A DNA stretch of 64,000 nucleotides from Paenibacillus baekrokdamisoli. GTDB taxonomy: Bacteria; Bacillota; Bacilli; Paenibacillales; Paenibacillaceae. The number at the start of each line of letters is the position of its first letter. Within the stretch, counting starts at the first letter, position 1. Made by a program: the position numbers and the translations under genes. Shown one piece after another: positions 1-64,000 of the stretch. Location: positions 1,922,001-1,986,000 of the forward strand of contig NZ_AP019308.1 in NCBI RefSeq assembly GCF_003945345.1, written 5' to 3'. Below the pieces are notes generated by a model. The model saw only the letters and a program-made list of their open reading frames with translations, ran no database searches and was not told the DNA's origin.

Positions 1-2
1 TC

Positions 3-1958
3 TCCTTCTGGTTAATTGGCTCCTGTCTTCTTCCCGGTCTTTCACTTACACAGGCGCTTGGCATCTATACAGTCTCTGCGATTACAGGTCTGCTCAGTAT
101 GGCTCCGGGCGGCATTGGCGGCTTCGACCTAACCGCTCTACTTGGACTGCAACAGCTTGGCTACCAACCTGACAAGACGGCTGCTGTCCTCGTCCTCTTC
201 CGGATGTTGTACTACCTTTTTCCCTGGATTATTGGTCTTGCTCTAGCCGCATATGATTTTGCAAGGGATCGTGAAAGAGAGAATGAGCGAAATTACGAGG
301 GTTTCGAGAGCGTATTGAACAGTTGGCAAAGAGTATGGCACTTTCCTAACCAGTTCGGGTTGGTCGGAGAACTCGGAGCTTGGTCTCTTGGTAAACTTGT
401 ATTTGCAAGTGGATTCGTTCTACTTCTCTCTGCTGCTACGCCCGGTCTGCTGTATAGGCTTCAATTTACAGGGGAGCTGTTGTCCGCTCCACTTATGAGG
501 TTGTCCCATCAATTAAGCGTCATTATTGGCCTCATGCTGATCGTACTTTCTTGGGGTATCTCGCATCGGGTAAAACGTGCTTACCAACTGACGCTTTTCC
601 TTCTGTGCGCCGGTGCTCTATTTACATTCGCAAAGGCTTTTGATTTTGAAGAAGCCATTTTCCTGCTCATCGTGGCACTGCTACTTTGGATATCACGAAA
701 CCGGTTTTTCAGGGTCGCTGCACCTTTCAGCAAGGAAAAGGCAGCTATATGGGGGCTCGTAACGCTTTTGGCAGCCTATGTCTACGATTTGATTGCTTCG
801 GATATTCATCCTGCTTTCCTAAAGCATTGGCCTCCGAATGCACAGGTGTCGTGGCTCATTAATCCAGCACAACATGCAGCGGCGGCTATCGCCGGTCTTG
901 TAATCGCTTGGTTATTGATTTCACTTATTCTGATTCTCAGGCCAAACCGTTTGTCCAACAAAGGAGCATCCGAAGCAGAACGGAATAAATTACATTTGTT
1001 TCTGGAGCACGAACGAGGTAACTTACTGACCCATATGTTATTTGCCGGCGACAAAAGCTTTTTCTGGGCGTGCAATGACCGGGTATTGCTTCCTTATTCC
1101 ATTGTCAGAAATAAACTCGTCGTCCTTGGCGATCCCATTGGGAAAACGGAATTAATTAGTGAAGCAATCCAGGAATGTCAGCGATTTGCGGATCTATACG
1201 ATTTATCGGTTGTGTTTTATCAAGTTTCCCCGCATTACCTTCCGATCTATCATGAAAATGGATACCGTTTTTTTAAATTGGGTGAAGAGGCGCTGGTTTC
1301 ATTGGAGTCCTTTACACTTAGCGGAAAACGAATCACAAACTTACGAAGTGTGAGAAACAGGTTTGACCGTGAAGGGTTCCGCTTTGAAGTGGTGCAGCCT
1401 CCCCATGACAATCATTTATTGGAAAGGCTTCGCCATATTTCGCAAAAGTGGCTGAATGGCAAAAAAGAAAAGAGCTTTTCACTCGGTTGGTTCGAGGAGT
1501 CCTACTTGCAGTTGTCCCCTGTCGCATTACTAATAGATCCGGATGATGCGATCATAGCATTTGCCTCATTGGCTCCTAGCTATGACAATGATATTAGTAT
1601 ATCCGTCGATCTCATGTGCCATCTTCCAGAAACGCCAAACGGAACGATGGACCAATTATTCGTCTGTCTGTTAGAGTGGGCAAAAGCAGAAGGGTATCAA
1701 TACTTTAATTTGGGCATGGCTCCACTCTCTAGCGTAGGTCAAACTCAGGCAGCGATCCGAGAAGAGAAACTTGCCCATATTGTCTTTAAACATGGTGGTT
1801 ATTGGTATGGATTTAAGGGTCTTCGGAAATACAAAGAAAAATTCTTCCCAGTTTGGGAGCCTCGTTATCTTGCTTATCCAACTTCGGTTTCGCTGCCGAT
1901 TATTTTGTTGGAGTTAGTTAGGCTAATTTCGCGCCGACCCAAAAAAGGTGTTGATTAA
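3..1958 (+). CDS. mprF: Phosphatidylglycerol lysyltransferase/flippase MprF, 3' part
   Basis: MprF transfers lysine from Lys-tRNA to phosphatidylglycerol and flips the product across the membrane, lowering sensitivity to cationic peptides. The frame is open from base 3 with no start, so the N-terminus lies left of the window; the ATG at 99 is internal. What is visible is a run of hydrophobic helices over roughly the first 300 codons, then a soluble C-terminal DUF2156-type synthase domain with the stretches LLTHMLFAGDKSFFW, VVLGDPIGK and YFNLGMAPLSSVG, followed by GFKGLRKYKEKFFPVWEPRYL, which is typical of MprF ends. There is no obvious strong terminator after the stop. The family call is firm; substrate amino acid (Lys or Ala) cannot be read from sequence. 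Confidence 0.9.
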   Translation, partial: SFWLIGSCLLPGLSLTQALGIYTVSAITGLLSMAPGGIGGFDLTALLGLQQLGYQPDKTAAVLVLFRMLYYLFPWIIGLALAAYDFARDRERENERNYEGFESVLNSWQRVWHFPNQFGLVGELGAWSLGKLVFASGFVLLLSAATPGLLYRLQFTGELLSAPLMRLSHQLSVIIGLMLIVLSWGISHRVKRAYQLTLFLLCAGALFTFAKAFDFEEAIFLLIVALLLWISRNRFFRVAAPFSKEKAAIWGLVTLLAAYVYDLIASDIHPAFLKHWPPNAQVSWLINPAQHAAAAIAGLVIAWLLISLILILRPNRLSNKGASEAERNKLHLFLEHERGNLLTHMLFAGDKSFFWACNDRVLLPYSIVRNKLVVLGDPIGKTELISEAIQECQRFADLYDLSVVFYQVSPHYLPIYHENGYRFFKLGEEALVSLESFTLSGKRITNLRSVRNRFDREGFRFEVVQPPHDNHLLERLRHISQKWLNGKKEKSFSLGWFEESYLQLSPVALLIDPDDAIIAFASLAPSYDNDISISVDLMCHLPETPNGTMDQLFVCLLEWAKAEGYQYFNLGMAPLSSVGQTQAAIREEKLAHIVFKHGGYWYGFKGLRKYKEKFFPVWEPRYLAYPTSVSLPIILLELVRLISRRPKKGVD

Positions 1959-2256
1959 CGCCTTTCCTTTGCAAACCATTATCATTCTCCACGATGAACA
2001 GAATAACGGCAAATTGCCAAGGATTTGTCTCTATTGTTTCGGCGAACGCGTGACTTGAGTAGGTCTAGCATATCTCACAAGATTAGCTTGCATGATATTA
2101 TAGACTGCGAGTAGCCGATCTTGAATATTCGCCTATCCTTGGTGAAGGAATCCCCCTTCCATTTATAGAACTACTCTAGTAGCTATTAATGGGGGGGTCT
2201 TCCCCTGTTGTAGTTCGGATAAGCATCCAAGAATACGACAATAAAGGAAGGTTTCC

Positions 2257-3426
2257 ATGCCAGTCAATCTCGCCTACTTTCTGTTTTTTTACGTTTTCAT
2301 TTATATGAGCAATGCGGTTTACGGCACCTTTATCCCCCTTTACTTTCAACACGTGGGGTTCACTCCGTCACAAATTGGAACCTTGCTTGGCCTCGGGCCG
2401 CTCATTGCTATCCTGGCTCAGCCTGTCTGGGGAACGTTGGGCGATCGCGCCAAGACTAAGAACAGTATCCTTCTGCTGTTAATCGCTGGGAGCGGAGTAT
2501 CCGTACTGCTCTATCCGCTATCTGATCAGTTTCTTTATCTGCTCGCCATCATTTGTATCTTCACGTTTTTTCAAACTTCTATTTTTGCGATAAGCGATGC
2601 GGTTACTTTGGAGGCTCTGGATAAGCGCGGTGGAGGAAATTATAGTCTCATTCGCATGGGTGGAACGATCGGATTTGCGATTATGTCGATTATTTTCGGG
2701 CTTCTCGCACAGAAACGGATCGACCTTCTTTTTGGCGTTTATGCTATTATTCTGGCCGTTTGCTTTATGCTTGTCCTGCGTTTTCCCATTATTGAAGGCC
2801 ATCAATCGAAGAATCGCAAGATACACATCTGGGTACTGTTTAAGAATCGGAAGCTGATGCTTTATTTGGCAGCTAATTTCGTACTCCAGATTACATTAGG
2901 CTTTTATTATGCCTTTTTTCCGCTGTACTTTAAGGAATTGGGCGGTGATAGCAGCTGGCTTGGGTGGTCGATGCTTATCTCCTCTCTCAGCGAAGTCCCT
3001 TTCCTTCTGCTGTCGAACAGAATCTTCAAACGGATCAAGATTCCGCACATTTTGCTTGGAGCCGGTGCAGCTGCCGCCTTGCGTTGGTATCTGTTCTCCG
3101 CTATTCATGATCCACTTTGGGTTCTTCCTGTTCAAGCTTTGCATGGTTTGATCTTTATCGTACTATCCGTGACCATGGCTACTGTTATCAATAGGGAAGT
3201 GCCTGCCGAATTAAAAGCAAGCGGTCAAACGTTTAACGGACTGTTAAGCTTAGGAATTGCCCGTATTATTGGAAGCTTAGTCGGAGGCATAGCTAGCGAA
3301 GCCTTCGGTATGCGCAGCGTGTTCCTTTATAATTCTATCGTAGCCCTTGTTTGTATCCTTGTCTTCTCCGTTATTTTCTGGCTGCAAGGCAGAAGTAGCA
3401 AGGCAAATTTGAACCTAAGTCAGTAG
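2257..3426 (+). CDS. MFS transporter, MFS_1-like/PPP (YwbF-like) family
   Basis: Predicted 12-helix major facilitator of 389 aa. It begins directly in helix 1 (NLAYFLFFYVFIYMSNAVYGTFIPLYF) and has the loop motif GDRAKTKN between helices 2 and 3, as in nucleoside/phenylpropionate/sugar proton symporters related to B. subtilis YwbF. The ATG follows AAAGGAAGG at good spacing. It is a single gene: mprF ends about 300 bases upstream and a clear hairpin terminator follows the stop. The 298 bases before it hold no gene that I can support. The substrate is unknown. Confidence 0.82.
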   Translation: MPVNLAYFLFFYVFIYMSNAVYGTFIPLYFQHVGFTPSQIGTLLGLGPLIAILAQPVWGTLGDRAKTKNSILLLLIAGSGVSVLLYPLSDQFLYLLAIICIFTFFQTSIFAISDAVTLEALDKRGGGNYSLIRMGGTIGFAIMSIIFGLLAQKRIDLLFGVYAIILAVCFMLVLRFPIIEGHQSKNRKIHIWVLFKNRKLMLYLAANFVLQITLGFYYAFFPLYFKELGGDSSWLGWSMLISSLSEVPFLLLSNRIFKRIKIPHILLGAGAAAALRWYLFSAIHDPLWVLPVQALHGLIFIVLSVTMATVINREVPAELKASGQTFNGLLSLGIARIIGSLVGGIASEAFGMRSVFLYNSIVALVCILVFSVIFWLQGRSSKANLNLSQ

Positions 3427-3455
3427 AAACGACCGCCTTCCATAGGCGGTCGTTT
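3427..3455 (+). terminator. Terminator of the MFS gene
   Basis: Perfect 11-bp stem AAACGACCGCC / GGCGGTCGTTT with a TTCCATA loop immediately after the stop codon. The stem carries A-runs and T-runs on both sides, so it could also stop transcription from the opposite direction. Confidence 0.8.
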
Positions 3456-3494
3456 ATTAAATTTCACATCCAGCCTGCATCCATGTGTACCGAA

Positions 3495-4421
3495 TTAATG
3501 AGTTGGGGCAAGGAATCGCTGACAGTCAATTGCAGACATACAGCCTGAACTAATAGCGTTCACAATTTGACGGTATCTCCGATCTTGGACATCACCGCAG
3601 GCAAATACACCGGGAATCTCCGTTTCTGTTGTTCCTGGCTTCACGATCACATAGCCTTGGTCATCAAGGGGTAATTGCCCCTTCAGAAATTCCGTATTCG
3701 GTTTATTGCCAATCGCAACGAAAATGTAATCACCAAGAATGATTTCTTCCTCTTGGGTATCATTATGAATAACCTTTAATCCGGTTACCCCCTTCTCTCC
3801 AGTCATGGCTTCAACTGGTGTGCGATTCATCAGCCACTTCACCTTTTCCATCCCTCGAACCTTCTCCTGCAAAGATATCGATGCACGATTATGATCGCTT
3901 CGATTCACCATGACAATTTCAGACGCATAATGCGCCAAATAAAGGGCTTCCTCCATCGCAGAGTCTCCTCCACCGACAATGATTACCTTCTTATTCGTAG
4001 TGAAAAAACCGCTGCAGGTTGCACATGTATTGACTCCCAGTCCCAATTGATCCTTTTCTCCGGGGATATCCAAGAGTTTGGGCGTGGCGCCTGAAGCGAT
4101 AACTAATGTCTCCGTTACAAGTTCTCCCTGACCTTCTAACAACAGGCTAAAAGGTCTTTTCGATAGATCCAGCTTCATAACCTCACCCATTCTTACCACA
4201 GCTCCATATTGCTCTGCTTGCCTGAACATATTGTCTAATAAAGCAGGACCATTCGTACCGTAGGTAAAGCCAGGGAAGTATTCGATGTCCTCTGTGGTGG
4301 TTAGATGATGACTGGGTTTCAATCCTTTGATCACCAGTGGCTTCAGCCCCGCTCTAGCCAAATAGATGGCAGCTGTAAATCCAGCAAATCCTGCACCAAT
4401 TACTATGCTTTTATATTCCAT
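3495..4421 (-). CDS. Thioredoxin reductase-like FAD/NAD(P)H disulfide oxidoreductase
   Basis: A 308-aa two-domain flavoprotein. The FAD-binding Rossmann motif is IVIGAGFAGFTAAIYLARAG at the N-terminus, a redox CxxC lies in NTCATCSGFF, the NADPH-binding motif is VIIVGGGDSAMEEALYLA, and the second FAD motif is GVFACGDVQD near the end. This is the order found in TrxB. The usual CATCDG is CATCSG here, a small deviation. The open frame extends upstream to 4514, but the ATG at 4421 has GGAGG seven bases before it and starts right at the FAD domain, so I chose it. It transcribes alone. It could be true TrxB or a TrxB-like paralogue. Confidence 0.85.
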   Translation of the reverse strand: MEYKSIVIGAGFAGFTAAIYLARAGLKPLVIKGLKPSHHLTTTEDIEYFPGFTYGTNGPALLDNMFRQAEQYGAVVRMGEVMKLDLSKRPFSLLLEGQGELVTETLVIASGATPKLLDIPGEKDQLGLGVNTCATCSGFFTTNKKVIIVGGGDSAMEEALYLAHYASEIVMVNRSDHNRASISLQEKVRGMEKVKWLMNRTPVEAMTGEKGVTGLKVIHNDTQEEEIILGDYIFVAIGNKPNTEFLKGQLPLDDQGYVIVKPGTTETEIPGVFACGDVQDRRYRQIVNAISSGCMSAIDCQRFLAPTH

Positions 4422-4642
4422 AATATCCTCCATTATTGTTTTTTGAACAAATGCATGGTCATTCCCAATTTCAAGATTCCTGTACGAAACAGCAGTCCTT
4501 TCTATTTTTACCATCTTTCCGGCTCATTAAAACGTCCGAAACCGTCGTGTTACTTGGATCAAGAAGAAAAGCTAGTCTCTCCTGCACCATGTTGTCTCGA
4601 AAACCACTTTCCACGTAGACATCGTGTTAACGAATAACAACA

Positions 4643-4682
4643 GAAAAAATCCCGAACTGCCTTATTAAGACAGCTCGGGAAT
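4643..4682 (-). terminator. Terminator downstream of the Ni/Co transporter
   Basis: On the minus strand, CCCGAGCTGTC / GACAGTTCGGG-type arms (with a few wobbles) around TTAATAAG are followed by six Ts. It lies just past the stop of the transporter gene read from the right. Confidence 0.75.
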
Positions 4683-4739
4683 TTGTGATAGGAATTGATA
4701 TTTGGTTAAGAATTCAATTAAGAATTCTATTAAGAATCG

Positions 4740-5522
4740 TTAGGCTGTTTTCATTCTCCCTCTCAGACTAACTACCCCGAAGCAGAGCACGAGGAAGAGG
4801 AAGCTAACGAGACCGACAATCTCGAAATCGACATCAACTATGGGGAAGAAGAAGGTGAATGCCAAATAGAAAGAAACACCATAGGCTAAGGTTACAATTA
4901 ACCAGCCGATCATTCGCGAAGCGCTTTGCCCGATTTTACTCGTTTGGCTGATCATCCGATAGGCGATTAGAGAATCGAGGGTATCGGTCAGCATCATGCC
5001 TACCATGAATACAAGCCCTAGAATAATAGGCATATAGCTATTGGAATTCACAGCTGAGATCGCCCATACTGACGTCTGGCTAACGGTATCTGCCGCTAGA
5101 GCGAACAATCCGCCAAGCAAAATAATGACAAAGGGATTAGAGGTTTCACGCAGAATCTTAGGAATCAACTTTCCTTTGATTCCTTTCAACTCAAAATCAT
5201 GTTTATGTTTCTTAGCACGAAGCAGGTTGGATATATTCAGTGTGCCAATGAGGAATAAGGACAGAATCGCCACCCAGGTTGCGAAAGTATCGAAGAAAGC
5301 CGGAAATGTGAAGCTTTTGAAAAATAAACCGAGTATGATCGCAATACTAGCAACGACGGCCCCATGACCGAACGAAAACAATGTCCCCACCCAACGGGCG
5401 ATCGGGCTTCCGATCCGCCAATTATACCGAATCTGTCCATCGATAAAAGCGAGATGATCGGCATCCAATCCATGTCGTACGCCTAATAAGAAAACAAGAA
5501 AAATTAATGATGCAGTTTCCAT
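4740..5522 (-). CDS. HoxN/NixA/NicO-type nickel/cobalt transporter
   Basis: A 260-aa polytopic membrane protein. The signature GVRHGLDADHLAFID near the N-terminus is the HX4DH metal-binding motif of nickel/cobalt transporters; a second conserved block is GHGAVV and a third GMMLTDTLDSL. The ATG has GGAGGAAC upstream. The leader carries a cobalamin riboswitch and an intrinsic terminator, so expression should drop when B12 is plentiful. That makes cobalt for B12 synthesis the likely substrate, although nickel cannot be excluded from the protein alone. Confidence 0.88.
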   Translation of the reverse strand: METASLIFLVFLLGVRHGLDADHLAFIDGQIRYNWRIGSPIARWVGTLFSFGHGAVVASIAIILGLFFKSFTFPAFFDTFATWVAILSLFLIGTLNISNLLRAKKHKHDFELKGIKGKLIPKILRETSNPFVIILLGGLFALAADTVSQTSVWAISAVNSNSYMPIILGLVFMVGMMLTDTLDSLIAYRMISQTSKIGQSASRMIGWLIVTLAYGVSFYLAFTFFFPIVDVDFEIVGLVSFLFLVLCFGVVSLRGRMKTA

Positions 5523-5611
5523 GCCTTACGTTCCTCCTAATCGTTATCTTCTTCTGAAAAAAGAAGAAACTGCTGACGCCGTCCTCTGGCAGCAAAACAA
5601 GTTTCTTCCAC

Positions 5612-5645
5612 AAAAAAACCTCAATCCTAAAAACCGGATTGAGGT
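5612..5645 (-). terminator. Riboswitch expression-platform terminator
   Basis: Read on the minus strand, ACCTCAATCCGG / (C)GGATTGAGGT arms with an A/T loop are followed by seven Ts. It lies between the cobalamin aptamer and the transporter start, so it is the likely transcription-attenuation switch. Confidence 0.85.
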
Positions 5646-5737
5646 TCGTACGTACGTCTAAATAGACGACAAATCGATTAGAGTTGTCGTATCCTTATTC
5701 GTACACCGCTCCTTTCCGCGAAGGACTTTTTGGTGCC

Positions 5738-5912
5738 ATAAATTAGGTAGGTCTCCTGGCTCTCGGATCTGTATATTCCTCCGTCTTCCCCGATTCATTC
5801 TCGAGTGACATCATTTGGAAGAATACTCCCCAATTACAGTGGCGGGACCGCTCGGGATTTGCACCCGATTCCCTGTTACCCCTTGCTCTCACAAGGGCAC
5901 CTAATTTATATC
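5738..5912 (-). promoter_or_regulatory. Cobalamin riboswitch
   Basis: The minus strand has the opening TAGGTGCCC, then GGGTAACAGGGAATC, GGTGCAAATCCCGAGCGG and the B12-box core CCCGCCACTGTAATTGG, closing with GGAGACCTACCTAA. This is the standard order for a B12 aptamer. It sits about 215 bases upstream of the Ni/Co transporter, with a terminator in between. Confidence 0.93.
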
Positions 5913-6034
5913 ATCTTATGTGATTATCTAGTTAAATATAGCATATAGAAGTTCCTAGAGATACCCTTTTTTCAAGCAAAAAAGCCCGCCTCAAGCTTTC
6001 TCTGTCTCATGAAAAGGCTGGTTGTTTCATAAAG

Positions 6035-6442
6035 CTACCCTATTGCTTTCGAGATCCTTTTCAGTAAGGTGCATACCACAAAATACAAGACTGCATTAAT
6101 GACTACGGAGTAGAGGAATAACACCCGCTCATCATCAATAAGGGCTTCTCCACGGACATCTTTCCAAATAAAATACAGGAACACGAGTCCAGCTCCAGAG
6201 ACAGCGTGAACAACTAGTTTCAACAAAAGCCCTAGCCAGCTATCGTTTTTAATTGCATATTGAATGCTTAGAGATACCGGTATACCGATAAATGTTGTCC
6301 CAATGGAACAAACAATGACTACGAAACAAAAGACAGTCAAGTCTCCCTCAAGAAAGAGAGCCGTAATCAATACCGCACTAACAAAAGCAGACAAATAAAC
6401 GGAGATGATCGCGATCCACAAATTACGGTATGAGAAATTCAT
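6035..6442 (-). CDS. Four-helix membrane protein of unknown function
   Basis: A small protein of 135 aa with about four hydrophobic segments (LWIAIISVYLSAFVSAVLI, VFCFVVIVCSIG, LLLKLVVHAVSGAGLVFLYFI, LFLYSVVINAVLYFVV). I do not recognise a family. The frame opens at 6463, but AGGAGGAG lies seven bases before the ATG at 6442 (MNFSYRN), so that start is preferred. It has its own unit between the riboswitch region and the acetyltransferase. Confidence 0.6.
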   Translation of the reverse strand: MNFSYRNLWIAIISVYLSAFVSAVLITALFLEGDLTVFCFVVIVCSIGTTFIGIPVSLSIQYAIKNDSWLGLLLKLVVHAVSGAGLVFLYFIWKDVRGEALIDDERVLFLYSVVINAVLYFVVCTLLKRISKAIG

Positions 6443-6663
6443 TGTTTTCTCCTCCTGCGCCATAACGTCCAGGGTTACCTTCTTTTAGCCTATAGAGGGT
6501 TCCCTAGCTAAATTGTAGCCCTTCTGTAATCGCTCCAACAGTTCCATCTTTTATAGAACTGCATCTGTGCATAGGAAAAAGAGCCTCGATTTCTCTCGGC
6601 CCTCACCGTATATGAATGATCCTGTTTTGTCCCCGATTGCTCTTCATGCAGCGCAGCAAAACA

Positions 6664-7230
6664 CTACAGCTCGATATTTTTAATCACTTTAGCAGGATTG
6701 CCACCAACAACCACCTGACTGGGAACATCCTTCGTAACTACTGCTCCAGAAGCTATGACCACATTATCGCCAATGGTCACACCAGGGTTAATAATTGCCC
6801 TCCCGCCAATCCAAACGTTATTGCCTATTGTCACAGGTTTACCGTACTCTGCTCCAGAAGTTCGTTCAATCGGATGCAAAGGATGGGTTGCGGTATAGAT
6901 ATGTACACCCGGTGCTATGAAACAATGATCCCCAATTCGGACCTCGCAAACGTCTAAAATAACACAATCAAAATTGGCATAAAAACCATCACCGACATGG
7001 ATATTGTAGCCATAATCGCAGCGGAAGGTCTGTTCAACATAGATATTCTCACCCACTGACCCCAGAAGCTCTTGGAGAAGCTCCGTACGTCTGGCATATT
7101 CCGTTTCCGTTGTTTGATTGAATAACCGAGTCAGTCTTCTAGCCTGCTCGCGCTCTTCAACTAACTGCGAATCTGAGGCCATATACAGTTCTCCAGCTAT
7201 CATTTTCTCTTTTTCGCTTTTAATTTGCAC
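6664..7230 (-). CDS. Maltose O-acetyltransferase family hexapeptide-repeat acetyltransferase
   Basis: A 188-aa trimeric left-handed beta-helix acetyltransferase that would move acetyl from acetyl-CoA to a sugar hydroxyl. It has the N-terminal Mac domain ([20 protein letters not shown]), the [33 protein letters not shown] active-site region with the catalytic His in THPL, and a hexapeptide coil ending [23 protein letters not shown]. The start is GTG at 7230 with AAGGGAG seven bases upstream. A glycosyltransferase gene follows upstream on the same strand. The true acceptor sugar is unknown. Confidence 0.88.
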
Positions 7231-7298
7231 GCACAGTCTCCCTTCCTTTCACAGCTCATTCTTCTCAGCCAAGAGAACAGAATTTGAGTGAAACTCCA

Positions 7299-8297
7299 TC
7301 ATTTCAGCCAATTCTCAAAGAAGCTTTCATACCCTTTTTTCATAATCGTGTTCGAGAATGTACTGAAGGCATATGCCCGATTATCCTGAGATGCCTGCAC
7401 CGGAGAAGCTACAGCCATATTGAGCAGCTCATTCCAATTCCTCTCATTCCCCGCAAAAGTATGTGTGGAGCTGATGTGAGCATAACAAGGGTGCTCGGGG
7501 CGACAAATGATTTTCCCCATGGCCATGGCTTCCGATAACGGCATTGAGAACGTATCAAATACACTGCTAGACCAATATACCTTTGCAGAGTTCATGAGTG
7601 TGAATACCTCTTCACGGGTCAAAGCGAAGTGCAGCTTAACATTGTTAGGAATCTGATATTTCTTCATACTCTCTATATATCGGACGCCTCCGAAGACCAT
7701 AACGACCTCTTTATCCGGATTATTCCGAGCATATTCAATTGGTATGTCAGGTCTTCTATTGGGCTCATCGCGGCCAATCCACAGAATTCGATTCTGAATG
7801 ATTGCAGATGGGTCATAATATCGGTTTGCCAGTTCCTCCTCGAAACCAATCGGAATCACATCCACATCTGTCACTCCAAAATCATCCTTGAAGCTTTGTT
7901 TCAAGAAATCGGTATGTACGACTGCTTTATCCACGATCTGATAGAATGGGCGCATCATTTCATGGCCAGTTAAGCTCGGATTGGGGTAAGAATGTGGGAA
8001 AAGCACGCATTTGTCGAAGAATAGTTTGAGAAATGAAAAGCCTGATACGGTATAAATGACATGATCAATCTTTTCCTTCATCATACGGTCCACAACGATA
8101 TCATAATTGCACAAATCGCCTTTCTCATATTCAAAACCAACTGCTTGGTCATAATCACTTACATTACGTTCCGGAGCAATAAACACGATATCGATTCCAA
8201 GCTCCTGACCAATGGCCTTCAATCGTTCTGCATATACTCTAGGCCCTTGGGCTTCTGTAAACTGAATCTTCCTCATTACTAGGCCAACCTTTTGCAT
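7299..8297 (-). CDS. Glycosyltransferase (GT4-like, GT-B fold)
   Basis: A 332-aa protein with the C-terminal half of a GT-B glycosyltransferase: NRILWIGRDEPNRRPDIPIEYA (donor domain start), MVFGGVRYIE, KLHFALTREEVFTLMNSAKVYWSSSVFDTFSMPLSEAMAMG. The last block is the E-x7-E-like donor-binding region. The open frame begins at a TTG at 8360, but the ATG at 8297 has GGAGAG upstream and opens the first beta strand (MQKVGLVMRKI), so it is chosen. It lies just upstream of the acetyltransferase, same strand, 68 bases apart. Acceptor unknown. Confidence 0.75.
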   Translation of the reverse strand: MQKVGLVMRKIQFTEAQGPRVYAERLKAIGQELGIDIVFIAPERNVSDYDQAVGFEYEKGDLCNYDIVVDRMMKEKIDHVIYTVSGFSFLKLFFDKCVLFPHSYPNPSLTGHEMMRPFYQIVDKAVVHTDFLKQSFKDDFGVTDVDVIPIGFEEELANRYYDPSAIIQNRILWIGRDEPNRRPDIPIEYARNNPDKEVVMVFGGVRYIESMKKYQIPNNVKLHFALTREEVFTLMNSAKVYWSSSVFDTFSMPLSEAMAMGKIICRPEHPCYAHISSTHTFAGNERNWNELLNMAVASPVQASQDNRAYAFSTFSNTIMKKGYESFFENWLK

Positions 8298-8427
8298 TCC
8301 TTTATTCTCTCCATCTATGGTGTATTTTATCGTCGTCGTATTAGGCTGACGAGCTGCCAAGCATTATTACATCTACCCATCTTACTATCACTGGAGGCTT
8401 AGGACAATGTGAAACGATTATTATACG

Positions 8428-9960
8428 CTATTGAACGTACTCATTTGGTTCCGCAGACGCGTCAAGCTTCGTGCGACCCATGAAGAGAGAAGCAAGCAGC
8501 GCTAGCAGCACCGGAACAATTGCCCAAGCGAAAGTATACACGATAGATGACGAGAGCATATCTGATATTCTGCTAAGTAAATCAGATGGGAATAACGCCC
8601 GCGTTGCTGGGGACAACAGCGCATGGGGGTCCTTGAGGTCAATCCCTTTAGGGAGCTGGTCCGATCCACCGCCTCCTAATAACTGGTTCGTCATTTTGTT
8701 CGTAAACATATGACTTTGAATCAATCCGAAAGTTGTAATGCCAATCGTCATACCGAGTGAACGGAAGAAGTTCAGGGTCGAGCTGGCCGTTCCTCGTTGT
8801 CGATAAGATAAACCATGAATGGCAGCATTGCCAAGCACCGAGAAGGATCCGCCAATACCAAGTCCAATCAGAATCATAAATATAGTTACGATAAAACGAC
8901 TCGAATCCGCTGTGAGTGTGACAACAAGCGCTGTACCAATCGCAAAGATAATAAGCGTCGGGACCATGACATTACGATACGGTATCTTATTCATGAGAAA
9001 TCCACCCAATGTCGCAGTCACAACGGAGCCGACCATCATCGGCAGGAGGACCATCCCGGAGTTGGTTGCAGATCCACCAAGTACACCTTGTATGAAAATA
9101 GGGATGTATACAGATGCCACAATAAACGCCGCACCACTAAAAAAGGCACAAAGAACGCTTGTTGTATACAATCTCTTCTTGAATAGAGCATATGAAATGA
9201 TCGGCTCTGCAACCTTCCTCTCCGTGAGAAGAAAAGCAACTAACAACAGCATAAATCCAGCAAAAAGACTAATAATTACAGAGGAATCCCACGCGAATTG
9301 CTTACCACCGAGCTCTAGGGCGAACATCAAGCAGACGACTGCTCCCACTAAAGTGAAGGCTCCCATCCAATCAATGCGCTGCTTAGAATGCTCATGCGAT
9401 TCCTTGTAGAATAACAAGACCATGATAAAGGCGATTATACCCAAAGGCAAGTTGATATAGAATATCCACTCCCAAGCGATATGATCGGTAATGTAAGCGC
9501 CGAGTAACGGTCCGAAGATGCTGGATAACCCAAACACCGCACCGAACAGTCCACCTAAACTTCCGCGTTTCTCGAGTGGAACCGCATCGAACATGATCGT
9601 GAACGCAATAGGGACAAGCGCTCCTCCGCCAATACCTTGAATGGCCCGATAAATCGCTAATTCAGTAATAGAAGTTGCTGTTCCGCACAAGGCTGAACCC
9701 AGCATGAATACGATCATGCCGAATATAAAAAACTTTTTACGTCCATACATATCCGATAGCTTCCCGAAGATTGGCATGCCAGCCATCTCAGCGACCATAT
9801 AGGCGGATGTAACCCAAACAAATTTGTCCATGCCTCCAAGCTCTCCGACGATATTGCCCATGGCCGTGGCCACGATCGTATTATCCATAGATGCCATTAA
9901 TATACCAAGCAGCAAGCCTGCAATGACGATTGGCAAGCTGTTCTTGTGAGATTGCTTCAT
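8428..9960 (-). CDS. DHA2 (EmrB/QacA) family MFS multidrug efflux transporter
   Basis: A predicted 14-helix drug:proton antiporter of 510 aa. It starts with IVIAGLLLGILMASMDNTIVATAMGNIVGELGG, the D1 motif LDxTIVN variant of the DHA2 family; the helix 2-3 loop is GKLSDMYGRKKFF (motif A) and motif C-like GPLLGAYITDHIAWEWIFYINLPLG follows. The ATG at 9960 has AAAGGAGTG upstream; the frame also contains an ATG at 9993 with weaker context. A WYL regulator gene lies immediately upstream on the same strand and may control it. Confidence 0.88.
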   Translation of the reverse strand: MKQSHKNSLPIVIAGLLLGILMASMDNTIVATAMGNIVGELGGMDKFVWVTSAYMVAEMAGMPIFGKLSDMYGRKKFFIFGMIVFMLGSALCGTATSITELAIYRAIQGIGGGALVPIAFTIMFDAVPLEKRGSLGGLFGAVFGLSSIFGPLLGAYITDHIAWEWIFYINLPLGIIAFIMVLLFYKESHEHSKQRIDWMGAFTLVGAVVCLMFALELGGKQFAWDSSVIISLFAGFMLLLVAFLLTERKVAEPIISYALFKKRLYTTSVLCAFFSGAAFIVASVYIPIFIQGVLGGSATNSGMVLLPMMVGSVVTATLGGFLMNKIPYRNVMVPTLIIFAIGTALVVTLTADSSRFIVTIFMILIGLGIGGSFSVLGNAAIHGLSYRQRGTASSTLNFFRSLGMTIGITTFGLIQSHMFTNKMTNQLLGGGGSDQLPKGIDLKDPHALLSPATRALFPSDLLSRISDMLSSSIVYTFAWAIVPVLLALLASLFMGRTKLDASAEPNEYVQ

Positions 9961-10075
9961 TTTGACAAACACTCCTTTAGTAGTTGAGATCATAGATTGC
10001 GATTCCTATTCCAATGTCTTGCTCCTTTCTTTTTCACTACAATCAGTGTAATAAAAAAAGTATGACAACAGATTG

Positions 10076-10993
10076 TCATACTTCAGGATATCGATTTATC
10101 ATTTTTTCAAGCTTTGCTTTGATTTGTTGTCTTAGCTCAGGCGGTTCAACAACCTCTACCCCGTCCCCGAAGCTTAATAGAACCGGCAGTAACCAATCGA
10201 CTTCATGGGAGTTGTACATTTTTAAGGTAAGCGTGAGTGATCCATCATCATTAAAGCTCTTCGCAGCATGATAGAAGAAATCCATTGCCCTAGCCAAACA
10301 GTCCACCGAGAAATGAAGAACAGCATCGGTAGAATGCTCTCTCTTATAACGATCGAAATGGCGCGTCGGTGGAACTGCTTGATGATGCTTCCGGAAGTGT
10401 TCCTTCGATGCAGTTAAATCAGCAATGCGCGATAGCTTGAATTCCCGATAATCCTTGCGCCCTCTGCAAAAGCCATATAAATACCAATTATCATACTTAT
10501 ACATCAGACTGATCGGCTCAACTGTGCGATCTGTTCTTTCGCTCTTGGCATTAATATATTCGAATCGGATGACACAGCATTCCGTAATTGCAGTTCTAAT
10601 GACACGAAGGAAATCGTTATAACCTCGCTGACTTCCAATATCCATGGACAAGCTTGGCATATGCGTATCGGTTTGTATCGTTTGCAATTTGTTAATGGTT
10701 TCCAGAGCCTGCACATCTTCAAATACGGTAGACATGCTGTGGAGAATGGTTATGAGTGATCCGACATCATAGGAGCCTAATAAGCTCTTGTCCATTTTAT
10801 AGGCCTCCATGATTCCATAACCGCCATTCACCCCTTGATAAGAAACGACTGGAATACCAGCGGCACAGATCACATCGATATCTCGGTAAATCGTTCTTTG
10901 CGAAACCTTGTATTTCTCTGCTAATGCAGAAGCCGAGAGCACCTCATTATTGAGCAGCATGTAAATCATAGATATGAGACGCTCTAGCTTCAT
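10076..10993 (-). CDS. YafY-type HTH/WYL-domain transcriptional regulator
   Basis: A 305-aa regulator. N-terminal HTH_11 helix-turn-helix (LERLISMIYMLLNNEVLSASALAEKYKVSQRTIYRDIDVICAAGIPV) is followed by GVNGGYGIMEAYKMDKSLL and a WYL domain with NWYLYGFCRGRKDYREFKLSRIADL near residue 170. WYL domains sense small ligands or nucleic acids. The gene is upstream of the efflux pump on the same strand with about 115 bases between, suggesting local control of efflux; this is inference. Confidence 0.87.
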   Translation of the reverse strand: MKLERLISMIYMLLNNEVLSASALAEKYKVSQRTIYRDIDVICAAGIPVVSYQGVNGGYGIMEAYKMDKSLLGSYDVGSLITILHSMSTVFEDVQALETINKLQTIQTDTHMPSLSMDIGSQRGYNDFLRVIRTAITECCVIRFEYINAKSERTDRTVEPISLMYKYDNWYLYGFCRGRKDYREFKLSRIADLTASKEHFRKHHQAVPPTRHFDRYKREHSTDAVLHFSVDCLARAMDFFYHAAKSFNDDGSLTLTLKMYNSHEVDWLLPVLLSFGDGVEVVEPPELRQQIKAKLEKMINRYPEV

Positions 10994-11204
10994 GGGTAAC
11001 TCCTTCTATGTTCATTCTATCCTTCTCTTCTGCCGCAACTAAGTTCCCATCTAGTTAATTCGAGAAGTTGCTTAGAATTCCTTTCTTTAACTTTTTTCAA
11101 GTTCTGCCATTACCAAACTCAGCATTTCAAATAGGATCGAAAGGAAATGAACAAATCTTGCTCTTTTTTCTCCGGAATTCATACATTTTCACAAAAACTT
11201 TATG

Positions 11205-11233
11205 TTGACAAATAATTATTTTTGTGGTATAAT
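11205..11233 (+). promoter_or_regulatory. Sigma-A promoter with extended -10
   Basis: Consensus TTGACA at 11205-11210, a 17-bp spacer, and TATAAT at 11228-11233 preceded by TG at 11225-11226. It lies about 90 bases upstream of the MBL-fold gene in a 328-base intergenic stretch that shows no gene. One of the best promoters in the window. Confidence 0.75.
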
Positions 11234-11321
11234 ATATAATTTTTATATTGACTATCTCTTCTCAAAAATGATAATTAGTAGATGTGGTTATAGTCACTAA
11301 TTAGTCGAGGAGGATGATTTC

Positions 11322-12062
11322 ATGAGAATTTCGGGCGGAATTGAAATGCTTGAATTAGAGGCAGAGGCTTTCGGGGGTCGTGCACAATTGAATCCTACCC
11401 TTATTTGGGATGACACAACAGCTCTTCTGATCGATACCGGCATGCCAGGAGGATGGGAACAATTACGAGAAGCTATGAATGAGGTCGGAGTTCCTTTTGC
11501 AAAGTTAAAGGCGGTTATTCTCACGCATCAGGATATTGACCATATTGGCAATATTCCCGAAATACTACAGGAAAGCAGCGGGAGCATACAAGTCTATGCT
11601 CATGAGCTCGATAAACCTTATATCGAAGGAATTCTGCCTCTCATTAAGACCAGTCCCACTGCGATGGCCCAAACCATAGCATCACTTCCGGAACATATGC
11701 GCCCTCAAGCCATGGCATTATGCGAGAACCCACCAACGGCGAGAATCGATATCTTACTGGAGGATGGTGATGTACTGCCTTACTTTGGGGGTATTCGCGT
11801 TATTTTCACCCCTGGACATACACCTGGTCATATCAGTCTTTATCATCAAGAAAGTAAAACCCTTGTGGCGGCAGATGCATTAATAAATGTTGCCGGTAAA
11901 TTGCGTGGACCCATCGCGCAAACCACCTTAGATATGCCCGCAGCCCTTCGCTCCTTAGAGAAGTTCTTGGACTTCGATATTGATTCGGTGATCTGTTATC
12001 ATGGTGGCTTAAGTACGGATAACGTTATGGAGCAGCTTCGGTCTCTTGTAGGGAATAATTGA
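11322..12062 (+). CDS. MBL-fold metallohydrolase
   Basis: A 246-aa metallo-beta-lactamase-fold hydrolase. The metal site reads LTHQDIDHIGN, where the usual second His of HxHxDH is Asp, a variant common in Bacillales MBL proteins. Other ligands are in FTPGHTPGHISLYH, VAADALIN and CYHGG at the end. The ATG has GAGGAGGATG upstream and a strong promoter lies before it. The next gene starts 22 bases after the stop, so the two probably form an operon. The substrate is unknown; glyoxalase II-like and lactonase activities are both possible. Confidence 0.85.
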   Translation: MRISGGIEMLELEAEAFGGRAQLNPTLIWDDTTALLIDTGMPGGWEQLREAMNEVGVPFAKLKAVILTHQDIDHIGNIPEILQESSGSIQVYAHELDKPYIEGILPLIKTSPTAMAQTIASLPEHMRPQAMALCENPPTARIDILLEDGDVLPYFGGIRVIFTPGHTPGHISLYHQESKTLVAADALINVAGKLRGPIAQTTLDMPAALRSLEKFLDFDIDSVICYHGGLSTDNVMEQLRSLVGNN

Positions 12063-12084
12063 AGAAGGCTGCAGGAGATTCCTA

Positions 12085-12435
12085 ATGGAAAGTAATCTTC
12101 CCTGTCAAGGCTGTAAGGGCATGTGCTGCGGCCCTGTTCCTGTTTCGGAGCAAGAGCTCAAACGTATTAAGAAGAAACTGAAAGAGATGCCTCTTAAAAT
12201 TCGGCTAGAACTTGAGAATCAACAGCGTTTCTATGGAACCTGTATTTTCTACGATCAAGACCATGACAAGTGCGGCATTCATGCGGTTAGACCCGCCGTA
12301 TGCCGTGCATTTGGTCACTTTAACAATTTAGTTTGTTTCCGCAAACCAGAAGCAGCAGCGGCGAATAATTGGGTAATACAAGAGAAAGCTGTCGGTATTT
12401 TGTCAGAGCATTTTACTTGGAAGGATTTCAAATAA
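12085..12435 (+). CDS. YkgJ-family zinc/iron-cluster protein
   Basis: A 116-aa cysteine-cluster protein. It opens with CQGCKGMCCGP, has FYGTCIFYDQDHDKCGIHAVRPAVCRAFG in the middle and further Cys later, the eight-cysteine layout of the YkgJ/CxxCxxCC family thought to bind a metal. It follows the MBL gene closely with AGGAGATT before its ATG. The function of the family is not established. A short hairpin with T-run follows. Confidence 0.8.
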   Translation: MESNLPCQGCKGMCCGPVPVSEQELKRIKKKLKEMPLKIRLELENQQRFYGTCIFYDQDHDKCGIHAVRPAVCRAFGHFNNLVCFRKPEAAAANNWVIQEKAVGILSEHFTWKDFK

Positions 12436-12436
12436 C

Positions 12437-12456
12437 CCCCCACGGAAGGGGCCTTT
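12437..12456 (+). terminator. Weak terminator after the YkgJ-like gene
   Basis: A short CCCC / GGGG stem with loop CACGGAA followed by CCTTTT. The stem is short, so termination may be partial. Confidence 0.4.
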
Positions 12457-12646
12457 TATCCTTCTCTCACTTCCAGATGGCAGCGCACACCCGTTGGAAT
12501 CTATCTTCTACTTCGAGCAAGCTGAACTTACCGTAAACGAAACCGGAGCGGATGCCCACTTGCAACCTTTCTACGAGTACGGTCGTTTAAGAACAAGAAG
12601 AAGCGAACCATCAGGAATCAAACAACAAATGGAAGTGGGTAATAAC

Positions 12647-13762
12647 ATGCTAAAACAAGCTCTCCTTACTGGGCTAACCGTATCCGCATTGCTCAGTTCT
12701 TCATTGTCTGTTTATGCAGCAGCTCCTACTAGCACGACAAGCAGCATCGTGAAATTCCAACTCGGCATGAAAGCCTATACCGATCATCAAGGCACACATT
12801 CTCTTGATGCTATCCCTTTCCTGTCAGGAAATAATATTATGGTTCCTCTCAAAGCACTTGCGGACAGTCTGAATACGCCCATCACTTGGAATGCGAAGAC
12901 AGGTGAGATTACGTTGAAAGGCTCACAGGTTGTGAAGCTGAAGCTTAATGATAACAAGGCCATCATCGGATCAAACCAAGAGGTGAAATTGCCCACAGCT
13001 ATCGTTTCCATAAAGGGGCGCACCTTCGTTCCTACTCGTTCCATATCCGAGCTAATTGGTGCAGCAGTTAGCTGGATGCCACAATCGAAGCAGGTTTGGA
13101 TTACAGCTCAATCACCAAGCAACACGAAGAGTCTTCAATACGCTTACTCGTTCCAGAAAGATACAGAGGGTTGGTCGTCGGGCTTTGCTGATCTTCCGAA
13201 GAATTACAATCCGGAGATCTATACGTTATCAGCCAAACGAGAGCTAATTCCCACTGCAACTAACAAAACCAATTATGGCTTCCAGCTCTCGGGTGCGAAT
13301 CGGAGCGACGATCTGTTTATGTTTATGACCAAGAAGCTGGATGGGCTAAAACCAAACACTACGTATAGCTTGAAGCTCTTCTTCGATTTATATTCGGATC
13401 AGGGTGCCGGTCAGATGGGTATTGGCGGTGCGCCTTCAGAGGCCGTACACATGAAGGCAGGTCTTCTAAGCTCAGCAGCCAAAGTAGTTGAGGTAAAAGA
13501 AGCTGGAGAAACCTACCTCCGACTCAATGCGGATAAAGGCAACCAAAAAACAGAGGGCAAAGATATGAAACTAATTGGTAATATATCGAAGCCAGAGCCA
13601 GACAAGGCTGGTTATCAGGCTATCCCGTTCGAATTCTTTGCCACAGCAAAGTCAAACGCTGCCGGTGAGCTGTTCCTAATAATCGGAACTGATTCCGGCT
13701 ACGAAGGACTGACTACACTCTATTACAACAATATTAAAGCGACGCTAACAGAAGTGAAGTAA
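12647..13762 (+). CDS. Exported copper amine oxidase N-terminal (stalk) domain protein
   Basis: A 371-aa secreted protein. A signal peptide is visible (MLKQALLTGLTVSALLSSSL followed by a VYAAA cleavage region). A stalk domain of the copper amine oxidase N-terminal type follows: IPFLSGNNIMVPLKALADSL, ITWNAKTGEITLKG, GRTFVPTRSISELIGAAVSW. The remainder, about residues 150-371, looks like a beta-rich carbohydrate-binding-like domain I cannot name. The frame opens at 12494 but the signal peptide starts at 12647, where GGAAGTGGG precedes the ATG. Such proteins are abundant in Paenibacillus surfaces; function unknown. Confidence 0.78.
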   Translation: MLKQALLTGLTVSALLSSSLSVYAAAPTSTTSSIVKFQLGMKAYTDHQGTHSLDAIPFLSGNNIMVPLKALADSLNTPITWNAKTGEITLKGSQVVKLKLNDNKAIIGSNQEVKLPTAIVSIKGRTFVPTRSISELIGAAVSWMPQSKQVWITAQSPSNTKSLQYAYSFQKDTEGWSSGFADLPKNYNPEIYTLSAKRELIPTATNKTNYGFQLSGANRSDDLFMFMTKKLDGLKPNTTYSLKLFFDLYSDQGAGQMGIGGAPSEAVHMKAGLLSSAAKVVEVKEAGETYLRLNADKGNQKTEGKDMKLIGNISKPEPDKAGYQAIPFEFFATAKSNAAGELFLIIGTDSGYEGLTTLYYNNIKATLTEVK

Positions 13763-13786
13763 TAAGAGGCTGTCGTTTTCACACAA

Positions 13787-13832
13787 AGAGACCGTCCCTC
13801 CGTCATATATTATGACTTCTGGGACGGTCTCT
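13787..13832 (+). terminator. Terminator of the stalk-domain gene
   Basis: A 12-bp stem AGAGACCGTCCC / GGGACGGTCTCT around a loop that itself contains CATATATTATG. It sits 24 bases past the stop codon. Confidence 0.75.
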
Positions 13833-13923
13833 TCTCATTAGCGTTCCTTCTTTCTATAACTCCGCAAACAAAAAAGGCCGAAGACTTCAGAGAGAAAGTC
13901 ACGACCATTTATTTGCTTATTGA

Positions 13924-14733
13924 TTAACCATGAATCTTATTGACGATTTTTAGAACGGTTGCTCTTGTTAGCTTGTTTCCGCCGGCATTAATGAGTTTGA
14001 CTGTAGCATGAGCCAGTGATAACGGGATTTTGCAGAATTTCAGAGCAGGACCGCTCTTAAGCTCCTCAACGTAAGCATCCGCTAGCTTCAAGTTACGGCG
14101 AGTATAGGCAATCATTTCTTTTGATCCCCAACCATTAGGGTAGAAGTCAACCCCCCGCCCAAGGTCCTCATCTCGATTACGAAGAATATTAACGGCTTGT
14201 AACCCACGGCCAAAAGCAACCGCTTTTATAGGATCGGATTTGGTTCCATCAAACCATTCCCATAGTTCCGAGAGCATTTCTCCCACCATACCAGCCACGC
14301 TGTAGGTATAACGGTCCAAATCATCTTCAGTCTGGATGACAAAATTAGCTTCGACCCATTCCGCCATTTCTTTGGCCATTTTGCCTATGTAGCGATAAAT
14401 CGTTGGCACAATTGATGGTGGACAATAAAGCGCCCATTCATCTAATTTCATCGATACCTCAGGCAAGATATCCCGGTAGGGTGCCAGCAGCTTCTGTATC
14501 GATTCAATAATCTGCGAGGATCGAGTGGCATCGTGAACACCATTCAAGAGCTCCACCTTTAATTCATCGGTGAGATCTGTATGATCTTCAATTTCATCGA
14601 TAGCCCGCATGCATAAGTATGCAGAAGCTACAGCCTCCTGCAGACCTGGAACCAGCCGACTAATCGGAATATAAAAGGTTCGGCTCGTATTCTGTAACAT
14701 AACCATGGCTTCATTAAGGACGACGTTAGTAAT
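13924..14733 (-). CDS. Squalene/phytoene synthase-like protein, unusual start
   Basis: A protein of about 270 aa in the squalene/phytoene synthase family. The first Asp-rich region is CMRAIDEIEDH and the second is AVNILRNRDEDLGRGVDFYP, both usual prenyl-diphosphate binding motifs. The frame reads to a TTG at 14748, but that TTG sits inside the TTTTTGGAGG ribosome site itself. Eight bases after GGAGG is an ATT codon at 14733; the next ATG in frame is at 14706 with no Shine-Dalgarno. I place the start at ATT, as in infC-type starts, with reservation. It would make a C30/C40 terpene precursor or be a catalytically altered relative; no desaturase lies nearby. Confidence 0.7.
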   Translation of the reverse strand: MTNVVLNEAMVMLQNTSRTFYIPISRLVPGLQEAVASAYLCMRAIDEIEDHTDLTDELKVELLNGVHDATRSSQIIESIQKLLAPYRDILPEVSMKLDEWALYCPPSIVPTIYRYIGKMAKEMAEWVEANFVIQTEDDLDRYTYSVAGMVGEMLSELWEWFDGTKSDPIKAVAFGRGLQAVNILRNRDEDLGRGVDFYPNGWGSKEMIAYTRRNLKLADAYVEELKSGPALKFCKIPLSLAHATVKLINAGGNKLTRATVLKIVNKIHG

Positions 14734-14941
14734 GAGTATTACCTCCAAAAAGCAGCGAAGCTTTCTCGTATTTTTAATTCAGTAGTTACATCATACCATT
14801 TTGTTGATAAAGTACTCAAATATTAATGCGATTCATTTGAAGCAAAGGAAGGAACTTTCCCAACTTCTTGAAGATTATAGGGCAAATTGTTTGTTTAGGA
14901 TACCGAGTTCCTAAATTTGGAAGGAGATTCCCCAATGTCCT

Positions 14942-16987
14942 TTAAATTTTAAACTGCACAAGCAAGTCCTGTTGCTCCTGAACCATTGAACTTAGCGACT
15001 TGGCGGAAGCCGAAACTTCCTGCATGGAAGCCAATTGCTGCTCGCTTGCTGCCGCAACGCTTTGCGTGGCATCTGAGGCTCCGCCGGAAATGCGGGCAAG
15101 TTCCTCCATCGTTGCGCTGATTTGCTGGGAACTGGCTAACATTTGCTCGGAGACTGCTGATACCTCCTGGATTTGACTCACTATATGTTGAATTTCAGAT
15201 ACAATACCGGTGAACGCTTCTCCGGCTTGCTCCACGAGCGTCGTGCTGGCATAGACCGCTTTCGAACCGCTTTCAACCGATTTAGCCGCTGCTTCTGTCT
15301 CACCTTGCATTTCTTCGATAATTTCTCGAACCTTCTCAGCAGAATGCTTCGTTTGTTCGGAAAGCTTGCGTATTTCTGAGGCGACTACAGCAAATCCTCT
15401 ACCATGTTCACCTGCGCGAGCAGCCTCAATCCCGGCATTCAATGACAGTAGGTTTGTCTGTTCACTGATACCGCTGATGACATTGATAATATTGCCAATA
15501 TCGACGGATCGGTTGCGAAGTTGATCCATGAGCGATGTCGTAAACGAGACGGAATGATTGGCTTCGTTCATATCTCGGACTGCCTGCTGAATGATTCCGT
15601 TGCCCTGCTGTGCCTGCTGGGAGGTGTTCTGTGACGCGTCATACAATGTGGAGGAAGATTCAGAGATTCGCTGTATGCCAATGGCTAGCTCCTCAAGCGC
15701 CTTAGTGCTTTCTTGAGTTCCACGAAGTTGTGTTTCCGCTCCAATGGCCACATCTTGGATGGTATTGGCAATGTTTTCAGCAACCGTACTTGTCTGGTCC
15801 GCACTCGCCGCCAGCTCTTCCGATGTGGACGCGACATGCAATGAATGTTCGGATACTTTAGATAACATTTTATTCAGTATGCCGCTCGTACGATTCAAAT
15901 TTTCAGTCATCCTGCCAAACTCGTCTTTCGACTTTACCTCGATGGAATACGTAAAGTCACCTTGAGCCAGATACTCGGCCATAGTGTTAACGCGGGTCGT
16001 ATGTGCTGTAAGGTTGCGCGTGTAGAGTAGAATTACCACAACGATGAGGACAATTCCAATTAAAATAACAATTAGGATTTTCAGCATCAATGCATTTATT
16101 TTTGTATTTAACTCTTGATCCGGCAGGGCTACTGCCAAGATCCAGTCAGTCTGTTCTAACTTTGAATAGTAGACATGGACGAGTCCTTGTGAGGAAGTAT
16201 AAGTTGAAGCGCCATTGCCTTCCTTCATAATGGTGTTCGCTAAAGTGGAAAGGACGGGATCCTTGTCATCCTGTAGCTTTTCCTTCATGATTTTATCCGT
16301 CTGCGGCCCTGCTAAATAAGTGCCGTTTTTGTCGAGCATAAATGCCCAACCGCTGGCACCTACTTTCGTATCTGAGACGATTTTTTGTACAGTGTTCAAG
16401 TTAATATCACCAGTTATAACGGCGATGAAGCGTTGTTTATCGTCGTACACAGGAACAGACGCCGTAACCAACGTTGATTTGGTCTCTTCGTCGTAAGAGG
16501 GATCCGTGTAACGAATCCCTTTTTGGTTGACGGCAATTTTGTACCATTCTTGCGAAAGATAGTTGTACTTGGGATCGCTATAGTCGTGTGTAACGGTAAT
16601 TTGATTCTGATCGTGATAGGCATAGCTTGAAAAATACCTCGTCTTGTCGTTATATACATTGGGTTCAAAGAAAATGCCTACACCGAAGGTGTCAGGGTTG
16701 ACGTCCAGCGTGTTCTTGAACAGCGCGTCATAATCCTCTAGGTTGAGCTTGGTGTAGTGGCTTTGCACCGATTTGGCTATCGTTTCTGATACCCTTCCGT
16801 GGGAGGAAATCCGTTTCTGGATACTTTGGTTGGTATTTGCCAGCTGTTCCTTCATATTGTCCTGTGTCTGCTCAATCAGAAGACCTCGGGCTGAAAGGAC
16901 GAGGACAGAAGAGATCGCAATGACTATGACAAGAAGTAGTGGCAAAAAGAGAAGTAGTGTTTTGGCTTTGACGCTTCTTAGACGCAT
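14942..16987 (-). CDS. Methyl-accepting chemotaxis protein with dCache sensor
   Basis: A 681-aa chemoreceptor. Order: N-terminal membrane helix ([24 protein letters not shown]), a periplasmic-type dCache_1 domain about residues 40-295, second helix ([19 protein letters not shown]), HAMP domain, and the cytoplasmic signalling hairpin with [40 protein letters not shown]-type core near residue 510. Methylation-helix Glu/Gln pairs flank it. It ends in LVQFKI without a CheR-binding pentapeptide. It is a single gene. The ligand is unknown; dCache domains often bind amino acids or organic acids. Confidence 0.93.
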
Positions 16988-17197
16988 ATTGGAAATGCTC
17001 CTTTTCCATGATTATAATAATATCTAGTCCTATATCGACTTCTTTCGACATTTTTGTTAGTGTCATTTGTCAAAGGTGAACCAACGGTTGATTATGCCGA
17101 CCAACCTTTAACAGGCAGATATATCCAATAGAAATAATTTCCATTATAATGTAACTCAAGTGTGGAATGGCATGACATAAGGGGGCACCAGTAAACG

Positions 17198-18034
17198 ATG
17201 CTAGGAAAATATGTAGGAATGGGCTCGAGTTGCGAAGTATATGAATGGGGTAGCGACGACAAAGTCGTCAAACTATTTCATACGAATACACCATCGGAAG
17301 CTGTTCAGCTCGAATATCGGAACAGCTCCGCGGCTTGGAAGAGCGGATTGCCAGTCGCTAGACCGTTCGAGCAAGTGATATGGGAAGGTCGTCCCGGAAT
17401 TATATTCGAAAAGATAGTCGGGGAAACGTTCGTGAATCGAATATTTGAACAATTGTATATTTTCCAAAAGATTGATTTTGACGAAGCAGACAGCGAACTA
17501 CGAATATTCGCGAGAGTGCTGAATGACATTCATAAGGCAACCGACTTCGACATCGTTACCGATCAAAAGGAGAATTTAAAAGCGATTATTGGCCGACCTG
17601 CATTGTTTACCAATGACGAAATATCAGCCATCCATTCCTATATTGACCATTTGCCCGTTAAACGACAGCTTTGTCATGGTGATACCAATATGAGTAATCT
17701 GATACTGAGAGACGGCTTACCGGTCATGATCGACTGGATGCATGCCTCGCTCGGCAACCCGGCAGCGGATGTCGCGGAAGTTTGCGTGTCGATCGATTAT
17801 GCTGTCTTGCCACCGGAAACTCCGGCTGCTGTCGATGAGTTCTTTCAAGCTTCGCGGCAAGTGGCCTACCACATTTTCATCGACGAGTACTGTAAGTTGT
17901 CTGGATTAACAGAGGAAGAAATAAGGTCTTGGTACGTTCCGGCTGCCGCACGTTCAATCGCATCGGGCGCCATACCGGACGAACAAATTGCTAGACTTGC
18001 TGCTATGATTCGGCATAAGCTGCGCCTTGCCTGA
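17198..18034 (+). CDS. APH-family phosphotransferase
   Basis: A 278-aa aminoglycoside/choline-kinase-fold phosphotransferase. The Brenner motif LCHGDTNMSNLI holds the catalytic Asp, followed by PVMIDWMHASLGNPAADVAEV with the Mg-binding Asp. The N-lobe starts KYVGMGSSCEVYEWGSDDKVVKLF, a glycine-rich ATP loop. The ATG has AAGGGGG upstream. It stands alone and is followed by a clear terminator. Such proteins in Bacillales are common and the substrate is usually unknown; there is no ground for calling drug resistance. Confidence 0.82.
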   Translation: MLGKYVGMGSSCEVYEWGSDDKVVKLFHTNTPSEAVQLEYRNSSAAWKSGLPVARPFEQVIWEGRPGIIFEKIVGETFVNRIFEQLYIFQKIDFDEADSELRIFARVLNDIHKATDFDIVTDQKENLKAIIGRPALFTNDEISAIHSYIDHLPVKRQLCHGDTNMSNLILRDGLPVMIDWMHASLGNPAADVAEVCVSIDYAVLPPETPAAVDEFFQASRQVAYHIFIDEYCKLSGLTEEEIRSWYVPAAARSIASGAIPDEQIARLAAMIRHKLRLA

Positions 18035-18097
18035 AACTTAGGCAACATGATTTATCAAGTTGCACTAACGAGGAACGAGTTCAATGAACAAGGAAAA

Positions 18098-18136
18098 GAC
18101 AATCACCCCGACTTATTCAGGGTGATTGTCTTTTTG
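18098..18136 (+). terminator. Terminator of the phosphotransferase gene
   Basis: Stem GACAATCACCC / GGGTGATTGTC with loop CGACTTATTCA, followed by TTTTTG. It lies 64 bases after the stop. Confidence 0.85.
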
Positions 18137-18209
18137 TATGCAAAAGGCGTTAAGCCTAGTCCTTTTTATTAGGATCGTTTCAAGAACGCCATTGTCGCCA
18201 TTGTCGCCA

Positions 18210-18258
18210 TTGACAGATTACGATATATCGTTTAATTTATTAGATAACGATATATCGT
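18210..18258 (+). promoter_or_regulatory. PadR operon promoter with twin palindromic operators
   Basis: Two identical 12-bp palindromes ACGATATATCGT at 18220-18231 and 18247-18258, centres 27 bp apart. TTGACA at 18210-18215 precedes the first and a weak -10 (TAATTT, 18233-18238, 17-bp spacer) falls between them. A repressor on both sites would cover the promoter. The neighbouring PadR gene is the obvious candidate. Confidence 0.75.
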
Positions 18259-18279
18259 AATGAAAAGGAGAATATAACG

Positions 18280-18930
18280 ATGCGCAATGATCCCTTTCGC
18301 AGCAGACTCCGTGAAGGACGAGCTGGCAGTAACGAAGGTAACAATAAGCACAGCGAGCATGATCACGAGCATGGAATTGCACGCGGTGACAGAAAAGGCA
18401 AACGATATTTTGGTAGAGGTGACGTTAAGTATGCCCTGCTGGAGCTGCTTACAAAGGAGCCGATGCATGGCTATCAGATGATGAAGGCGCTTGAGGAGCA
18501 ATCGGGGGGCTTATACGTTCCAAGTGCCGGCTCCATTTATCCTACCCTGCAGATGCTTGAAGATCGTTCTTTAATCCTCTCTCAAGAGAACAGCGGCAAG
18601 AAAATCTATGCTATCACCGACGAAGGCCGTGAATTGTTACGTGAGAGACCCGTGCGTGAGGATGGCGATGGTCATGGCCGCAAGCATGCTGAGCGTCATG
18701 ACCATTGCTCTTCAAGGGGCAACTCCTGGCGGGAGCGATTCAGACAAAGGCTCGGGCTTCATGCCCAGTCTTATCAAGTGCTGCAGCAGCTGATTTCTGC
18801 AGAGGAGTTTGCAGCTGGCAATAATAAGCTTCAACAGCAGCTCCATGAGTTAACACTGGCTATGAATAACCAGCTATCTGCTTTCCTTGGTCAAGCATCT
18901 GCAGCTGTCGACTCTAATAATGAGGAGTGA
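18280..18930 (+). CDS. PadR-family transcriptional regulator
   Basis: A 216-aa repressor. The winged-helix PadR domain runs from about residue 45: KYALLELLTKEPMHGYQMMKALEEQSGGLYVPSAGSIYPTLQMLEDRSLILSQ, then KKIYAITDEGRELL. It is preceded by a His/Asp-rich tail (KHSEHDHEHG) and followed by another His-rich stretch (DGHGRKHAERHDH), which could bind metal; this is speculative. The ATG follows AAAAGGAG. The ABC exporter gene starts 7 bases after its stop, and twin operators lie upstream, so the pair looks autoregulated. Confidence 0.88.
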   Translation: MRNDPFRSRLREGRAGSNEGNNKHSEHDHEHGIARGDRKGKRYFGRGDVKYALLELLTKEPMHGYQMMKALEEQSGGLYVPSAGSIYPTLQMLEDRSLILSQENSGKKIYAITDEGRELLRERPVREDGDGHGRKHAERHDHCSSRGNSWRERFRQRLGLHAQSYQVLQQLISAEEFAAGNNKLQQQLHELTLAMNNQLSAFLGQASAAVDSNNEE

Positions 18931-18937
18931 GCGATAG

Positions 18938-20764
18938 ATGAATGGATTTCCTCATCGTATGCGCGTGGAGTCCGTGAAACCAAAGCGTGGGAGTATCTGG
19001 AGTATGTACAAAAGAATGTTCTTTCATGTTCGTGGTCAATGGAAGCTTCTGCTCATTGCTGCTATCTCCATTATTGCGGTTTCCTTGCTTGAGTTCGTTA
19101 TCCCTCAGCTTTCTCAATACACCATTGATCGCCTTATTCCGAATAAACGATACGATTTGCTGATTTGGATTGCACTAGGTGTACTAGTCACCGCTCTTCT
19201 ACTTGCCTTATTTAATTATTTGAGCGGAATAGCGATGGCATCCGTTGGCCAAAAGGCGGTCTATGATCTACGCAATCAGCTTTACAGCCATTTGCAGTCG
19301 CTAGATATCGGATTCTTTGATCGGAATCGCACGGGTGACCTGATGTCCCGAGTAACGAGTGATGTCGGTATGCTGCAGCAGCTGGTCTCTTCTGGCATGA
19401 TGTCAATTGTGACCGATACGTTTACTTTTGCAGCAGTCGCAATTTATATGCTTTGGATGGATTGGCAGCTAACCTTGATAATATTGGCAACCTTCCCGTT
19501 TATGATTCTGACAACACGCTTCTTCTCCAAACGCATTCGTGCTGCCTTCAAGAAAATTCAACAATCTGTAGCGGAGGTCACAAACCATCTGCAAGATACA
19601 TTATCGTCTATTCGATTGATGAAGGCTTTCTCCACAGAGCAATATGAGACAGAACGATTCGCTGATCGCAGCTCCGCGAATCGGCAGGCGAATCTGGATG
19701 CCGTTAAGCTCAGAGCGATATATGAACCGATCATTGATATGCTCAACTTCGCTGGACTTGCCATTGTATTAATTCTTGGTGCCAAGCATGTGATGGATGG
19801 CGGCTTGACCGTAGGAACGATTGTGGCGTTTCTCGCTTACCTTCGACTGCTGCAGAATCCGATTCGGCGTTTCAGCCGCACGCTTAATACAGTCCAGCAA
19901 TCAGCGGCAGCCTATGAACGAATTGTCGAGATTCTAGAAACCAAATCACAAGTCATGGAGAAAGCAAATGCGCTAGAGCTTGGACGTGTACAGGGACATG
20001 TAGTGTTTCATGATGTCAGCTTTGCGTATCAGCCTGAAGTACCGGTATTAGAGCACTTTGACTTTGAGCTTCTGCCTGGGAAAGTAACGGCTATCGTCGG
20101 TGCTTCAGGAGCTGGCAAATCAACGATTACGCATCTAATTACTCGGTTCTACGATCCACAGCAAGGAATGATTACCATTGATGGACATCCACTTCCGGAT
20201 ATCCAACTCCAATCACTGCGCCGTCAGATGGGAATTGTATCGCAGGATGTTGCCCTGCTCAATGGTACGATTCGCGATAATATTAGCTACGGTACGCCTC
20301 ATGCAACCGATGCGGAGATAGAAGCCGCAGCTCATGCAGCGAACGCGCATACGTTTATCACTTCTTTTCCCTTAGGTTATGAGGCGCAGATTGGTGAACG
20401 GGGCGTGAAATTATCCGGCGGTCAGAAACAGCGGATATCCATTGCCAGAGCTATCCTGAAAGATCCGCGCCTTATTATTTTGGATGAAGCTACCTCAGCT
20501 CTTGATACTGAATCGGAAAAAGCCATTCAAGATGCCCTTGTTCATCTGTTAGAGGATCGTACTTCATTGGTTATTGCACACCGATTATCAACCATTCAAC
20601 GCGCTGACCGCATCTATGTATTGGATCAAGGGAAGATCATCGAAGCGGGTACGCATGACTCCCTACTCGCACAGCAGGGTAAATACAAACAGCTTTATGA
20701 GCTTCAATTTCCTCAGAAATTGCGTGATATCCCCGCTGGAGTGGTCACAAGAGGAATGAAATAA
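18938..20764 (+). CDS. ABC exporter, fused permease and ATPase (multidrug type)
   Basis: A 608-aa half-transporter that works as a homodimer or heterodimer. The first 330 residues form a six-helix transmembrane domain; the ATPase has Walker A GASGAGKST, Q-loop GIVSQDV, signature LSGGQKQR, Walker B LIILDEATSALD and the His switch IAHRLST. It lies directly after padR and shares its promoter. PadR-controlled exporters of this kind often remove toxic lipophilic compounds; the substrate here is unknown. Confidence 0.92.
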   Translation: MNGFPHRMRVESVKPKRGSIWSMYKRMFFHVRGQWKLLLIAAISIIAVSLLEFVIPQLSQYTIDRLIPNKRYDLLIWIALGVLVTALLLALFNYLSGIAMASVGQKAVYDLRNQLYSHLQSLDIGFFDRNRTGDLMSRVTSDVGMLQQLVSSGMMSIVTDTFTFAAVAIYMLWMDWQLTLIILATFPFMILTTRFFSKRIRAAFKKIQQSVAEVTNHLQDTLSSIRLMKAFSTEQYETERFADRSSANRQANLDAVKLRAIYEPIIDMLNFAGLAIVLILGAKHVMDGGLTVGTIVAFLAYLRLLQNPIRRFSRTLNTVQQSAAAYERIVEILETKSQVMEKANALELGRVQGHVVFHDVSFAYQPEVPVLEHFDFELLPGKVTAIVGASGAGKSTITHLITRFYDPQQGMITIDGHPLPDIQLQSLRRQMGIVSQDVALLNGTIRDNISYGTPHATDAEIEAAAHAANAHTFITSFPLGYEAQIGERGVKLSGGQKQRISIARAILKDPRLIILDEATSALDTESEKAIQDALVHLLEDRTSLVIAHRLSTIQRADRIYVLDQGKIIEAGTHDSLLAQQGKYKQLYELQFPQKLRDIPAGVVTRGMK

Positions 20765-20812
20765 TCCGTTGCAGCTGAAATTCACATGAGCATCGCTAGC
20801 TTCTTGAGCCTG

Positions 20813-21206
20813 TTAATGACTGCTGAGGTGCTCGTGTATCAGCTTCCAACAGCCAGCAGTGTTCTTCACAAAAACGTTTGTCGCACGACCGCTGCCTGAT
20901 TTGAAATTACCTTCATAATAGCCTTCCCAACGGTACGTATAAATGCAGACTGCTGAACAGCTATCTGCGATTAACCATTGTACATCGGTCGCTGAATAAA
21001 TCTCATCCTTGATCATGTTCTAGGCATTCTCAAAGTACCGCTGAATCTCAGCCGTTGAAGTGCAGGATGTATCCGAGAACCAATACACCGCTTGAGAATC
21101 TATACACTCTTGGACCTGACTAAAATCATGCGAGTTAGTTGCTGCAATATATTTCTCTAATGCATCTATATAGCTCAATATCTTTCTTCCCTTCTGATTT
21201 ATTCAT
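20813..21206 (-). pseudogene. NTF2-like (SnoaL/DUF4440-type) protein broken by one amber codon
   Basis: Reading from an ATG at 21206 gives an N-terminal part (LEKYIAATNSHDFSQV, AVYWFSDTSCTSTAEIQRYFENA), then a TAG, then NMIKDEIYSATDVQWLIADS and GRATNVFVKNTAGCWKLIHEHLSSH in the same frame. The layout is that of NTF2-like proteins, where the residue at the TAG is expected to be Trp (FENAWNMIKDE). A single TGG-to-TAG change would explain it. It ends 16 bases upstream of the GNAT gene on the same strand. Could be a real pseudogene or a sequencing error. Confidence 0.7.
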
Positions 21207-21221
21207 CCTAGCATCGCTGGG

Positions 21222-21731
21222 CTAGAGATGCTTCCTGAAACCCTCAACCTGCTCATCTTTAAAACCTAATGCTTCATACAAAAGATGAGCTTCTTTTCTA
21301 TGCCCACCCGATACGAAAATCAAATAGTAGCAGCCTCGACCTCTCGCAAGCTCTTCAATTGCAAGCATCAATTTCCGACCTATTCCCTGTCTTCGTGCCT
21401 CAGTGGAAACAATAACATTCTCAATAACCATGAATGGCTTACAATCACCTGCTAGGTCGTAACAGATAACGCCCATGAGGGAACCAACTAATTTCTCTTC
21501 ATAAAAGGCGCCAAGAATTATATACTGATCGTTATTCTTAATGGCATTAAACGTATCTACCATGGCCGTATATTCTGTTTTGCGGTTTATTAAATCTTCA
21601 TACAAACGTGCTAAATCAGGAAGATCATCAAACGCAATTGTTCTAATCGTTATCAATGGATATAACAGCTCCTTTTGATTCGGAAATGGATCCACCTCAT
21701 GATCTACACAAGAAAAGCCGTTTATGAACAA
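21222..21731 (-). CDS. GNAT-family N-acetyltransferase
   Basis: A GNAT acetyltransferase of up to 169 aa. The acetyl-CoA motif is VIVSTEARRQGIGRKLMLAIEELARGRGCYYLIFVSG, followed by AHLLYEALGFKDEQVEGFRKHL. The frame opens with an ATG at 21731, but AAAAGGAG lies upstream of a TTG at 21656 that would begin LITIRTIAFDDLPDLARLYEDL, the natural GNAT N-terminus; the shorter form of about 144 aa is likely. The acceptor is unknown. Confidence 0.8.
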   Translation of the reverse strand: MFINGFSCVDHEVDPFPNQKELLYPLITIRTIAFDDLPDLARLYEDLINRKTEYTAMVDTFNAIKNNDQYIILGAFYEEKLVGSLMGVICYDLAGDCKPFMVIENVIVSTEARRQGIGRKLMLAIEELARGRGCYYLIFVSGGHRKEAHLLYEALGFKDEQVEGFRKHL

Positions 21732-21779
21732 GGTTCACCCACGGCTTCTATCCTATTCCTCTGTTCCTTGATTCGTTAC

Positions 21780-22520
21780 TTATTTTCGACCATAGGCTTT
21801 CGCATAACGTCTGATTTTCTTAAAGACAGAAGGATCGGAAAGTTTTCTGAATATATAATGATCAGGCCTCGTATTGACCTCCAGAATCCATGGCGTAAAG
21901 GTGTGGTCCATACCGACATCAACCCCAAGTTCACGGACACCAGGAAATTTCTTTTGCATCGCTTGACCGGTCTTTTCGCCCATATTCTCAAGCGCTTCTA
22001 TGGTTTTCGCATAGGTCTTTTTATCGGTTTGACTAGCTAAAAGCCGATTAATCGATGTTGGAGTGCCACCGCTATGATAATTCGTCACAATCTTGCGAGG
22101 AGCTGCTACACGACCGATGATACCCGTTGTTTCCCATTTTTTCCGAGGATTCATTTGAACCATAACACGCAGATCGAACCTGCGTCCTTTGTAGGTCAAT
22201 AAGTGAACCCCTCGTTGAATTAAATAGCTTTTTCCCTTGGTTTCCTTGCGAATGGCTTTATACATGGCAGATAAGGATTGATAAGATCTTTTATGCTTCA
22301 GAATTTGAAAATGGTAGCCTTGCTTGGTTTGTTCGACCCGCATAACGCCGAAACCAAACGTACCATGCTCTGGTTTGACATACACCATACCGAATTGCTC
22401 CAGCATCTTGCCCAGTTGGGAGAGATTAAACCGAACGGTCTTTGGAACTAATCGTTGTAACGTTTTGTCGCGTAATAACGCAGTAGTTTTTCTCCATTTG
22501 CTTCCGACATACTGAGGCAC
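21780..22520 (-). CDS. YheC/YheD-family ATP-grasp protein, spore-coat associated
   Basis: A protein of about 246 aa of the YheC/YheD family, typical of endospore formers and found with the coat. Visible blocks are GMVYVKPEHGTFGFGVMRVEQ, YLIQRGVHLLTYKGRRFDLRVMVQMN, and ELGVDVGMDHTFTPWILEVNTRPDHYIF, the ATP-grasp nucleotide and Mg sites. The frame reaches an ATG at 22553, but a GTG at 22520 has GGGAGGG six bases before it; I prefer that start. The role is unknown beyond spore association. Confidence 0.85.
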   Translation of the reverse strand: MPQYVGSKWRKTTALLRDKTLQRLVPKTVRFNLSQLGKMLEQFGMVYVKPEHGTFGFGVMRVEQTKQGYHFQILKHKRSYQSLSAMYKAIRKETKGKSYLIQRGVHLLTYKGRRFDLRVMVQMNPRKKWETTGIIGRVAAPRKIVTNYHSGGTPTSINRLLASQTDKKTYAKTIEALENMGEKTGQAMQKKFPGVRELGVDVGMDHTFTPWILEVNTRPDHYIFRKLSDPSVFKKIRRYAKAYGRK

Positions 22521-22617
22521 GTAGTACCCTCCCTGAATTGATGTTATCCTCATCCCATTCAGTGTATGTGTCAGCTAGTAACTAGGGGATAAAAATAGGC
22601 AAAGGTGTATGGGTTAC

Positions 22618-22920
22618 TTAATGCTCCTTTGTATGTTGTTTCCGCCGACGCGAAAGCGAAATCCCACCGAATCCGCTAATGACTGCGATATAGAATCCAG
22701 CATCATACCACCAACCCGAATTATGTGCTTCATAAATTCTGATGCTCTGCTTGAACAAGCCAATAATTAAGGATAACGGCGCCAACCAACCATGCCATAT
22801 TCCCCAAAAAAATCCGGCAGGGTGACTGCTAGAGTTCGTACCATCACCAGGTACACAGCCTGTTACGAGAACGAGGAAACAGATAAAAATAGTTAATAAC
22901 ATTAAACGTTTCTTTCCCAT
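22618..22920 (-). CDS. Small predicted lipoprotein/membrane protein
   Basis: 100 aa. The N-terminus MGKKRLMLLTIFICFLVLVTGC ends in a lipobox (LVTGC), so it is likely a lipoprotein, followed by two more hydrophobic segments (FFWGIWHGWLAPLSLIIGLF and YDAGFYIAVISGFGGISL) and a basic tail RRRKQH. The ATG has GGGAGGTGGACA before it. The arrangement WHGWLAPLSLI is shared by small Bacillales proteins of unknown role as far as I recall. Confidence 0.65.
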   Translation of the reverse strand: MGKKRLMLLTIFICFLVLVTGCVPGDGTNSSSHPAGFFWGIWHGWLAPLSLIIGLFKQSIRIYEAHNSGWWYDAGFYIAVISGFGGISLSRRRKQHTKEH

Positions 22921-23177
22921 TGTCCACCTCCCTACTACAATATATATGCATGAAGCAACTCAGCCACGCCATCAATTACATTCCTCATGCGGGCATCAAG
23001 TCAAGGCTGCCTTTGTAAAAAGAAAGGAAAAACCGATTATTAAGGCGTATAATATAGCGCATAGATGAATAATCCGGCAGGCTCATTATTAACAAGCATA
23101 ATGGAATTGAATGCAATCTACAATGAATTTAACTTCTAACTGTACCCATACACTATGCTATATAAAGGAGACAAATC

Positions 23178-24524
23178 GTGCTTAAATATACAAAACTTAT
23201 GAATGAAATCGAGCTGCGGATCAAGAATGGTGAGATTCGACCCAGCCAGCCTCTCCCGTCTATTCGCGAGCTGTCGTCCGCTCATGCTTGCAGTAAGAGT
23301 ACGGTTATCCGTGCCTATGCGGAGCTTGAGAAACGCCATCTCATCTACTCCATCCCGCAAAGCGGCTATTATGTCGTCCAAAGAAAATCAGATTCAAAGA
23401 ATCATGCAAGGCAATCTGTCATGGATTTCTCTTCTGCTGCACCAGATCCGGAAGTATTTCCTTATTTGGATTTTCAGCACTGTATCAATAAGGCAATCGA
23501 TACGTATAAGAATGAACTCTTCCAATATGGTACCTCACAGGGACTGCCCTCTTTATTGAATATCTTGACAAGGCACCTTGCCAACTATCAGGTATTTACA
23601 GATGCTAACGCTATCTTTGTGACCTCAGGTATACAGCAAGCCTTATCTATTCTTGCTACGATGCCTTTTCCAAACGGCAAACAGACTGTGCTGCTTGAAC
23701 AACCAAGCTACCACTTATTTATTGAATTCTTGGAGTATCATCATATTCCCGCTCGCGGTATCAAGCGAACAGCAAACGGCATTGATCTGAATGAATTGGA
23801 GCATTTATTCCGCACGGGTGATATCAAGTTCTTCTATACCATGCCGCGATTTCAGAATCCGCTTGGTACCTCCTTTGATCTGCAAACCAAAAAAGCGATC
23901 GCTGACTTGGCGAAACGCTACGATGTTTATATCGTTGAGGATGATTACTTGGCCGATCTAGAGAACGATTCCAAAGCAGATCCTATCTATGCTTACGGTT
24001 CCTCTCATGTCATTTATTTGAAAAGCTACTCCAAAATCCTGTTTCCCGGTCTTCGGGTAGGCGCAGCCGTCCTCCCAACCTGTCTTCATGAAGATTTCCG
24101 TATGCATAAGAAACTATCGGATATAGACAGCCCCATGCTCTCGCAGGCAGCACTTGAGATCTACATTCAGAATGGAATGTTTGAACGACATAAACAAAAG
24201 ATTAAAAACTCTTATTACCAAAGGCTGCAGCTATTGATGAAAGCATTGACTACAGAGAACGATACGAATTGTATTCAACATGCCATTGTAGCTGCTGGAG
24301 TCCACACCCACTTGATCCTGCCTTCAGAAATGAATATCGAGACACTTATTATGAAGCTAAAGAAAAAGCAAGTCATATTAGAGACGCCTAAGCAGCAGTA
24401 CTTGGCAGGCTTCGATGAGCAGCAGCTGCTGCTTAAACTAAGCGTTACCAGGATTGAAAAGAAGCATATTGAAGCTGGAGTCCGAATGATCTTTGAGGAG
24501 ATTAGAAAGCAGCTGCCAAAGTGA
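23178..24524 (+). CDS. MocR-type GntR/aminotransferase regulator
   Basis: A 448-aa regulator with an N-terminal GntR winged helix (LRIKNGEIRPSQPLPSIRELSSAHACSKSTVIRAYAELEKRHLIYSIPQSGYYV) and a C-terminal class-I aminotransferase domain. The PLP lysine lies in LKSYSKILFPGLRVGAAV and the Asp in VEDDYLADL. It starts at GTG with AAAGGAGACAAATC upstream. MocR proteins control vitamin B6, GABA or amino-acid genes, but no target gene is adjacent here: the 3' side is a dead transposase. Confidence 0.88.
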   Translation: MLKYTKLMNEIELRIKNGEIRPSQPLPSIRELSSAHACSKSTVIRAYAELEKRHLIYSIPQSGYYVVQRKSDSKNHARQSVMDFSSAAPDPEVFPYLDFQHCINKAIDTYKNELFQYGTSQGLPSLLNILTRHLANYQVFTDANAIFVTSGIQQALSILATMPFPNGKQTVLLEQPSYHLFIEFLEYHHIPARGIKRTANGIDLNELEHLFRTGDIKFFYTMPRFQNPLGTSFDLQTKKAIADLAKRYDVYIVEDDYLADLENDSKADPIYAYGSSHVIYLKSYSKILFPGLRVGAAVLPTCLHEDFRMHKKLSDIDSPMLSQAALEIYIQNGMFERHKQKIKNSYYQRLQLLMKALTTENDTNCIQHAIVAAGVHTHLILPSEMNIETLIMKLKKKQVILETPKQQYLAGFDEQQLLLKLSVTRIEKKHIEAGVRMIFEEIRKQLPK

Positions 24525-24539
24525 TAAGCTATGCGTGTG

Positions 24540-24800
24540 GTACGTTCTACCGTATTTAGCTTTTGAACAACCGCAGGATGGCGAGCATCGCCACTTCAGG
24601 CGGTTCTGGGACTTATCGTTCCCGTTAGGCTTCATCTTGTTGCCTTTTGGACAGATTGGAATGCCTGTCGCAGAAATCTGGATATCGTTTTCCGTTATCG
24701 TATTCTTTTTGCTCCGGCTGTTTAGATCGATAATGGGCTTGATGTTCTGGTGTTCGAGAAGCAAGGTAATCGCTTTGGCATCATGAGTCGTTCATGTCAT
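24540..24800 (-). pseudogene. Remnant of a DDE transposase
   Basis: Minus-strand reading gives HDAKAITLLLEHQNIKPIIDLNSRSK, then ISATGIPICPKGNKMKPNGNDKSQNRLKWRCS and GCSKAKYGRTYHTHS, a pattern seen in Bacillales DDE transposases (SAHDA...KPFIDLN...GTPICxAG...YRIKWRCP). Both ends are missing and the flanking frames are interrupted. It fills most of the 500-base gap between the MocR gene and the sugar ABC operon. Confidence 0.6.
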
Positions 24801-24982
24801 CACGAGTAACAAAGCGAAGCGGACGGAATCGTTCTGAAGAAGCGATAGCGTTCGCCTTTGTCTCCATATTTCTACCCCTAAGGGATAGAATCAAGAAATA
24901 GGGAGACAACAGTGATCGTAAGAATGATCCGTCCGAGCAGCGGCCTTCTACGTACCATCCCAATTCGGTTTGTGGCTGAAAT

Positions 24983-25010
24983 AAAAAATCCCCCTACGAA
25001 AGTAGGAGGA
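24983..25010 (-). terminator. Terminator of the mannoside operon
   Basis: Minus strand: TCCTCCTAC / GTAGGGGGA arms with a TTTC loop followed by six Ts. It lies about 30 bases past the stop of the solute-binding lipoprotein, the last gene of the operon. Confidence 0.8.
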
Positions 25011-25038
25011 AGTGACACCTATCATCTATTCAATGTTA

Positions 25039-26742
25039 CTAGTTAGGCATGGACAGCTTCACGATTTCTTTGCCCTTCAATTCATCATTTGCGAATTTAA
25101 GCGCTTCTGGATAACCCGTTTTGTTGATCTGTCCGCGAAGGTCATTGATGACTTTCAACGCCGCTTCATCGGATTTGGAGAAAACCGCTGTTTTCCATAC
25201 ATCACCGATTTGATCCATAGAAGGCTTCAATGTCTCCCATTGTGGAGATTTACTCATCACATCTGCTGGATTATACGCTGAGATCACGCTAATTCCATTC
25301 GGACGGAGAATCTTACGTGCTTTCTCCATAGTAGCAATCCGGTCTTGATCAGCCCAGATGTCTCCAGCTCCTAAAGAAATTGTACGATCTTGCCCACCAA
25401 GAGATTCGAATCCGATTGTCATCCCTTCATTTTTCTTCAATTTACCTGAAGTATCTGCAGTAAACTTATCAAACCATTCTTTCTTCGCTACTGGTTTGCC
25501 ATCTACCAAGTCCCAATGTGTGCCTTTGACACCATAACGAACTAACAGCGTGCCTTCATCAGAAGCTAGAAACTCCAGAAGACGAAGAGCTGCGTCCACG
25601 TTCTTAGCACTTTTCGTAATTACGGTTACGTTATTTCCTTGAATGCCTAGATCAACAGGGCGATTAGCCTCCGCTCCAGCGCGCTCCAATGGACCAACTG
25701 GGACGTAGTCGCTTCCTGGATGCGCTTTTACATATTCCTTAGATGCATCCAGAATGGCTGGATAATGTGCAGCAAGTACAGCAATGCGGCCTTGAGTGAT
25801 TTTTTCTTTTGCAATCGGGTCAGTCTGGGTAAAGGTTTCTGGATCGAGCAGCCCATCCGAAATCAGCTTACGATAATAAAGCGTATAGTCCTCATATGGC
25901 TTGGTAAAGAAGACATGCTCGAACGTTCCATCTGCTTTTGCTGGATAATCGGTGCCAAAGAACATCGTATTGCCGATACCGACAGCCCATCCGTTACTGA
26001 ATCCGCCAAGCGGCATAACGGGCATGCCGTTCTCTTTCAAGTTGGCATCCTTAATTTTCTTCAAGAAATTGAATAGATCATCCTTCGTTACGACCTTTTG
26101 TGGATCTACCCCAATCTTGTCGGCAATATCTTTGCGTACATAGAATCCGTACAACCAGTCTGTCGCATCCTTGTCTGTCGCAGGCTGATTCTGATACAGC
26201 ATATATTTCTTACCGTCAATGCCGCCAATCGCTTTGTCATACAAAGCAGGTGGGACATTCTCTTTTGCAATCGCTTTTGCAAGATTCGGATATTTGTCTA
26301 TTTTATCTGTCAAATCAACCAGCTGATCTTCTTTTGCTGCTTTGATAATACCATCAAGCTCGCCGCCCCAAGCGGGTCCCGTGTAGATATCAGGAAGCTC
26401 CTGCGTCGTGAATATGGTGTTCACCTTTTCTACTTCGCTTCCTTTGGTATACTCCCATTTCACGGTAACACCGGTTTTCTCTTTAATATACTCACTGACA
26501 GGAGTCATGTCTGTATCTGCTCCGGAAGAACCATTCCAGTTATGGAGGATTGAAACCGTTACTTGTTCCGTTCCATTGCTATTGCCATCGGTCGTCGTAG
26601 CTGTATTGCCATTCGTTGTCGTAGGTGTATTTCCAGTTGTTGACCCGTTATTACTTGAGTTGCTGCTGCAGCCGACGACCATCCCCGCAATTAAGCTTAC
26701 GGCTAGTAGTGCTTTTGCGCTTCCATACTTCTTGATTCTCAT
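25039..26742 (-). CDS. ABC transporter extracellular solute-binding lipoprotein (family 1, LipO/YtcQ-like)
   Basis: A 567-aa sugar-binding lipoprotein. Signal peptide with lipobox AGMVVGC, then an Asn/Thr/Gly-rich linker, then a family 1 solute-binding domain (VTVSILHNWNGSSGADTDMTPVSEYIKEKTGVTVKWEYTKG). The frame opens at 26802, but ATG at 26742 has GGGAGGG upstream and begins the signal peptide. It follows two permease genes and a GH38 mannosidase on the same strand, so it likely binds a mannose-containing oligosaccharide. No ATPase gene is present; these systems often share MsmX. Confidence 0.9.
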   Translation of the reverse strand: MRIKKYGSAKALLAVSLIAGMVVGCSSNSSNNGSTTGNTPTTTNGNTATTTDGNSNGTEQVTVSILHNWNGSSGADTDMTPVSEYIKEKTGVTVKWEYTKGSEVEKVNTIFTTQELPDIYTGPAWGGELDGIIKAAKEDQLVDLTDKIDKYPNLAKAIAKENVPPALYDKAIGGIDGKKYMLYQNQPATDKDATDWLYGFYVRKDIADKIGVDPQKVVTKDDLFNFLKKIKDANLKENGMPVMPLGGFSNGWAVGIGNTMFFGTDYPAKADGTFEHVFFTKPYEDYTLYYRKLISDGLLDPETFTQTDPIAKEKITQGRIAVLAAHYPAILDASKEYVKAHPGSDYVPVGPLERAGAEANRPVDLGIQGNNVTVITKSAKNVDAALRLLEFLASDEGTLLVRYGVKGTHWDLVDGKPVAKKEWFDKFTADTSGKLKKNEGMTIGFESLGGQDRTISLGAGDIWADQDRIATMEKARKILRPNGISVISAYNPADVMSKSPQWETLKPSMDQIGDVWKTAVFSKSDEAALKVINDLRGQINKTGYPEALKFANDELKGKEIVKLSMPN

Positions 26743-26807
26743 ACAAACCCTCCCGATTAGTAAAAATGTATGATAAAGTTCCAGATTGGAACGCTTATCC
26801 ATGGCTA

Positions 26808-27701
26808 TTAGCCTTTTACTGAACCAATCATGACGCCTTTAACGAAGTAGCGCTGCAGAAACGGATAGATACACAAGATTGGGAAGACGGTTATGACAAG
26901 CAATGCCATACGCAAGGATTCAGGTGTGGCGCCAACAGTGGTGCTTATTGTCTGCCCACCCTGCTGCTGCGAACGCTGCATGGAAGATGAGAGCGCTTCC
27001 GCTTCTGTCAGCAATTGCTGGAGCAAGGTCTGAACGGGAATCAACTTCTTATCGGTTACGTAATAAGCACCGGTAAACCAATCATTCCAATGAGCAACAC
27101 CGATGAATAACGCGATGGTGGCTAGCACAGGTCCCGATAAGGGAAGGATGATTCTCAAAAAGATTTGAAAATCTCCATATCCATCAATGCGCGCTGACTC
27201 CTCAAGCTCCTCCGGAATACCTTGGAAGAAGGTTCGAATGATGACAATATGCATGAAGTTAAACAGCATCGGGATGATATAGACCCAGAAGGTATTCGTG
27301 AGATGCAAACTCTTAAGGGTCATGAAATAAGGGATAAATCCTGCACTGAAGATCGTCGGCAGAAAGATATAAAAGGTGAAGAAGGTTCGGCCGGGCAGTG
27401 ACTTTTTGGATAAGGCATAAGCCATTAGCGTGCAGAGAGCCACATGAAGGAACGTACCCAACAAGGTCCGTGCGATCGTGATTTTATAGGCCTGCCAGAT
27501 CAATGGATTGTCGAATACCTGTACATAGTTATCTAACGTAAATTGACGAGGCAAGAAGTATATGGCACCCAGCATGGAATCTTTACCATCGTTCAAGGAG
27601 TACGCGAGAATATAAATAAAAGGATAAACCATCGTGAATGCAACCAACGCCAGAATGACGTAATTGAACAGACTGAATAGTGAAAAACGTTGTTTCCTCA
27701 A
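26808..27701 (-). CDS. Carbohydrate ABC transporter permease (YtcP-like)
   Basis: 297 aa, six helices. The EAA loop EELEESARIDGYGDFQIFLRIILPLSGPVLATIALF contacts the ATPase. C-terminus LQRYFVKGVMIGSVKG is typical of the MalG/YtcP branch. The start is TTG with AAGGAG nine bases upstream. It lies between the partner permease and the binding protein. Confidence 0.9.
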   Translation of the reverse strand: MRKQRFSLFSLFNYVILALVAFTMVYPFIYILAYSLNDGKDSMLGAIYFLPRQFTLDNYVQVFDNPLIWQAYKITIARTLLGTFLHVALCTLMAYALSKKSLPGRTFFTFYIFLPTIFSAGFIPYFMTLKSLHLTNTFWVYIIPMLFNFMHIVIIRTFFQGIPEELEESARIDGYGDFQIFLRIILPLSGPVLATIALFIGVAHWNDWFTGAYYVTDKKLIPVQTLLQQLLTEAEALSSSMQRSQQQGGQTISTTVGATPESLRMALLVITVFPILCIYPFLQRYFVKGVMIGSVKG

Positions 27702-27714
27702 CTCACATCACTCC

Positions 27715-28629
27715 TTAGAACAGAGTTACATCACTGAATTTACGGGCAATTCGGTTCACCGTCACAATCAGAATCAATGCGATCAGGCTCTGGAAGAGTC
27801 CAACCGCTGCAGCATAACTGAGACGTCCTGCCGAAATACCTGAATTGATTACGTGCACGTCAAGCACACTTCCAATTGCAGTTGTTGCAGGTCCATTCAG
27901 AAGTAGGAGCTGTTCATAACCAGCGCTCATTAGACTTCCTGTGGCAAGAATAAACAAGATCACAGCGATTCCACGGATGCCCGGCAGTGTCACATGCCAC
28001 ATTTGGCGGAAGCGACCGGCTCCGTCTATCTTGGCTGCTTCATACAACTGTTGATCAATACTGGAGATCGTAGCCATATAAATGATGGAGCTCCAGCCAA
28101 TATTCTTCCAGATATCCGAGCCAACGACGACTTGGTAGAACCAGGTTGTATTATTCAAGAACTGAATCGGACTCGAACCGAAGATTGAGGTAATCATGTC
28201 ATTGATTGGGCCTCCATAAGGAGTCAGAAGGCGCTGCATAAGAGTGATAACGACGATCCATGATACGAAATACGGCAGATATGAGAGCGTTTGCACAATT
28301 TTCTTAAATTTACGATTATGAACCTCATTCAGAAGAATCGCCAGTATAATCGGCATCGGAAAACCAATTAATAGCTTCATTAGACTGATGATGATCGTAT
28401 TGCGAATGATTGTTCCGGACTGGTAGTAATCAAAAAACTGGCGGAAGTACTTGAGCCCAGCCCAAGCACTTCCGGTGAATCCTTTGCTGAAAGTAAAATC
28501 TCTAAATGCGACTTGAATACTGTAGAGCGGGACATAAGAGAAGAGGAAGAACCAAATGATTCCAGGCAGCATGAATAGGTAAAACAGTTTATGCTTCCAA
28601 ATCCGTTTCCACAGTAGAGATGAAGCCAT
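27715..28629 (-). CDS. Carbohydrate ABC transporter permease (LplB-like)
   Basis: 304 aa, six helices. It starts KHKLFYLFMLPGIIWFFLFSYVPLYSIQVAFRDF, typical of the LplB branch; the EAA loop is QQLYEAAKIDGAGRFRQMWHVTLPGIRGIAVIL. The frame opens with a TTG at 28635, but that codon is too close to GGAGG; the ATG at 28629 has it nine bases upstream. It partners with the next permease gene 13 bases downstream. Confidence 0.9.
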   Translation of the reverse strand: MASSLLWKRIWKHKLFYLFMLPGIIWFFLFSYVPLYSIQVAFRDFTFSKGFTGSAWAGLKYFRQFFDYYQSGTIIRNTIIISLMKLLIGFPMPIILAILLNEVHNRKFKKIVQTLSYLPYFVSWIVVITLMQRLLTPYGGPINDMITSIFGSSPIQFLNNTTWFYQVVVGSDIWKNIGWSSIIYMATISSIDQQLYEAAKIDGAGRFRQMWHVTLPGIRGIAVILFILATGSLMSAGYEQLLLLNGPATTAIGSVLDVHVINSGISAGRLSYAAAVGLFQSLIALILIVTVNRIARKFSDVTLF

Positions 28630-28648
28630 ATCCAACTACCTCCTTCCA

Positions 28649-31600
28649 TCACAAGGATGGTTTAGTCAGCCTCAGAGTTACGATTTCAAATGGTTTAAAC
28701 GTCAAGTGGATAAGTTCGCTCTCCGGTTGAAGCTGCTCAAGCTTATTCTCCATCAAATCAGCAAGCCATGCTCCCTCATGCTTAAATCCTGGTTGCAAGG
28801 TCGTCTGAAGTCTTGTACCAGCTGTCTCATATAACCGAATAATAAGATCGTCGTTGTCTTCTGCCTTCTTCACAGATTCAATCATGACATTCGGGTTAGA
28901 AAGCTTCAGGAATGAGTAAGCTCCTGAAGCTGCTGCTGCAGATTGGACTACGCCACTTTCAGATACGTTGACCACTCGAAGTGGAACATTGAGCTCATTA
29001 CCTTGTTTATAAACAGCGGCAGCAACGTGATCACCAGCATGTGGGTACAATGAATATGTGAATTGATGCTCGGCCCGATCCGCTTCTGGGTCGGGGTAAG
29101 TGGAGCTGCGAAGCAAATTCAGATCCAGCACGCTTCCTTCAACACGATGTCCGTATTTAGAATCATTGAGCAGTGCTACGCCATAATTGGGCTCTGAAAT
29201 ATCCACCCATTGATGCGCGCAAATCTCATCCTTGGCATAATCCCACATCGTATTGCGATGAGTTGGACGCTTCAGGTAACCGAATTGGATCTCACAGCTC
29301 GAATTGTCAGCTTTAACATCCACTGGGAACGAAGTACGAAGCATTTTATCCGATTCTTTCCAATCCACGTTCGTTACAAAATCAATGCGACGACTGCCTT
29401 GCGTTAACAGCACCTTCTGCGATAAAGTCGATTCCCCAAAGCGATAGTTATGAATAAAGCCACCCGTAGGTCCGTCGATAAATTCGATGGTTTCGATCAA
29501 TTGTAGAGCCATTCCACCCGTTTGACGATAATCCTGACGGAAATCCCAAGCATCGCCTTGATCATGATAGACACGCAGCTCATTGCCATGCTGACCTTGC
29601 AAAATCACCTCGCGTTGATTCTCTTTATCAACAATTGCAGCAATGCTGCCATCCTCGCCAAAGGTAATCGTAAGCCATTCATTCTCTATAGTGCGGCTGA
29701 TTGTTGAGACTCTCACTGCAGCAGAAGCTGACGCAATATCGGATTCAGCCGATGTCTCTTGTGCTAACAACGTGTAACCCATTGCTGGCACTCGCACTTG
29801 ACGCCAGCCACCTTCTACTTGCATCCATTCTGCCCGTTCCCAAGGAAGCGAGTTGAATAGAACAGCACCTTTCACTGGTTCCGCACGATTCACTAGGCGA
29901 TGAGCTACCGCTCCATAAGCATCTGAGATCATCTGCTCCACTTGATTAAGCAGAACGGCATACCTTTCGAGCGATTCATCGTATACACGCTTGATTGAGG
30001 AGCCTGGAAGGATATCATGGAATTGGTACAGAAGCACTTCTTTCCAGATTTCTTCAAGTGTCTGCGCCGGGTAGGACAACTCTTCCCCTACTGCCGCTAA
30101 GACTGATGCAAACTCCAGCTCACGCAGTGCCTTCTCCAGCTTCCGGTTATACCATTTATTGCGCGCCTGACTCGTCAATGTGCCTTGATGCTTTTCTAGA
30201 TAAAGCTCCCCGCGCCATGTTTCGTAATGGCTGGATCTTTCACTCAGTTTCTCGAAGAAGCGTGCTGAAGACTCCTGCACAACAGGAGCAAGACCCAGCA
30301 AATCCTTCTCGCGGGCTAACCGTTCCAGATGCTCCTCACCAGGACCTCCGCCGCCATCACCGATTCCGAAGAGCATGAGGCAATGTTCAGCTACATTCTT
30401 ATCCAGATAATCATGCTCTGCCTTCACGATCGATCTTGGAGCAGCGGGACTGTTATAGGTATCTTCAGGCGGCATATGTGTGAGCACACGCGAACCATCG
30501 ATGCCTTCCCAGAAATAGGTATGATGAGGATGACGGTTATACGTACTCCAAGATAGCTTCTGAGTCATCATGTAATCGACGCCAGATTTCTTCAGGATTT
30601 GAGGCAAGCTAGCCGTATAACCGAATACGTCAGGCATCCAGAGCGATTTCATTTCCTGACCGAACTCTTCTTGGAAGAAACGCTTCCCGTATAGAATTTG
30701 TCTGATCAAGGATTCTCCGCCAGGAACATTCGTATCGGATTCAACCCACATCGCGCCTTGCGGTTCCCAACGTCCTTCTTGAATACGTGCTTGAACCTTC
30801 GTGTAAAGCTTCGGATAATGCTGCTTCATCCAATCATAGAGCTGCGGCTGACTTGCACCGAATACATAATCGGGATAGCGTTCCATCATTCGCAAAACGG
30901 TTGAGAAGGTTCTTGCTCCCTTGCGAATGGTCTCTCGAATTGGCCAAAGCCAAGCGAGATCAATATGTGCATGACCGATAGCGCTGATGCTCAATACAGG
31001 ATCTCCGCCGCGTTTAGCCAGCTGCTCGCTAACGATCTCATTCGCCTTGCTAAGGTTGTCTTCGTTGTAATCAATGAGAAAAAGTGAAATTTGATAGAGC
31101 GCATCGAAGATTCGTGCTTTACGTGCAGATCCTTCAGGCAGCTGCTCCGCGGTTTCGAGCAATACCTCCACATCGTAATAGAGCTTCCGAATATTCTCAC
31201 GACAGATCGCAATGACAGCTTCTTTAAGTGTCCCACTCCGGTATCGTCCGAAGAGATCGGTGCAGCCTGCATCGCCCCATAGATCAATCGTTTCTCCACC
31301 TAATGTAGAAGCACTCACATCTACAACGCGTTTGCCTGGAAGACCAAGTGAATAATCAAATTCCGAATTGATATTCGTCAGCCCTTGTACAGGAGTACCC
31401 TCTTCATCGACGAGGCACAGCTCACCGTTCACATCGATAAGCAAGACCACTTTGACTTCCTTCTCTTGCGCCGGAACGACTCCGGTAAAATGAAACCAAG
31501 CGCAATCCCATAGCTGCCCCCAGCGATCACCAGCTGTTAGGCTGACTTTACTGCCAGATTGACGTTCTTCATAGCGAATCGGCTCTGGTGTAACCCAAGC

Positions 31601-31696
31601 CTCAACCTTTAACTCGGACAGAGGGACATAGATATGCTCCTTTATTCGGTCAAGCATTGAACGTAATTGTGCGGGTTTCACTATTTCGTAAGGCAT
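28649..31696 (-). CDS. Alpha-mannosidase, GH38
   Basis: A 1015-aa glycoside hydrolase family 38 enzyme, cutting terminal alpha-mannose. Zinc-site and catalytic blocks are ISAIGHAHIDLAWLWPIRET (near 240), ESDTNVPGGESLIRQILYGKRFF, and SLWMPDVFGYTASLPQILKKSG with the nucleophile Asp. The C-terminal half is the beta-sandwich typical of the family. ATG has GGGAGATGGAG upstream. It is the first gene of the operon that includes both permeases and the binding protein, suggesting uptake and breakdown of mannosides, perhaps from host or fungal glycans. Confidence 0.95.
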   Translation of the reverse strand: MPYEIVKPAQLRSMLDRIKEHIYVPLSELKVEAWVTPEPIRYEERQSGSKVSLTAGDRWGQLWDCAWFHFTGVVPAQEKEVKVVLLIDVNGELCLVDEEGTPVQGLTNINSEFDYSLGLPGKRVVDVSASTLGGETIDLWGDAGCTDLFGRYRSGTLKEAVIAICRENIRKLYYDVEVLLETAEQLPEGSARKARIFDALYQISLFLIDYNEDNLSKANEIVSEQLAKRGGDPVLSISAIGHAHIDLAWLWPIRETIRKGARTFSTVLRMMERYPDYVFGASQPQLYDWMKQHYPKLYTKVQARIQEGRWEPQGAMWVESDTNVPGGESLIRQILYGKRFFQEEFGQEMKSLWMPDVFGYTASLPQILKKSGVDYMMTQKLSWSTYNRHPHHTYFWEGIDGSRVLTHMPPEDTYNSPAAPRSIVKAEHDYLDKNVAEHCLMLFGIGDGGGGPGEEHLERLAREKDLLGLAPVVQESSARFFEKLSERSSHYETWRGELYLEKHQGTLTSQARNKWYNRKLEKALRELEFASVLAAVGEELSYPAQTLEEIWKEVLLYQFHDILPGSSIKRVYDESLERYAVLLNQVEQMISDAYGAVAHRLVNRAEPVKGAVLFNSLPWERAEWMQVEGGWRQVRVPAMGYTLLAQETSAESDIASASAAVRVSTISRTIENEWLTITFGEDGSIAAIVDKENQREVILQGQHGNELRVYHDQGDAWDFRQDYRQTGGMALQLIETIEFIDGPTGGFIHNYRFGESTLSQKVLLTQGSRRIDFVTNVDWKESDKMLRTSFPVDVKADNSSCEIQFGYLKRPTHRNTMWDYAKDEICAHQWVDISEPNYGVALLNDSKYGHRVEGSVLDLNLLRSSTYPDPEADRAEHQFTYSLYPHAGDHVAAAVYKQGNELNVPLRVVNVSESGVVQSAAAASGAYSFLKLSNPNVMIESVKKAEDNDDLIIRLYETAGTRLQTTLQPGFKHEGAWLADLMENKLEQLQPESELIHLTFKPFEIVTLRLTKPSL

Positions 31697-31850
31697 ACTC
31701 CATCTCCCTTTCTAATCTGAATAGTTTGCTCGTCATCGAGTTCTATTCTATAGCATTCAATATATATATTTATCGTTATATTTCTACTAAGTAATATAAT
31801 CTATTATTTATATATATTCAATATATTTTTATAATATTATCAAATAAAAA

Positions 31851-31880
31851 AAAGATCTTTCCGCGGAGGAAAAGATCTTC
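31851..31880 (-). terminator. Terminator of the GntR/LacI-type regulator gene
   Basis: Minus strand: GAAGATCTTTTCC / GGAAAGATCTTT with loop TCCGC and a run of Ts. It separates the regulator gene from the AT-rich promoter region of the GH38 operon. Confidence 0.8.
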
Positions 31881-31902
31881 GAAGGACTACTTATTCATTT
31901 GC

Positions 31903-33084
31903 TTACTTTCGACATGGACCAGAGGTTTGTCGGATGACAAGCTCCGGTTGGATCAGCTGGTTATCGTATATTCGATCCTTGCCTGCATGATTCTTAATAT
32001 TATCTAGAAGCTTGCTGGCTGCTCGGTAACCCATCTCATATTCGAATTGCTTGATATGGGTGAATGTACTGAACTCTTCAACGATGGATGTGGGATCGTC
32101 GAAGCTAACGATAGAAACATCATCTGGAATATGGAATCCAGCCTGCTGAGCCATTTGATAAATTTGCACACCGAGCCGTCCATTAAGTGTAATGTAGGCG
32201 GTCGCCATCCGATTTCGAATATATCGGAATAAGGGATGCGACTCCATATTCTCCATATTTACCATGAGAAAATCAGTGATGATGTGAGCAGGATTGATAA
32301 GTGCTCCCTTATTCTTCAACGCATCCATATATCCCTCAATACGGTCCTGTACCGTTACAGTTTGGAGAGGTGAATCCGAGCAAATCGCAATATCGCGATG
32401 ACCAAGCTCCCAAAGATGATCTACTGCAAGACTTGCACCAAGTTTGCCATCTGCCGCAATATAATGCGTCTCCACACCTGGTAAATAGCGATCGATTAAT
32501 ACGAAGGGATACCCGCCAAATTTCATACTTAGAATTTCTTCGTTATACTGATCCTCATCCACCGGGAAGATCAAGATGCCTTCTGCCCCAAAATTCTTCA
32601 GTGTCTTAATCGCCTCTTTCTCCATCTCCACAATGCCGCCGGAGAGAAGAATAACAGCACGATAGCCATTTTCCAACAGTCCACTTTGAATCCCTTTCAC
32701 TAATCTGGCGGCAAAATAATCATCTATCGATGGCATAATGAGCCCGATGATGCCCGTACTAGCTCTTGTCCCAACTGCTGCTGCTTCACTCTCCTCTTGG
32801 CGAATAGAGGTTAGAGGTACTGGGATTGACTGTTCGGTCTCTGGGATCGTTACGAAGCTACCTCTGCCGGGAACCCGGTTGATGATTTTCTCATTAGCTA
32901 GACCAGATAAGGCGTTAACTACCGTTATTTTACTGACATTGAAGCGATCCATCAGTTCCTTCTCAGTTGGTATACGATCCCCTCCTTTCAACCCTTCCGA
33001 GTCGATTAGAGTACGGATATAATCTTGAATTTGTTGATATAACGGAATGCGATCTGTTGTATTCATCCTGATCACCGAACCCAC
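31903..33084 (-). CDS. GntR-type regulator with LacI-like sugar-sensing domain (AraR-like)
   Basis: A 393-aa regulator. An N-terminal GntR winged helix (IPLYQQIQDYIRTLIDSEGLKGGDRIPTEKELMDRFNVSKITVVNALSGLANEKIINRVPGRGSFV) is fused to a periplasmic-binding-protein-like domain starting IIGLIMPSIDDYFAARLVKGIQSGL, the AraR layout. The first start in frame is GTG at 33084; the ATG at 33066 is an alternative, neither with a strong ribosome site. It lies upstream of the GH38 operon on the same strand and is the likely sugar-responsive repressor of it. Confidence 0.88.
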   Translation of the reverse strand: MGSVIRMNTTDRIPLYQQIQDYIRTLIDSEGLKGGDRIPTEKELMDRFNVSKITVVNALSGLANEKIINRVPGRGSFVTIPETEQSIPVPLTSIRQEESEAAAVGTRASTGIIGLIMPSIDDYFAARLVKGIQSGLLENGYRAVILLSGGIVEMEKEAIKTLKNFGAEGILIFPVDEDQYNEEILSMKFGGYPFVLIDRYLPGVETHYIAADGKLGASLAVDHLWELGHRDIAICSDSPLQTVTVQDRIEGYMDALKNKGALINPAHIITDFLMVNMENMESHPLFRYIRNRMATAYITLNGRLGVQIYQMAQQAGFHIPDDVSIVSFDDPTSIVEEFSTFTHIKQFEYEMGYRAASKLLDNIKNHAGKDRIYDNQLIQPELVIRQTSGPCRK

Positions 33085-33090
33085 TCTGAC

Positions 33091-33107
33091 ATGTTTATAT
33101 AAAACAT
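33091..33107. promoter_or_regulatory. Palindrome, possible operator of the GntR-type regulator
   Basis: ATGTTT-ATATA-AAACAT, a 17-bp near-perfect palindrome directly upstream of the regulator start and next to TATAAT-like sequence. Size and place suit a GntR autoregulatory site. I did not see the same motif upstream of the GH38 gene. Confidence 0.4.
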
Positions 33108-33226
33108 ATTATATTATACTACTTATTATCACGCAATTGCCCCTTTCATTTAAAGTTAGTCATATTCCACATATTGCAATAGGTCAGCTTTCTTAATTCA
33201 CTCAAGATTTTGAATTCAAAATAGAT

Positions 33227-34222
33227 TTAAATGTCGATTATTGGCCATACGATCTCTTTCAGAAAGGTAGGATGAAATAAAATCGTTATAGGCAAAATCA
33301 ACCATGCCATTGTCCAAGCACGACCTAACCACGGCCATTTGGATATCGGCAATCCGATTCTGCTTAATGCGGTTTCCAGCAGCATCGCGATTCCGTGGAG
33401 GAGAAAATAGAGCATCGGCCAGCCAAATCCGCTTCGAACAGGTAGGCTGATCGCAAGCTCATGCAAAACGCCCGAAAAGATGAAAGCTAGGAAAACGGCG
33501 CTATTCTTGCCAACAACCGCTGCCAATGGACGATATACGCCTAAGGTAGTCATTTCGGAGAAGGCTAGGTTCCAGCGCCGACTCCAAAACTCATTCAGGC
33601 TCCTTGAGAGCAGCGGATTGCGAAATAGCTGCTGACAATCAAACCCAGCCTGCCTCCAAATGCCGGTTAGGAGATTGAATAAACCGAAGTGCATCGTGAA
33701 GCTTAGACCCACTAACAGTAAAGCAGTCGTACCGATTAAGCTGTAGCGAGGATTCCAAGCCAAGTCCATGGATACTCTCCATAATAACGAAGACATCGCA
33801 ATTAGAATAAGGCCAAGAATTAATCTTTTTACGCCAAGTACCATATATTTCTTAGCATCCTTATAAGGTGTCGTTCTTCTTTTTGCGAAGAGATAAGGCC
33901 TCATTCCAACCCATAGGTGAAAGGCAATCCAGCGGCGAACAGATAGTCTGGCACCAGCTCGGATAGAATATTCAACGTAAATAACCGATTTCATCCCAAA
34001 TAACAAGGCACCAATGATGGCCAGCATTCTGAATCCAACAGGTTCATATAGGAGGATATGATCGATGAAGGTTAAGGAACCGATCGTCATACCCCAGGCC
34101 AAGACTCGTTTGAGCGGAAGAGATTGCAACTGTGCAAGGAGGTAGCCAATAGCCGGAAGACCCACTAAGATGACTAGGTAAATGAATAAGGTGCTTGTCG
34201 AATGAGGCAGATAAGCGGTCAT
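33227..34222 (-). CDS. MBOAT/wax-synthase-like membrane O-acyltransferase
   Basis: A 331-aa multi-pass protein. NEFWSRRWNLAFSEMTTLGVYRPL and FSGVLHELAISLPVRSGFGWPMLYFLLHG contain the Arg/Trp and catalytic His (GVLHE) pattern of the wax synthase/MBOAT_2 group. It would move an acyl chain to a lipid or alcohol at the membrane. Its ATG overlaps the stop of the upstream gene by four bases (ATGA), so the two are translationally coupled. The substrate is unknown. Confidence 0.75.
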   Translation of the reverse strand: MTAYLPHSTSTLFIYLVILVGLPAIGYLLAQLQSLPLKRVLAWGMTIGSLTFIDHILLYEPVGFRMLAIIGALLFGMKSVIYVEYSIRAGARLSVRRWIAFHLWVGMRPYLFAKRRTTPYKDAKKYMVLGVKRLILGLILIAMSSLLWRVSMDLAWNPRYSLIGTTALLLVGLSFTMHFGLFNLLTGIWRQAGFDCQQLFRNPLLSRSLNEFWSRRWNLAFSEMTTLGVYRPLAAVVGKNSAVFLAFIFSGVLHELAISLPVRSGFGWPMLYFLLHGIAMLLETALSRIGLPISKWPWLGRAWTMAWLILPITILFHPTFLKEIVWPIIDI

Positions 34223-34704
34223 CCATGCATCCCCCAGCCGTTAACGTATGCAGCCCCGCTATAAACAATTGTGAAGAAAAGAAAACAGACGACAAGCAGC
34301 CATTCCCCAATCTGATAGATGCCGCCGCTTGGCAGACCCTTTTTGTCAAAATAGAAAAACTGTATGCCTAACCGTGCAGCCCAGTATAAAGCAATAAAGC
34401 TGCACATTGCTGTTGCAAGCTCTGAACCATCCGTTAAGCTTGACGTCAATGAAATCGATAGAATGGCAAAGAATAGATTGGTACCTAGTACATAGGCGGC
34501 ATAGGTCCAAAATACTTGCCTTGTTAACTTACGGATCGCAGCTAGTTCACTCCGCCAATTCAGCAAGAAAGGTACGGCAAAGCTGCCAATAACGACTCCT
34601 AATTGCATATATCCAGCTAGTAAAATCAATTTATCCCCTATCCCAATCATCCAGCCCACCCGCTCTCTCCAAGTAACGAACCGTTCTTCACTTGTTTCCA
34701 TCAT
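34219..34704 (-). CDS. Membrane protein coupled to the MBOAT-like gene
   Basis: 161 aa with four to five hydrophobic segments (LILLAGYMQLGVVIGSFAVPFLL, FWTYAAYVLGTNLFFAILSISL, TAMCSFIALYWAARLGIQFFYF, WLLVVCFLFFTIVYSGAAYV). I recognise no family. The four-base overlap with the downstream acyltransferase gene suggests the products work together. A minus-strand terminator-like hairpin lies 50 bases upstream. Confidence 0.65.
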   Translation of the reverse strand: MMETSEERFVTWRERVGWMIGIGDKLILLAGYMQLGVVIGSFAVPFLLNWRSELAAIRKLTRQVFWTYAAYVLGTNLFFAILSISLTSSLTDGSELATAMCSFIALYWAARLGIQFFYFDKKGLPSGGIYQIGEWLLVVCFLFFTIVYSGAAYVNGWGMHG

Positions 34705-34753
34705 AGATGCTTCACTGGCCGCTGCTCAGTTCTAACTTTTATGGGAGAATACC

Positions 34754-34779
34754 AAAAAAAGTACTACACACAGTAGTAC
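34754..34779 (-). terminator. Terminator-like hairpin in the leader of the MBOAT operon
   Basis: Minus strand: GTACTAC / GTAGTAC arms with a short loop, followed by seven Ts. No gene on this strand ends upstream of it, so it may act as an attenuator of the following operon, or as a boundary against antisense transcription from the plus-strand gene's region. Confidence 0.5.
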
Positions 34780-34890
34780 CCTTGGTAGATTACAGCGTCC
34801 CTGTCGCTTAGGCATGATAGAATAAAGTAAGAATAGATTCCTACCCCATACACTCAATATCCATTCAAATATCCCTTTGGAGGTCATCTC

Positions 34891-35202
34891 ATGCATGAAA
34901 AAGTGGAACAAGCGCTTCAAGCCACATTAAGAAACTGGACGGCAATGTCTCGTTCCAATATGGATGAAGCCGAATCGACGGCGGATGGGTTTGAAGCTTC
35001 ATTTTACCTATTCATCGATGTTGTACGTGACTGGTTTAATGATTTGGAGCAGCAGCCTCGAACCTTGGAGCAGCTATTGGAGCTGCCGATGATTCTCACT
35101 ATAATTGACCTGCTTCCAGCACCGCTGTACTTGAATTTCGAGACAGAAGCTGAGCTTATTGTTGAGAATAGCCTCCGGCATGATGAGGACAAATATGATT
35201 AA
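34891..35202 (+). CDS. Conserved-looking small protein, unknown
   Basis: 103 aa, acidic and helical (HEKVEQALQATLRNWTAMSR, YLFIDVVRDWFNDLEQQPRTLEQLLELPMI, DLLPAPLYLNFETEAELIVE). No transmembrane segment or known motif. The ATG has TTTGGAGGTCATCTC upstream, a good ribosome site, and a hairpin follows, so I consider it real. Confidence 0.65.
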   Translation: MHEKVEQALQATLRNWTAMSRSNMDEAESTADGFEASFYLFIDVVRDWFNDLEQQPRTLEQLLELPMILTIIDLLPAPLYLNFETEAELIVENSLRHDEDKYD

Positions 35203-35310
35203 TGAGAAATCATAAGTCTGAGTTATCACTCCTTTGCTTCATTTGTGCTAATATTTAACAGAGTCATGTTATCGCTCATGGGTTGGCCTTCAACAAGCAA
35301 GGAGTTTCAA

Positions 35311-35336
35311 AAGGCCACCTTGTTTACAGGTGGCCT
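35311..35336 (+). terminator. Hairpin after the small acidic gene
   Basis: AAGGCCACCT / AGGTGGCCTT with loop TGTTTAC, about 110 bases after the stop. The T-run is poor, so termination is uncertain. Confidence 0.45.
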
Positions 35337-35416
35337 TCGGTGTTTCCGTTATTGTTCGCCGTACCTCCCCTAAGACCTATAAATCTAGGTTTGCATTAAA
35401 TGGGAGATTTTAGCGT

Positions 35417-35686
35417 TTAAAGTATGTTCATTTTCCATGCTTTGAGCTTTTCGATATAAGCTTTCATATGCCATTCATTTGAATCGTTTGGATATCCAAG
35501 TTCTTGACTAATCACTAGATGATACTGCTGGATAAAATCTGCGGATTTTAGATCGTTGTAAAAGCTTTTGATGATTGTGCGGTCTTCATCCAATCTTTGG
35601 ACGCATTGTATGGAACCGAAATTCATGGATATGAGAACTCTTGTTCGGTATAATGGATAGTTTCCGAATAATGACCGTGACAACAA
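35417..35686 (-). CDS. Doubtful small ORF, unknown
   Basis: Up to 89 aa from a TTG, or 69 aa from an internal ATG at 35626 (MNFGSIQCVQRLDEDRTIIKSFYNDLKSADFIQQYHLVISQELGYPNDSNEWHMKAYIEKLKAWKMNIL). The composition is protein-like, but no ribosome site is good and it lies past the terminator of the hydrolase gene. It may be a gene fragment. Confidence 0.35.
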   Translation of the reverse strand: MLSRSLFGNYPLYRTRVLISMNFGSIQCVQRLDEDRTIIKSFYNDLKSADFIQQYHLVISQELGYPNDSNEWHMKAYIEKLKAWKMNIL

Positions 35687-35710
35687 CTTTATTCCACTAA
35701 ACCCAAAGAA

Positions 35711-35727
35711 GCCGCGATTTACGCGGC
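35711..35727 (-). terminator. Terminator of the CwlJ-like gene
   Basis: Minus strand: GCCGCG / CGCGGC arms with loop TAAAT followed by TTCTTT. It lies about 90 bases beyond the stop of the cell-wall hydrolase gene. Confidence 0.55.
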
Positions 35728-35818
35728 ACTTAATGAGATAAAGTTTTTGTCAACCGACACATGGCTGTGACAAGTCAGGTTAAGAGATCCTAACGAGCTC
35801 TTTTCGTTTATAAAATTA

Positions 35819-36259
35819 TTACGTATTATATATATTTTGACATTCTTTCACGGTCGGTTGATAAAAACAATGCTTCTTCCATCTTCCTACGAACGGCTGA
35901 TCATACCAAGTTGGCGGACATGGTCCGGGATTTTCGAACGATCCTGGACGGAAATACCATAGCGAGAATTCGCCTGGCCAATTCCGCTCCCCATTCACAG
36001 CCCGTTGCGCCAGACGGCGTTCCCTCTCTCTTGCGTTTTGATAGTATAAACTATGTTGCAACGCTTCGAACGCATGCGGCTGGTTGATCATTTGGGGAAT
36101 TGTCCGGATATCTTTAAAATCGGAGCAATTCCCTCTTATTCGGTTAATGCCAACATTTCCAACAAGAAGCATGCCCATTTCGCCTTCGGTCTCAGCTTCA
36201 GCTCGAAGCAACCTTGCCAACATATTAATATCCTGTTTCCTGGATTTTACGACTGCCAT
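35819..36259 (-). CDS. CwlJ/SleB-type cell wall hydrolase
   Basis: A 146-aa Hydrolase_2 domain protein, the germination-specific cortex-lytic family. LARLLRAEAETEGEMGMLLVGNVGINRI carries the catalytic Glu, and FEALQHSLYYQNARERERRLAQRAVNGERNWPGEFSLWYFRPGSFENPGPCPPTWYDQPFVGRWKKHCFYQP is the usual core. There is no signal peptide, as in CwlJ. The ATG follows AGAGGTGAGCC. It supports a spore-forming host. Confidence 0.9.
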   Translation of the reverse strand: MAVVKSRKQDINMLARLLRAEAETEGEMGMLLVGNVGINRIRGNCSDFKDIRTIPQMINQPHAFEALQHSLYYQNARERERRLAQRAVNGERNWPGEFSLWYFRPGSFENPGPCPPTWYDQPFVGRWKKHCFYQPTVKECQNIYNT

Positions 36260-36299
36260 TGGCTCACCTCTTTAGATTTCTAGACTCATCATATTATAG

Positions 36300-36958
36300 G
36301 TGAAGCGGATGTGTTACTCTGGCAAAAGAGAGAGCGATAATAAATAACTATCCACCACACTCTTCTGCCCGCTGTTGTATGCTGTAGCGTCAGCTTATCC
36401 CATTGGTTCAGGCTGTAGGCAATCGCCTTACCCGTCGTGCTTTTGGGAAGCGTGCGGCCTCGTTGCTGTTTCAGCCATGCCAAATAAGCATCCAATACCG
36501 GGCGACTTCGCTCCTGCCTTACATCATGACGTTTTTTAGGCGTGGCCTCCTTGAGATCACGCTCAATCGCGTAGACCTGGTTGCAGAAGTTCATGCCTTG
36601 TTGAGCGACGGAATCGCTCTTCTCTGCCGCCGGTGGCATTGCCTTGAGCGCATCGTCGAACATGCGGCGCGCATGTGCCCAACAATTGCGCCGGACACCT
36701 TGTGGTAGCCAGAGTACCCGTCAACGTGCAGGTAGCCTTTGAACCCCGCAAGAAAATTGCGCGGATGTTCGCCGCCTCGTGATGGACGGTACTCATACAG
36801 GATGATCGGTACATCCATACGACCTGTACGGTACAGTCACATGTAAGAATGCGACTCAGCCGTTTTGCCGGGTTCGTTCAGCACCTACAGCGTCGTCTCG
36901 TCCGCATTCGCGACCTCCTTCTCCAGCAGATGCTCGCGTAAGCGACGACGTAGGAATG
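36300..36958 (-). pseudogene. Decayed IS66-family transposase
   Basis: Minus-strand fragments join into an IS66 transposase: LREHLLEKEVANADETTL, TAG, VLNEPGKTAESHSYM, TGA, LYRTGRMDVPIILYEYRPSRGGEHPRNFLAGFKGYLHVDGYSGYHKVSGAIVG, a small deletion shifting frame within the expected CWAHARRMF, then FDDALKAMPPAAEKSD and LKQQRGRTLPKSTTGKAIAYSLNQWDKLT. There are at least two stop codons and one frameshift, and both ends are missing. Its right edge abuts a half cassette site, so this element or a deletion started by it cut off the distal end of the array. Confidence 0.85.
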
Positions 36959-36960
36959 TA

Positions 36961-36980
36961 ATGTTATCTGAAGGATTGGC
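36961..36980 (-). repeat. attC-like site 0, truncated to its right end
   Basis: Only GTTATCTGAAG (from 36963) remains; it matches the AGATAA at 37584, the other end of the GrpB cassette. The rest of the site has been replaced by the IS66 remnant. This marks the present distal end of the array. Confidence 0.6.
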
Positions 36981-37003
36981 CTACTCTGAGAAACTCACAA
37001 ATA

Positions 37004-37549
37004 TTATTCCGATTCTAATATGCTTTTTATAAAGTCAGTTTTTGCCTCTGTATAAGCTTCTCTGTCTTCTCTGTTTTCTTCCGCTAACTTTCTTTTTAGT
37101 TCGGCGTATTGCTTAGCCAGATTAGATTTTTCACGCAGTTTATCTCTGAATTTAATTTGTTTTTCCCAATGTTCTTCATCCTCTAACATCAAATGAAGGT
37201 GACACTCTCTTCTATCATTCTTAACTTTGACAAAAAATCTTCTCCACTCATGTCCATCCAGTTCAGGTGGAACATAATTCCAATTATCAGGTTTCAAACT
37301 TTCGATGATCTCTTCTAAATCATTATAGGTCTTGATTTTTGCCATCATATCAATAATTGGTTTAGCTGGGAGATTCGGAATCGACGTACTGCCAACATGT
37401 TCTATCTCACTTACTCCGAAGGGAGAAAGATTTTCTCTTAAACAATTAACTTCTTGTGTCCCCTTCTCTAACCATGTAAGATCAGGAATCTTAATCTCAA
37501 TCGGTTCTGTGGCCCAAACTGGCCAGTTATTTTTATGATTTTCTCCCAT
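37004..37549 (-). CDS. GrpB/UPF0157-family protein (cassette)
   Basis: A 181-aa GrpB-type protein of the nucleotidyltransferase superfamily. The signature EHVGSTSIPNLPAKPIIDMMAKI and HEWRRFFVKVKNDRRECHLHLMLEDEEHWEKQIKFRDKLR are clear. Biochemical role is not settled; in some bacteria it is fused to dephospho-CoA kinase. The ATG has TTTAGGAGGATTTTGA upstream. It is the last complete cassette before the truncated array end and its ends are cognate (GTTATCT / AGATAA). Confidence 0.87.
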   Translation of the reverse strand: MGENHKNNWPVWATEPIEIKIPDLTWLEKGTQEVNCLRENLSPFGVSEIEHVGSTSIPNLPAKPIIDMMAKIKTYNDLEEIIESLKPDNWNYVPPELDGHEWRRFFVKVKNDRRECHLHLMLEDEEHWEKQIKFRDKLREKSNLAKQYAELKRKLAEENREDREAYTEAKTDFIKSILESE

Positions 37550-37583
37550 TCAAAATCCTCCTAAATATAAATGCCAATCTATC

Positions 37584-37775
37584 AGATAATGTTCTTGTGT
37601 TCACGAATCCGAGAGCCTTAAGTGAGCGACAACGAACCGGTCGCAAGACTTAGGCTCGCAGTGGTTGTCCGGCTGAATATGCATCTCTGCTACTGAAATC
37701 ACTTCCCCGAATCAGCTTCTACTACTCCTGTCCGGACCAAGGGCGTATGCCCGCAGCGTGAATACGGTGTTATCT
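37584..37775 (-). repeat. attC-like site 1
   Basis: 192 bp, from AGATAAT to GTTATCT. The terminal C of the left box is T here. Nearly identical to site 24. Contains the stems ATCCGAGAGCCT / AGGCTCG, GTCCGG / CCGGAC and GGGC / GCCC. The stop codon of the Nudix gene lies in its right box. Confidence 0.85.
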
Positions 37776-38225
37776 GCTGTTGCTCTCTTCCGTGAGATTA
37801 CCTGATAAAATCCCTGCTCTTCTTATGATGTTTATTCTTTCCTCTCTTCCTTCTATATTCTTTATCATATCTATTGCTGTTTCAAAATTTGTAATTACAT
37901 AGCCTGTTTTCTCAAATCCTTTTGGCATTTCTAAAATTTTCTTTACTTCCGTTAAGTAATAGACTGTATATCCATTCGATTCTTTCCAGAACCAGCATGC
38001 AAAAGGGGTTCTATTTTCAGTTAATTCAATTCCTGCCTCTTCCATTACTTCCCTATTTAGCCCTTCATCTAACGATTCATTCTCTTCTAATCTTCCACCA
38101 ATTGTTGTTAATACTTTTTCTTCACGATCCCAAACCATAACTAAATTCCCATTTCCCAAAATTGGTACACAATGAACACCGCCAATTGGGAAATCCGTTG
38201 GAATTTCAGTAATAAACTTCAGCAT
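37770..38225 (-). CDS. Nudix hydrolase, copy 1 (cassette)
   Basis: A 151-aa Nudix hydrolase. The Nudix box is GGRLEENESLDEGLNREVMEEAGIE, complete with the REVMEE metal-binding core. The start is ATG at 38225 with GGGAG before it (the frame runs to a TTG at 38240). The TAA stop overlaps the site's GTTA box. It is almost identical to the gene at 57518-57973, with two silent differences that I could find. The substrate is a nucleoside-diphosphate compound of unknown kind. Confidence 0.88.
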   Translation of the reverse strand: MLKFITEIPTDFPIGGVHCVPILGNGNLVMVWDREEKVLTTIGGRLEENESLDEGLNREVMEEAGIELTENRTPFACWFWKESNGYTVYYLTEVKKILEMPKGFEKTGYVITNFETAIDMIKNIEGREERINIIRRAGILSGNLTEESNSR

Positions 38226-38273
38226 AAAAACATCTCCCAAAATAATGGATTAATTTCTCTTTAGAGTAATTGC

Positions 38274-38466
38274 AGATAACGTTCTTGTGTTCACGACGTC
38301 CCACCGACTTAAGGCGACGAAGTCGCCGGGCGCGATGCGCTTAGTCGGTGCGGATGTGTCCGGCTGAATCTGCTTCCCTGCTACTGACAATTACATCTCC
38401 GAGCCCTCATCTAACTTCTGCCGGACCGAGGGGCGAATGCCCCGAAGTGTGAACATGGTGTTAGCT
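38274..38466 (-). repeat. attC-like site 2
   Basis: 193 bp, AGATAAC to GTTAGCT. Ends do not match each other but match the neighbouring cassettes. Stems CACCGACT / AGTCGGTG, GCGAC-GAA-GTCGC, GCGC-GAT-GCGC, GTCCGGC / GCCGGAC, GGGGC-GAAT-GCCCC. Identical to site 25 except one base and the right end. Confidence 0.88.
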
Positions 38467-38480
38467 GAAGTCGAACTCTT

Positions 38481-38984
38481 CTATGAGTAATCTAACTGAA
38501 TTCCCGCTTCTTTAAATGCTTGTTTATAAATATCCTTATCGTGAATTGCTTTAGATGATTTAACAAAATTCGTGTACATTCTTAATTTAACTTCTTCAAT
38601 ATTATTAAACAGTTTTATCAGATCATTATTAATAAATAGGGGTGCCAGAGATAGAACTATCACAGAAAAAACGTTAGGGAATCTAATCTGTATTGTATCT
38701 GCATTGAATATAAAACTCTCCATGTACTTATCAAAATCATAGCAATTATAAATTTCTTCACCTAGTCGAAATGGAAACCCACTTCCGTCTTCCCACTCAA
38801 TTAATAACCCCCAAAATGCTATTAATGATCCAGCACTATACCTATTATGGTTGTCGTTAAAATATAGATAATAGGGATAAAATAATTCATCTGAGCACCA
38901 TGGAAAATCTATTATTCCTTGTTGTTCAATAATTATTTGGGATAAGTAATCGAGCTTATTCTCTAAGGCTATATTTTGCTTCAT
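38481..38984 (-). CDS. Unknown protein (cassette)
   Basis: 167 aa, soluble and rich in aromatic and acidic residues (IIDFPWCSDELFYPYYLYFNDNHNRYSAGSLIAFWGLLIEWEDGSGFPFRLGEEIYNCYDFDKYMESF). I do not recognise a family. ATG has CGGAGGAAGAA upstream. Cassette ends are cognate over ten bases (GTTAGCTGAA / TTCAGCTAAC). Confidence 0.75.
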   Translation of the reverse strand: MKQNIALENKLDYLSQIIIEQQGIIDFPWCSDELFYPYYLYFNDNHNRYSAGSLIAFWGLLIEWEDGSGFPFRLGEEIYNCYDFDKYMESFIFNADTIQIRFPNVFSVIVLSLAPLFINNDLIKLFNNIEEVKLRMYTNFVKSSKAIHDKDIYKQAFKEAGIQLDYS

Positions 38985-39027
38985 TTCTTCCTCCGAGTTT
39001 GCATTCTAAAAGCTCTAGTTCGATTTC

Positions 39028-39213
39028 AGCTAACATTCTTGTATTCACGACGTCCCACCACCTTAAGCCCGAAGGGCGGCCGCGATGCGGTTAGGTGGTG
39101 CGGATGTGCCCGGCCGATTAGACATCTCAGCTGCTGAAATACCTCTCCGAGTCCACTTCTAACTTCTGCCGAACCGAGGGCCGAATGGCCCGAAGCGTAA
39201 TATGGTGTTATAC
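39028..39213 (-). repeat. attC-like site 3
   Basis: 186 bp, AGCTAAC to GTTATAC. Has ATTCTTG where most sites have GTTCTTG, and its right L arm lost bases (GCGTAATATGG), so it may fold less well. Stems CACCACCT / AGGTGGTG, GCCC-GAA-GGGC, CCGC-GAT-GCGG. Confidence 0.85.
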
Positions 39214-39219
39214 GAAGCT

Positions 39220-39600
39220 TCACGACTTCTCCGAATCAGGCCAAGGATCTCCTTCTCTTCTACAATCCCAATCATAATACATTTCTGAATCAAACGGTTC
39301 CTTTGCCATTTCAGTTTCATTTTTTATTAGTTTCAAACCATTTATATTTATTTCATCAGTTAAGAAAACTAAGACATCATGTATTCCACCATCTCTTGAT
39401 TGTTGAATGATATGAGCAAGTATTTGCTTTTGGTCTTGAGATAATCCGTTTATAAATTCATTGATTTTTGAATTCTCTTCAGTCTTTGGCCAACCTTTTG
39501 TTAGTACCCAATTAGATAAGACGCTCAGTCGAATATCGACCAAACCATCAATAAAATCTTTATAGTTTTGTAGGCTTTCTGCTTGTTTATCGTCTTTCAT
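39220..39600 (-). CDS. Unknown soluble protein (cassette)
   Basis: 126 aa, helical, acidic C-terminus (LQNYKDFIDGLVDIRLSVLSNWVLTKGWPKTEENSKINEFINGLSQDQKQILAHIIQQSRDGGIHDVLVFLTDEI). No motif that I can assign. GCGGAGGAACAT precedes the ATG. Ends cognate over ten bases (GTTATACGAA / TTCGTATAAC). Confidence 0.75.
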   Translation of the reverse strand: MKDDKQAESLQNYKDFIDGLVDIRLSVLSNWVLTKGWPKTEENSKINEFINGLSQDQKQILAHIIQQSRDGGIHDVLVFLTDEININGLKLIKNETEMAKEPFDSEMYYDWDCRREGDPWPDSEKS

Positions 39601-39626
39601 ATGTTCCTCCGCATTAGTGAAGTTTC

Positions 39627-39817
39627 GTATAACGTTCTTGTATTCACGACGTCCCGCCGACTTAAGGCTCCGCCAGGAGCCGGCCGCGATGCGGTTAGTC
39701 GGTGCGGATGTGTCCGGCTGAATCTACTTCCCCGCTACTGAAACTGCCTCTCCGAATCCACTCCTAACTCCTGCCGGACCGAGGGCGAATGCCCGATGCG
39801 CGAATATGGTGTTAGGT
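39627..39817 (-). repeat. attC-like site 4
   Basis: 191 bp, GTATAAC to GTTAGGT. The L arms are TATTCACG and CGCGAATA, giving one A-C mismatch on the plus strand. Stems CGCCGACT / AGTCGGTG (one wobble), GGCTCC-GCCA-GGAGCC, CCGC-GAT-GCGG. Confidence 0.85.
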
Positions 39818-39839
39818 GAAGTACAGGCTTCTTGAAATT

Positions 39840-40487
39840 CTATTCAAACTTCCTTCTTATTCCAGCAACCTCTAGTTCTATACCGACTTTATTCAGTGTC
39901 CCTGCAAATCCAGTTCCGTTTCTTTGTGTCCCATCAAATTGAACACTAAATGTATGTTTTCTATGTGGAGCTATGTTAACTACATGTTCTTCAAAATTTT
40001 CAATATCAGGATATTTATCTTTTAATATAGGTTTGATCAATACTTCCTCCTCAATTCCATAGTTATAAATTGTAAATGAACAATTTGCTTTAACATCTGA
40101 TTCAACTGTCTGAAAGTTGCACTTACTATCTTTCATTGAGAAATCTAAAGAATTGATCCCCTTAGAATTATGCTTCAGTAAAAACATAGTTTTCTCACTT
40201 ACAATTGGACAAATCAAGATAAATGCAATGCAACCTATAATAACTCTACTTAATATCTTTGGAAATCGGGGACGATATGTTCTTACTGTACATGACACAC
40301 CAAATATTAGTAACGAAAACCCAAGTAAAGCTGGCAAATGAAGCCCAGTTTCATCTTTATCTGTCCATGGGGACAAGCCAATGAACTTAAATAGATAATC
40401 TCCAAAAGAATTATCCAAATGATTATCAGATATCATCAATAGACCGAGAAGTAAAATAACTACGTAAAGAATATTTTTTCCCTTCAA
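39840..40487 (-). CDS. Membrane-anchored protein with extracellular beta domain (cassette)
   Basis: 215 aa. Three hydrophobic helices (ILYVVILLLGLLMISDN, LPALLGFSLLIFGVSC, ILSRVIIGCIAFILICPIV) are followed by an outer beta-sandwich-like segment of about 100 aa (KCNFQTVESDVKANCSFTIYNYGIEEEVLIKPIL ... HTFSVQFDGTQRNGTGFAG). Start is TTG with TGGAGG seven bases before it. No family recognised. Confidence 0.7.
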   Translation of the reverse strand: MKGKNILYVVILLLGLLMISDNHLDNSFGDYLFKFIGLSPWTDKDETGLHLPALLGFSLLIFGVSCTVRTYRPRFPKILSRVIIGCIAFILICPIVSEKTMFLLKHNSKGINSLDFSMKDSKCNFQTVESDVKANCSFTIYNYGIEEEVLIKPILKDKYPDIENFEEHVVNIAPHRKHTFSVQFDGTQRNGTGFAGTLNKVGIELEVAGIRRKFE

Positions 40488-40522
40488 AGCTCATCCTCCA
40501 TAAAAAGATTTCCCTGTATTTC

Positions 40523-40714
40523 ACCTAACGTTCTTGTATTCACGACGTCCCACCACCCTAAAGGAGCAAAGCGACTGGCCGCGATGCGGTTGGGGGGTGC
40601 GGATGTGTCCGGCAGAATTTGCTTCCCTGCTACTGCCAATTGCATCTCCGAATCCACATCTAACTCTGCCGGACCGAGGACCGAATGGCCCGATGCGTGA
40701 ATATAGTGTTATCC
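40523..40714 (-). repeat. attC-like site 5
   Basis: 192 bp, ACCTAAC to GTTATCC. Stems CCACCACCCT / GGGGGGTG-type, AGCGAAGCGACT hairpin region, CCGC-GAT-GCGG, TCCGGCAG / CTGCCGGA, GGACC-GAAT-GGCCC. Confidence 0.87.
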
Positions 40715-40783
40715 GATGCCTCCGACTTCTCGAACTGCTTACAAACTCTGTTCTTATTACTATTCATTGCTCTTCATGAAGCC

Positions 40784-41044
40784 TTATGGTTGTTTACTTG
40801 ATTGTTCTCTCTGTAAACGTTTTTTTCGTCCGTAATCGATATACGTATATATAACTAGAAATACACCTGGACCAAAAATCAATATAAAATTATCACTGAA
40901 GGCGAACAATAAAAAGTAAAGTACTGACCAAACTGCTATTATTATTGTTTTTTTTAACTTTTTTCTATCTTTATACTTTTCTCTATTGTTGAGCATTTGC
41001 GAAACGATAAGTCCAATAAATATAGTATTTATAATTTGAACCAT
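40784..41044 (-). CDS. Small membrane protein (cassette)
   Basis: 86 aa with about three hydrophobic stretches (QIINTIFIGLIVSQML, TIIIAVWSVLYFLLFAF, NFILIFGPGVFLVIYTYI) and basic loops (KYKDRKKLKK, GRKKRLQR). ACAGGAGGTTACAG precedes the ATG. Between this start and the next site lie 195 bases with no gene visible. Function unknown. Confidence 0.68.
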   Translation of the reverse strand: MVQIINTIFIGLIVSQMLNNREKYKDRKKLKKTIIIAVWSVLYFLLFAFSDNFILIFGPGVFLVIYTYIDYGRKKRLQREQSSKQP

Positions 41045-41238
41045 CTGTAACCTCCTGTGTCTTTATGTGGTTTCGTCCTTAGTACATTACAATCTCATTT
41101 GATTGATATACAAAAACAAGCCTTAGTGGAATTGTAATCCAACTAAAGGCAGTTATCATCAACTTTTTCTTCTCTCATATAGCGACGCTTCCTATGAAAT
41201 AGGAGTAATACTATGCTCTTAAAACACTCGGAGGTTTC

Positions 41239-41430
41239 GGATAACGTTCATGTGTTCACGACGTCCCACCGACTTAAGGCGACGAAGTCGCTGGCCGCGA
41301 TGCGGTTAGTGGGTGCGGATGTGTCCGGTTGATTACGCGTCCCTGCTGCTACCAATTGCATCCCCGAATCCCCATCTACTCCTGCCGGACCGAGGGCCGA
41401 ATGGCCCGAAGCGTGAACATGGTGTTATAA
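41239..41430 (-). repeat. attC-like site 6
   Basis: 192 bp, GGATAAC to GTTATAA. L arms TGTTCACG / CGTGAACA. The E-hairpin is CCGC-GAT-GCGG; the closing stem has CACCGACT facing AGTGGGTG, one mismatch. Confidence 0.87.
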
Positions 41431-41464
41431 GATGTTGGTGCCTTCTTCGAAATATAATCTTATT

Positions 41465-42052
41465 CTAATGCAGTCCTTCAAGATATTTTATTTTAATCTC
41501 ATCAGATTCTCTTCCTGAATCTGTGTATCTAAGTGATAGCTCGTATGCTGTGTCATTATAAATATTTTTACTCCTCCAATCAGCTCCATTGTCTACCAAC
41601 AACTTTAACATCTCGACAGATGTATACTGTTCCTCAGCAGCGCGTATTAAAGGTGTAAAATTGTATTTATCCTTATAATTCACATTTGCACCAGCATCAA
41701 TTAATAGCTTTGCAATTTTGATGTCTTGCTTGCCGGAAGCGATTCCCAATGCTGATTCTTGTATATCATCATCATAATTCAAATTAGGATTCACCCCACT
41801 ATTAAGTAAGTATTCAACTATTTGTTCATGATCATTAAATATTGCCTCGAATAATGCGTATTCAACGACTCCTACTTCCTTTGTTAAATCTTTAATTCTT
41901 TCAAGATCTCCCGATTTAGCCGCCTTTAAATATAAATCTACTTTTAAAGCTCTTTGATGCTCATTCTTGTTTTCCTGAATGTACTGGTAAATAATTATAG
42001 AAAGGATTATTACTATTATACTAATAACACTAATTCCTACTATCTTTTTCAA
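41465..42052 (-). CDS. Membrane-anchored ankyrin-repeat protein (cassette)
   Basis: 195 aa. An N-terminal membrane helix (IVGISVISIIVIILSIIIYQYI) is followed by ankyrin repeats: DLERIKDLTKEVGVVEYALFEAIFNDHEQIVEYLLNSGVNPNL, ESALGIASGKQDIKIAKLLIDAGANVNYKD, FTPLIRAAEEQYTSVEMLKLLVDNGADW. Start is TTG after AGGTGATAAA. Likely binds other proteins at the membrane. Ends cognate (GTTATAAGA / TCTTATAAC). Confidence 0.85.
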   Translation of the reverse strand: MKKIVGISVISIIVIILSIIIYQYIQENKNEHQRALKVDLYLKAAKSGDLERIKDLTKEVGVVEYALFEAIFNDHEQIVEYLLNSGVNPNLNYDDDIQESALGIASGKQDIKIAKLLIDAGANVNYKDKYNFTPLIRAAEEQYTSVEMLKLLVDNGADWRSKNIYNDTAYELSLRYTDSGRESDEIKIKYLEGLH

Positions 42053-42146
42053 TTTATCACCTGTTTCCTATATATTCCTGAACATTTGGATAGTAATTGC
42101 ACTACAAAGAAATGCAATACGATTTTTTGGGGTTTGCGCCAATTTC

Positions 42147-42307
42147 TTATAACGTTCTTGTGTTCACGACGTCCCACCGACTTAAGGCGACAAAGTCGCC
42201 GGGCGCGATGCGCTTAGTCGGTGCGGATGTGTCCGGCTGCCTCCACTCCCCCGAAATCCCTCTGCCGGACCGAGGGGGCTCGTCCCCCGATGCGTGAACA
42301 CGGTGTT
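42147..42307 (-). repeat. attC-like site 7, interrupted at its crossover box by an IS
   Basis: TTATAAC at the left; the right end breaks after GTGTT at 42307. The matching continuation GTTATGTGATG is found at 44704-44714, beyond the inserted element. Stems CACCGACT / AGTCGGTG, GCGAC-AAA-GTCGC, GCGC-GAT-GCGC, GTCCGGC / GCCGGAC, GGGGG / CCCCC. Confidence 0.85.
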
Positions 42308-42411
42308 GAACTAAACCGCTTCGCGGTAGCTTTTTAAACCCAGTAAATCCCTACTTCAATTACAGCACACTTTCCTTTAGTCTCTACAGATAAAAAGGAT
42401 GGTGTTTACTC

Positions 42412-43263
42412 ATGCAAGATTTCACGCAAGCAATGACAGTCTCCATGGAACTCAGAGGCTTTGCCAAAAGCACACAAAGAACGTACTTGGCCCACATTCA
42501 GCGGTTTTCTCAGTTTTGCGGCAAATCTCCCATTTCCTTCGGCTATGAGGAGGTTAGAGCCTTTCTACATTATGCCATCACTGTTAGAAAACTTAGCTCC
42601 GCCTACGTCAACTCTGCCTATGGCGCCATCAAGTTTTATTACCAATCCGTGCTCTGCCTCGATTGGAACATGCAGCATGTCCCTCGAATGAAGAAGAATT
42701 CTTCGCTGCCGATCATCTTGACAGCACCGGAGGTGCTCCGCCTCCTTGACGCTACCTCGAATCTCAAGCACAAAGCCATTCTTTCTACCATCTATTCCGC
42801 TGGACTTCGAGTCAGTGAAGCTGCTCATCTCCGCATTTCCGATGTGGACAGCAGCAACATGCGTATTTTCATTCACCAATCCAAGGGCAACAAGGACCGC
42901 TATTCCCTTTTATCTGAAAAAAATCTGCTGCTCCTCCGCCAATACTGGAAAAGTTATCGCCCTAGCTCTTGGTTGTTTCCCGGCATGTCCGCCGCAGCGC
43001 CTATTTCGACTCGAACGATTCAATCCGTTTTCAAGCAATCACTACTTGCTTCAAGTATTTCGAAGGATGTCTCCGTCCATACGCTGCGCCATTGCTTTGC
43101 CACCCATCTGCTGAACAACGCCGCTAGCATTCTCCAAATCAAAGAACTGTTAGGGCACGCGGATATTCAGACGACTTCCATGTACCTTAATCTCACCCAT
43201 GCTCAGGTGCTCGGTCTGAAAAGTCCCCTTGATCTTCCCTATGGGGGTGATGCTCGTGATTGA
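42412..43263 (+). CDS. Tyrosine recombinase of the IS91-type element
   Basis: 283 aa, XerC/D-like. An N-terminal SAM-like domain (MELRGFAKSTQRTYLAHIQRFSQFCG) precedes the catalytic part: Arg I in YSAGLRVSEAAHLRI, HTLRHCFATHLL (HxxR), LGHADIQTTSMYLNL with the nucleophile Tyr, ending LGLKSPLD. It lacks the about 20-residue insertion that marks integron integrases between the Lys region and HxxR. Some IS91-family elements are known to carry such a gene next to the transposase. I therefore do not consider it the array integrase. Confidence 0.88.
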   Translation: MQDFTQAMTVSMELRGFAKSTQRTYLAHIQRFSQFCGKSPISFGYEEVRAFLHYAITVRKLSSAYVNSAYGAIKFYYQSVLCLDWNMQHVPRMKKNSSLPIILTAPEVLRLLDATSNLKHKAILSTIYSAGLRVSEAAHLRISDVDSSNMRIFIHQSKGNKDRYSLLSEKNLLLLRQYWKSYRPSSWLFPGMSAAAPISTRTIQSVFKQSLLASSISKDVSVHTLRHCFATHLLNNAASILQIKELLGHADIQTTSMYLNLTHAQVLGLKSPLDLPYGGDARD

Positions 43264-44398
43264 GTTGCCGGACGTATTCTCTCATTTCGCCGCGCCCTTT
43301 CTTGCTTCTCATCCTGTTCATGTCGAAGGACTCAAAGCCGCGAAAGCGATTGTCCATTGCCGTACGGCGGCCCTGGGCGGGCATCTTCATCAATGCGATT
43401 CCTGTGATGATGTGAAAATCTCCTACAATTCTTGCCGCAATCGCAACTGTCCGAAGTGTGGAAATTTGAAGAAAGAGCAGTGGATTTTGGATCGTTCCTC
43501 TGAACTGCTACCTGTTCCTTATTTCCATACCGTCTTTACCGTCCCACACCAGTTGAACCCATTGTTTCTTGCCAATCCGTCACTTATGTATGCGTTGCTG
43601 TTCAAGGCAGCATCCCAAACCCTTACGAAGCTCGCGTTGGATAAAAAGTTTCTCGGTGCTCAAATTGGTGTCACGATGGTGCTTCATACGTGGGGACAGA
43701 ATCTGTCGTTCCATCCCCATGTTCATTGTATTGTGCCTGGCGGCGGTCTTTCTCCTTCGGGCTGCTCGTTTGTGCAATCGAGGAAGAAATTTTTCATTCC
43801 TATCAAAGTGCTCTCTAGGATGTTCCGAGGCAAATTGCTTTATCTCGTAAAACAAGCCTTCGCCCAGCAGAAGCTCCTCTTTACAGGCTGTTCCTTACCT
43901 TTTGCGGAGGAATCCTCCTTTCAGGCATTACTTGACGCGCTCTATGCGATGGAGTGGGTGGTCTACTGTAAAAAACCGTTTAAGACTCCCTACCATGTGG
44001 TGCAATATTTGAGTCGATATACGCACAAGACTGCGATTTACAATAATCGGCTCGTCGCCATGGATGACGCTTCCGTCACATTTCAGTACCGAGATTACAA
44101 GGATCAGAGTAAAGTTAAGTCCTTGAAACTGGATGCTATGGAGTTTATGCGCAGATTTATGCTGCATGTTCTTCCCTCCGGTTTTCAGAGGATTCGGTAT
44201 TATGGATTCCTCAGCAACTGCAACCGGAAGACTAAGCTGCACACCTGCTTGCGCATAACTCGTACCCCCATCAAGCCCAAGGTGAAGCTGACGGCTAAGG
44301 AGCTTATTTTGAAGTTAACCGGTAGAGATCTGTCGATTTGTCCTTCGTGCAGCGGGAATTGGTGTCAGCTAACGACCTTGCACCCTTCCGACGGTTGA
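43229..44398 (+). CDS. IS91-family HUH transposase
   Basis: Up to 389 aa. Zinc-finger region CDSCDDVKISYNSCRNRNCPKC, the HUH motif SFHPHVHCIVPGGG, and the catalytic Tyr region YLSRYTHKTAIYNNRL are all present, so it looks active in rolling-circle-type transposition. The frame opens with a TTG at 43229; a GTG at 43256 with GGGGG eight bases upstream is the more likely start. It overlaps the recombinase gene, indicating coupling. Confidence 0.92.
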   Translation: MIFPMGVMLVIELPDVFSHFAAPFLASHPVHVEGLKAAKAIVHCRTAALGGHLHQCDSCDDVKISYNSCRNRNCPKCGNLKKEQWILDRSSELLPVPYFHTVFTVPHQLNPLFLANPSLMYALLFKAASQTLTKLALDKKFLGAQIGVTMVLHTWGQNLSFHPHVHCIVPGGGLSPSGCSFVQSRKKFFIPIKVLSRMFRGKLLYLVKQAFAQQKLLFTGCSLPFAEESSFQALLDALYAMEWVVYCKKPFKTPYHVVQYLSRYTHKTAIYNNRLVAMDDASVTFQYRDYKDQSKVKSLKLDAMEFMRRFMLHVLPSGFQRIRYYGFLSNCNRKTKLHTCLRITRTPIKPKVKLTAKELILKLTGRDLSICPSCSGNWCQLTTLHPSDG

Positions 44399-44639
44399 CG
44401 TGCTTCAATAGAATAATTGGTTCTTGCGCAGCCTGCCACGGGGAGGGGGAAGCTATGCCTTCAATCGGTACGAAGAGTCGCTGACCTCAACCATGGTACT
44501 CACTATTAACACCCAGGTCTCCATTGAAGCAGATGGAAAGTAATAACAAACCCCATAGGTTCGTTCGTACGACGGCTTCGTTCAACATGGATTTGCGCAA
44601 TTGCCCTCCGACTGTATTGCTCATATGATCATGAGCTGT

Positions 44640-44676
44640 TGACCTTCATTGTTGTGCTTTGAAGGTCATTTTTTTC
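44640..44676 (+). terminator. Terminator near the right end of the IS91-type element
   Basis: TGACCTTCA / TGAAGGTCA-type stem with loop TTGTTGTGCTT, followed by seven Ts. It lies about 240 bases after the transposase stop. Confidence 0.75.
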
Positions 44677-44753
44677 TGGGCAACTGCGCAACCAATCCAG
44701 AGTGTTATGTGATGTCGCTTCTTCCTAGAATAACAAACACAGAACTTATCGTC

Positions 44754-45113
44754 TCAGAACTGATCTTCATTATTCATTTCTTGGAAGTTCCTTTCTTCTT
44801 TCGATCTTTTTATTTTTAATAAAAAAGCCACTGGAAAAATGATTGCGGAAATAATGAAAGCAAATATACCCAAAATTAATCCTATTAAAGGAAACGTATC
44901 TATTGAGAAGCCAATGTCAGATGTAAAACAAAATATTGACCATAGAATATAACCTACTATTATGTAAATAAGAGTAATTAAAAATCCTATAACTATACTT
45001 TTAGTTTTACTTTCCCCTTTCAAATACGTTTTAATTGCAACTTTATATCCAAGAAATAAAGTAATCATCAGGTAAATTATATAAATCCGTAGACCTAATA
45101 CATCTATCTCCAT
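44754..45113 (-). CDS. Four-helix membrane protein (cassette)
   Basis: 119 aa, about four helices (IYIIYLMITLFLGYKVAI, IVIGFLITLIYIIVGYILWSIFCF, FPLIGLILGIFAFIISAIIFPVAFLL), charged tail KRSKEERNFQEMNNEDQF. GAAGGTGA precedes the ATG. No family recognised. Its left cassette end was separated from site 7 by the IS, yet remains cognate to site 8 (GTTATGTGA / TCACATAAC). Confidence 0.7.
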   Translation of the reverse strand: MEIDVLGLRIYIIYLMITLFLGYKVAIKTYLKGESKTKSIVIGFLITLIYIIVGYILWSIFCFTSDIGFSIDTFPLIGLILGIFAFIISAIIFPVAFLLKIKRSKEERNFQEMNNEDQF

Positions 45114-45181
45114 TTTATTTCACCTTCATTTGAGTTTGTTCTCTTGAGAATTTCGGTCTTTTCACTTGAATAAGCGATTTC

Positions 45182-45343
45182 ACATAACGTTTCCGTGTTC
45201 ACGATGTCCCACCACCTTAAGCGAACATAGTGAGCGGCCGCGATGCGGTTAGGTGGTGCGGATGTGTCCCGGCAATCACTTCCACGGCCTATCTTCCGGG
45301 ACCGAGGGGGCTTGTCCCCCGATGCGTGAACACATTGTTATAT
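45182..45343 (-). repeat. attC-like site 8
   Basis: 162 bp, ACATAAC to GTTATAT. The second long hairpin is GTCCCGG / CCGGGAC instead of GTCCGGC / GCCGGAC, a compensated change. L arms GTGTTCACG / CGTGAACAC; third hairpin GGGGG / CCCCC. Confidence 0.88.
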
Positions 45344-45380
45344 GATGGATCGGCCTTCTCTGATATACCTACGTTTCCTT

Positions 45381-45836
45381 TTATAGCCCTTCTTTTTCTT
45401 CCAAGTTTAAAACGTGACTTGCTTTATGTATTCCTTCTGCTCTTGAGAATCCAATATTTCTGTAAAATTTATCAGCAATTGGGTTCTCAGTATATAAAGT
45501 TATTAATCGAAAATACTTCTCTGATTCCTTAATGATCATCTCTAAGAGTTTTTTTCCTACGCCACTACATCTGTGCCTCGGTAAAACGTATAAGTGTCTC
45601 ACTCGACCTACATCAATAAGATCGAGATAAGGATCAATATTTAAACCACCTATCCCTATGACTTCCTCATCAACTATTGCTACAAATAACGATTCCCCAA
45701 ATCTATTAAATCTATTACTTCCAATTTTGTATTCATCAAGTAATTTCTGAACAAATTTATATCCCTCAGATAAGCTATTATCTAATAACAAATTCAAATT
45801 GTACTGTTCGAGAAGACTAACTCTTTCAACAATCAT
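45381..45836 (-). CDS. GNAT-family N-acetyltransferase (cassette)
   Basis: 151 aa from the ATG at 45836, which has GAGGGTG nine bases upstream; the frame runs on into site 9 but that part would be read-through of the site. Acetyl-CoA motif HLYVLPRHRCSGVGKKLLEMIIKES, then FRLITLYTENPIADKFYRNIGFSRAEG. Substrate unknown. Ends cognate (GTTATATGA / TCATATAAC). Confidence 0.87.
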   Translation of the reverse strand: MIVERVSLLEQYNLNLLLDNSLSEGYKFVQKLLDEYKIGSNRFNRFGESLFVAIVDEEVIGIGGLNIDPYLDLIDVGRVRHLYVLPRHRCSGVGKKLLEMIIKESEKYFRLITLYTENPIADKFYRNIGFSRAEGIHKASHVLNLEEKEGL

Positions 45837-45878
45837 CGTAGTATTCACCCTCATTTGACAATTGGTTGCCGATCTTTC

Positions 45879-46065
45879 ATATAACGTTCTTGTATTCACG
45901 ACGTCGAAAGACTTAAGGGATTGATCGGATCGGCGCAGCCATCCATCACACCGGTTCGCGTAGCGAAATTAGTCTTGCAGATGTGTCCGGCTGATTCCGC
46001 TTCCCTGCTTCTCAACTTCGGCCGGACCAAGGGCGTCAGCCCGCAGCGTGAATACGGGGTTATAT
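45879..46065 (-). repeat. attC-like site 9
   Basis: 187 bp, ATATAAC to GTTATAT. First branch is of the CGAAAGACTTAAG ... AGTCTTGCAG type, shared with sites 12 and 20. Long hairpin TCCGGC / GCCGGA; third hairpin GGGC-GTCA-GCCC. Confidence 0.86.
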
Positions 46066-46108
46066 GTTGTCGGGGCCTTCCCTGAGCTACTACCAATATG
46101 TATTTCTC

Positions 46109-46570
46109 TTAAACTACTTCTCTTATTTTCTTTAGGAAATTATTGATTATCGGTATATCTGGAGGGCTTATTTCACTCGGTATATCTTGAATATTAAAGA
46201 ACTTTATATCCTTCACTTCTTTTTCATCCAGGTTAATATTGCCTTGATATTCCCTACAAGTATAAGCAACTATAACGTTATAAACTTCATCTCCATGGGG
46301 GTACTGATAATATAAGTCCTTCCCCGAAAATACATCTAACAAATTTATCTCATCTGCAATTAGCCCTGTTTCTTCAAATAATTCTCTTTTTGCTACTTCT
46401 TCCATGGATTCGCCTGGCTCTAGTGATCCTCCGGGTAAACCCCATAAACCATTATCCGCTCTAAGTTGTAAAAGTATCCTGTCTTGTTTATCGATTATTA
46501 TTACGCATGCTCCTGTCATTATTAAAGGCCTTGTACCTACGATTTGTCTAAGATCCATAATATATCCCAA
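46109..46570 (-). CDS. Nudix hydrolase (cassette)
   Basis: 153 aa. Complete Nudix box GGSLEPGESMEEVAKRELFEETGL in a MutT/ADP-ribose-pyrophosphatase-like context (NGLWGLPGGS). Start is TTG at 46570 with AGGAGG nine bases before it; an ATG four codons later is possible but too far from the ribosome site. Different from the Nudix pair at 37770 and 57518. Confidence 0.88.
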   Translation of the reverse strand: MGYIMDLRQIVGTRPLIMTGACVIIIDKQDRILLQLRADNGLWGLPGGSLEPGESMEEVAKRELFEETGLIADEINLLDVFSGKDLYYQYPHGDEVYNVIVAYTCREYQGNINLDEKEVKDIKFFNIQDIPSEISPPDIPIINNFLKKIREVV

Positions 46571-46635
46571 AAGTTACATCCTCCTAAAAATATTTCTAAT
46601 TTACTTTTGACTTTATCAGCCCTTGCCCCGATTGC

Positions 46636-46799
46636 ATATAACGTCTTTGTATTCACGAACCCTCACTGGCTTAAGGGGCGCATGCCCCGGGTCCGGCGGA
46701 CTGAGCCAGTGCAGGGTTGTCCGGCTGTCCCCCACTTCCCCGAAATCCCTCTGCCGGACCGAGGGCCGGATGGCCCGATGCGTGAATACGGTGTTATAA
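46636..46799 (-). repeat. attC-like site 10
   Basis: 164 bp, ATATAAC to GTTATAA. First branch AACCCTCACTGGCT / AGCCAGTGCAGGGTT, hairpin GTCC-GGC-GGAC; GTCCGGC / GCCGGAC; GGGCC-GGAT-GGCCC. One of the family with GAACCC in place of GACGTCC (also 14, 17, 28, 30, 31). Confidence 0.88.
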
Positions 46800-46832
46800 G
46801 ATGTTCCCGCCTTCGAAGCAATGCTCGAATCA

Positions 46833-47144
46833 TTATAATTTATATTTAAATAGTGGTACGTTTATAGGTGTAATCGAAATAAGTCGTGGGCGCTGCCATA
46901 ATCTCTTTTTATATTGAATGTCATATTTTTCATCTTTATTTATTAAATTAGAAATATTAATATTTATTGATATTTCAGTCGTATGATTATCTTTATCTTG
47001 TACAAGAATATTGTGACTACCTGCCACTACCAGTGTAATTCTCTCTTCGGCCGTAATATCAATTAGATACCAACAACCAAACAAAATTAGGCTTAATAGT
47101 ATCAATGCAGACTTAATTGGATTACTATTCTTATTATCTCCCAT
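46833..47144 (-). CDS. Membrane-anchored small protein (cassette)
   Basis: 103 aa. One N-terminal helix (SALILLSLILFGCWYLIDI) and an outer or inner polar domain (LVVAGSHNILVQDKDNHTTEISININISNLINKDEKYDIQYKKRLWQRPRLISITPINVPLF). ATG at 47144 has GAGGTG eight bases before it. Unknown function. Confidence 0.65.
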   Translation of the reverse strand: MGDNKNSNPIKSALILLSLILFGCWYLIDITAEERITLVVAGSHNILVQDKDNHTTEISININISNLINKDEKYDIQYKKRLWQRPRLISITPINVPLFKYKL

Positions 47145-47197
47145 CAAATTATCACCTCATTTTGTATTTAAGATTCTGTGGACTTTGCGGGAATTTC

Positions 47198-47346
47198 TTA
47201 TAACGTTGTTGTATTCGCGACGACCATTCCCCTTAGATAACTCTTATCTTAGGGGAATGGATGTATCTGCCTGAACCCTTCTTCCTCGAGAATACTTCTG
47301 GCAGATCAAGTGCCGTATGGCCCGCAGCGCGAATATGGTGTTATCT
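47198..47346 (-). repeat. attC-like site 11, short form
   Basis: 149 bp, TTATAAC to GTTATCT. L arms TATTCGCG / CGCGAATA (compensated). First branch is one long hairpin CATTCCCCT...AGATAA / TTATCT...AGGGGAATG without sub-hairpins. Long hairpin ATCTGCC / GGCAGAT (compensated). Confidence 0.87.
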
Positions 47347-47376
47347 GAAGTATCAAGCCCACCTTGAACCCGACTT

Positions 47377-47964
47377 CTAAATCTCTATAATATGGTATCC
47401 AAAAGCATTTATTATCTCTGTCTTCTTATAATGATGTATTCTTTGGTTTCTTCCATAGTTCAAATGTTGATGGCCATGTAACAAATATCTAGGATTATAT
47501 TGGTTCATAAATTCTATAAAGCATTCAAATCCTCTATGACATAAATCATCACCGTCTCCAATTCTGTAAGCTGGGGCGTGTGTCACTAAAATATCTACGC
47601 CATTACTTAGCCATAGCCTTAGCTTAAGTTTAGTTATTCTCCAACTCATTTGTCTTTCTGAAAATTGATATTCTCCGGGGCTGTAGCGGTAACTACCACC
47701 AAGTCCCAATATGCGAATTCCATTATAAGTAACTATTCTATCTTCAATGCTTTCGCACCCTTCAGGTGGATCTGATTTGTATTTAGTATCATGATTTCCA
47801 TGAACATAAAATAAAGGAGCGTTAATCATGCTCACTAGAAAAGATAGATATTCTGCTTTAAGATCACCGCAAGAAATAATTATGTTGATGTCCTTAAACT
47901 TCTTGGGTTCAAAATGATCCCATATGTATTTTGATTCTTCATCGGAGATAACTAATATTCTCAT
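47377..47964 (-). CDS. Metallophosphoesterase (cassette)
   Basis: 195 aa, calcineurin-like phosphoesterase. Motifs ILVISDEES (D at start), ISCGDLKAEYL (GDL), FYVHGNHD (GNHD), ILVTHAPAY and LLHGHQHLNYG (GHxH) are all present. GGAGGAGATTAA precedes the ATG. Related to YfcE/DR1281-type small phosphoesterases; substrate unknown. Confidence 0.92.
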   Translation of the reverse strand: MRILVISDEESKYIWDHFEPKKFKDINIIISCGDLKAEYLSFLVSMINAPLFYVHGNHDTKYKSDPPEGCESIEDRIVTYNGIRILGLGGSYRYSPGEYQFSERQMSWRITKLKLRLWLSNGVDILVTHAPAYRIGDGDDLCHRGFECFIEFMNQYNPRYLLHGHQHLNYGRNQRIHHYKKTEIINAFGYHIIEI

Positions 47965-48012
47965 TTAATCTCCTCCGGTTTAGATCTTAATAAAAGCACT
48001 GCTTGATATTTC

Positions 48013-48198
48013 AGATAACGTTCTTGTGTTCACGACGTCGAAAGACTTAAGGGGTGATCGGATCGGCGCAGCCATCCATCATACCGGTTCGCGAAGCGAG
48101 ATTAGTCTTGCAGATGTGATCGGCTGAATCTACCCCCGGCTCTTCTACTTCGGTCCGGGCCAAGGGCGCAAGCCCGCAGCGTGAATACAGTGTTATAC
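48013..48198 (-). repeat. attC-like site 12
   Basis: 186 bp, AGATAAC to GTTATAC. L arms GTGTTCACG / CGTGAATAC, one G-T pair on the plus strand. First branch of the GAAAGACTT ... AGTCTTGC type; third hairpin GGGCG-CAA-GCCC. Confidence 0.86.
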
Positions 48199-48216
48199 GC
48201 AGTTATTGACCTTTCC

Positions 48217-48999
48217 TTAAAATAATGTTTCTACTTCTCTTGAACTTGAAAATATATATCTTTGTGAATTTCTTAGAGTCATTGAATTGATTCTATTTAC
48301 TGTCAAAGTATCTACATTCCAAATCAATGGTAACCTATCTTCCCAGCCCCCTAGTAGACATACTACAGGACTCAATGGAAATGTAACTTGAACGTTTGGA
48401 CTATTAAATCCTGTAAAAACCATCTCTTGATTGTTTGGATCTGCAACGACAACTGGATTGTCAGAAGTGACGAAACAACTCCCCTCTGAAGCAGTCATTA
48501 AACACCAATTCATCCCTAATAATAAATGGCTAACTGAATGAGTAGTTCTTATTACAGCATCCATATCAATAGAATTTGGAATATCCGTTCGTTTTAAAGT
48601 AATTTCTAGCTGTTTCCTATATTCCTCATTATTCAACACTACTGATGACAAATCTCTAAACAAAGGAACTCTAGCCCGCATTGAATATATAAACTTACAG
48701 AAATTTAATCTTTCAGAACGTGATATATATTTGTATTATAAAATTTTTCTTAGAATTCTTGCTGAAATGTCTTCTATTTTCCCAAAGTCATCTTCAACAA
48801 TTGTGGTTAAGTCTCCATTTTCATCTTTTATATCGTTAAATCCTTTAATATAACCTATGTTATTAGGTGCTTTCTTTTTCAAAGTTTTCTCTTTTAGATC
48901 TATAACCCAAAGATATGGTTCATATTTTGCTGGTACATTAGGATCTGTAAAATACCTTAAGTAAAACTGAGGAATATAGTGGTGGTCTCTTTTCTCCAT
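48217..48999 (-). pseudogene. DUF4238 protein interrupted by one in-frame stop (cassette)
   Basis: The 5' part starts KRDHHYIPQFYLRYFTDP, the DUF4238 hallmark (HHxxPxxYLxxF), and reads to ILRKIL, then TAA at 48738-48736, then continues in the same frame YKYISRSERLNFCKFIYSMRARVPLFRD to CFVTSDNPVVVADPNN and VTFPLSPVVCLL, which is typical of the family's C-terminal half. The full unit would be 260 codons. One base change explains the break. GGGGGATTTCA precedes the ATG. DUF4238 proteins often occur in defence or mobile regions. Confidence 0.8.
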
Positions 49000-49046
49000 T
49001 GAAATCCCCCTGAATATTAATTTAAAATGTTTAGGTCAGCAATTGC

Positions 49047-49235
49047 GTATAACGTTCTTGTGTTCACGACGTCCCACCACCTTAAGCCCGAAGGGCGGCC
49101 GCGACGCGGTTAGGTGGTGCGGATGTGTCCGGCTGATTCCACTTCCCTGTTGCTGCCAATTGCATCCCCGAATCTTCAGCTGACTCCTGCCGGACCGAGG
49201 GGCGAATGCCCCGAAGCGTGAACATGGTGTTATAG
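49047..49235 (-). repeat. attC-like site 13
   Basis: 189 bp, GTATAAC to GTTATAG. L arms TGTTCACG / CGTGAACA. Stems CACCACCT / AGGTGGTG, GCCC-GAA-GGGC, CCGC-GAC-GCGG, GTCCGGC / GCCGGAC, GGGGC-GAAT-GCCCC. Confidence 0.88.
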
Positions 49236-49300
49236 GGTGTAGGCGACTTCTTGAGTTCCCTTACTAGTGTTTCTCGGTTTCTATATTGATTTACGTCTTT

Positions 49301-49558
49301 TTATAATATGTTTCTATCTAGGTAATTCAATGTTTCTTCAAGACTTTTAAATGCTTCATCGTGTCCTGAAAAATCTATTCCAATTGTTACTTTCCTTCTT
49401 GTAATTCCAACACCATCATTATTTGTAACTTGTATTTCAAAATAGTTTAAGTGATTGTCATTCACACTAACCCAGATACATTCTCCTGATGGCTCTAAAT
49501 AAATATTCCAGCTGGGATATCTGTTAAGCAAGAGTTCTTTCAATTTATTAAACTCCAC
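49301..49558 (-). CDS. Small unknown protein, paralogue of the 58290 cassette
   Basis: 85 aa (VEFNKLKELLLNRYPSWNIYLEPSGECIWVSVNDNHLNYFEIQVTNNDGVGITRRKVTIGIDFSGHDEAFKSLEETLNYLDRNIL). It aligns without gaps in most of its length to the gene at 58290-58550; shared blocks are RYP-WN-Y-EPSG, GVGITRR and IDFSGHDEAFK-LEET. I place the start at GTG 49558, with GGGGGA seven bases upstream, because it lines up with ATG-Glu in the paralogue. Family unknown. Confidence 0.78.
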   Translation of the reverse strand: MEFNKLKELLLNRYPSWNIYLEPSGECIWVSVNDNHLNYFEIQVTNNDGVGITRRKVTIGIDFSGHDEAFKSLEETLNYLDRNIL

Positions 49559-49622
49559 AGAACAATCCCCCATGATGAAAGTATAGATAAAGAATTGAAT
49601 GCACTTGCACTTCGCCTATTTC

Positions 49623-49785
49623 CTATAACGTCTTTGTATTCACGAACCCTCACTGGCTTAAGGCGCGAACGCGCCGGGTCCAACGGACTTAGCCAGTGCA
49701 GGGTTGTCCGGCTACTTCCACTTCCCCGAAATGCCCCTGCCGGACCGAGGGCCGGATGGCCCGATGCGTGAATACGGTGTTAACT
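49623..49785 (-). repeat. attC-like site 14
   Basis: 163 bp, CTATAAC to GTTAACT. First branch AACCCTCACTGGCT / AGCCAGTGCAGGGTT with sub-hairpins GGCGC-GAAC-GCGCC and GTCC-AAC-GGAC. GTCCGGC / GCCGGAC; GGGCC-GGAT-GGCCC. Confidence 0.88.
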
Positions 49786-49837
49786 GAAGTTGCTGACTTC
49801 TTCGAATTTACATAAATTTTCTTTCTATGATTGGTTC

Positions 49838-50389
49838 CTAATATTCCAACTCTTTGTCTAAAAATTTATGCCCTTTACAATAATATTCAAGCAATATCCT
49901 TCGAGATCTATAATCGATTTCATAGTAAATTCCTAATGCATATCTACAAACATGCTCCGGCAAAGTTTTCCCATCAAAAGACCATATTTCGTCATAGCTA
50001 TCTTTAGTTAGAGCAATTAATCTAAATCTATCATTATCTTTCTCATCTTGTTTTCGACCAGACTTTTTCATTTCTATAGCAATTAAATTATCTTGTTCGA
50101 TTATATTACCTCGACTATGAACAATGAGGTCACAATTGATCTTTACTACAATATCCTTAGGCCCCCGAATAGTTTTTAGAGAGGTTTTAACCTTCCCATT
50201 TTTGTTTCGATTGTATTCGACGTCTACTTTGTAGTCTATAAATTCAGAATTCTTAATAAAGTTATATATATGTATCATTAATGCACCACAGAGCGTCCGC
50301 TCAGATACTTTTGAAAGTAGTAAATCTATATCACTTCTTATGAAACTTTTATTTGCATCTTCAAATATTTTAATAAGCCTTTCCTCCAT
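49838..50389 (-). CDS. PD-(D/E)XK-like nuclease-fold protein (cassette)
   Basis: 183 aa. The segment INCDLIVHSRGNIIEQDNLIAIEMKKSGRKQDEKDNDRFRLIALT carries D...ExK spacing of a PD-(D/E)XK active site, and the flanking NKNGKVKTSLKTI and helical N-terminus fit such a fold. I infer a nuclease-like enzyme, possibly defence related, but homology is not certain. GGAGGTTACTT precedes the ATG. Ends cognate over ten bases (GTTAACTGAA / TTCAGTTAAC). Confidence 0.65.
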   Translation of the reverse strand: MEERLIKIFEDANKSFIRSDIDLLLSKVSERTLCGALMIHIYNFIKNSEFIDYKVDVEYNRNKNGKVKTSLKTIRGPKDIVVKINCDLIVHSRGNIIEQDNLIAIEMKKSGRKQDEKDNDRFRLIALTKDSYDEIWSFDGKTLPEHVCRYALGIYYEIDYRSRRILLEYYCKGHKFLDKELEY

Positions 50390-50431
50390 AAGTAACCTCC
50401 AACAAGATTTCTATGATTATTCAGCAATTTC

Positions 50432-50597
50432 AGTTAACGTTCTTGTATTCACGAACCCGAGAGGCTTAAAGGAGCGTATGCGACTGGGTAGCTTAGCCAC
50501 TTAGCCTCGCAGGGTTGTCTGCCTGCTCATACTTCTCCGAATTGCTTCGGGCAGACCAAGGGGGCTTGTCCCCCGCAGCGTGAATACTCTGTTATGT
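50432..50597 (-). repeat. attC-like site 15
   Basis: 166 bp, AGTTAAC to GTTATGT. First branch AACCCGAGAGGCT / AGCCTCGCAGGGTT; long hairpin GTCTGCC / GGCAGAC (compensated); third hairpin GGGGG-CTTGT-CCCCC. Confidence 0.87.
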
Positions 50598-50632
50598 GAT
50601 GTCACAGTCCTCTTCGATAAACCTTATAAAAT

Positions 50633-51199
50633 CTAATCATTCCACATTCTTGTTACTTCTTCTAATTCTAAGTCCTCGAATTGCATTTTATAGATATCTG
50701 GTTTCTTTAATTGATTCAAAAATTCCAAGCCAAAAGCTGGATCAAAATGATTCATCATCAAAGTCATTACAAGACCATGAGTCCCGATTGCTATTTTCTT
50801 CCCGCTGTGCTCTTTTAATATGGGTTTTAGAACTGAGATTGCTCTTTTCTGACAATCAGCATTAGACTCTCCACCCGGCAAGGTATAATCAGGGTCATTA
50901 AAACTCTCTCTGATACTAGACATTAACTCTGCATTTTCAATAATATAAGATGTAAAATGACGTTCTCTAAGATCTTCAAATACTTTAATATCTAACTTTA
51001 AGTGCTCGGCCAATCCCTCAACACTAAGAATTGCTCGAGTATAAGGACTTGATATAATCATGTCTATTCCTTCACCTATAAGTAACTTCGTTACTTTTTC
51101 AATATCGATCTTTCCTTTTGGGGTAAGCCCTCTTGTTCTTTCATTTCCTTCATTGTATGGTGATTCTCCATGCCTAACCATATAGATAATTGTCTTCAT
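50633..51199 (-). CDS. Histidine phosphatase (phosphoglycerate-mutase-like, cassette)
   Basis: 188 aa. Catalytic RHG motif in IIYMVRHGESPYNE, then ISSPYTRAILSVEGLAEHL with the second Arg, Glu in FEDLRER, and IGTHGLVMTLMM with the second His. The ATG at 51199 has GGAGG five bases upstream; an ATG four codons earlier overlaps that ribosome site. Substrate unknown. Confidence 0.9.
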   Translation of the reverse strand: MKTIIYMVRHGESPYNEGNERTRGLTPKGKIDIEKVTKLLIGEGIDMIISSPYTRAILSVEGLAEHLKLDIKVFEDLRERHFTSYIIENAELMSSIRESFNDPDYTLPGGESNADCQKRAISVLKPILKEHSGKKIAIGTHGLVMTLMMNHFDPAFGLEFLNQLKKPDIYKMQFEDLELEEVTRMWND

Positions 51200-51245
51200 A
51201 CAGGCCTCCATTAGATGCTTTCATTAAATATAACACTGTGATTTC

Positions 51246-51392
51246 ACATAACCTTCGTGTATTCACGACGTCGATCCCCCTTAGATAGCTCTTATCTTAG
51301 GGGGATCGATGTGTCCGGCTGCTTCAACTTCCCTGAAATGCCTCTGCCGGACCGAGGGCAGAATGGCCCGATGCGTGAATATGCTGTTATAC
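51246..51392 (-). repeat. attC-like site 16, short form
   Basis: 147 bp, ACATAAC to GTTATAC. First branch is a single hairpin CGATCCCCCT.AGATA / TATCT.AGGGGGATCG with one T-T mismatch. GTCCGGC / GCCGGAC remains; third hairpin GGGC-AGAAT-GGCCC. Confidence 0.87.
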
Positions 51393-51415
51393 GACGTAAT
51401 TGCCTTCTCGATTTA

Positions 51416-51886
51416 TCATTCAAAAATTGCTCTTTCAGTGTATTCTCTAATAAATATCTCTTTTGGATATGGATTTACTATAGGGGGGATCTCCGTTTCT
51501 TTAAAGTACTTTAATTCTTTCATTTCATCATTATCCGGAGTTAGTTTTCCACCGATAACTTTACATTCAAATACGATCGTCAAGTATTCTACTTTATGTC
51601 CGTTACTGTAGATATATCGATGTTTTTCTCCTCCAAACACACCAATGATTCGTTCAGGTGTAACTACTAATCCGGTTTCTTCCAAGACTTCTCTACAAAC
51701 TGCTTCATTTGGGGTCTCGCTTATTTCTATTGCTCCAGCAATTAGTCCCCATACATCTTCATTATGTTTCCGTCCAAATAGAATTTCATTTTCTTCATTT
51801 CGTATTATGCCAACCACAGCAGGCACGAATATTAATTCTGGTCCAAACTTATTTCTTAAGTCTTTGTAATAGTCCGACATGGACAT
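51416..51886 (-). CDS. Nudix hydrolase (cassette)
   Basis: 156 aa. Nudix box GAIEISETPNEAVCREVLEETGL with the WGLIAG lead-in common to MutT-like enzymes (one Gly of the usual GG is Ala). AAGGAGATTTATCTT precedes the ATG. This is the third distinct Nudix type in the array. Ends cognate over ten bases (GTTATACGAC / GTCGTATAAC). Confidence 0.88.
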   Translation of the reverse strand: MSMSDYYKDLRNKFGPELIFVPAVVGIIRNEENEILFGRKHNEDVWGLIAGAIEISETPNEAVCREVLEETGLVVTPERIIGVFGGEKHRYIYSNGHKVEYLTIVFECKVIGGKLTPDNDEMKELKYFKETEIPPIVNPYPKEIFIREYTERAIFE

Positions 51887-51935
51887 AAGATAAATCTCCT
51901 TTTATTTCTTTTGGCCTGCAATAAGCAATTATGTC

Positions 51936-52101
51936 GTATAACGTTCTTGTATTCACGAACCCTCACTGGCTTAAGTGAGCGATAGTGAACGGGTCCGACG
52001 GACTTAGCCAGTGCAGGGTTGTCCGGCAGAAGTCACCCTCGGCACTTCTACTTCGGTCCGGACCAAGGGCGTAAGCCCGCAGCGTGAATACGGTGTTATA
52101 C
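51936..52101 (-). repeat. attC-like site 17
   Basis: 166 bp, GTATAAC to GTTATAC. First branch AACCCTCACTGGCT / AGCCAGTGCAGGGTT with GTCC-GAC-GGAC; long hairpin GTCCGG / CCGGAC; third hairpin GGGC-GTAA-GCCC. Confidence 0.88.
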
Positions 52102-52170
52102 GCTGTTGCTGGCTATAAAGCGTTTCTCGGAAAATTTAATAACCGGTACAGAATGTACCGGCCATTGGAT

Positions 52171-52992
52171 TTATTCTACAGTTATTAAATCTATTAAATC
52201 TTCTTCTTCATGAACTGTGAGCTCTACGTACGTTTCTCTAAGCCTACGATATAATTCCGGATCATTATTCCTCACCATTTGTATTAAGTAATTTAATGGT
52301 TTATCCATTTCATTTAAATAATTGGCAATTACAAAATCCGAAGTATTATTACACTCACTTGCTATCTTATTTCTTGCTTCAACTAAATCTATTACAGCTG
52401 TACTATTAACTTCCTTGCGACTTCTAGTATTTACCCTACGAGTTAGTTCAAGTATTTCCTCTATTAGCTCCCTGTCACTTCGCCTATTATTCTCTGGATC
52501 TTCAGGTGTAAATGACGAAAGTATTGTATTTACTTGTCCCTCTAATCTTGGCCACCACATTTCAAAGACATCATTTAATATTGAGGAATCTAATTTATTA
52601 TCTAGTGTTTGAGAATTAATTGTTACTAGTAGTTTCTTTAACTCATCTTTCGAAAATTGAGTGGATTGAAATTGTGTTAAAGGACCAACAATATCACTAT
52701 TTTCGACATTAAATAATATTGGGCAAACATATGATTTACCCAGTTGTTTAGATAAAGCTCCAGCTTCAAACATCATCCAGGGACTACTTAATGCTTCACG
52801 AGTCATACATAGAATACCTACACGACATTCTTCGAGGTTTTTTGAAATGTCATCTGCCCATCTTGCACCTTTTTCAATATCATTAGGAGTAAAATATGGA
52901 CGTACAGCTTGAAGTACCCCCGGTAACCATGTTTTAATTGCTTCACCTAATTGTCTACTTAATTCTCCTGACCAACTTATAAAAACTTTCAA
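52171..52992 (-). CDS. TIR-domain protein (cassette)
   Basis: 273 aa. The N-terminal 130 residues form a TIR domain: KVFISWSGELSRQLGEAIKTWL, PYFTPNDIEKGARWADDISKNLEECRVGILCMTREALSSPWMMFEAGALSK. The Glu of FEAGAL (about residue 76) sits where TIR NADases have their catalytic Glu. The rest is helical with no recognised domain. The frame extends into site 18, but TTG at 52992 with GGAGAGG eight bases upstream begins the first TIR strand. TIR NADases are used in anti-phage defence; this role is inferred. Confidence 0.85.
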   Translation of the reverse strand: MKVFISWSGELSRQLGEAIKTWLPGVLQAVRPYFTPNDIEKGARWADDISKNLEECRVGILCMTREALSSPWMMFEAGALSKQLGKSYVCPILFNVENSDIVGPLTQFQSTQFSKDELKKLLVTINSQTLDNKLDSSILNDVFEMWWPRLEGQVNTILSSFTPEDPENNRRSDRELIEEILELTRRVNTRSRKEVNSTAVIDLVEARNKIASECNNTSDFVIANYLNEMDKPLNYLIQMVRNNDPELYRRLRETYVELTVHEEEDLIDLITVE

Positions 52993-53073
52993 AGTACTAA
53001 CCTCTCCTTGAACTGTAAGATAATTATATATTATCACAGTTGTATAAATTTGTATTAGGGTTACAGCAATTGC

Positions 53074-53199
53074 GTATAACGTTGTTGCGTTCTCGACGTC
53101 CGACGAATGTCGGATGTGTCCGGCTGCATCTACTTCCAGGCTTCTCAACTTCGGTCCGGACCGAGGGCGTATGCCCGATGCGTGAATGCGGTGTTAGCC
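53074..53199 (-). repeat. attC-like site 18, minimal form
   Basis: 126 bp, GTATAAC to GTTAGCC, the shortest site. The first branch is reduced to GTCCGAC-GAAT-GTCGGAT. L arms GCGTTC / GAATGC with one G-T pair on the plus strand. GTCCGG / CCGGAC and GGGC-GTAT-GCCC remain. Confidence 0.86.
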
Positions 53200-53459
53200 G
53201 ATGCTTCCTCTTCTTTGAGCTACCCACCACATATGTTCTTGATCTTCATATGCTCTTACCGATCTTGACCTTCAAATGCTCTTATCCGATCTTGACCTTC
53301 ATATGCCTTTATCCGATCTTGACCTTCATATGCCATTATCCGGTCTTGACCTTCATATTCCCTTATCCGGTTTTGACCTTCATATGTCCTTATCCGATCT
53401 TGACCTTAATGCTTATGGCTTTGAGGGTTTAACCATACGTTCTTGACCTAGGAAGTTTC
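53200..53459. other. Cassette without a convincing gene, copy 1
   Basis: Cognate ends (GTTAGCCGA / TCGGCTAAC) enclose 260 bases that hold only a 27-bp tandem repeat and conserved flanks GATGCTTCCTCTTCTTTGAG and GGGTTTAACCATACG-TCTTGACCTAGGAAG. The plus-strand open frame across the repeats is a by-product of the 27-bp period. It is a diverged copy of the cassette at 54599-54885; the two flank the nucleotidyltransferase cassette. Confidence 0.75.
53239..53412. repeat. 27-bp tandem repeat, about 6.5 units
   Basis: Units of the type TTGACCTTCATATG-CCTTATCCGATC; the first is one base short and the last is cut off at TTGACCTTAATGC. On the minus strand each full unit contains ATGAAGGTCAAGATCGGATAA, that is six codons and a stop. 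Confidence 0.88.
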
Positions 53460-53621
53460 GGCTAACGTTTTGTATTGACGACGTCCTGGCCCCTTAGAGC
53501 CGCTGCTTATAGTTGTGAGGCTTGCCGAACACCTAATGCAGTGACGTCCCGACGGGCTTAGGGGGCTGGATGTGGTCACTCGCTTCTCAGAGTGACCCCG
53601 AGCGTCAATATGGTGTTAGCC
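53460..53621 (-). repeat. attC-like site 19, most diverged
   Basis: 162 bp, GGCTAAC to GTTAGCC. L arms TATTGACG / CGTCAATA and long hairpin GGTCACT / AGTGACC, both compensated against the common form. The first branch is imperfect (TGGCCCCT against AGGGGGCTGG) and the third hairpin is reduced. Confidence 0.78.
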
Positions 53622-54383
53622 GAAGGAAGTTCTGGAAGCAGCCATTGTATTTAAGGCGTTCTCAAAATAGCTATATACTTCATCTGCAATTCCCAGAAAC
53701 TCTTCAACAAGTACATGACTATCCAAGTAACAAGCATACAGATAATCAACTAAAGCGGAGTCAATCTCGCAATAGTCTAATATGGCATTCTTCATCTTAA
53801 TAATGTCATCTTGCCATACACCTGTATCTTCTAAAACCAAAGAGTATAATGCACGAATTAATCTCTTAGAATAACCTTTAATATATCTAGTTTTCATTGT
53901 GTTATCACTAGCATTAGAAAGTAAACTATGTATACGATCTACTTCCTCCTTGGTCTCTGTATTTAAGTCTAAAATGAACTCTGTAGAAGTAATTATCGGT
54001 GGCACTTTTTCACCAACGTCATGACCATATATGCAAACACAAATTATCTTAATCCAAAAACCCCACTCATTCGGTTTACTTAATACATCGTCAATCGAGC
54101 AAATTATCGTATCAATCTTAGTTACTATTGGATATTCTTCCAAAAGCCTGTCTTTAATATTTGACAATCTTTCGTAATCAATATCTTTGGGATTTACACA
54201 TACAATAGTAAAGTCTGCATCTGACTTAAAAGGTTTAGCAGTTCCTTTTGGAATCGAGCCACACATATAAATGCTATGAATCTTACCTTTAAATTCGGTA
54301 AGTATATTATCTTTATACTTATCAACAAAATCCTTATATTCACTTTGTATTACAATTCTATTTATAACTTTTTCTAATATCAT
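53616..54383 (-). CDS. Nucleotidyltransferase, AadA/MNT-like fold (cassette)
   Basis: 255 aa. The nucleotidyltransferase signature is YMCGSIPKGTAKPFKSDADFTIVC (GSxxxG...SDxD), followed by a helical C-terminal region (RYIKGYSKRLIRALYSLVLEDTGVW) similar in layout to aminoglycoside adenylyltransferases. TAGGAGGAGTCTAT precedes the ATG. Resistance activity is not implied; substrate unknown. Its stop codon lies in the GTTA box of site 19. Confidence 0.82.
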   Translation of the reverse strand: MILEKVINRIVIQSEYKDFVDKYKDNILTEFKGKIHSIYMCGSIPKGTAKPFKSDADFTIVCVNPKDIDYERLSNIKDRLLEEYPIVTKIDTIICSIDDVLSKPNEWGFWIKIICVCIYGHDVGEKVPPIITSTEFILDLNTETKEEVDRIHSLLSNASDNTMKTRYIKGYSKRLIRALYSLVLEDTGVWQDDIIKMKNAILDYCEIDSALVDYLYACYLDSHVLVEEFLGIADEVYSYFENALNTMAASRTSFG

Positions 54384-54417
54384 ATAGACTCCTCCTAAAC
54401 ATGTAAGAACTTCTTTC

Positions 54418-54598
54418 GGCTAACGTTGTTGCATTCTCGACGTCGAAAGACTTAAGGGACTGCTGGAATGGCGAAGCCACCCAGCACACCGGTTCACGCA
54501 GCGAGAGTAGTCTTGCAGATGTGTCCGGCTGCTACCTGGCTTCTCAACTTCGGTCCGGACCGAGGGCGTACGCCCGATGCGTGAATGCAGTGTTAGCC
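54418..54598 (-). repeat. attC-like site 20
   Basis: 181 bp, GGCTAAC to GTTAGCC. L arms TGCATTC / GAATGCA. First branch GAAAGACTT ... AGTCTTGC type as in 9 and 12. GTCCGG / CCGGAC and GGGC-GTAC-GCCC. Confidence 0.86.
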
Positions 54599-54885
54599 GA
54601 TGCTTCCTCTTCTTTGAGTTACCACCGAATATGTTCTTGATCTTCATATTCCCTTATCCGAACTTGACCTTTATATGCCCTTATCCGACCTTGACCTTTA
54701 TATGCTCTTATCCGATCTTGACCTTTATATGCTCTTATCCCAATCTTGACCTTTATATGCTCTTATCCGGTCTTGACCTTCATATGCCCTTATCCGGTCT
54801 TGACCTTCATATGCCCTTATCCGATCTTGACCTTAGATGCTTCTGCTTGAGGGTTTAACCATACGCTCTTGACCTAGGAAGTTTC
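54599..54885. other. Cassette without a convincing gene, copy 2
   Basis: 287 bases with cognate ends (GTTAGCCGA / TCGGCTAAC). Content is the same 27-bp repeat as copy 1 with the same conserved flanks, only one unit longer. No ribosome-site-supported gene on either strand. Confidence 0.75.
54637..54840. repeat. 27-bp tandem repeat, about 7.5 units
   Basis: Units of type TTGACCTT(C/T)ATATGC-CTTATCCG-TC, one with an extra base (TATCCCAATC), last one cut at TTGACCTTAGATGC. Same family as 53239-53412. Confidence 0.88.
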
Positions 54886-55072
54886 GGCTAACGTTCGTGT
54901 ATTCACGACGTCCTACCACCTTAAGCCCGAAGGGCGGCCGCGATGCGGTTAGGTGGTGGGATGTGTCCGGCTGAATCTGCTTCCTTACTACTGAAAATCC
55001 ATCCCCGCGTAATCTTCTAACTTCTGCCGGATCGAGGGGCGAATGCCCCGAAGCGTGAATATGGTGTTAGGC
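54886..55072 (-). repeat. attC-like site 21
   Basis: 187 bp, GGCTAAC to GTTAGGC. Stems CACCACCT / AGGTGGTG, GCCC-GAA-GGGC, CCGC-GAT-GCGG, TCCGGC / GCCGGA, GGGGC-GAAT-GCCCC. Confidence 0.88.
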
Positions 55073-55076
55073 GAAG

Positions 55077-55871
55077 TTAATCTACTTCTTTGATTCTACT
55101 TGCACTATCTAATCTAAAAGCTAACAAACTAATTAATATAATATAGTCCATTGCTCTATCAGGATTATCTGTAATGTTGCCATGCCCTCTAGGGTTTCGA
55201 ATCCCCATAACTACGCCTTCAAATAAATGCATAATACCTTCTTGCTCATCTAAATCTGTCTGATCCTTTAGTTTATTAAAAGTCAAAATCGGTTTATTCT
55301 TGGAAAAAACAGTCCTGACAAGATTTGTTCCATCCAATTCATGTTTTCGAGATTTTTCTTTAACATAGTTAATTAAAGATTTTGCCGCTTCGAAAACAGC
55401 ACTCGAGTAATGTCCATCATTGAAAAGGTCAGAGCAGATATCAAAGATACGTGGGTGCAAATTTAATCCATTAAATGTTCTAATTCGTACTGCATCAGGA
55501 TCTTCTTCTAAGTCTACCCTCTTCTCGTTCAATCTTGCTATTAATCCTACTAGCATTAAAACAGATTGTTCAATACCCTCTTGAAATTTTCTTTGATAAG
55601 TATATTCAGATTCTCCAATTACATATCCCCCAGACCAGATATCATGATATTGATGTTTATTAAACTCTGGAGAATTACTTCCAAAAATTTCTCTTATCGT
55701 TTCTTGAATATTCATCTCAGCGTTTTTTACTCTTTGGTCTGTATAAACAACGTCCTGTTTAAGACCTTTAACTTCTTCAATTCTTCTTTCTAACTTAGTA
55801 ATTGCTCGAGGAATCTCATCAAGGCTAAAATTTTTAGATTCAATCTCTACCTCATTGTTCTTTTTCTTCAA
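55077..55871 (-). CDS. TIGR02391 (Ymh)-family protein (cassette)
   Basis: 264 aa. N-terminal half is helical with coiled-coil character (AITKLERRIEEVKGLKQDVVYTDQRVKNAEMN). The C-terminal 130 residues carry the Ymh pattern LHPRIFDICSDLFNDGHYSSAVFEAAKSLINYVKEKS ... DEQEGIMHLFEGVVMGIRNPRGHG. This HEPN-like domain is common in defence islands and abortive infection. Start is TTG with GGAGGG six bases upstream. Ends cognate (GTTAGGCGAA / TTCGCCTAAC). Confidence 0.87.
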   Translation of the reverse strand: MKKKNNEVEIESKNFSLDEIPRAITKLERRIEEVKGLKQDVVYTDQRVKNAEMNIQETIREIFGSNSPEFNKHQYHDIWSGGYVIGESEYTYQRKFQEGIEQSVLMLVGLIARLNEKRVDLEEDPDAVRIRTFNGLNLHPRIFDICSDLFNDGHYSSAVFEAAKSLINYVKEKSRKHELDGTNLVRTVFSKNKPILTFNKLKDQTDLDEQEGIMHLFEGVVMGIRNPRGHGNITDNPDRAMDYIILISLLAFRLDSASRIKEVD

Positions 55872-55899
55872 ACATATCCCTCCAAAATAGATTAATTTC

Positions 55900-56075
55900 G
55901 CCTAACGTTCGTGTATTCACGACGTCCATCCCCCTTAGATAGCTCTTAACTTAGGGGGATGGATGTGTCCGGCTGACTCTACTTCCTTGCTTCTGCCAAT
56001 GGCATCATCGAATCACTTCTAACTCCGGCCGGACCGAGGGGGCTTGTCCCCCGATGCGTGAATATGGTGTTATCG
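55900..56075 (-). repeat. attC-like site 22
   Basis: 176 bp, GCCTAAC to GTTATCG; the left box fits the integron RYYYAAC consensus exactly. First branch is one hairpin CATCCCCCT.AGATAG / TA-CT.AGGGGGATG; long hairpin GTCCGGC / GCCGGAC with a long loop; third hairpin GGGGG / CCCCC. Confidence 0.87.
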
Positions 56076-56102
56076 GAAGTTGCCACTTAATTGAGTTACT
56101 AC

Positions 56103-56603
56103 CTAAAATCTTTTTACTAATTTTTCTAAATTTATATTGTCTGTTAGTCTTATCAATTTATCTTCGAAATTAATTATCCTATCTTCAAAATCCATTCTGT
56201 TTTTTTCAAATTCTCTTGTCCATTTATACATCATTTTCAACATCATAAAATCAGATTTATAATTGCACTTTTCAATTCCAAGATTTTGTTTGAGGAATCT
56301 AGTAAAAATTCTCATCTTTCGTTTCCACAGGGGCGGATCTAAAAACAGAATGATATCTGCCATATCAAATAAACACCTATATGACTCTCTGTTTGTTCCT
56401 TCAAAAATCCATTGGCCATTCCGATCAATTTCTTCGATAACAGAAACCTGCTCTTCTGGTGTTCGTGATTTTCTTCCCTCGTTCGTTTGAGGATGTACTA
56501 TGGAATCCAATTCATAGCAAGGAATATTAAGACTATTAGATAATTGTTTTGCAAGAGTAGTTTTACCACTTGCAACAATCCCAGTAATTAAAATCTTCCT
56601 CAT
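56103..56603 (-). CDS. P-loop kinase-like protein (DNA topology modulation/FlaR type, cassette)
   Basis: 166 aa. Walker A ITGIVASGKTTLAKQL at the N-terminus, then CYELDSIVH, QWIFEGTNRESYRCLFDMADIILFLDPPLWKRKMRIFTRFL, the layout of the adenylate-kinase-like topology-modulation family. ATG at 56603 has AGGTGG eight bases upstream; the frame starts at GTG 56615. Target unknown. Confidence 0.82.
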   Translation of the reverse strand: MRKILITGIVASGKTTLAKQLSNSLNIPCYELDSIVHPQTNEGRKSRTPEEQVSVIEEIDRNGQWIFEGTNRESYRCLFDMADIILFLDPPLWKRKMRIFTRFLKQNLGIEKCNYKSDFMMLKMMYKWTREFEKNRMDFEDRIINFEDKLIRLTDNINLEKLVKRF

Positions 56604-56642
56604 CCGAATTACCACCTGACTTTCTTGCTTTATGGCAATTTC

Positions 56643-56830
56643 CGATAACGTTCATGTGTTCACGACGTCCAACTCCCTTAAGCCCGAAGGGCGGCCGCGA
56701 TGCGGTTAGGGAGTTGGATGTGTCCGGCTGATTCCACTTCCCTGCTTCTGCCAATTACTTCACCGAACCCTCATCTAACTCCTGCCGGACCGAGGGCCGA
56801 ATGGCCCGATGTGTGAACATGGTGTTATCG
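56643..56830 (-). repeat. attC-like site 23
   Basis: 188 bp, CGATAAC to GTTATCG. Stems CCAACTCCCT / AGGGAGTTGG, GCCC-GAA-GGGC, CCGC-GAT-GCGG. L arms TGTTCACG / TGTGAACA, one G-T pair on the plus strand. Confidence 0.88.
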
Positions 56831-56850
56831 GATGTTACCGACTTCTTTGA

Positions 56851-57306
56851 TTAGCTTTCAAACAATGGTTTAATTATCACTTCATCAAGTTCCACAAGTT
56901 TTGATATCTCTTCAATTCTATATCCGTGTTTAATAGCTCTTATAATGATTTCAACTTTAACTGTTCCTTCTTTTATTGTGTTATCAATATATTTATCGAA
57001 ATGTATTAAATCATCAGCAACTTTGCCCTCCAGTGTAAATACCATTCTATAATCTCCAATGTCGCTACCTAAATATAAAATCCTTAAATTGCAATAAACA
57101 AAATCAGTATATTCATGGATATGAGTTAATTGTATTGAATTTAGTTCAGTCGTTATCACTTTAAGATTTGACTTGCCCTTAAAGGTATCAAAAAAATCAT
57201 CCCTATTCTCTTTCTTCCAATTTTCTAAATAATTTATAAATCCCTGTTTTGTTTGATCTACTATGCGATGGGTGCTTGCCCATTCTAAAAGTTGTCTGGA
57301 TTCCAT
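56851..57306 (-). CDS. Unknown soluble protein (cassette)
   Basis: 151 aa (LLEWASTHRIVDQTKQGFINYLENWKKENRDDFFDTFKGKSNLKVITTELNSIQLTHIHEYTDFVYCNLRILYLGSDIGDYRMVFTLEGKVADDLIHF). The end IKHGYRIEEISKLVELDEVIIKPLF resembles the short C-terminal helix pair of some PDDEXK-transposase-like proteins, which is not enough for a call. GAGGTTAATAC precedes the ATG. Confidence 0.72.
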   Translation of the reverse strand: MESRQLLEWASTHRIVDQTKQGFINYLENWKKENRDDFFDTFKGKSNLKVITTELNSIQLTHIHEYTDFVYCNLRILYLGSDIGDYRMVFTLEGKVADDLIHFDKYIDNTIKEGTVKVEIIIRAIKHGYRIEEISKLVELDEVIIKPLFES

Positions 57307-57331
57307 GTATTAACCTCATTTCGGTAATTTC

Positions 57332-57523
57332 CGATAACGTTCTTGTATTCACGAATCCGAGAGCCTTAAGTGAGCGACAACGAACCGTTCGCAAGACTTA
57401 GGCTCGCAGTGGTTGTCCGGCTGAATATGCATCTCTGCTACTGAAATCACTTCCCCGAATCAGCTTCTACTACTCCTGTCCGGACCAAGGGCGTATGCCC
57501 GCAGCGTGAATACGGTGTTATCT
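57332..57523 (-). repeat. attC-like site 24
   Basis: 192 bp, CGATAAC to GTTATCT. Differs from site 1 at only a few positions. First branch ATCCGAGAGCCT / AGGCTCGCAGTGGTT. Confidence 0.88.
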
Positions 57524-57973
57524 GCTGTTGCTCTCTTCTGTGAGATTACCTGATAAAATCCCTGCTCTTCTTATGATGTTTATTCTTTCCTCTCTTCCTT
57601 CTATATTCTTTATCATATCTATTGCTGTTTCAAAATTTGTAATTACATAGCCTGTTTTCTCAAATCCTTTTGGCATTTCTAAAATTTTCTTTACTTCCGT
57701 TAAGTAATAGACTGTATATCCATTCGATTCTTTCCAGAACCAGCATGCAAAAGGGGTTCTATTTTCAGTTAATTCAATTCCTGCCTCTTCCATTACTTCC
57801 CTATTTAGCCCTTCATCTAACGATTCATTCTCTTCTAATCTTCCACCAATTGTTGTTAATACTTTTTCTTCACGATCCCAAACCATAACTAAATTCCCAT
57901 TTCCCAAAATTGGTACACAATGAACACCGCCAATTGGGAAATCCGTTGGAATTTCAGTAATAAACTTGAGCAT
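57518..57973 (-). CDS. Nudix hydrolase, copy 2 (cassette)
   Basis: Second copy of the 37770-38225 gene, with the same 151-aa protein: Nudix box GGRLEENESLDEGLNREVMEEAGIE. I see two silent differences in the coding part. ATG at 57973 with GGGAG upstream. The near-identity reaches through both flanking sites, so the duplication is recent and larger than a single cassette. Confidence 0.9.
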   Translation of the reverse strand: MLKFITEIPTDFPIGGVHCVPILGNGNLVMVWDREEKVLTTIGGRLEENESLDEGLNREVMEEAGIELTENRTPFACWFWKESNGYTVYYLTEVKKILEMPKGFEKTGYVITNFETAIDMIKNIEGREERINIIRRAGILSGNLTEESNSR

Positions 57974-58021
57974 AAAAACATCTCCCAAAATAATGGATTA
58001 ATTTCTCTTTAGAGTAATTGC

Positions 58022-58214
58022 AGATAACGTTCTTGTGTTCACGACGTCCCACCGACTTAAGGCGACGAAGTCGCCGGGCGCGATGCGCTTAGTCGGTGCG
58101 GATGTGTCCGGCTGAATCTGCTTCCCTGCTACTGACAATTACATCTCCGAGCCCTCATCTAACTTCTGCCGGACCGAGGGGCGAATGCCCCGAAGCGTGA
58201 ACATGGTGTTATAG
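58022..58214 (-). repeat. attC-like site 25
   Basis: 193 bp, AGATAAC to GTTATAG. Same as site 2 up to GTGTTA except one base (AGCGTG against AGTGTG), then diverging. Stems as for site 2. Confidence 0.88.
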
Positions 58215-58289
58215 GAAGTAGACGACTTCTTTGAGTTACAGTCAAAAAACACTCACTTAAATTATCAATCAATATTTCATCTGCTACTA

Positions 58290-58550
58290 CTATTTCATTA
58301 TTAAATTCTTATCGATGTATATAAATGTCTCCTCAAGATCTTTAAAAGCTTCATCATGTCCTGAAAAATCTATTTCTTCAACTTCCCTTCTTCGAGTTAT
58401 TCCTACTCCTTCTTCCCTAACTTCAACTTCAAAAAAATTAATGCCCCCATCATTCATACTTACCCAAACACTTCTCCCACTCGGTTCAATATAAACATTC
58501 CATTTAGGATATCTTTGAGTAATACATTCCTTGATTTTATTAACCTCCAT
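58290..58550 (-). CDS. Small unknown protein, paralogue of the 49301 cassette
   Basis: 86 aa (MEVNKIKECITQRYPKWNVYIEPSGRSVWVSMNDGGINFFEVEVREEGVGITRRREVEEIDFSGHDEAFKDLEETFIYIDKNLIMK). Start chosen at ATG 58550 to match the paralogue; ATGs at 58553 and 58565 are also in frame and GGTGATAAAG lies before. Family unknown; two diverged copies in different cassettes suggest selection for the product. Confidence 0.78.
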   Translation of the reverse strand: MEVNKIKECITQRYPKWNVYIEPSGRSVWVSMNDGGINFFEVEVREEGVGITRRREVEEIDFSGHDEAFKDLEETFIYIDKNLIMK

Positions 58551-58623
58551 CATCTTTATCACCATTCTAAATAGATTTAGATATCTTTAGGTTTAATAGG
58601 GTTTAACCATACTCGTCTATTTC

Positions 58624-58806
58624 CTATAACGTTACCGTGTTCACGACGTCCATTCACTCTAAGCTGCAAGAGTCGTGCGTCCAGTACGATCTCGGCCGGC
58701 CGCGACCGCGGTTGGGTGAATGGATGTGTCGCCTGATTCCGCTTCCCCGACTTATCACCCGGCGACCGAGGGGCGTATGCCCCGATGCGTGAACACATTG
58801 TTATCC
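58624..58806 (-). repeat. attC-like site 26
   Basis: 183 bp, CTATAAC to GTTATCC. First branch CCATTCACTC / GGGTGAATGG; long hairpin GTCGCC / GGCGAC (compensated); CGACC-GCGG hairpin; third hairpin GGGGC-GTAT-GCCCC. L arms GTGTTCACG / CGTGAACAC. Confidence 0.87.
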
Positions 58807-58831
58807 GATGACCTCGACCTCTACGAATATG

Positions 58832-59731
58832 CTAGAGTTTTAATCGAATAAAGGGAGCTTCCACTTTATCATTTAATAATTCTTGATATGCTTTAACTTT
58901 CCTAAACGTATTTCCCATCATATCTCTATTTCGATAGTTTCTTAATTCATCTAAATCAAATTTAGCGAGATAAAGACCTTCCGTCTCATTATCTGCTAAC
59001 ATAATTGTATTGTTTACCGATTTCCCATTCGAATCCCAAACAATTGGGCTGTATGCACATGAGCATCCAGCATCTTCACCTGGCGGATTTGCCATTACAA
59101 TACCAACCATATTTTCATATGCTCTTGTCGAAAGGGCTTGCAATCGATGATTCATGCATCCGCAATCATTAGGAACCAATATAATTTCAGCACCTTTTAA
59201 CATCAATACTCTTGCACTTTCCGGATATTCCCTGTCGTAACAAATCATGATACCGATTTTCACACCATCAAAATCGCATACTTTAAATTCTGTTCCGCTC
59301 TCTAATATACGTTCAGCAGCAAAATCACAAGTATGGACTTTAGTATACTTTAATAATATTTTTCCGTTCCGATCAATAACAAATGCCGAATTTTGTGGGC
59401 GTTTTATTCCTTTTGTAAAGCTTGTTATAACAATTCCAATCGATAATTCTCTTGCAATATCTTGAAAAGATTTTAACCAAGGACTATTTTCGTCTATTGC
59501 AGCATCATACCAAGCTTTAAAATCCGGATGATTCTCTATCTCGTGTGACGGCAAATTTGTTTCTACAATATCAGGAAAGGCATAACCAGTTATCCAGCAT
59601 TCGGGAAACAAAACCATATCTGCTCCACGATCTTTCGCTTCTTTAACATACGCCAATCCAATTCTTGTGTTTAGCTCTGGATCAGGAATACTACAATTAT
59701 ATTGAACAGTTGCAACAGTAAAAGTTTTCAT
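58832..59731 (-). CDS. Carbon-nitrogen hydrolase (nitrilase superfamily, cassette)
   Basis: 299 aa. The Glu-Lys-Cys triad is visible: Glu in DMVLFPECWITGY, Lys in LLKYTKVHTCDF, Cys in KIGIMICYDREYPESARVLMLKGAEIILVPN. GGTGATGAAAT precedes the ATG. Likely an amidase acting on a small amide; the exact substrate is unknown. A metabolic enzyme of this size is one of the longest cassette genes here. Confidence 0.92.
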   Translation of the reverse strand: MKTFTVATVQYNCSIPDPELNTRIGLAYVKEAKDRGADMVLFPECWITGYAFPDIVETNLPSHEIENHPDFKAWYDAAIDENSPWLKSFQDIARELSIGIVITSFTKGIKRPQNSAFVIDRNGKILLKYTKVHTCDFAAERILESGTEFKVCDFDGVKIGIMICYDREYPESARVLMLKGAEIILVPNDCGCMNHRLQALSTRAYENMVGIVMANPPGEDAGCSCAYSPIVWDSNGKSVNNTIMLADNETEGLYLAKFDLDELRNYRNRDMMGNTFRKVKAYQELLNDKVEAPFIRLKL

Positions 59732-59790
59732 ATTTCATCACCTTTCAATTATTATTAATGTAAATATCTTTCCAAGCCATTCGAGGTTTC

Positions 59791-59981
59791 GGATAACGTT
59801 CTTGTGTTCACGACGTCCTACTACCTTAAAGGAGCGAAGCGACTGGCCGCGATGCGGTTAGGTGGTGCGGGTGTGTCCGGCTGAAAATACTTCCTGCTAC
59901 TGAAATGCCTCTTCGAATCTACTTCTAACTCCGGTCCGGACCGAGGGCCGAATGGCCCAAAGCGTGAATATGGTGTTATAG
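59791..59981 (-). repeat. attC-like site 27
   Basis: 191 bp, GGATAAC to GTTATAG. Stems ACTACCT / AGGTGGT (one wobble on the plus strand), CCGC-GAT-GCGG, TCCGG / CCGGA, GGGCC-GAAT-GGCCC. Confidence 0.87.
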
Positions 59982-60020
59982 GATGTCAGCGCCTTCTTCG
60001 AATAACTCCCAAATATGCTT

Positions 60021-60892
60021 CTAATATCTCAGAGGAATTATAGATTTATTTATTTCACAATTTTCATATTTGTTATAATTCAAATAATATCGTAATCCCT
60101 CGGCAGAAATATTCAAATTATTTCTCGGTCCAATCGATATTGATTTTAAAGGGATTTTTTCATCATCATGTGTTATTGGAAGTTTAATATAGGGTACGAT
60201 CGCACCATTCTTACTTCTAAAATGTATATGGTCTGATGATACCTCATTGCTATTTATAAAATGTCCACCATATTGTCTTTTTTTATTCATTAACACAACT
60301 ACTCTATATTCTTCTTCTGACCTAAAACTAGGATCCTTAAAAAACAATGAATATATGTAAAAGGTTCGGATAATATGATTCCAAAGATAGTTCAATTCAT
60401 TCCCTGGTTTTCCATCACCATGCTCTTTCCAAATATCAAATGCAATAGATATTTCTTCGGATAAGATTTTTTCTTGTTCTATAGGATCATATATTACAAA
60501 TCCATGTATATTCTGAAATGCAGAGTCAGTTAACCTATCTAATACACTAATAAAACTACGATCAAATCCAATACAATATCCATCCTGATTGCTACAATTT
60601 GACCAGAGTGGAAGAGAATCCGCATTCATTGACATTGATAAGATGTAGGAGTCTATCCCTTTATCAAAGATTTCATCATTGCAATCTTCTAGGAGTTTCA
60701 TTAATAAATCATCATCTTGATAATTAATCTTGGCCTGATCGCGAACTTTTTTTGCTATTCTTCTTGCGTACTTTATTTCACTAATATCATTTAAATATTC
60801 GCTTTTTGTAAGCCATAGTTCCTTATGTTTAAAAATGCTCATGATAGCATCTAGAGAACTATAATGATATTGTTTGTTTTGTTTATTTTCAT
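60021..60892 (-). pseudogene. DUF2971 protein, start region frameshifted (cassette)
   Basis: The body is a clear DUF2971 protein: QYHYSSLDAIMSIFKHKELWLTKSEYLNDISEIKYARRIAKKV, then LPLWSNCSNQDGYCIGFD and DPSFRSEEEYRVVVLMN. In this frame there is no ATG, GTG or TTG between the cassette boundary and the domain; the first is a GTG inside site 28. An ATG at 60892 lies in another frame, joined to the domain if one base were added in the A-rich run after it. I therefore suspect a single-base deletion, or an unusual start. DUF2971 is frequent in mobile and defence regions. Confidence 0.72.
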
Positions 60893-60904
60893 TGCGCTGA
60901 TTTC

Positions 60905-61099
60905 TTATAACGTTCTTGTATTCACGAACCCTCACTGCCTTAAGTAACCGTAGGGAACGGCCGCGACGCGGTTAGGCTGTGCAGGGTTGTCCGGCTGAGT
61001 ATGCTTCCCTGCTACTGAATTTGCTCCTTCGAATCCTCTTCTTCCTACGTCGGCCGGGCCAAGGAGCGTTAGCGACGCAGCGTGAATACGGTGTTATGT
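60905..61099 (-). repeat. attC-like site 28
   Basis: 195 bp, TTATAAC to GTTATGT. Left box is off by one base from its cognate partner (CTATAAC expected from site 27). First branch AACCCTCACTGCCT / AGGCTGTGCAGGGTT; third hairpin altered to GGAGCG-TTAG-CGACGC. Confidence 0.85.
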
Positions 61100-61140
61100 G
61101 TTGCCGGCGGCATCTTCGAGTTTTCTTAAAAAATCTTTAG

Positions 61141-61494
61141 TCATTTACTCATCATTTCTGTTATTATGAAGCTCATGAATAATAGTACAAAGGAAAATAA
61201 CATGTACTTTAATATTCTAAATTTCATTTCTAATACGCCTTTAACATGTTCTACTCTTCTGTAATACAATAGATTTCCCAATATTAATGTTAGCATTATT
61301 ATTACCGTTACTAATAAGCCTATGTCACTTTTGCTGGATGATAAAAAAGCTAAAAATCCAATTATAACCGCCAACAAAAAGCCGATTACATAGTACTTTA
61401 TTCTTTCAGAAAATATAAATCTAGATCTATTCTTAATTCCATCAATTAGACTTATTATCGAAATTAGGAATATAGCAATTAATATTATCCACAC
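61141..61494 (-). CDS. Four-helix membrane protein (cassette)
   Basis: 117 aa, helices WIILIAIFLISIISLI, YYVIGFLLAVIIGFLAFL, IGLLVTVIIMLTLILGNLLYY, YMLFSFVLLFMSFIITEMM. Starts at GTG 61494 without a strong ribosome site. No family recognised. Ends cognate (GTTATGT / ACATAAC). Confidence 0.65.
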   Translation of the reverse strand: MWIILIAIFLISIISLIDGIKNRSRFIFSERIKYYVIGFLLAVIIGFLAFLSSSKSDIGLLVTVIIMLTLILGNLLYYRRVEHVKGVLEMKFRILKYMLFSFVLLFMSFIITEMMSK

Positions 61495-61588
61495 TACAAT
61501 AATTATAATCCCGCCTCTTATAAAGATTTTCTTTATGTTTTGATATTAAGATTTATTGTTTTTTAATCTCTCAGATTCCGCCGGTTTC

Positions 61589-61751
61589 ACATAACGTTCT
61601 TGTATTCACGAACCCGAGAGCCTTAAGTGAGAGATAGCGAACGGGTCGTCAGACTTAGGCTCGCAGTGGTGTCCGGCTGAATTTACCCTCGGCACTTCTA
61701 CTCCGGTCCGGACCAAGGGCGAATGCCCGATGCGTGAATACTGTGTTATAG
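61589..61751 (-). repeat. attC-like site 29
   Basis: 163 bp, ACATAAC to GTTATAG. First branch ACCCGAGAGCCT / AGGCTCGCAGTGGT; long hairpin GTCCGG / CCGGAC; third hairpin GGGC-GAAT-GCCC. Confidence 0.87.
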
Positions 61752-61854
61752 GATGTCAGCGACTTCTTCGAATACTCTACAAGTGATTCTTAACTAGCAT
61801 TTGATCTTAATTAAATTTTCAATTGCTATTCTAATTAGTTACTCGGGTTTTAAT

Positions 61855-62178
61855 TTATGGTTTGAGTCCTGATTGTAATACCTGGAAATATTCATTTAAA
61901 ATATCATCGAAATTGGGTTCACCAGCTATCTTCTCAATATATTTCCAAAGAATCATTTCTTCAGTTTCTATATTCACAACCTCATATTCCATTTGATGTG
62001 ATTCCCAAACGATCACTTGACCGAGACAACTCTCTGACTCGTGAATTATTCCTGTTGAAGGATTGGGTACACGACTTTCATCAATGTTATTATGCTTAAC
62101 AAATTCAGTAGAGATATTAACTATTCTCAGTTCTTCAATATTGCTATCAGCCCACTGTTTAAACTTCTTTCTTATCAT
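61855..62178 (-). CDS. Unknown acidic protein (cassette)
   Basis: 107 aa (KKFKQWADSNIEELRIVNISTEFVKHNNIDESRVPNPSTGIIHESESCLGQVIVWESHQMEYEVVNIETEEMILWKYIEKIAGEPNFDDILNEYFQVLQSGLKP). The size and acidity are those of immunity-type proteins, but I cannot assign a family. GGAGGCCTTTCA precedes the ATG. Confidence 0.72.
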   Translation of the reverse strand: MIRKKFKQWADSNIEELRIVNISTEFVKHNNIDESRVPNPSTGIIHESESCLGQVIVWESHQMEYEVVNIETEEMILWKYIEKIAGEPNFDDILNEYFQVLQSGLKP

Positions 62179-62237
62179 TGAAAGGCCTCCTGCAATGAAG
62201 AAAATTTATGAATAATCTTTACGGTTTCGCTGATTTC

Positions 62238-62398
62238 CTATAACGTCTTTGTATTCACGAACCTTCACTGGCTTAAGGGCGCCAGCCCGGGTCCGACGGA
62301 CTTAGCCAGTGCAGGGTTGTCCGGCTGCTCCCGCTCCCCCGAAATCCCTCTGCCGGACCGAGGGCCGGATGGCCCGATGCGTGAATACGGTGTTATCG
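62238..62398 (-). repeat. attC-like site 30
   Basis: 161 bp, CTATAAC to GTTATCG. First branch AACCTTCACTGGCT / AGCCAGTGCAGGGTT (one G-T pair on the minus... plus reading T-G), hairpin GTCC-GAC-GGAC; GTCCGGC / GCCGGAC; GGGCC-GGAT-GGCCC. Confidence 0.88.
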
Positions 62399-62422
62399 GA
62401 AGTTCATGACTCCATGAATTAC

Positions 62423-63457
62423 TTATATAAATACATTTAAATCATGAAATGAAACCAAGGTTTCTCCCTTTAAGTTTGTTGTTTCTGCAAATATTCTGTT
62501 AATTTCTTCTTGTCTTTTTAAAGGTAACTCTTCCCATCTCGTTGGAGAAAAGGCAATATTCTCAACATATTTCACTAGAATATTAGATAAAACTATTTTT
62601 TTATGTGCTATTGAATACTTATTTATCTGTTCCAAAAATTTATAACGTTCTTTATCTCTTCTATAGTGACTCATTAAAACATACGTTTTCCCATCCTGAG
62701 GGAAAACGTTAATAAACAATGGTGCTAAGTAAGCGTCCAGCCTAGTAAGATCATTGATAATCTTTCCACTAAAATCCGTGACAATATTAATCAACGAGGA
62801 TGCGGCCAAATGATATTCCTCATCGAAGACAATAACGTTGGTAACTAAGTTGTGATATTTTTTGTTTTTCATATTATTTTCAAATGCAACTCTATAGTTT
62901 TCGTACTTAAATAAAGCAGCCGCAAATCCTTGACCTTGTATTCCCATGATTTCATATAAATAATTGATTTGTTCAATTGATGGTTTCTTTCGTTCAAATA
63001 TTTTATTTACTTCGCTGAACTGACCATTGTCCAATAAACTAATTATGTTTTGTGTCATCTTAAGGCATGTTTGTTTAGCATGATATTCTTTTGCCAGTGA
63101 GCGATAGGCGAAAATCAATTCTTGTTCCTTGTTTCCAGGTTGATAGTCATAATTTTCAATTGGTGAGAAAAGCTTTGCATCATGGTAACCACAAAACCCA
63201 GTAAAAGTGGAAACTTTTTTTCTCCCTTCCTTTTTCATTTTTGAACCAAAAGGATTTCCGATTTCAAGTTCAAATTGCATTACATTACCATCACGTGAGA
63301 TCTTATTTAAGATCTTATTATTTTGAATTGAATGGGCCTTTATGATTTCATTACTACATTCATTATCATGATGAAAACAAGCTTTCCATATCGATTGTTT
63401 TCTTATTTTATTGTAACTCTCTTTCATGATACGAGAATCTAGTGGATCCTTAGTCAT
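62423..63457 (-). CDS. Large protein with N-terminal Cys/His cluster, possibly defence-related (cassette)
   Basis: 344 aa. N-terminus has ACFHHDNECSNEIIKAHSIQNNKILNKIS followed later by STFTGFCGYHDAKLFSPIE, a CxxH...C...CxxH layout that suggests zinc binding similar to HNH-type nuclease fingers. The remaining 230 residues are mostly helical, without a family I can name. ATG at 63457 has GGAG nine bases upstream; the frame opens at 63472. It is the longest intact cassette gene in the window. Confidence 0.7.
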   Translation of the reverse strand: MTKDPLDSRIMKESYNKIRKQSIWKACFHHDNECSNEIIKAHSIQNNKILNKISRDGNVMQFELEIGNPFGSKMKKEGRKKVSTFTGFCGYHDAKLFSPIENYDYQPGNKEQELIFAYRSLAKEYHAKQTCLKMTQNIISLLDNGQFSEVNKIFERKKPSIEQINYLYEIMGIQGQGFAAALFKYENYRVAFENNMKNKKYHNLVTNVIVFDEEYHLAASSLINIVTDFSGKIINDLTRLDAYLAPLFINVFPQDGKTYVLMSHYRRDKERYKFLEQINKYSIAHKKIVLSNILVKYVENIAFSPTRWEELPLKRQEEINRIFAETTNLKGETLVSFHDLNVFI

Positions 63458-63486
63458 TTTATTCATCTCCATATTTCATGAATTTC

Positions 63487-63644
63487 CGATAACGTGTTGT
63501 ATTCACGAACCCTCACTGGCTTAAGGGCGCCAGCCCGGGTCGTCAGACTTAGCCAGTGCAGGGTTGTCCGGTGTTCCCGCTTCCCCGAAATCCCTCTGCC
63601 GGACCAAGGGCCGGATGGCCCGATGCGTGAATATGGTGTTATCC
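63487..63644 (-). repeat. attC-like site 31
   Basis: 158 bp, CGATAAC to GTTATCC. First branch AACCCTCACTGGCT / AGCCAGTGCAGGGTT. The left spacer is shortened (CGTGTTG) and the long hairpin is GTCCGG / CCGGAC. Confidence 0.86.
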
Positions 63645-64000
63645 GAAGCCTTCGTCATCTCGAGTTACTTTCATACTTCTTCAAAGTCTCTCAAAATGTC
63701 TGGTCTTCTTCTCTTTCATCTTTCAACTTCTGTCCTTCATTTCTTTTCTTTCAACCATTCTCTCAACAAATTCCCTTAGATCTTCATATTGTTCTAGATC
63801 TCTATGAGTCCTTAACATCGCCTCTATTTATATCCTCATCTCCAACTCATTATGGATTATGGTTTAATCATCTCTATCTTTATTCGGGCCCCTTGTCTTT
63901 AAAACTGTATTTGTCTTTCATTTCCTTTAAATCGTTCTTATTAAGGTCTATCCATCTTCCTTTATATGGTATTGTATCCTATTCTAATTCCTCTGACACT
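63645..64000 (-). other. Start of the next cassette, cut by the window end, gene unclear
   Basis: The stretch begins like every cassette end (ATCCGAAGCC...TCATCTCGAGTTAC). No long open frame is present on either strand. Short minus-strand fragments look protein-like: TIPYKGRWIDLNKNDLKEMKDKYSFKDKGPE ending near 63888, and LRTHRDLEQYEDLREFVERMVERKEMKDRS ending near 63725. The gene may be decayed or made of small ORFs. Confidence 0.4.

Follow-up and report, generated by a model that had tools for sequence, protein, structure and literature searches.

An IS91-like element inside an integron attC site of Paenibacillus, from a lineage that probably prefers such sites

An IS91-like element lies inside the R'' box of a single integron cassette site (attC) in Paenibacillus baekrokdamisoli, and relatives of this element are found repeatedly at that point in other attC sites, which, as far as sequences tell, points to a position-specific preference rather than a single event. 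The window that we analysed is a stretch of 64,000 nucleotides from the host genome, spanning its bases 1,922,001-1,986,000, and the features discussed below are collected in Table 1. We consider it probable that a whole lineage of IS91-like, presumably rolling-circle, elements carrying an integron-integrase-related recombinase prefers attC sites. Judged by sequence only, the element would belong to a functional class of attC-targeting elements, defined by repeated insertion at one attC position.

Table 1. The element, its insertion site and the surrounding cassette array (window positions).
Feature	Position	Strand	Remarks
Cassette array	37583..63646	+	31 attC sites in the window; cassette genes on the - strand
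Target attC (bottom strand = window + strand)	42147..42307	+	interrupted in the R'' box after GTGTT; nhmmer match stops at the junction
IS91-like element	42308..44706	+	2399 bp; both ends common to copies in other genomes
Left end of element, GAACTAAACCGC...	42308..42330	+	resembles a motif found inverted within the right end
Tyrosine recombinase, 283 aa, IntI/XerA-like	42412..43263	+	without the IntI-specific insertion; R-K-HxxR-H-Y residues in alignment
IS91-family HUH transposase (Zn_Tnp_IS91 + Y2_Tnp)	43250..44398	+	domain matches
Inverted copy of left-end motif (GACGGCTTCGTTC)	44571..44583	+	just inside the right-end hairpin
Right-end hairpin, AACATGGATT...AATCCAGAGTGTT	44584..44706	+	AACA/TGTT box outside a long stem; own fold and nine-copy consensus fold
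Remainder of the interrupted R'' box (ATGTG)	44707..44711	+	pairs 5/5 with R' of the next site
Next attC of the array	45180..45345	+	R' box TCACATAAC (45180-45188) pairs with the R'' tail ATGTG

The attC sites of the window were counted with a profile built from 15 of its own cassette sites, and another 11 (L071), found in the 9.7 kb that follow the window on its right, extend the array to 42 sites. The sequence to the left of the element ends in ...GTGAACACGGTGTT (42307), and that of the element in ...AATCCAGAGTGTT (44706), followed by ATGTGATG; GTGTT is present at both borders, and a first-pass annotation of the window had given both the extent of the element and this repeat exactly. With the first attC profile, the match of the target attC runs to model position 188 of 194 and breaks off at the element; with a second profile, made from 57 sites clear of every listed junction, the match breaks off at position 157 of 162 (E=3.6e-37).

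In integron cassettes, R'' pairs with R' in the cassette circle. Along the array, the pentamer that follows GTT in each site was compared with the complement of the pentamer preceding AAC in the following site (29 of 30 neighbour pairs, one skipped): 28 of the 29 readable pairs agree at 5/5, including the pair that spans the element, and the remaining one at 4/5. Mean agreement is 4.97 with the box of the next site vs 3.41 with the left box of the same site, and thus cassette boundaries lie at the left box of each site. Since the ATGTG behind the element pairs 5/5 with the next R', both halves make up one box of one cassette. The element is therefore inside the R'' of one cassette, with GTT/ATGTG on the bottom strand (here and below a slash marks a junction) and its genes running opposite to the cassette genes. 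An insertion at a cassette site had been proposed in the first-pass annotation and stands, whereas the crossover (R') box that it named as split is not the one concerned; the interrupted one is R'', which adjoins the 3' end of the cassette gene. The partner R' box gives the empty site as GTGTTATGTG, with zero bases lost. One extra GTT (or GTGTT) is common to the end of the element and the target, where duplication and element end look alike, and because GTT is repeated at both borders the cut position inside it cannot be fixed. A natural empty site was not found in the 117 genomes searched, only one of which, the source genome, holds the neighbouring cassette.

An element lying within a cassette array could in principle have been captured as a cassette by the host's own integron integrase, a fragment of which lies 1.0 kb past the last attC found. 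Capture would give an element at R', the cassette boundary, whereas this one sits inside the R'' of one cassette with both halves still pairing; in addition, the host integrase is only a C-terminal fragment (158 aa from the first ATG). We rejected host capture on position and regard it as very improbable.

The element, which occurs once in the host genome (a single contig of 7.26 Mb), starts with GAACTAAACCGCTTCGCGG, finishes with AATCCAGAGTGTT and encodes two proteins. The first is a tyrosine recombinase, matching PF00589 at 125.7 bits and also PF13495, and its R-K-HxxR-H-Y residues are those that we take to be catalytic. The second begins at 43241 or 43250 (the start codon is unsure, and either choice overlaps the recombinase stop) and matches PF04986 at 208.2 bits and PF14319 at 103.3 bits, which makes it an IS91-family HUH (Y2) transposase with a zinc-binding domain; against the NF033538 equivalog it scores 451.8 bits (cut-off 125). 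An upstream recombinase gene also accompanies IS91-family transposases in plasmid annotation, an arrangement known to IS databases. A domain search of both proteins detected no reverse-transcriptase domain and no DEDD transposase, the HUH transposase and tyrosine recombinase domains being the only ones given.

Copies in other genomes were collected through searches of 196 related genomes at the DNA level and of 392 genomes of the order at the protein level, searches with the right end (by pattern in 392 genomes and by DNA in 394 genomes of the family), an alignment search in 398 genomes of the phylum, a genome-collection scan (30 loci) and a plasmid search (one record); these genome sets overlap. 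Two extra searches for fresh copies yielded zero new loci, and two transposase scans of viral contigs zero relatives. G211, a genome of the same family as the source, holds a 600-base stretch identical to a Paenibacillus crassostreae plasmid. The copies of G211 occur twice (L073/L075 and L074/L076), probably on overlapping contig ends, and were counted once, while loci L231, L230, L244 and L236 repeat L044, L045, L046 and L047, and L092 and L214 are the same stretch. Three pseudo left ends (L053 '+' 3295, L053 '-' 5807 and L077 '+' 9083) were dropped, being the inverted inner motif of right ends. Pattern matches in G043 (L085) and in a viral contig (L213) were discarded as chance, the rest of the end being missing, and the viral-contig matches of a 15-base left-end pattern, judged mostly chance among the matches listed, went unused.

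The left border reads GTT/GAAC in all ten ends of this kind that were read among nearer copies, namely that of the window, two in G211, two in G046, and one each in G132, L059, G702/L242, L053 '+' and the more distant L053 '-'; no left end was recognised in L064. Other relatives from the Bacillota, with 42-53% transposase identity, show either GTT/G[CT]AC or GTT/GAAC. At 5 of 23 left junctions, from three genomes, the attC profile ends exactly at the border (E 3.6e-37 to 3.4e-15). These are the window, two sites of G211 and two of G046, where each match ends at model position 157 of 162, and all five copies have the same orientation. The other 18 junctions give no profile match at the border, with the 5' part of an attC matching upstream in L242 (E=0.0025) and the assignment to attC made largely by eye for L059, L047, L045, L069 and the second L065 copy. 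A structural rule of a TAACG-type box, a stem and GTT, applied to left ends that carry GTT, holds at 8 of 21 left junctions vs 238 of 4,346 control GTT sites (p=9e-6, which like the p values below is a guide only, given partial relatedness among the copies, three identical tails and tests devised once the pattern was known), one of the eight (L234) passing via a box that may be chance. Requiring a stem of 6 leaves 6/21 vs 95/4,346 controls. Four GTT-bordered ends added later (the second L045 left end at 114, which has a short flank, L050, L054 and L251) include one positive, L251 from a Legionella antarctica plasmid, which brings these counts to 9/25 and 7/25.

The right borders lead to the same point of the site. 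A matrix of attC R'' tails, built from 35 uninvaded tails (six of 41 sites were omitted because their GTT boxes were mislocated), accepts 14 of 18 right flanks at threshold 5 vs 25 of 1,948 other GTT sites of the window (1.3%), and 12 vs 13 of the same sets at threshold 6. The misses at threshold 5 are G132, L056, L059 and one G046 copy. Two right ends stand outside the 18: that of G046 C1:96, a copy with an attC on its left whose right border, GTATT/AAGTATTA, fails to fit, and that of L047, seven bases before the contig end (AGGCGAA). In a test that partly uses the same five bases as the matrix, a complementary R' box (five bases plus AAC) was found within 3 kb downstream of 10 of the 18 copies vs 94 of 1,693 control GTT sites (5.6%; p=8e-9). 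It is missing for one G211 site, L083, L068, L059, L056, G013, plasmid pPC03 and G132, the loci L083 and L068 ending about 1.5 kb on, short of the 3-kb range. Outside the window, six of the nine positives are at an evident attC start by eye (G211, L088, L220, G046 twice and L046), those of L053, G108 and L044 being less clear. That this family uses cassette sites as targets, one of the possibilities raised in the first-pass annotation, is supported by left junctions, right flanks and R' partners alike. The tetranucleotide CTTG is a neighbour of IS91 insertions; the right flanks read GTTA in 15 cases and GTTC in two (one from a MAG) and lack GTT in one, and as a set do not follow the GTTC/CTTG pattern of the IS91 type.

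Some copies are not in attC at all, and these include G132 (left flank GTGTGTT, right end without GTT, in a stretch that reads as coding), L061 and the first of the two L065 copies, both without a visible attC, and several distant relatives. L046 combines an attC-type right flank with a coding-type left flank, L053 '-' lies behind a hairpin whose attC-like boxes have the opposite orientation, and the left trinucleotide of distant relatives may be ATT, CTT, ATA, AAA or AAT besides GTT. The further copies which the first-pass annotation wanted gathered therefore divide: several genomes have them at the same point of an attC, others hold them outside attC, and none rules out a role for the site.

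Such exceptions bring up plain sequence targeting, in which GTT or GTGTTA would be sufficient and an attC would be struck merely for containing the motif. Copies outside attC do follow GTT as well, with G132 as a case not in attC, and in six of the seven proteobacterial left ends that were read, the preceding trinucleotide has TT as its last two bases. A bare motif would, however, have to explain why the right flanks of the copies pass the attC-tail threshold so much more often than the other GTT sites of the window, why only 22% of its 90 other GTGTT sites (attC apart) pass theirs, and why the five profile-confirmed copies share one orientation; we find it unlikely. Still more improbable than host capture, in our estimate, is an effect of ascertainment alone, where copies persist in arrays because insertion there is harmless. 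Arrays are tolerant DNA in general, yet the insertions are found at one base position of the site and not spread across cassettes. Hairpin stability by itself was a poor guide: the top 5% of 1,750 controls in a stem test was reached by 2 of 13 attC-type and 5 of 22 other left flanks (p=0.09 and 0.01, with a post hoc rule), the stem energy before the junction is unremarkable for most copies, and a simple stem score likewise separates attC copies poorly from controls, unlike the profile and pairing tests, which do separate them.

The preference for attC has a counterpart in the element itself. The last 123 bases of the window copy fold as AACATGGATT-TGCGCA-TTGCCC ... GGGCAA-TGCGCA-(ACC)-AATCCA-(GAG)-TGTT. 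Among 14 right ends folded singly, three of which are cut or decayed on the 5' side, the inner stem forms in 11 and the outer AACA/TGTT box is paired in six (one a duplicate). A consensus fold from nine of the eleven complete right ends (all but G132 and the near-copy L088) retains AAC/GTT in 9/9. Two-sided changes affect 3 of its 30 pairs, one of them in the outer stem, and so slight a number means that support for the hairpin comes from symmetry rather than covariation. The left-end motif recurs inverted (GGCTTCGTTC) just inside the hairpin, and three second-group relatives repeat this order with motifs of the GGTTTAGTAC or GGTTCAGTAC type, AAC, a long stem and GTT. With its inverted left-end motif and AAC...GTT hairpin, the element resembles a mirror image of a cassette, i.e., core plus hairpin compared with gene plus attC. 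The L044 copy starts immediately after 116 bases that match its own right end without a difference, as predicted by a rule of hairpin plus GTT.

The recombinase is a relative of integron integrases without being one of them by the usual model, since it scores 183.5 bits with TIGR02249, below the cut-off of 265. Among solved structures, 2A3V, named IntI4, is nearest to it in sequence. The alignment with IntI1 agrees with the first-pass annotation on both the C-terminal LGLKSPLD (AGVRSPLD in IntI1) and the absence of the IntI-specific insertion. The three Bacillota integrases included in the alignment, out of six, lack this insertion like the window recombinase, and in G211, G046, G108 and G496 the match to the integron-integrase model breaks at its position. 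In a tree of 45 recombinases, rooted for drawing only, the 32 IS-linked ones (24 from genomes and eight from proteobacterial plasmids) form one branch with support 97/95, which adjoins a six-member Bacillota integrase branch and the branch with IntI1 and is separated from the four Xer rows (one a long branch). The trees built for the transposases and the recombinases of 27 elements have 13 of 24 splits in common, vs a shuffled-label mean of 0.17 and maximum of 4, which indicates that both genes were inherited together. Among the proteobacterial plasmid relatives, such a recombinase was present in all seven regions taken from the top of the transposase match list (an eighth region, selected by its recombinase, is outside the seven). 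No attC was seen by eye at the ends of these relatives, L251 meeting the loose structural rule.

We infer that folding of the target site has a role in insertion, and the following scheme could account for it. The element would move as single-stranded or circular DNA, and the bottom strand of attC, when single-stranded during replication or transfer, may fold into a hairpin ending in GTGTT. An enzyme of the element would then cut 3' of a hairpin followed by GTT, in the element's right end as well as in the target, and join the two, so that the folded attC would be attacked as a mimic of the element's own right end. HUH transposases, as a class, work on single-stranded DNA. We take the HUH transposase as the more likely candidate for the cutting enzyme, with our confidence in it about evenly divided.

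The tyrosine recombinase is the second candidate, nested in the same targeting claim and given distinctly less credence than the transposase. It would integrate the element by recombining a circle joint GTGTT/GAAC with a folded attC at the common GTT, the HUH transposase making the circle or the copies only. Integron integrases join cassettes at G/TT. Recombinase integration would fit the GTT common to both borders, the affinity to integron integrases (the score, though below the cut-off, 2A3V as the nearest structure, and a lineage that adjoins integron-type integrases and is separate from the Xer rows) and the way in which element and right-end hairpin mirror cassette and attC. It fits less well with an insertion at R'', whereas IntI uses the R' box, with the lack of the IntI-specific insertion, and with the proteobacterial relatives, all seven regions of which carry the recombinase beside ends showing no attC by eye. 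A bolder reading, which we offer tentatively and consider rather unlikely, is that the transposon is itself a mirror-image integron cassette, with a core marked by inverted ends and its own attC-like hairpin, that would enter and leave attC without scar via R'', moved by both the integrase-related recombinase and the HUH transposase on folded single strands. If true, this would link rolling-circle IS elements with integron cassettes, and the recombinase could be a relative of the ancestor of the integrases that handle attC. More generally, the element offers a test of how available folded attC single strands are in cells, and bears on why an IS91-like lineage in several phyla carries an integron-integrase-related recombinase.

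The element shares features with several known systems. Its transposase belongs to the same family (NF033538) as those of IS91 and ISCR. The target is different: the available part of one article has IS91 targeting the tetranucleotides GAAC/GTTC (PMC7758954), whereas here the target is an attC with GTT on the left, and a recombinase gene lies upstream. Thus the element is IS91-like by its enzyme and not an IS91 subtype by its target. ISShvi3, also IS91-like, is reported adjacent to an attC in a Shewanella integron in a study that, in the text accessible, detected no IS interrupting an attC (PMC9229058); our comparison draws on its published description. Integrons in Firmicutes are on record in the available part of another report (PMC8618304). 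Our search of the open-licence literature, partly available as incomplete text and hence no proof of absence, found no report of an IS91-type element inserting in attC, and an open-licence literature search found none of this Paenibacillus cassette array. Like an integron gene cassette, the element consists of a unit followed by an AAC...GTT hairpin, with GTT at each junction. It does not qualify as a cassette, with its junction at R'' vs the R' (G/TTRRRY) boundary of cassettes, and with mobility genes of its own.

Previously, attC invaders of two unrelated kinds were known, IS1111-attC elements and group IIC-attC introns. IS1111 elements that invade attC are named in the accessible portions of two articles (PMC9229058, PMC12444791), and IS110/IS1111-type transposases are described as DEDD enzymes in the available text of a third (PMC11187229); these are thus also attC-invading insertion sequences, with an enzyme unrelated to those of our element. 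As far as the accessible text of the sources goes, group IIC-attC introns insert in the attC bottom strand at R'' (TTGT/T; PMC7923331) and are oriented opposite to the cassettes (PMC9229058), i.e., at the same spot, on the same strand and in the same orientation as the element. The introns are retro-mobile ribozymes, whereas the element encodes an HUH transposase and a tyrosine recombinase without a reverse-transcriptase domain. A third attC invader, an HUH element converging on the base region, strand and orientation that the introns use, would suggest that the bottom strand of attC is a general landing site for mobile DNA.

The insertion splits an R'' box within an array of 42 attC sites on a Paenibacillaceae-type chromosome; the array begins in the window and runs on into the adjoining locus L071. 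Within the window, 28 of the 29 readable pairs show complete (5/5) pairing between the five bases that follow GTT of one site and the R' box of the next.

Features of the array, of the plasmid-borne derivative and of the integrases
Feature	Location	Strand	Remark
Cassette array	window 37583-63646, continuing in L071 to 11635		42 attC sites
Array-side integrase, C-terminal fragment	L071:12683-13159	-	10.7 kb right of window
Deletion derivative that keeps just the element's right end	L214 (Paenibacillus crassostreae plasmid pPC03) 4867-5133		within attC
Integron-like integrase, Bacillota-type	L046:4697-5488	-	on contig of second-group element
IntI1-like integrase	L050:3290-4111	-	Thermodesulfovibrionia MAG

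The array-side integrase fragment is 158 aa long when counted from its first ATG, and its counterparts in five other genomes (G211, G046, G108, G013 and G496) and at locus L046 occupy stop-to-stop frames of 366-422 aa. The IntI-specific insertion is absent from all three of the counterparts that were aligned, and no match to the integron-integrase model in eight genomes exceeded the curated IntI cut-off.

Plasmid pPC03, which carries the right-end-only derivative, is typed as mobilizable, and the same stretch is also present on contig C4 of G211. On contig C1 of that genome, copies of the element and the surrounding DNA near the start are found again near the end; the contig is probably a circle left unclosed in the assembly. 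Partial copies of related elements were found in both orientations within one 8-kb stretch of a UBA2203 MAG contig (L053).

At L050, a stem and GTT precede an IS91-like element, and some 0.8 kb separates the left end of that element from the IntI1-like integrase.
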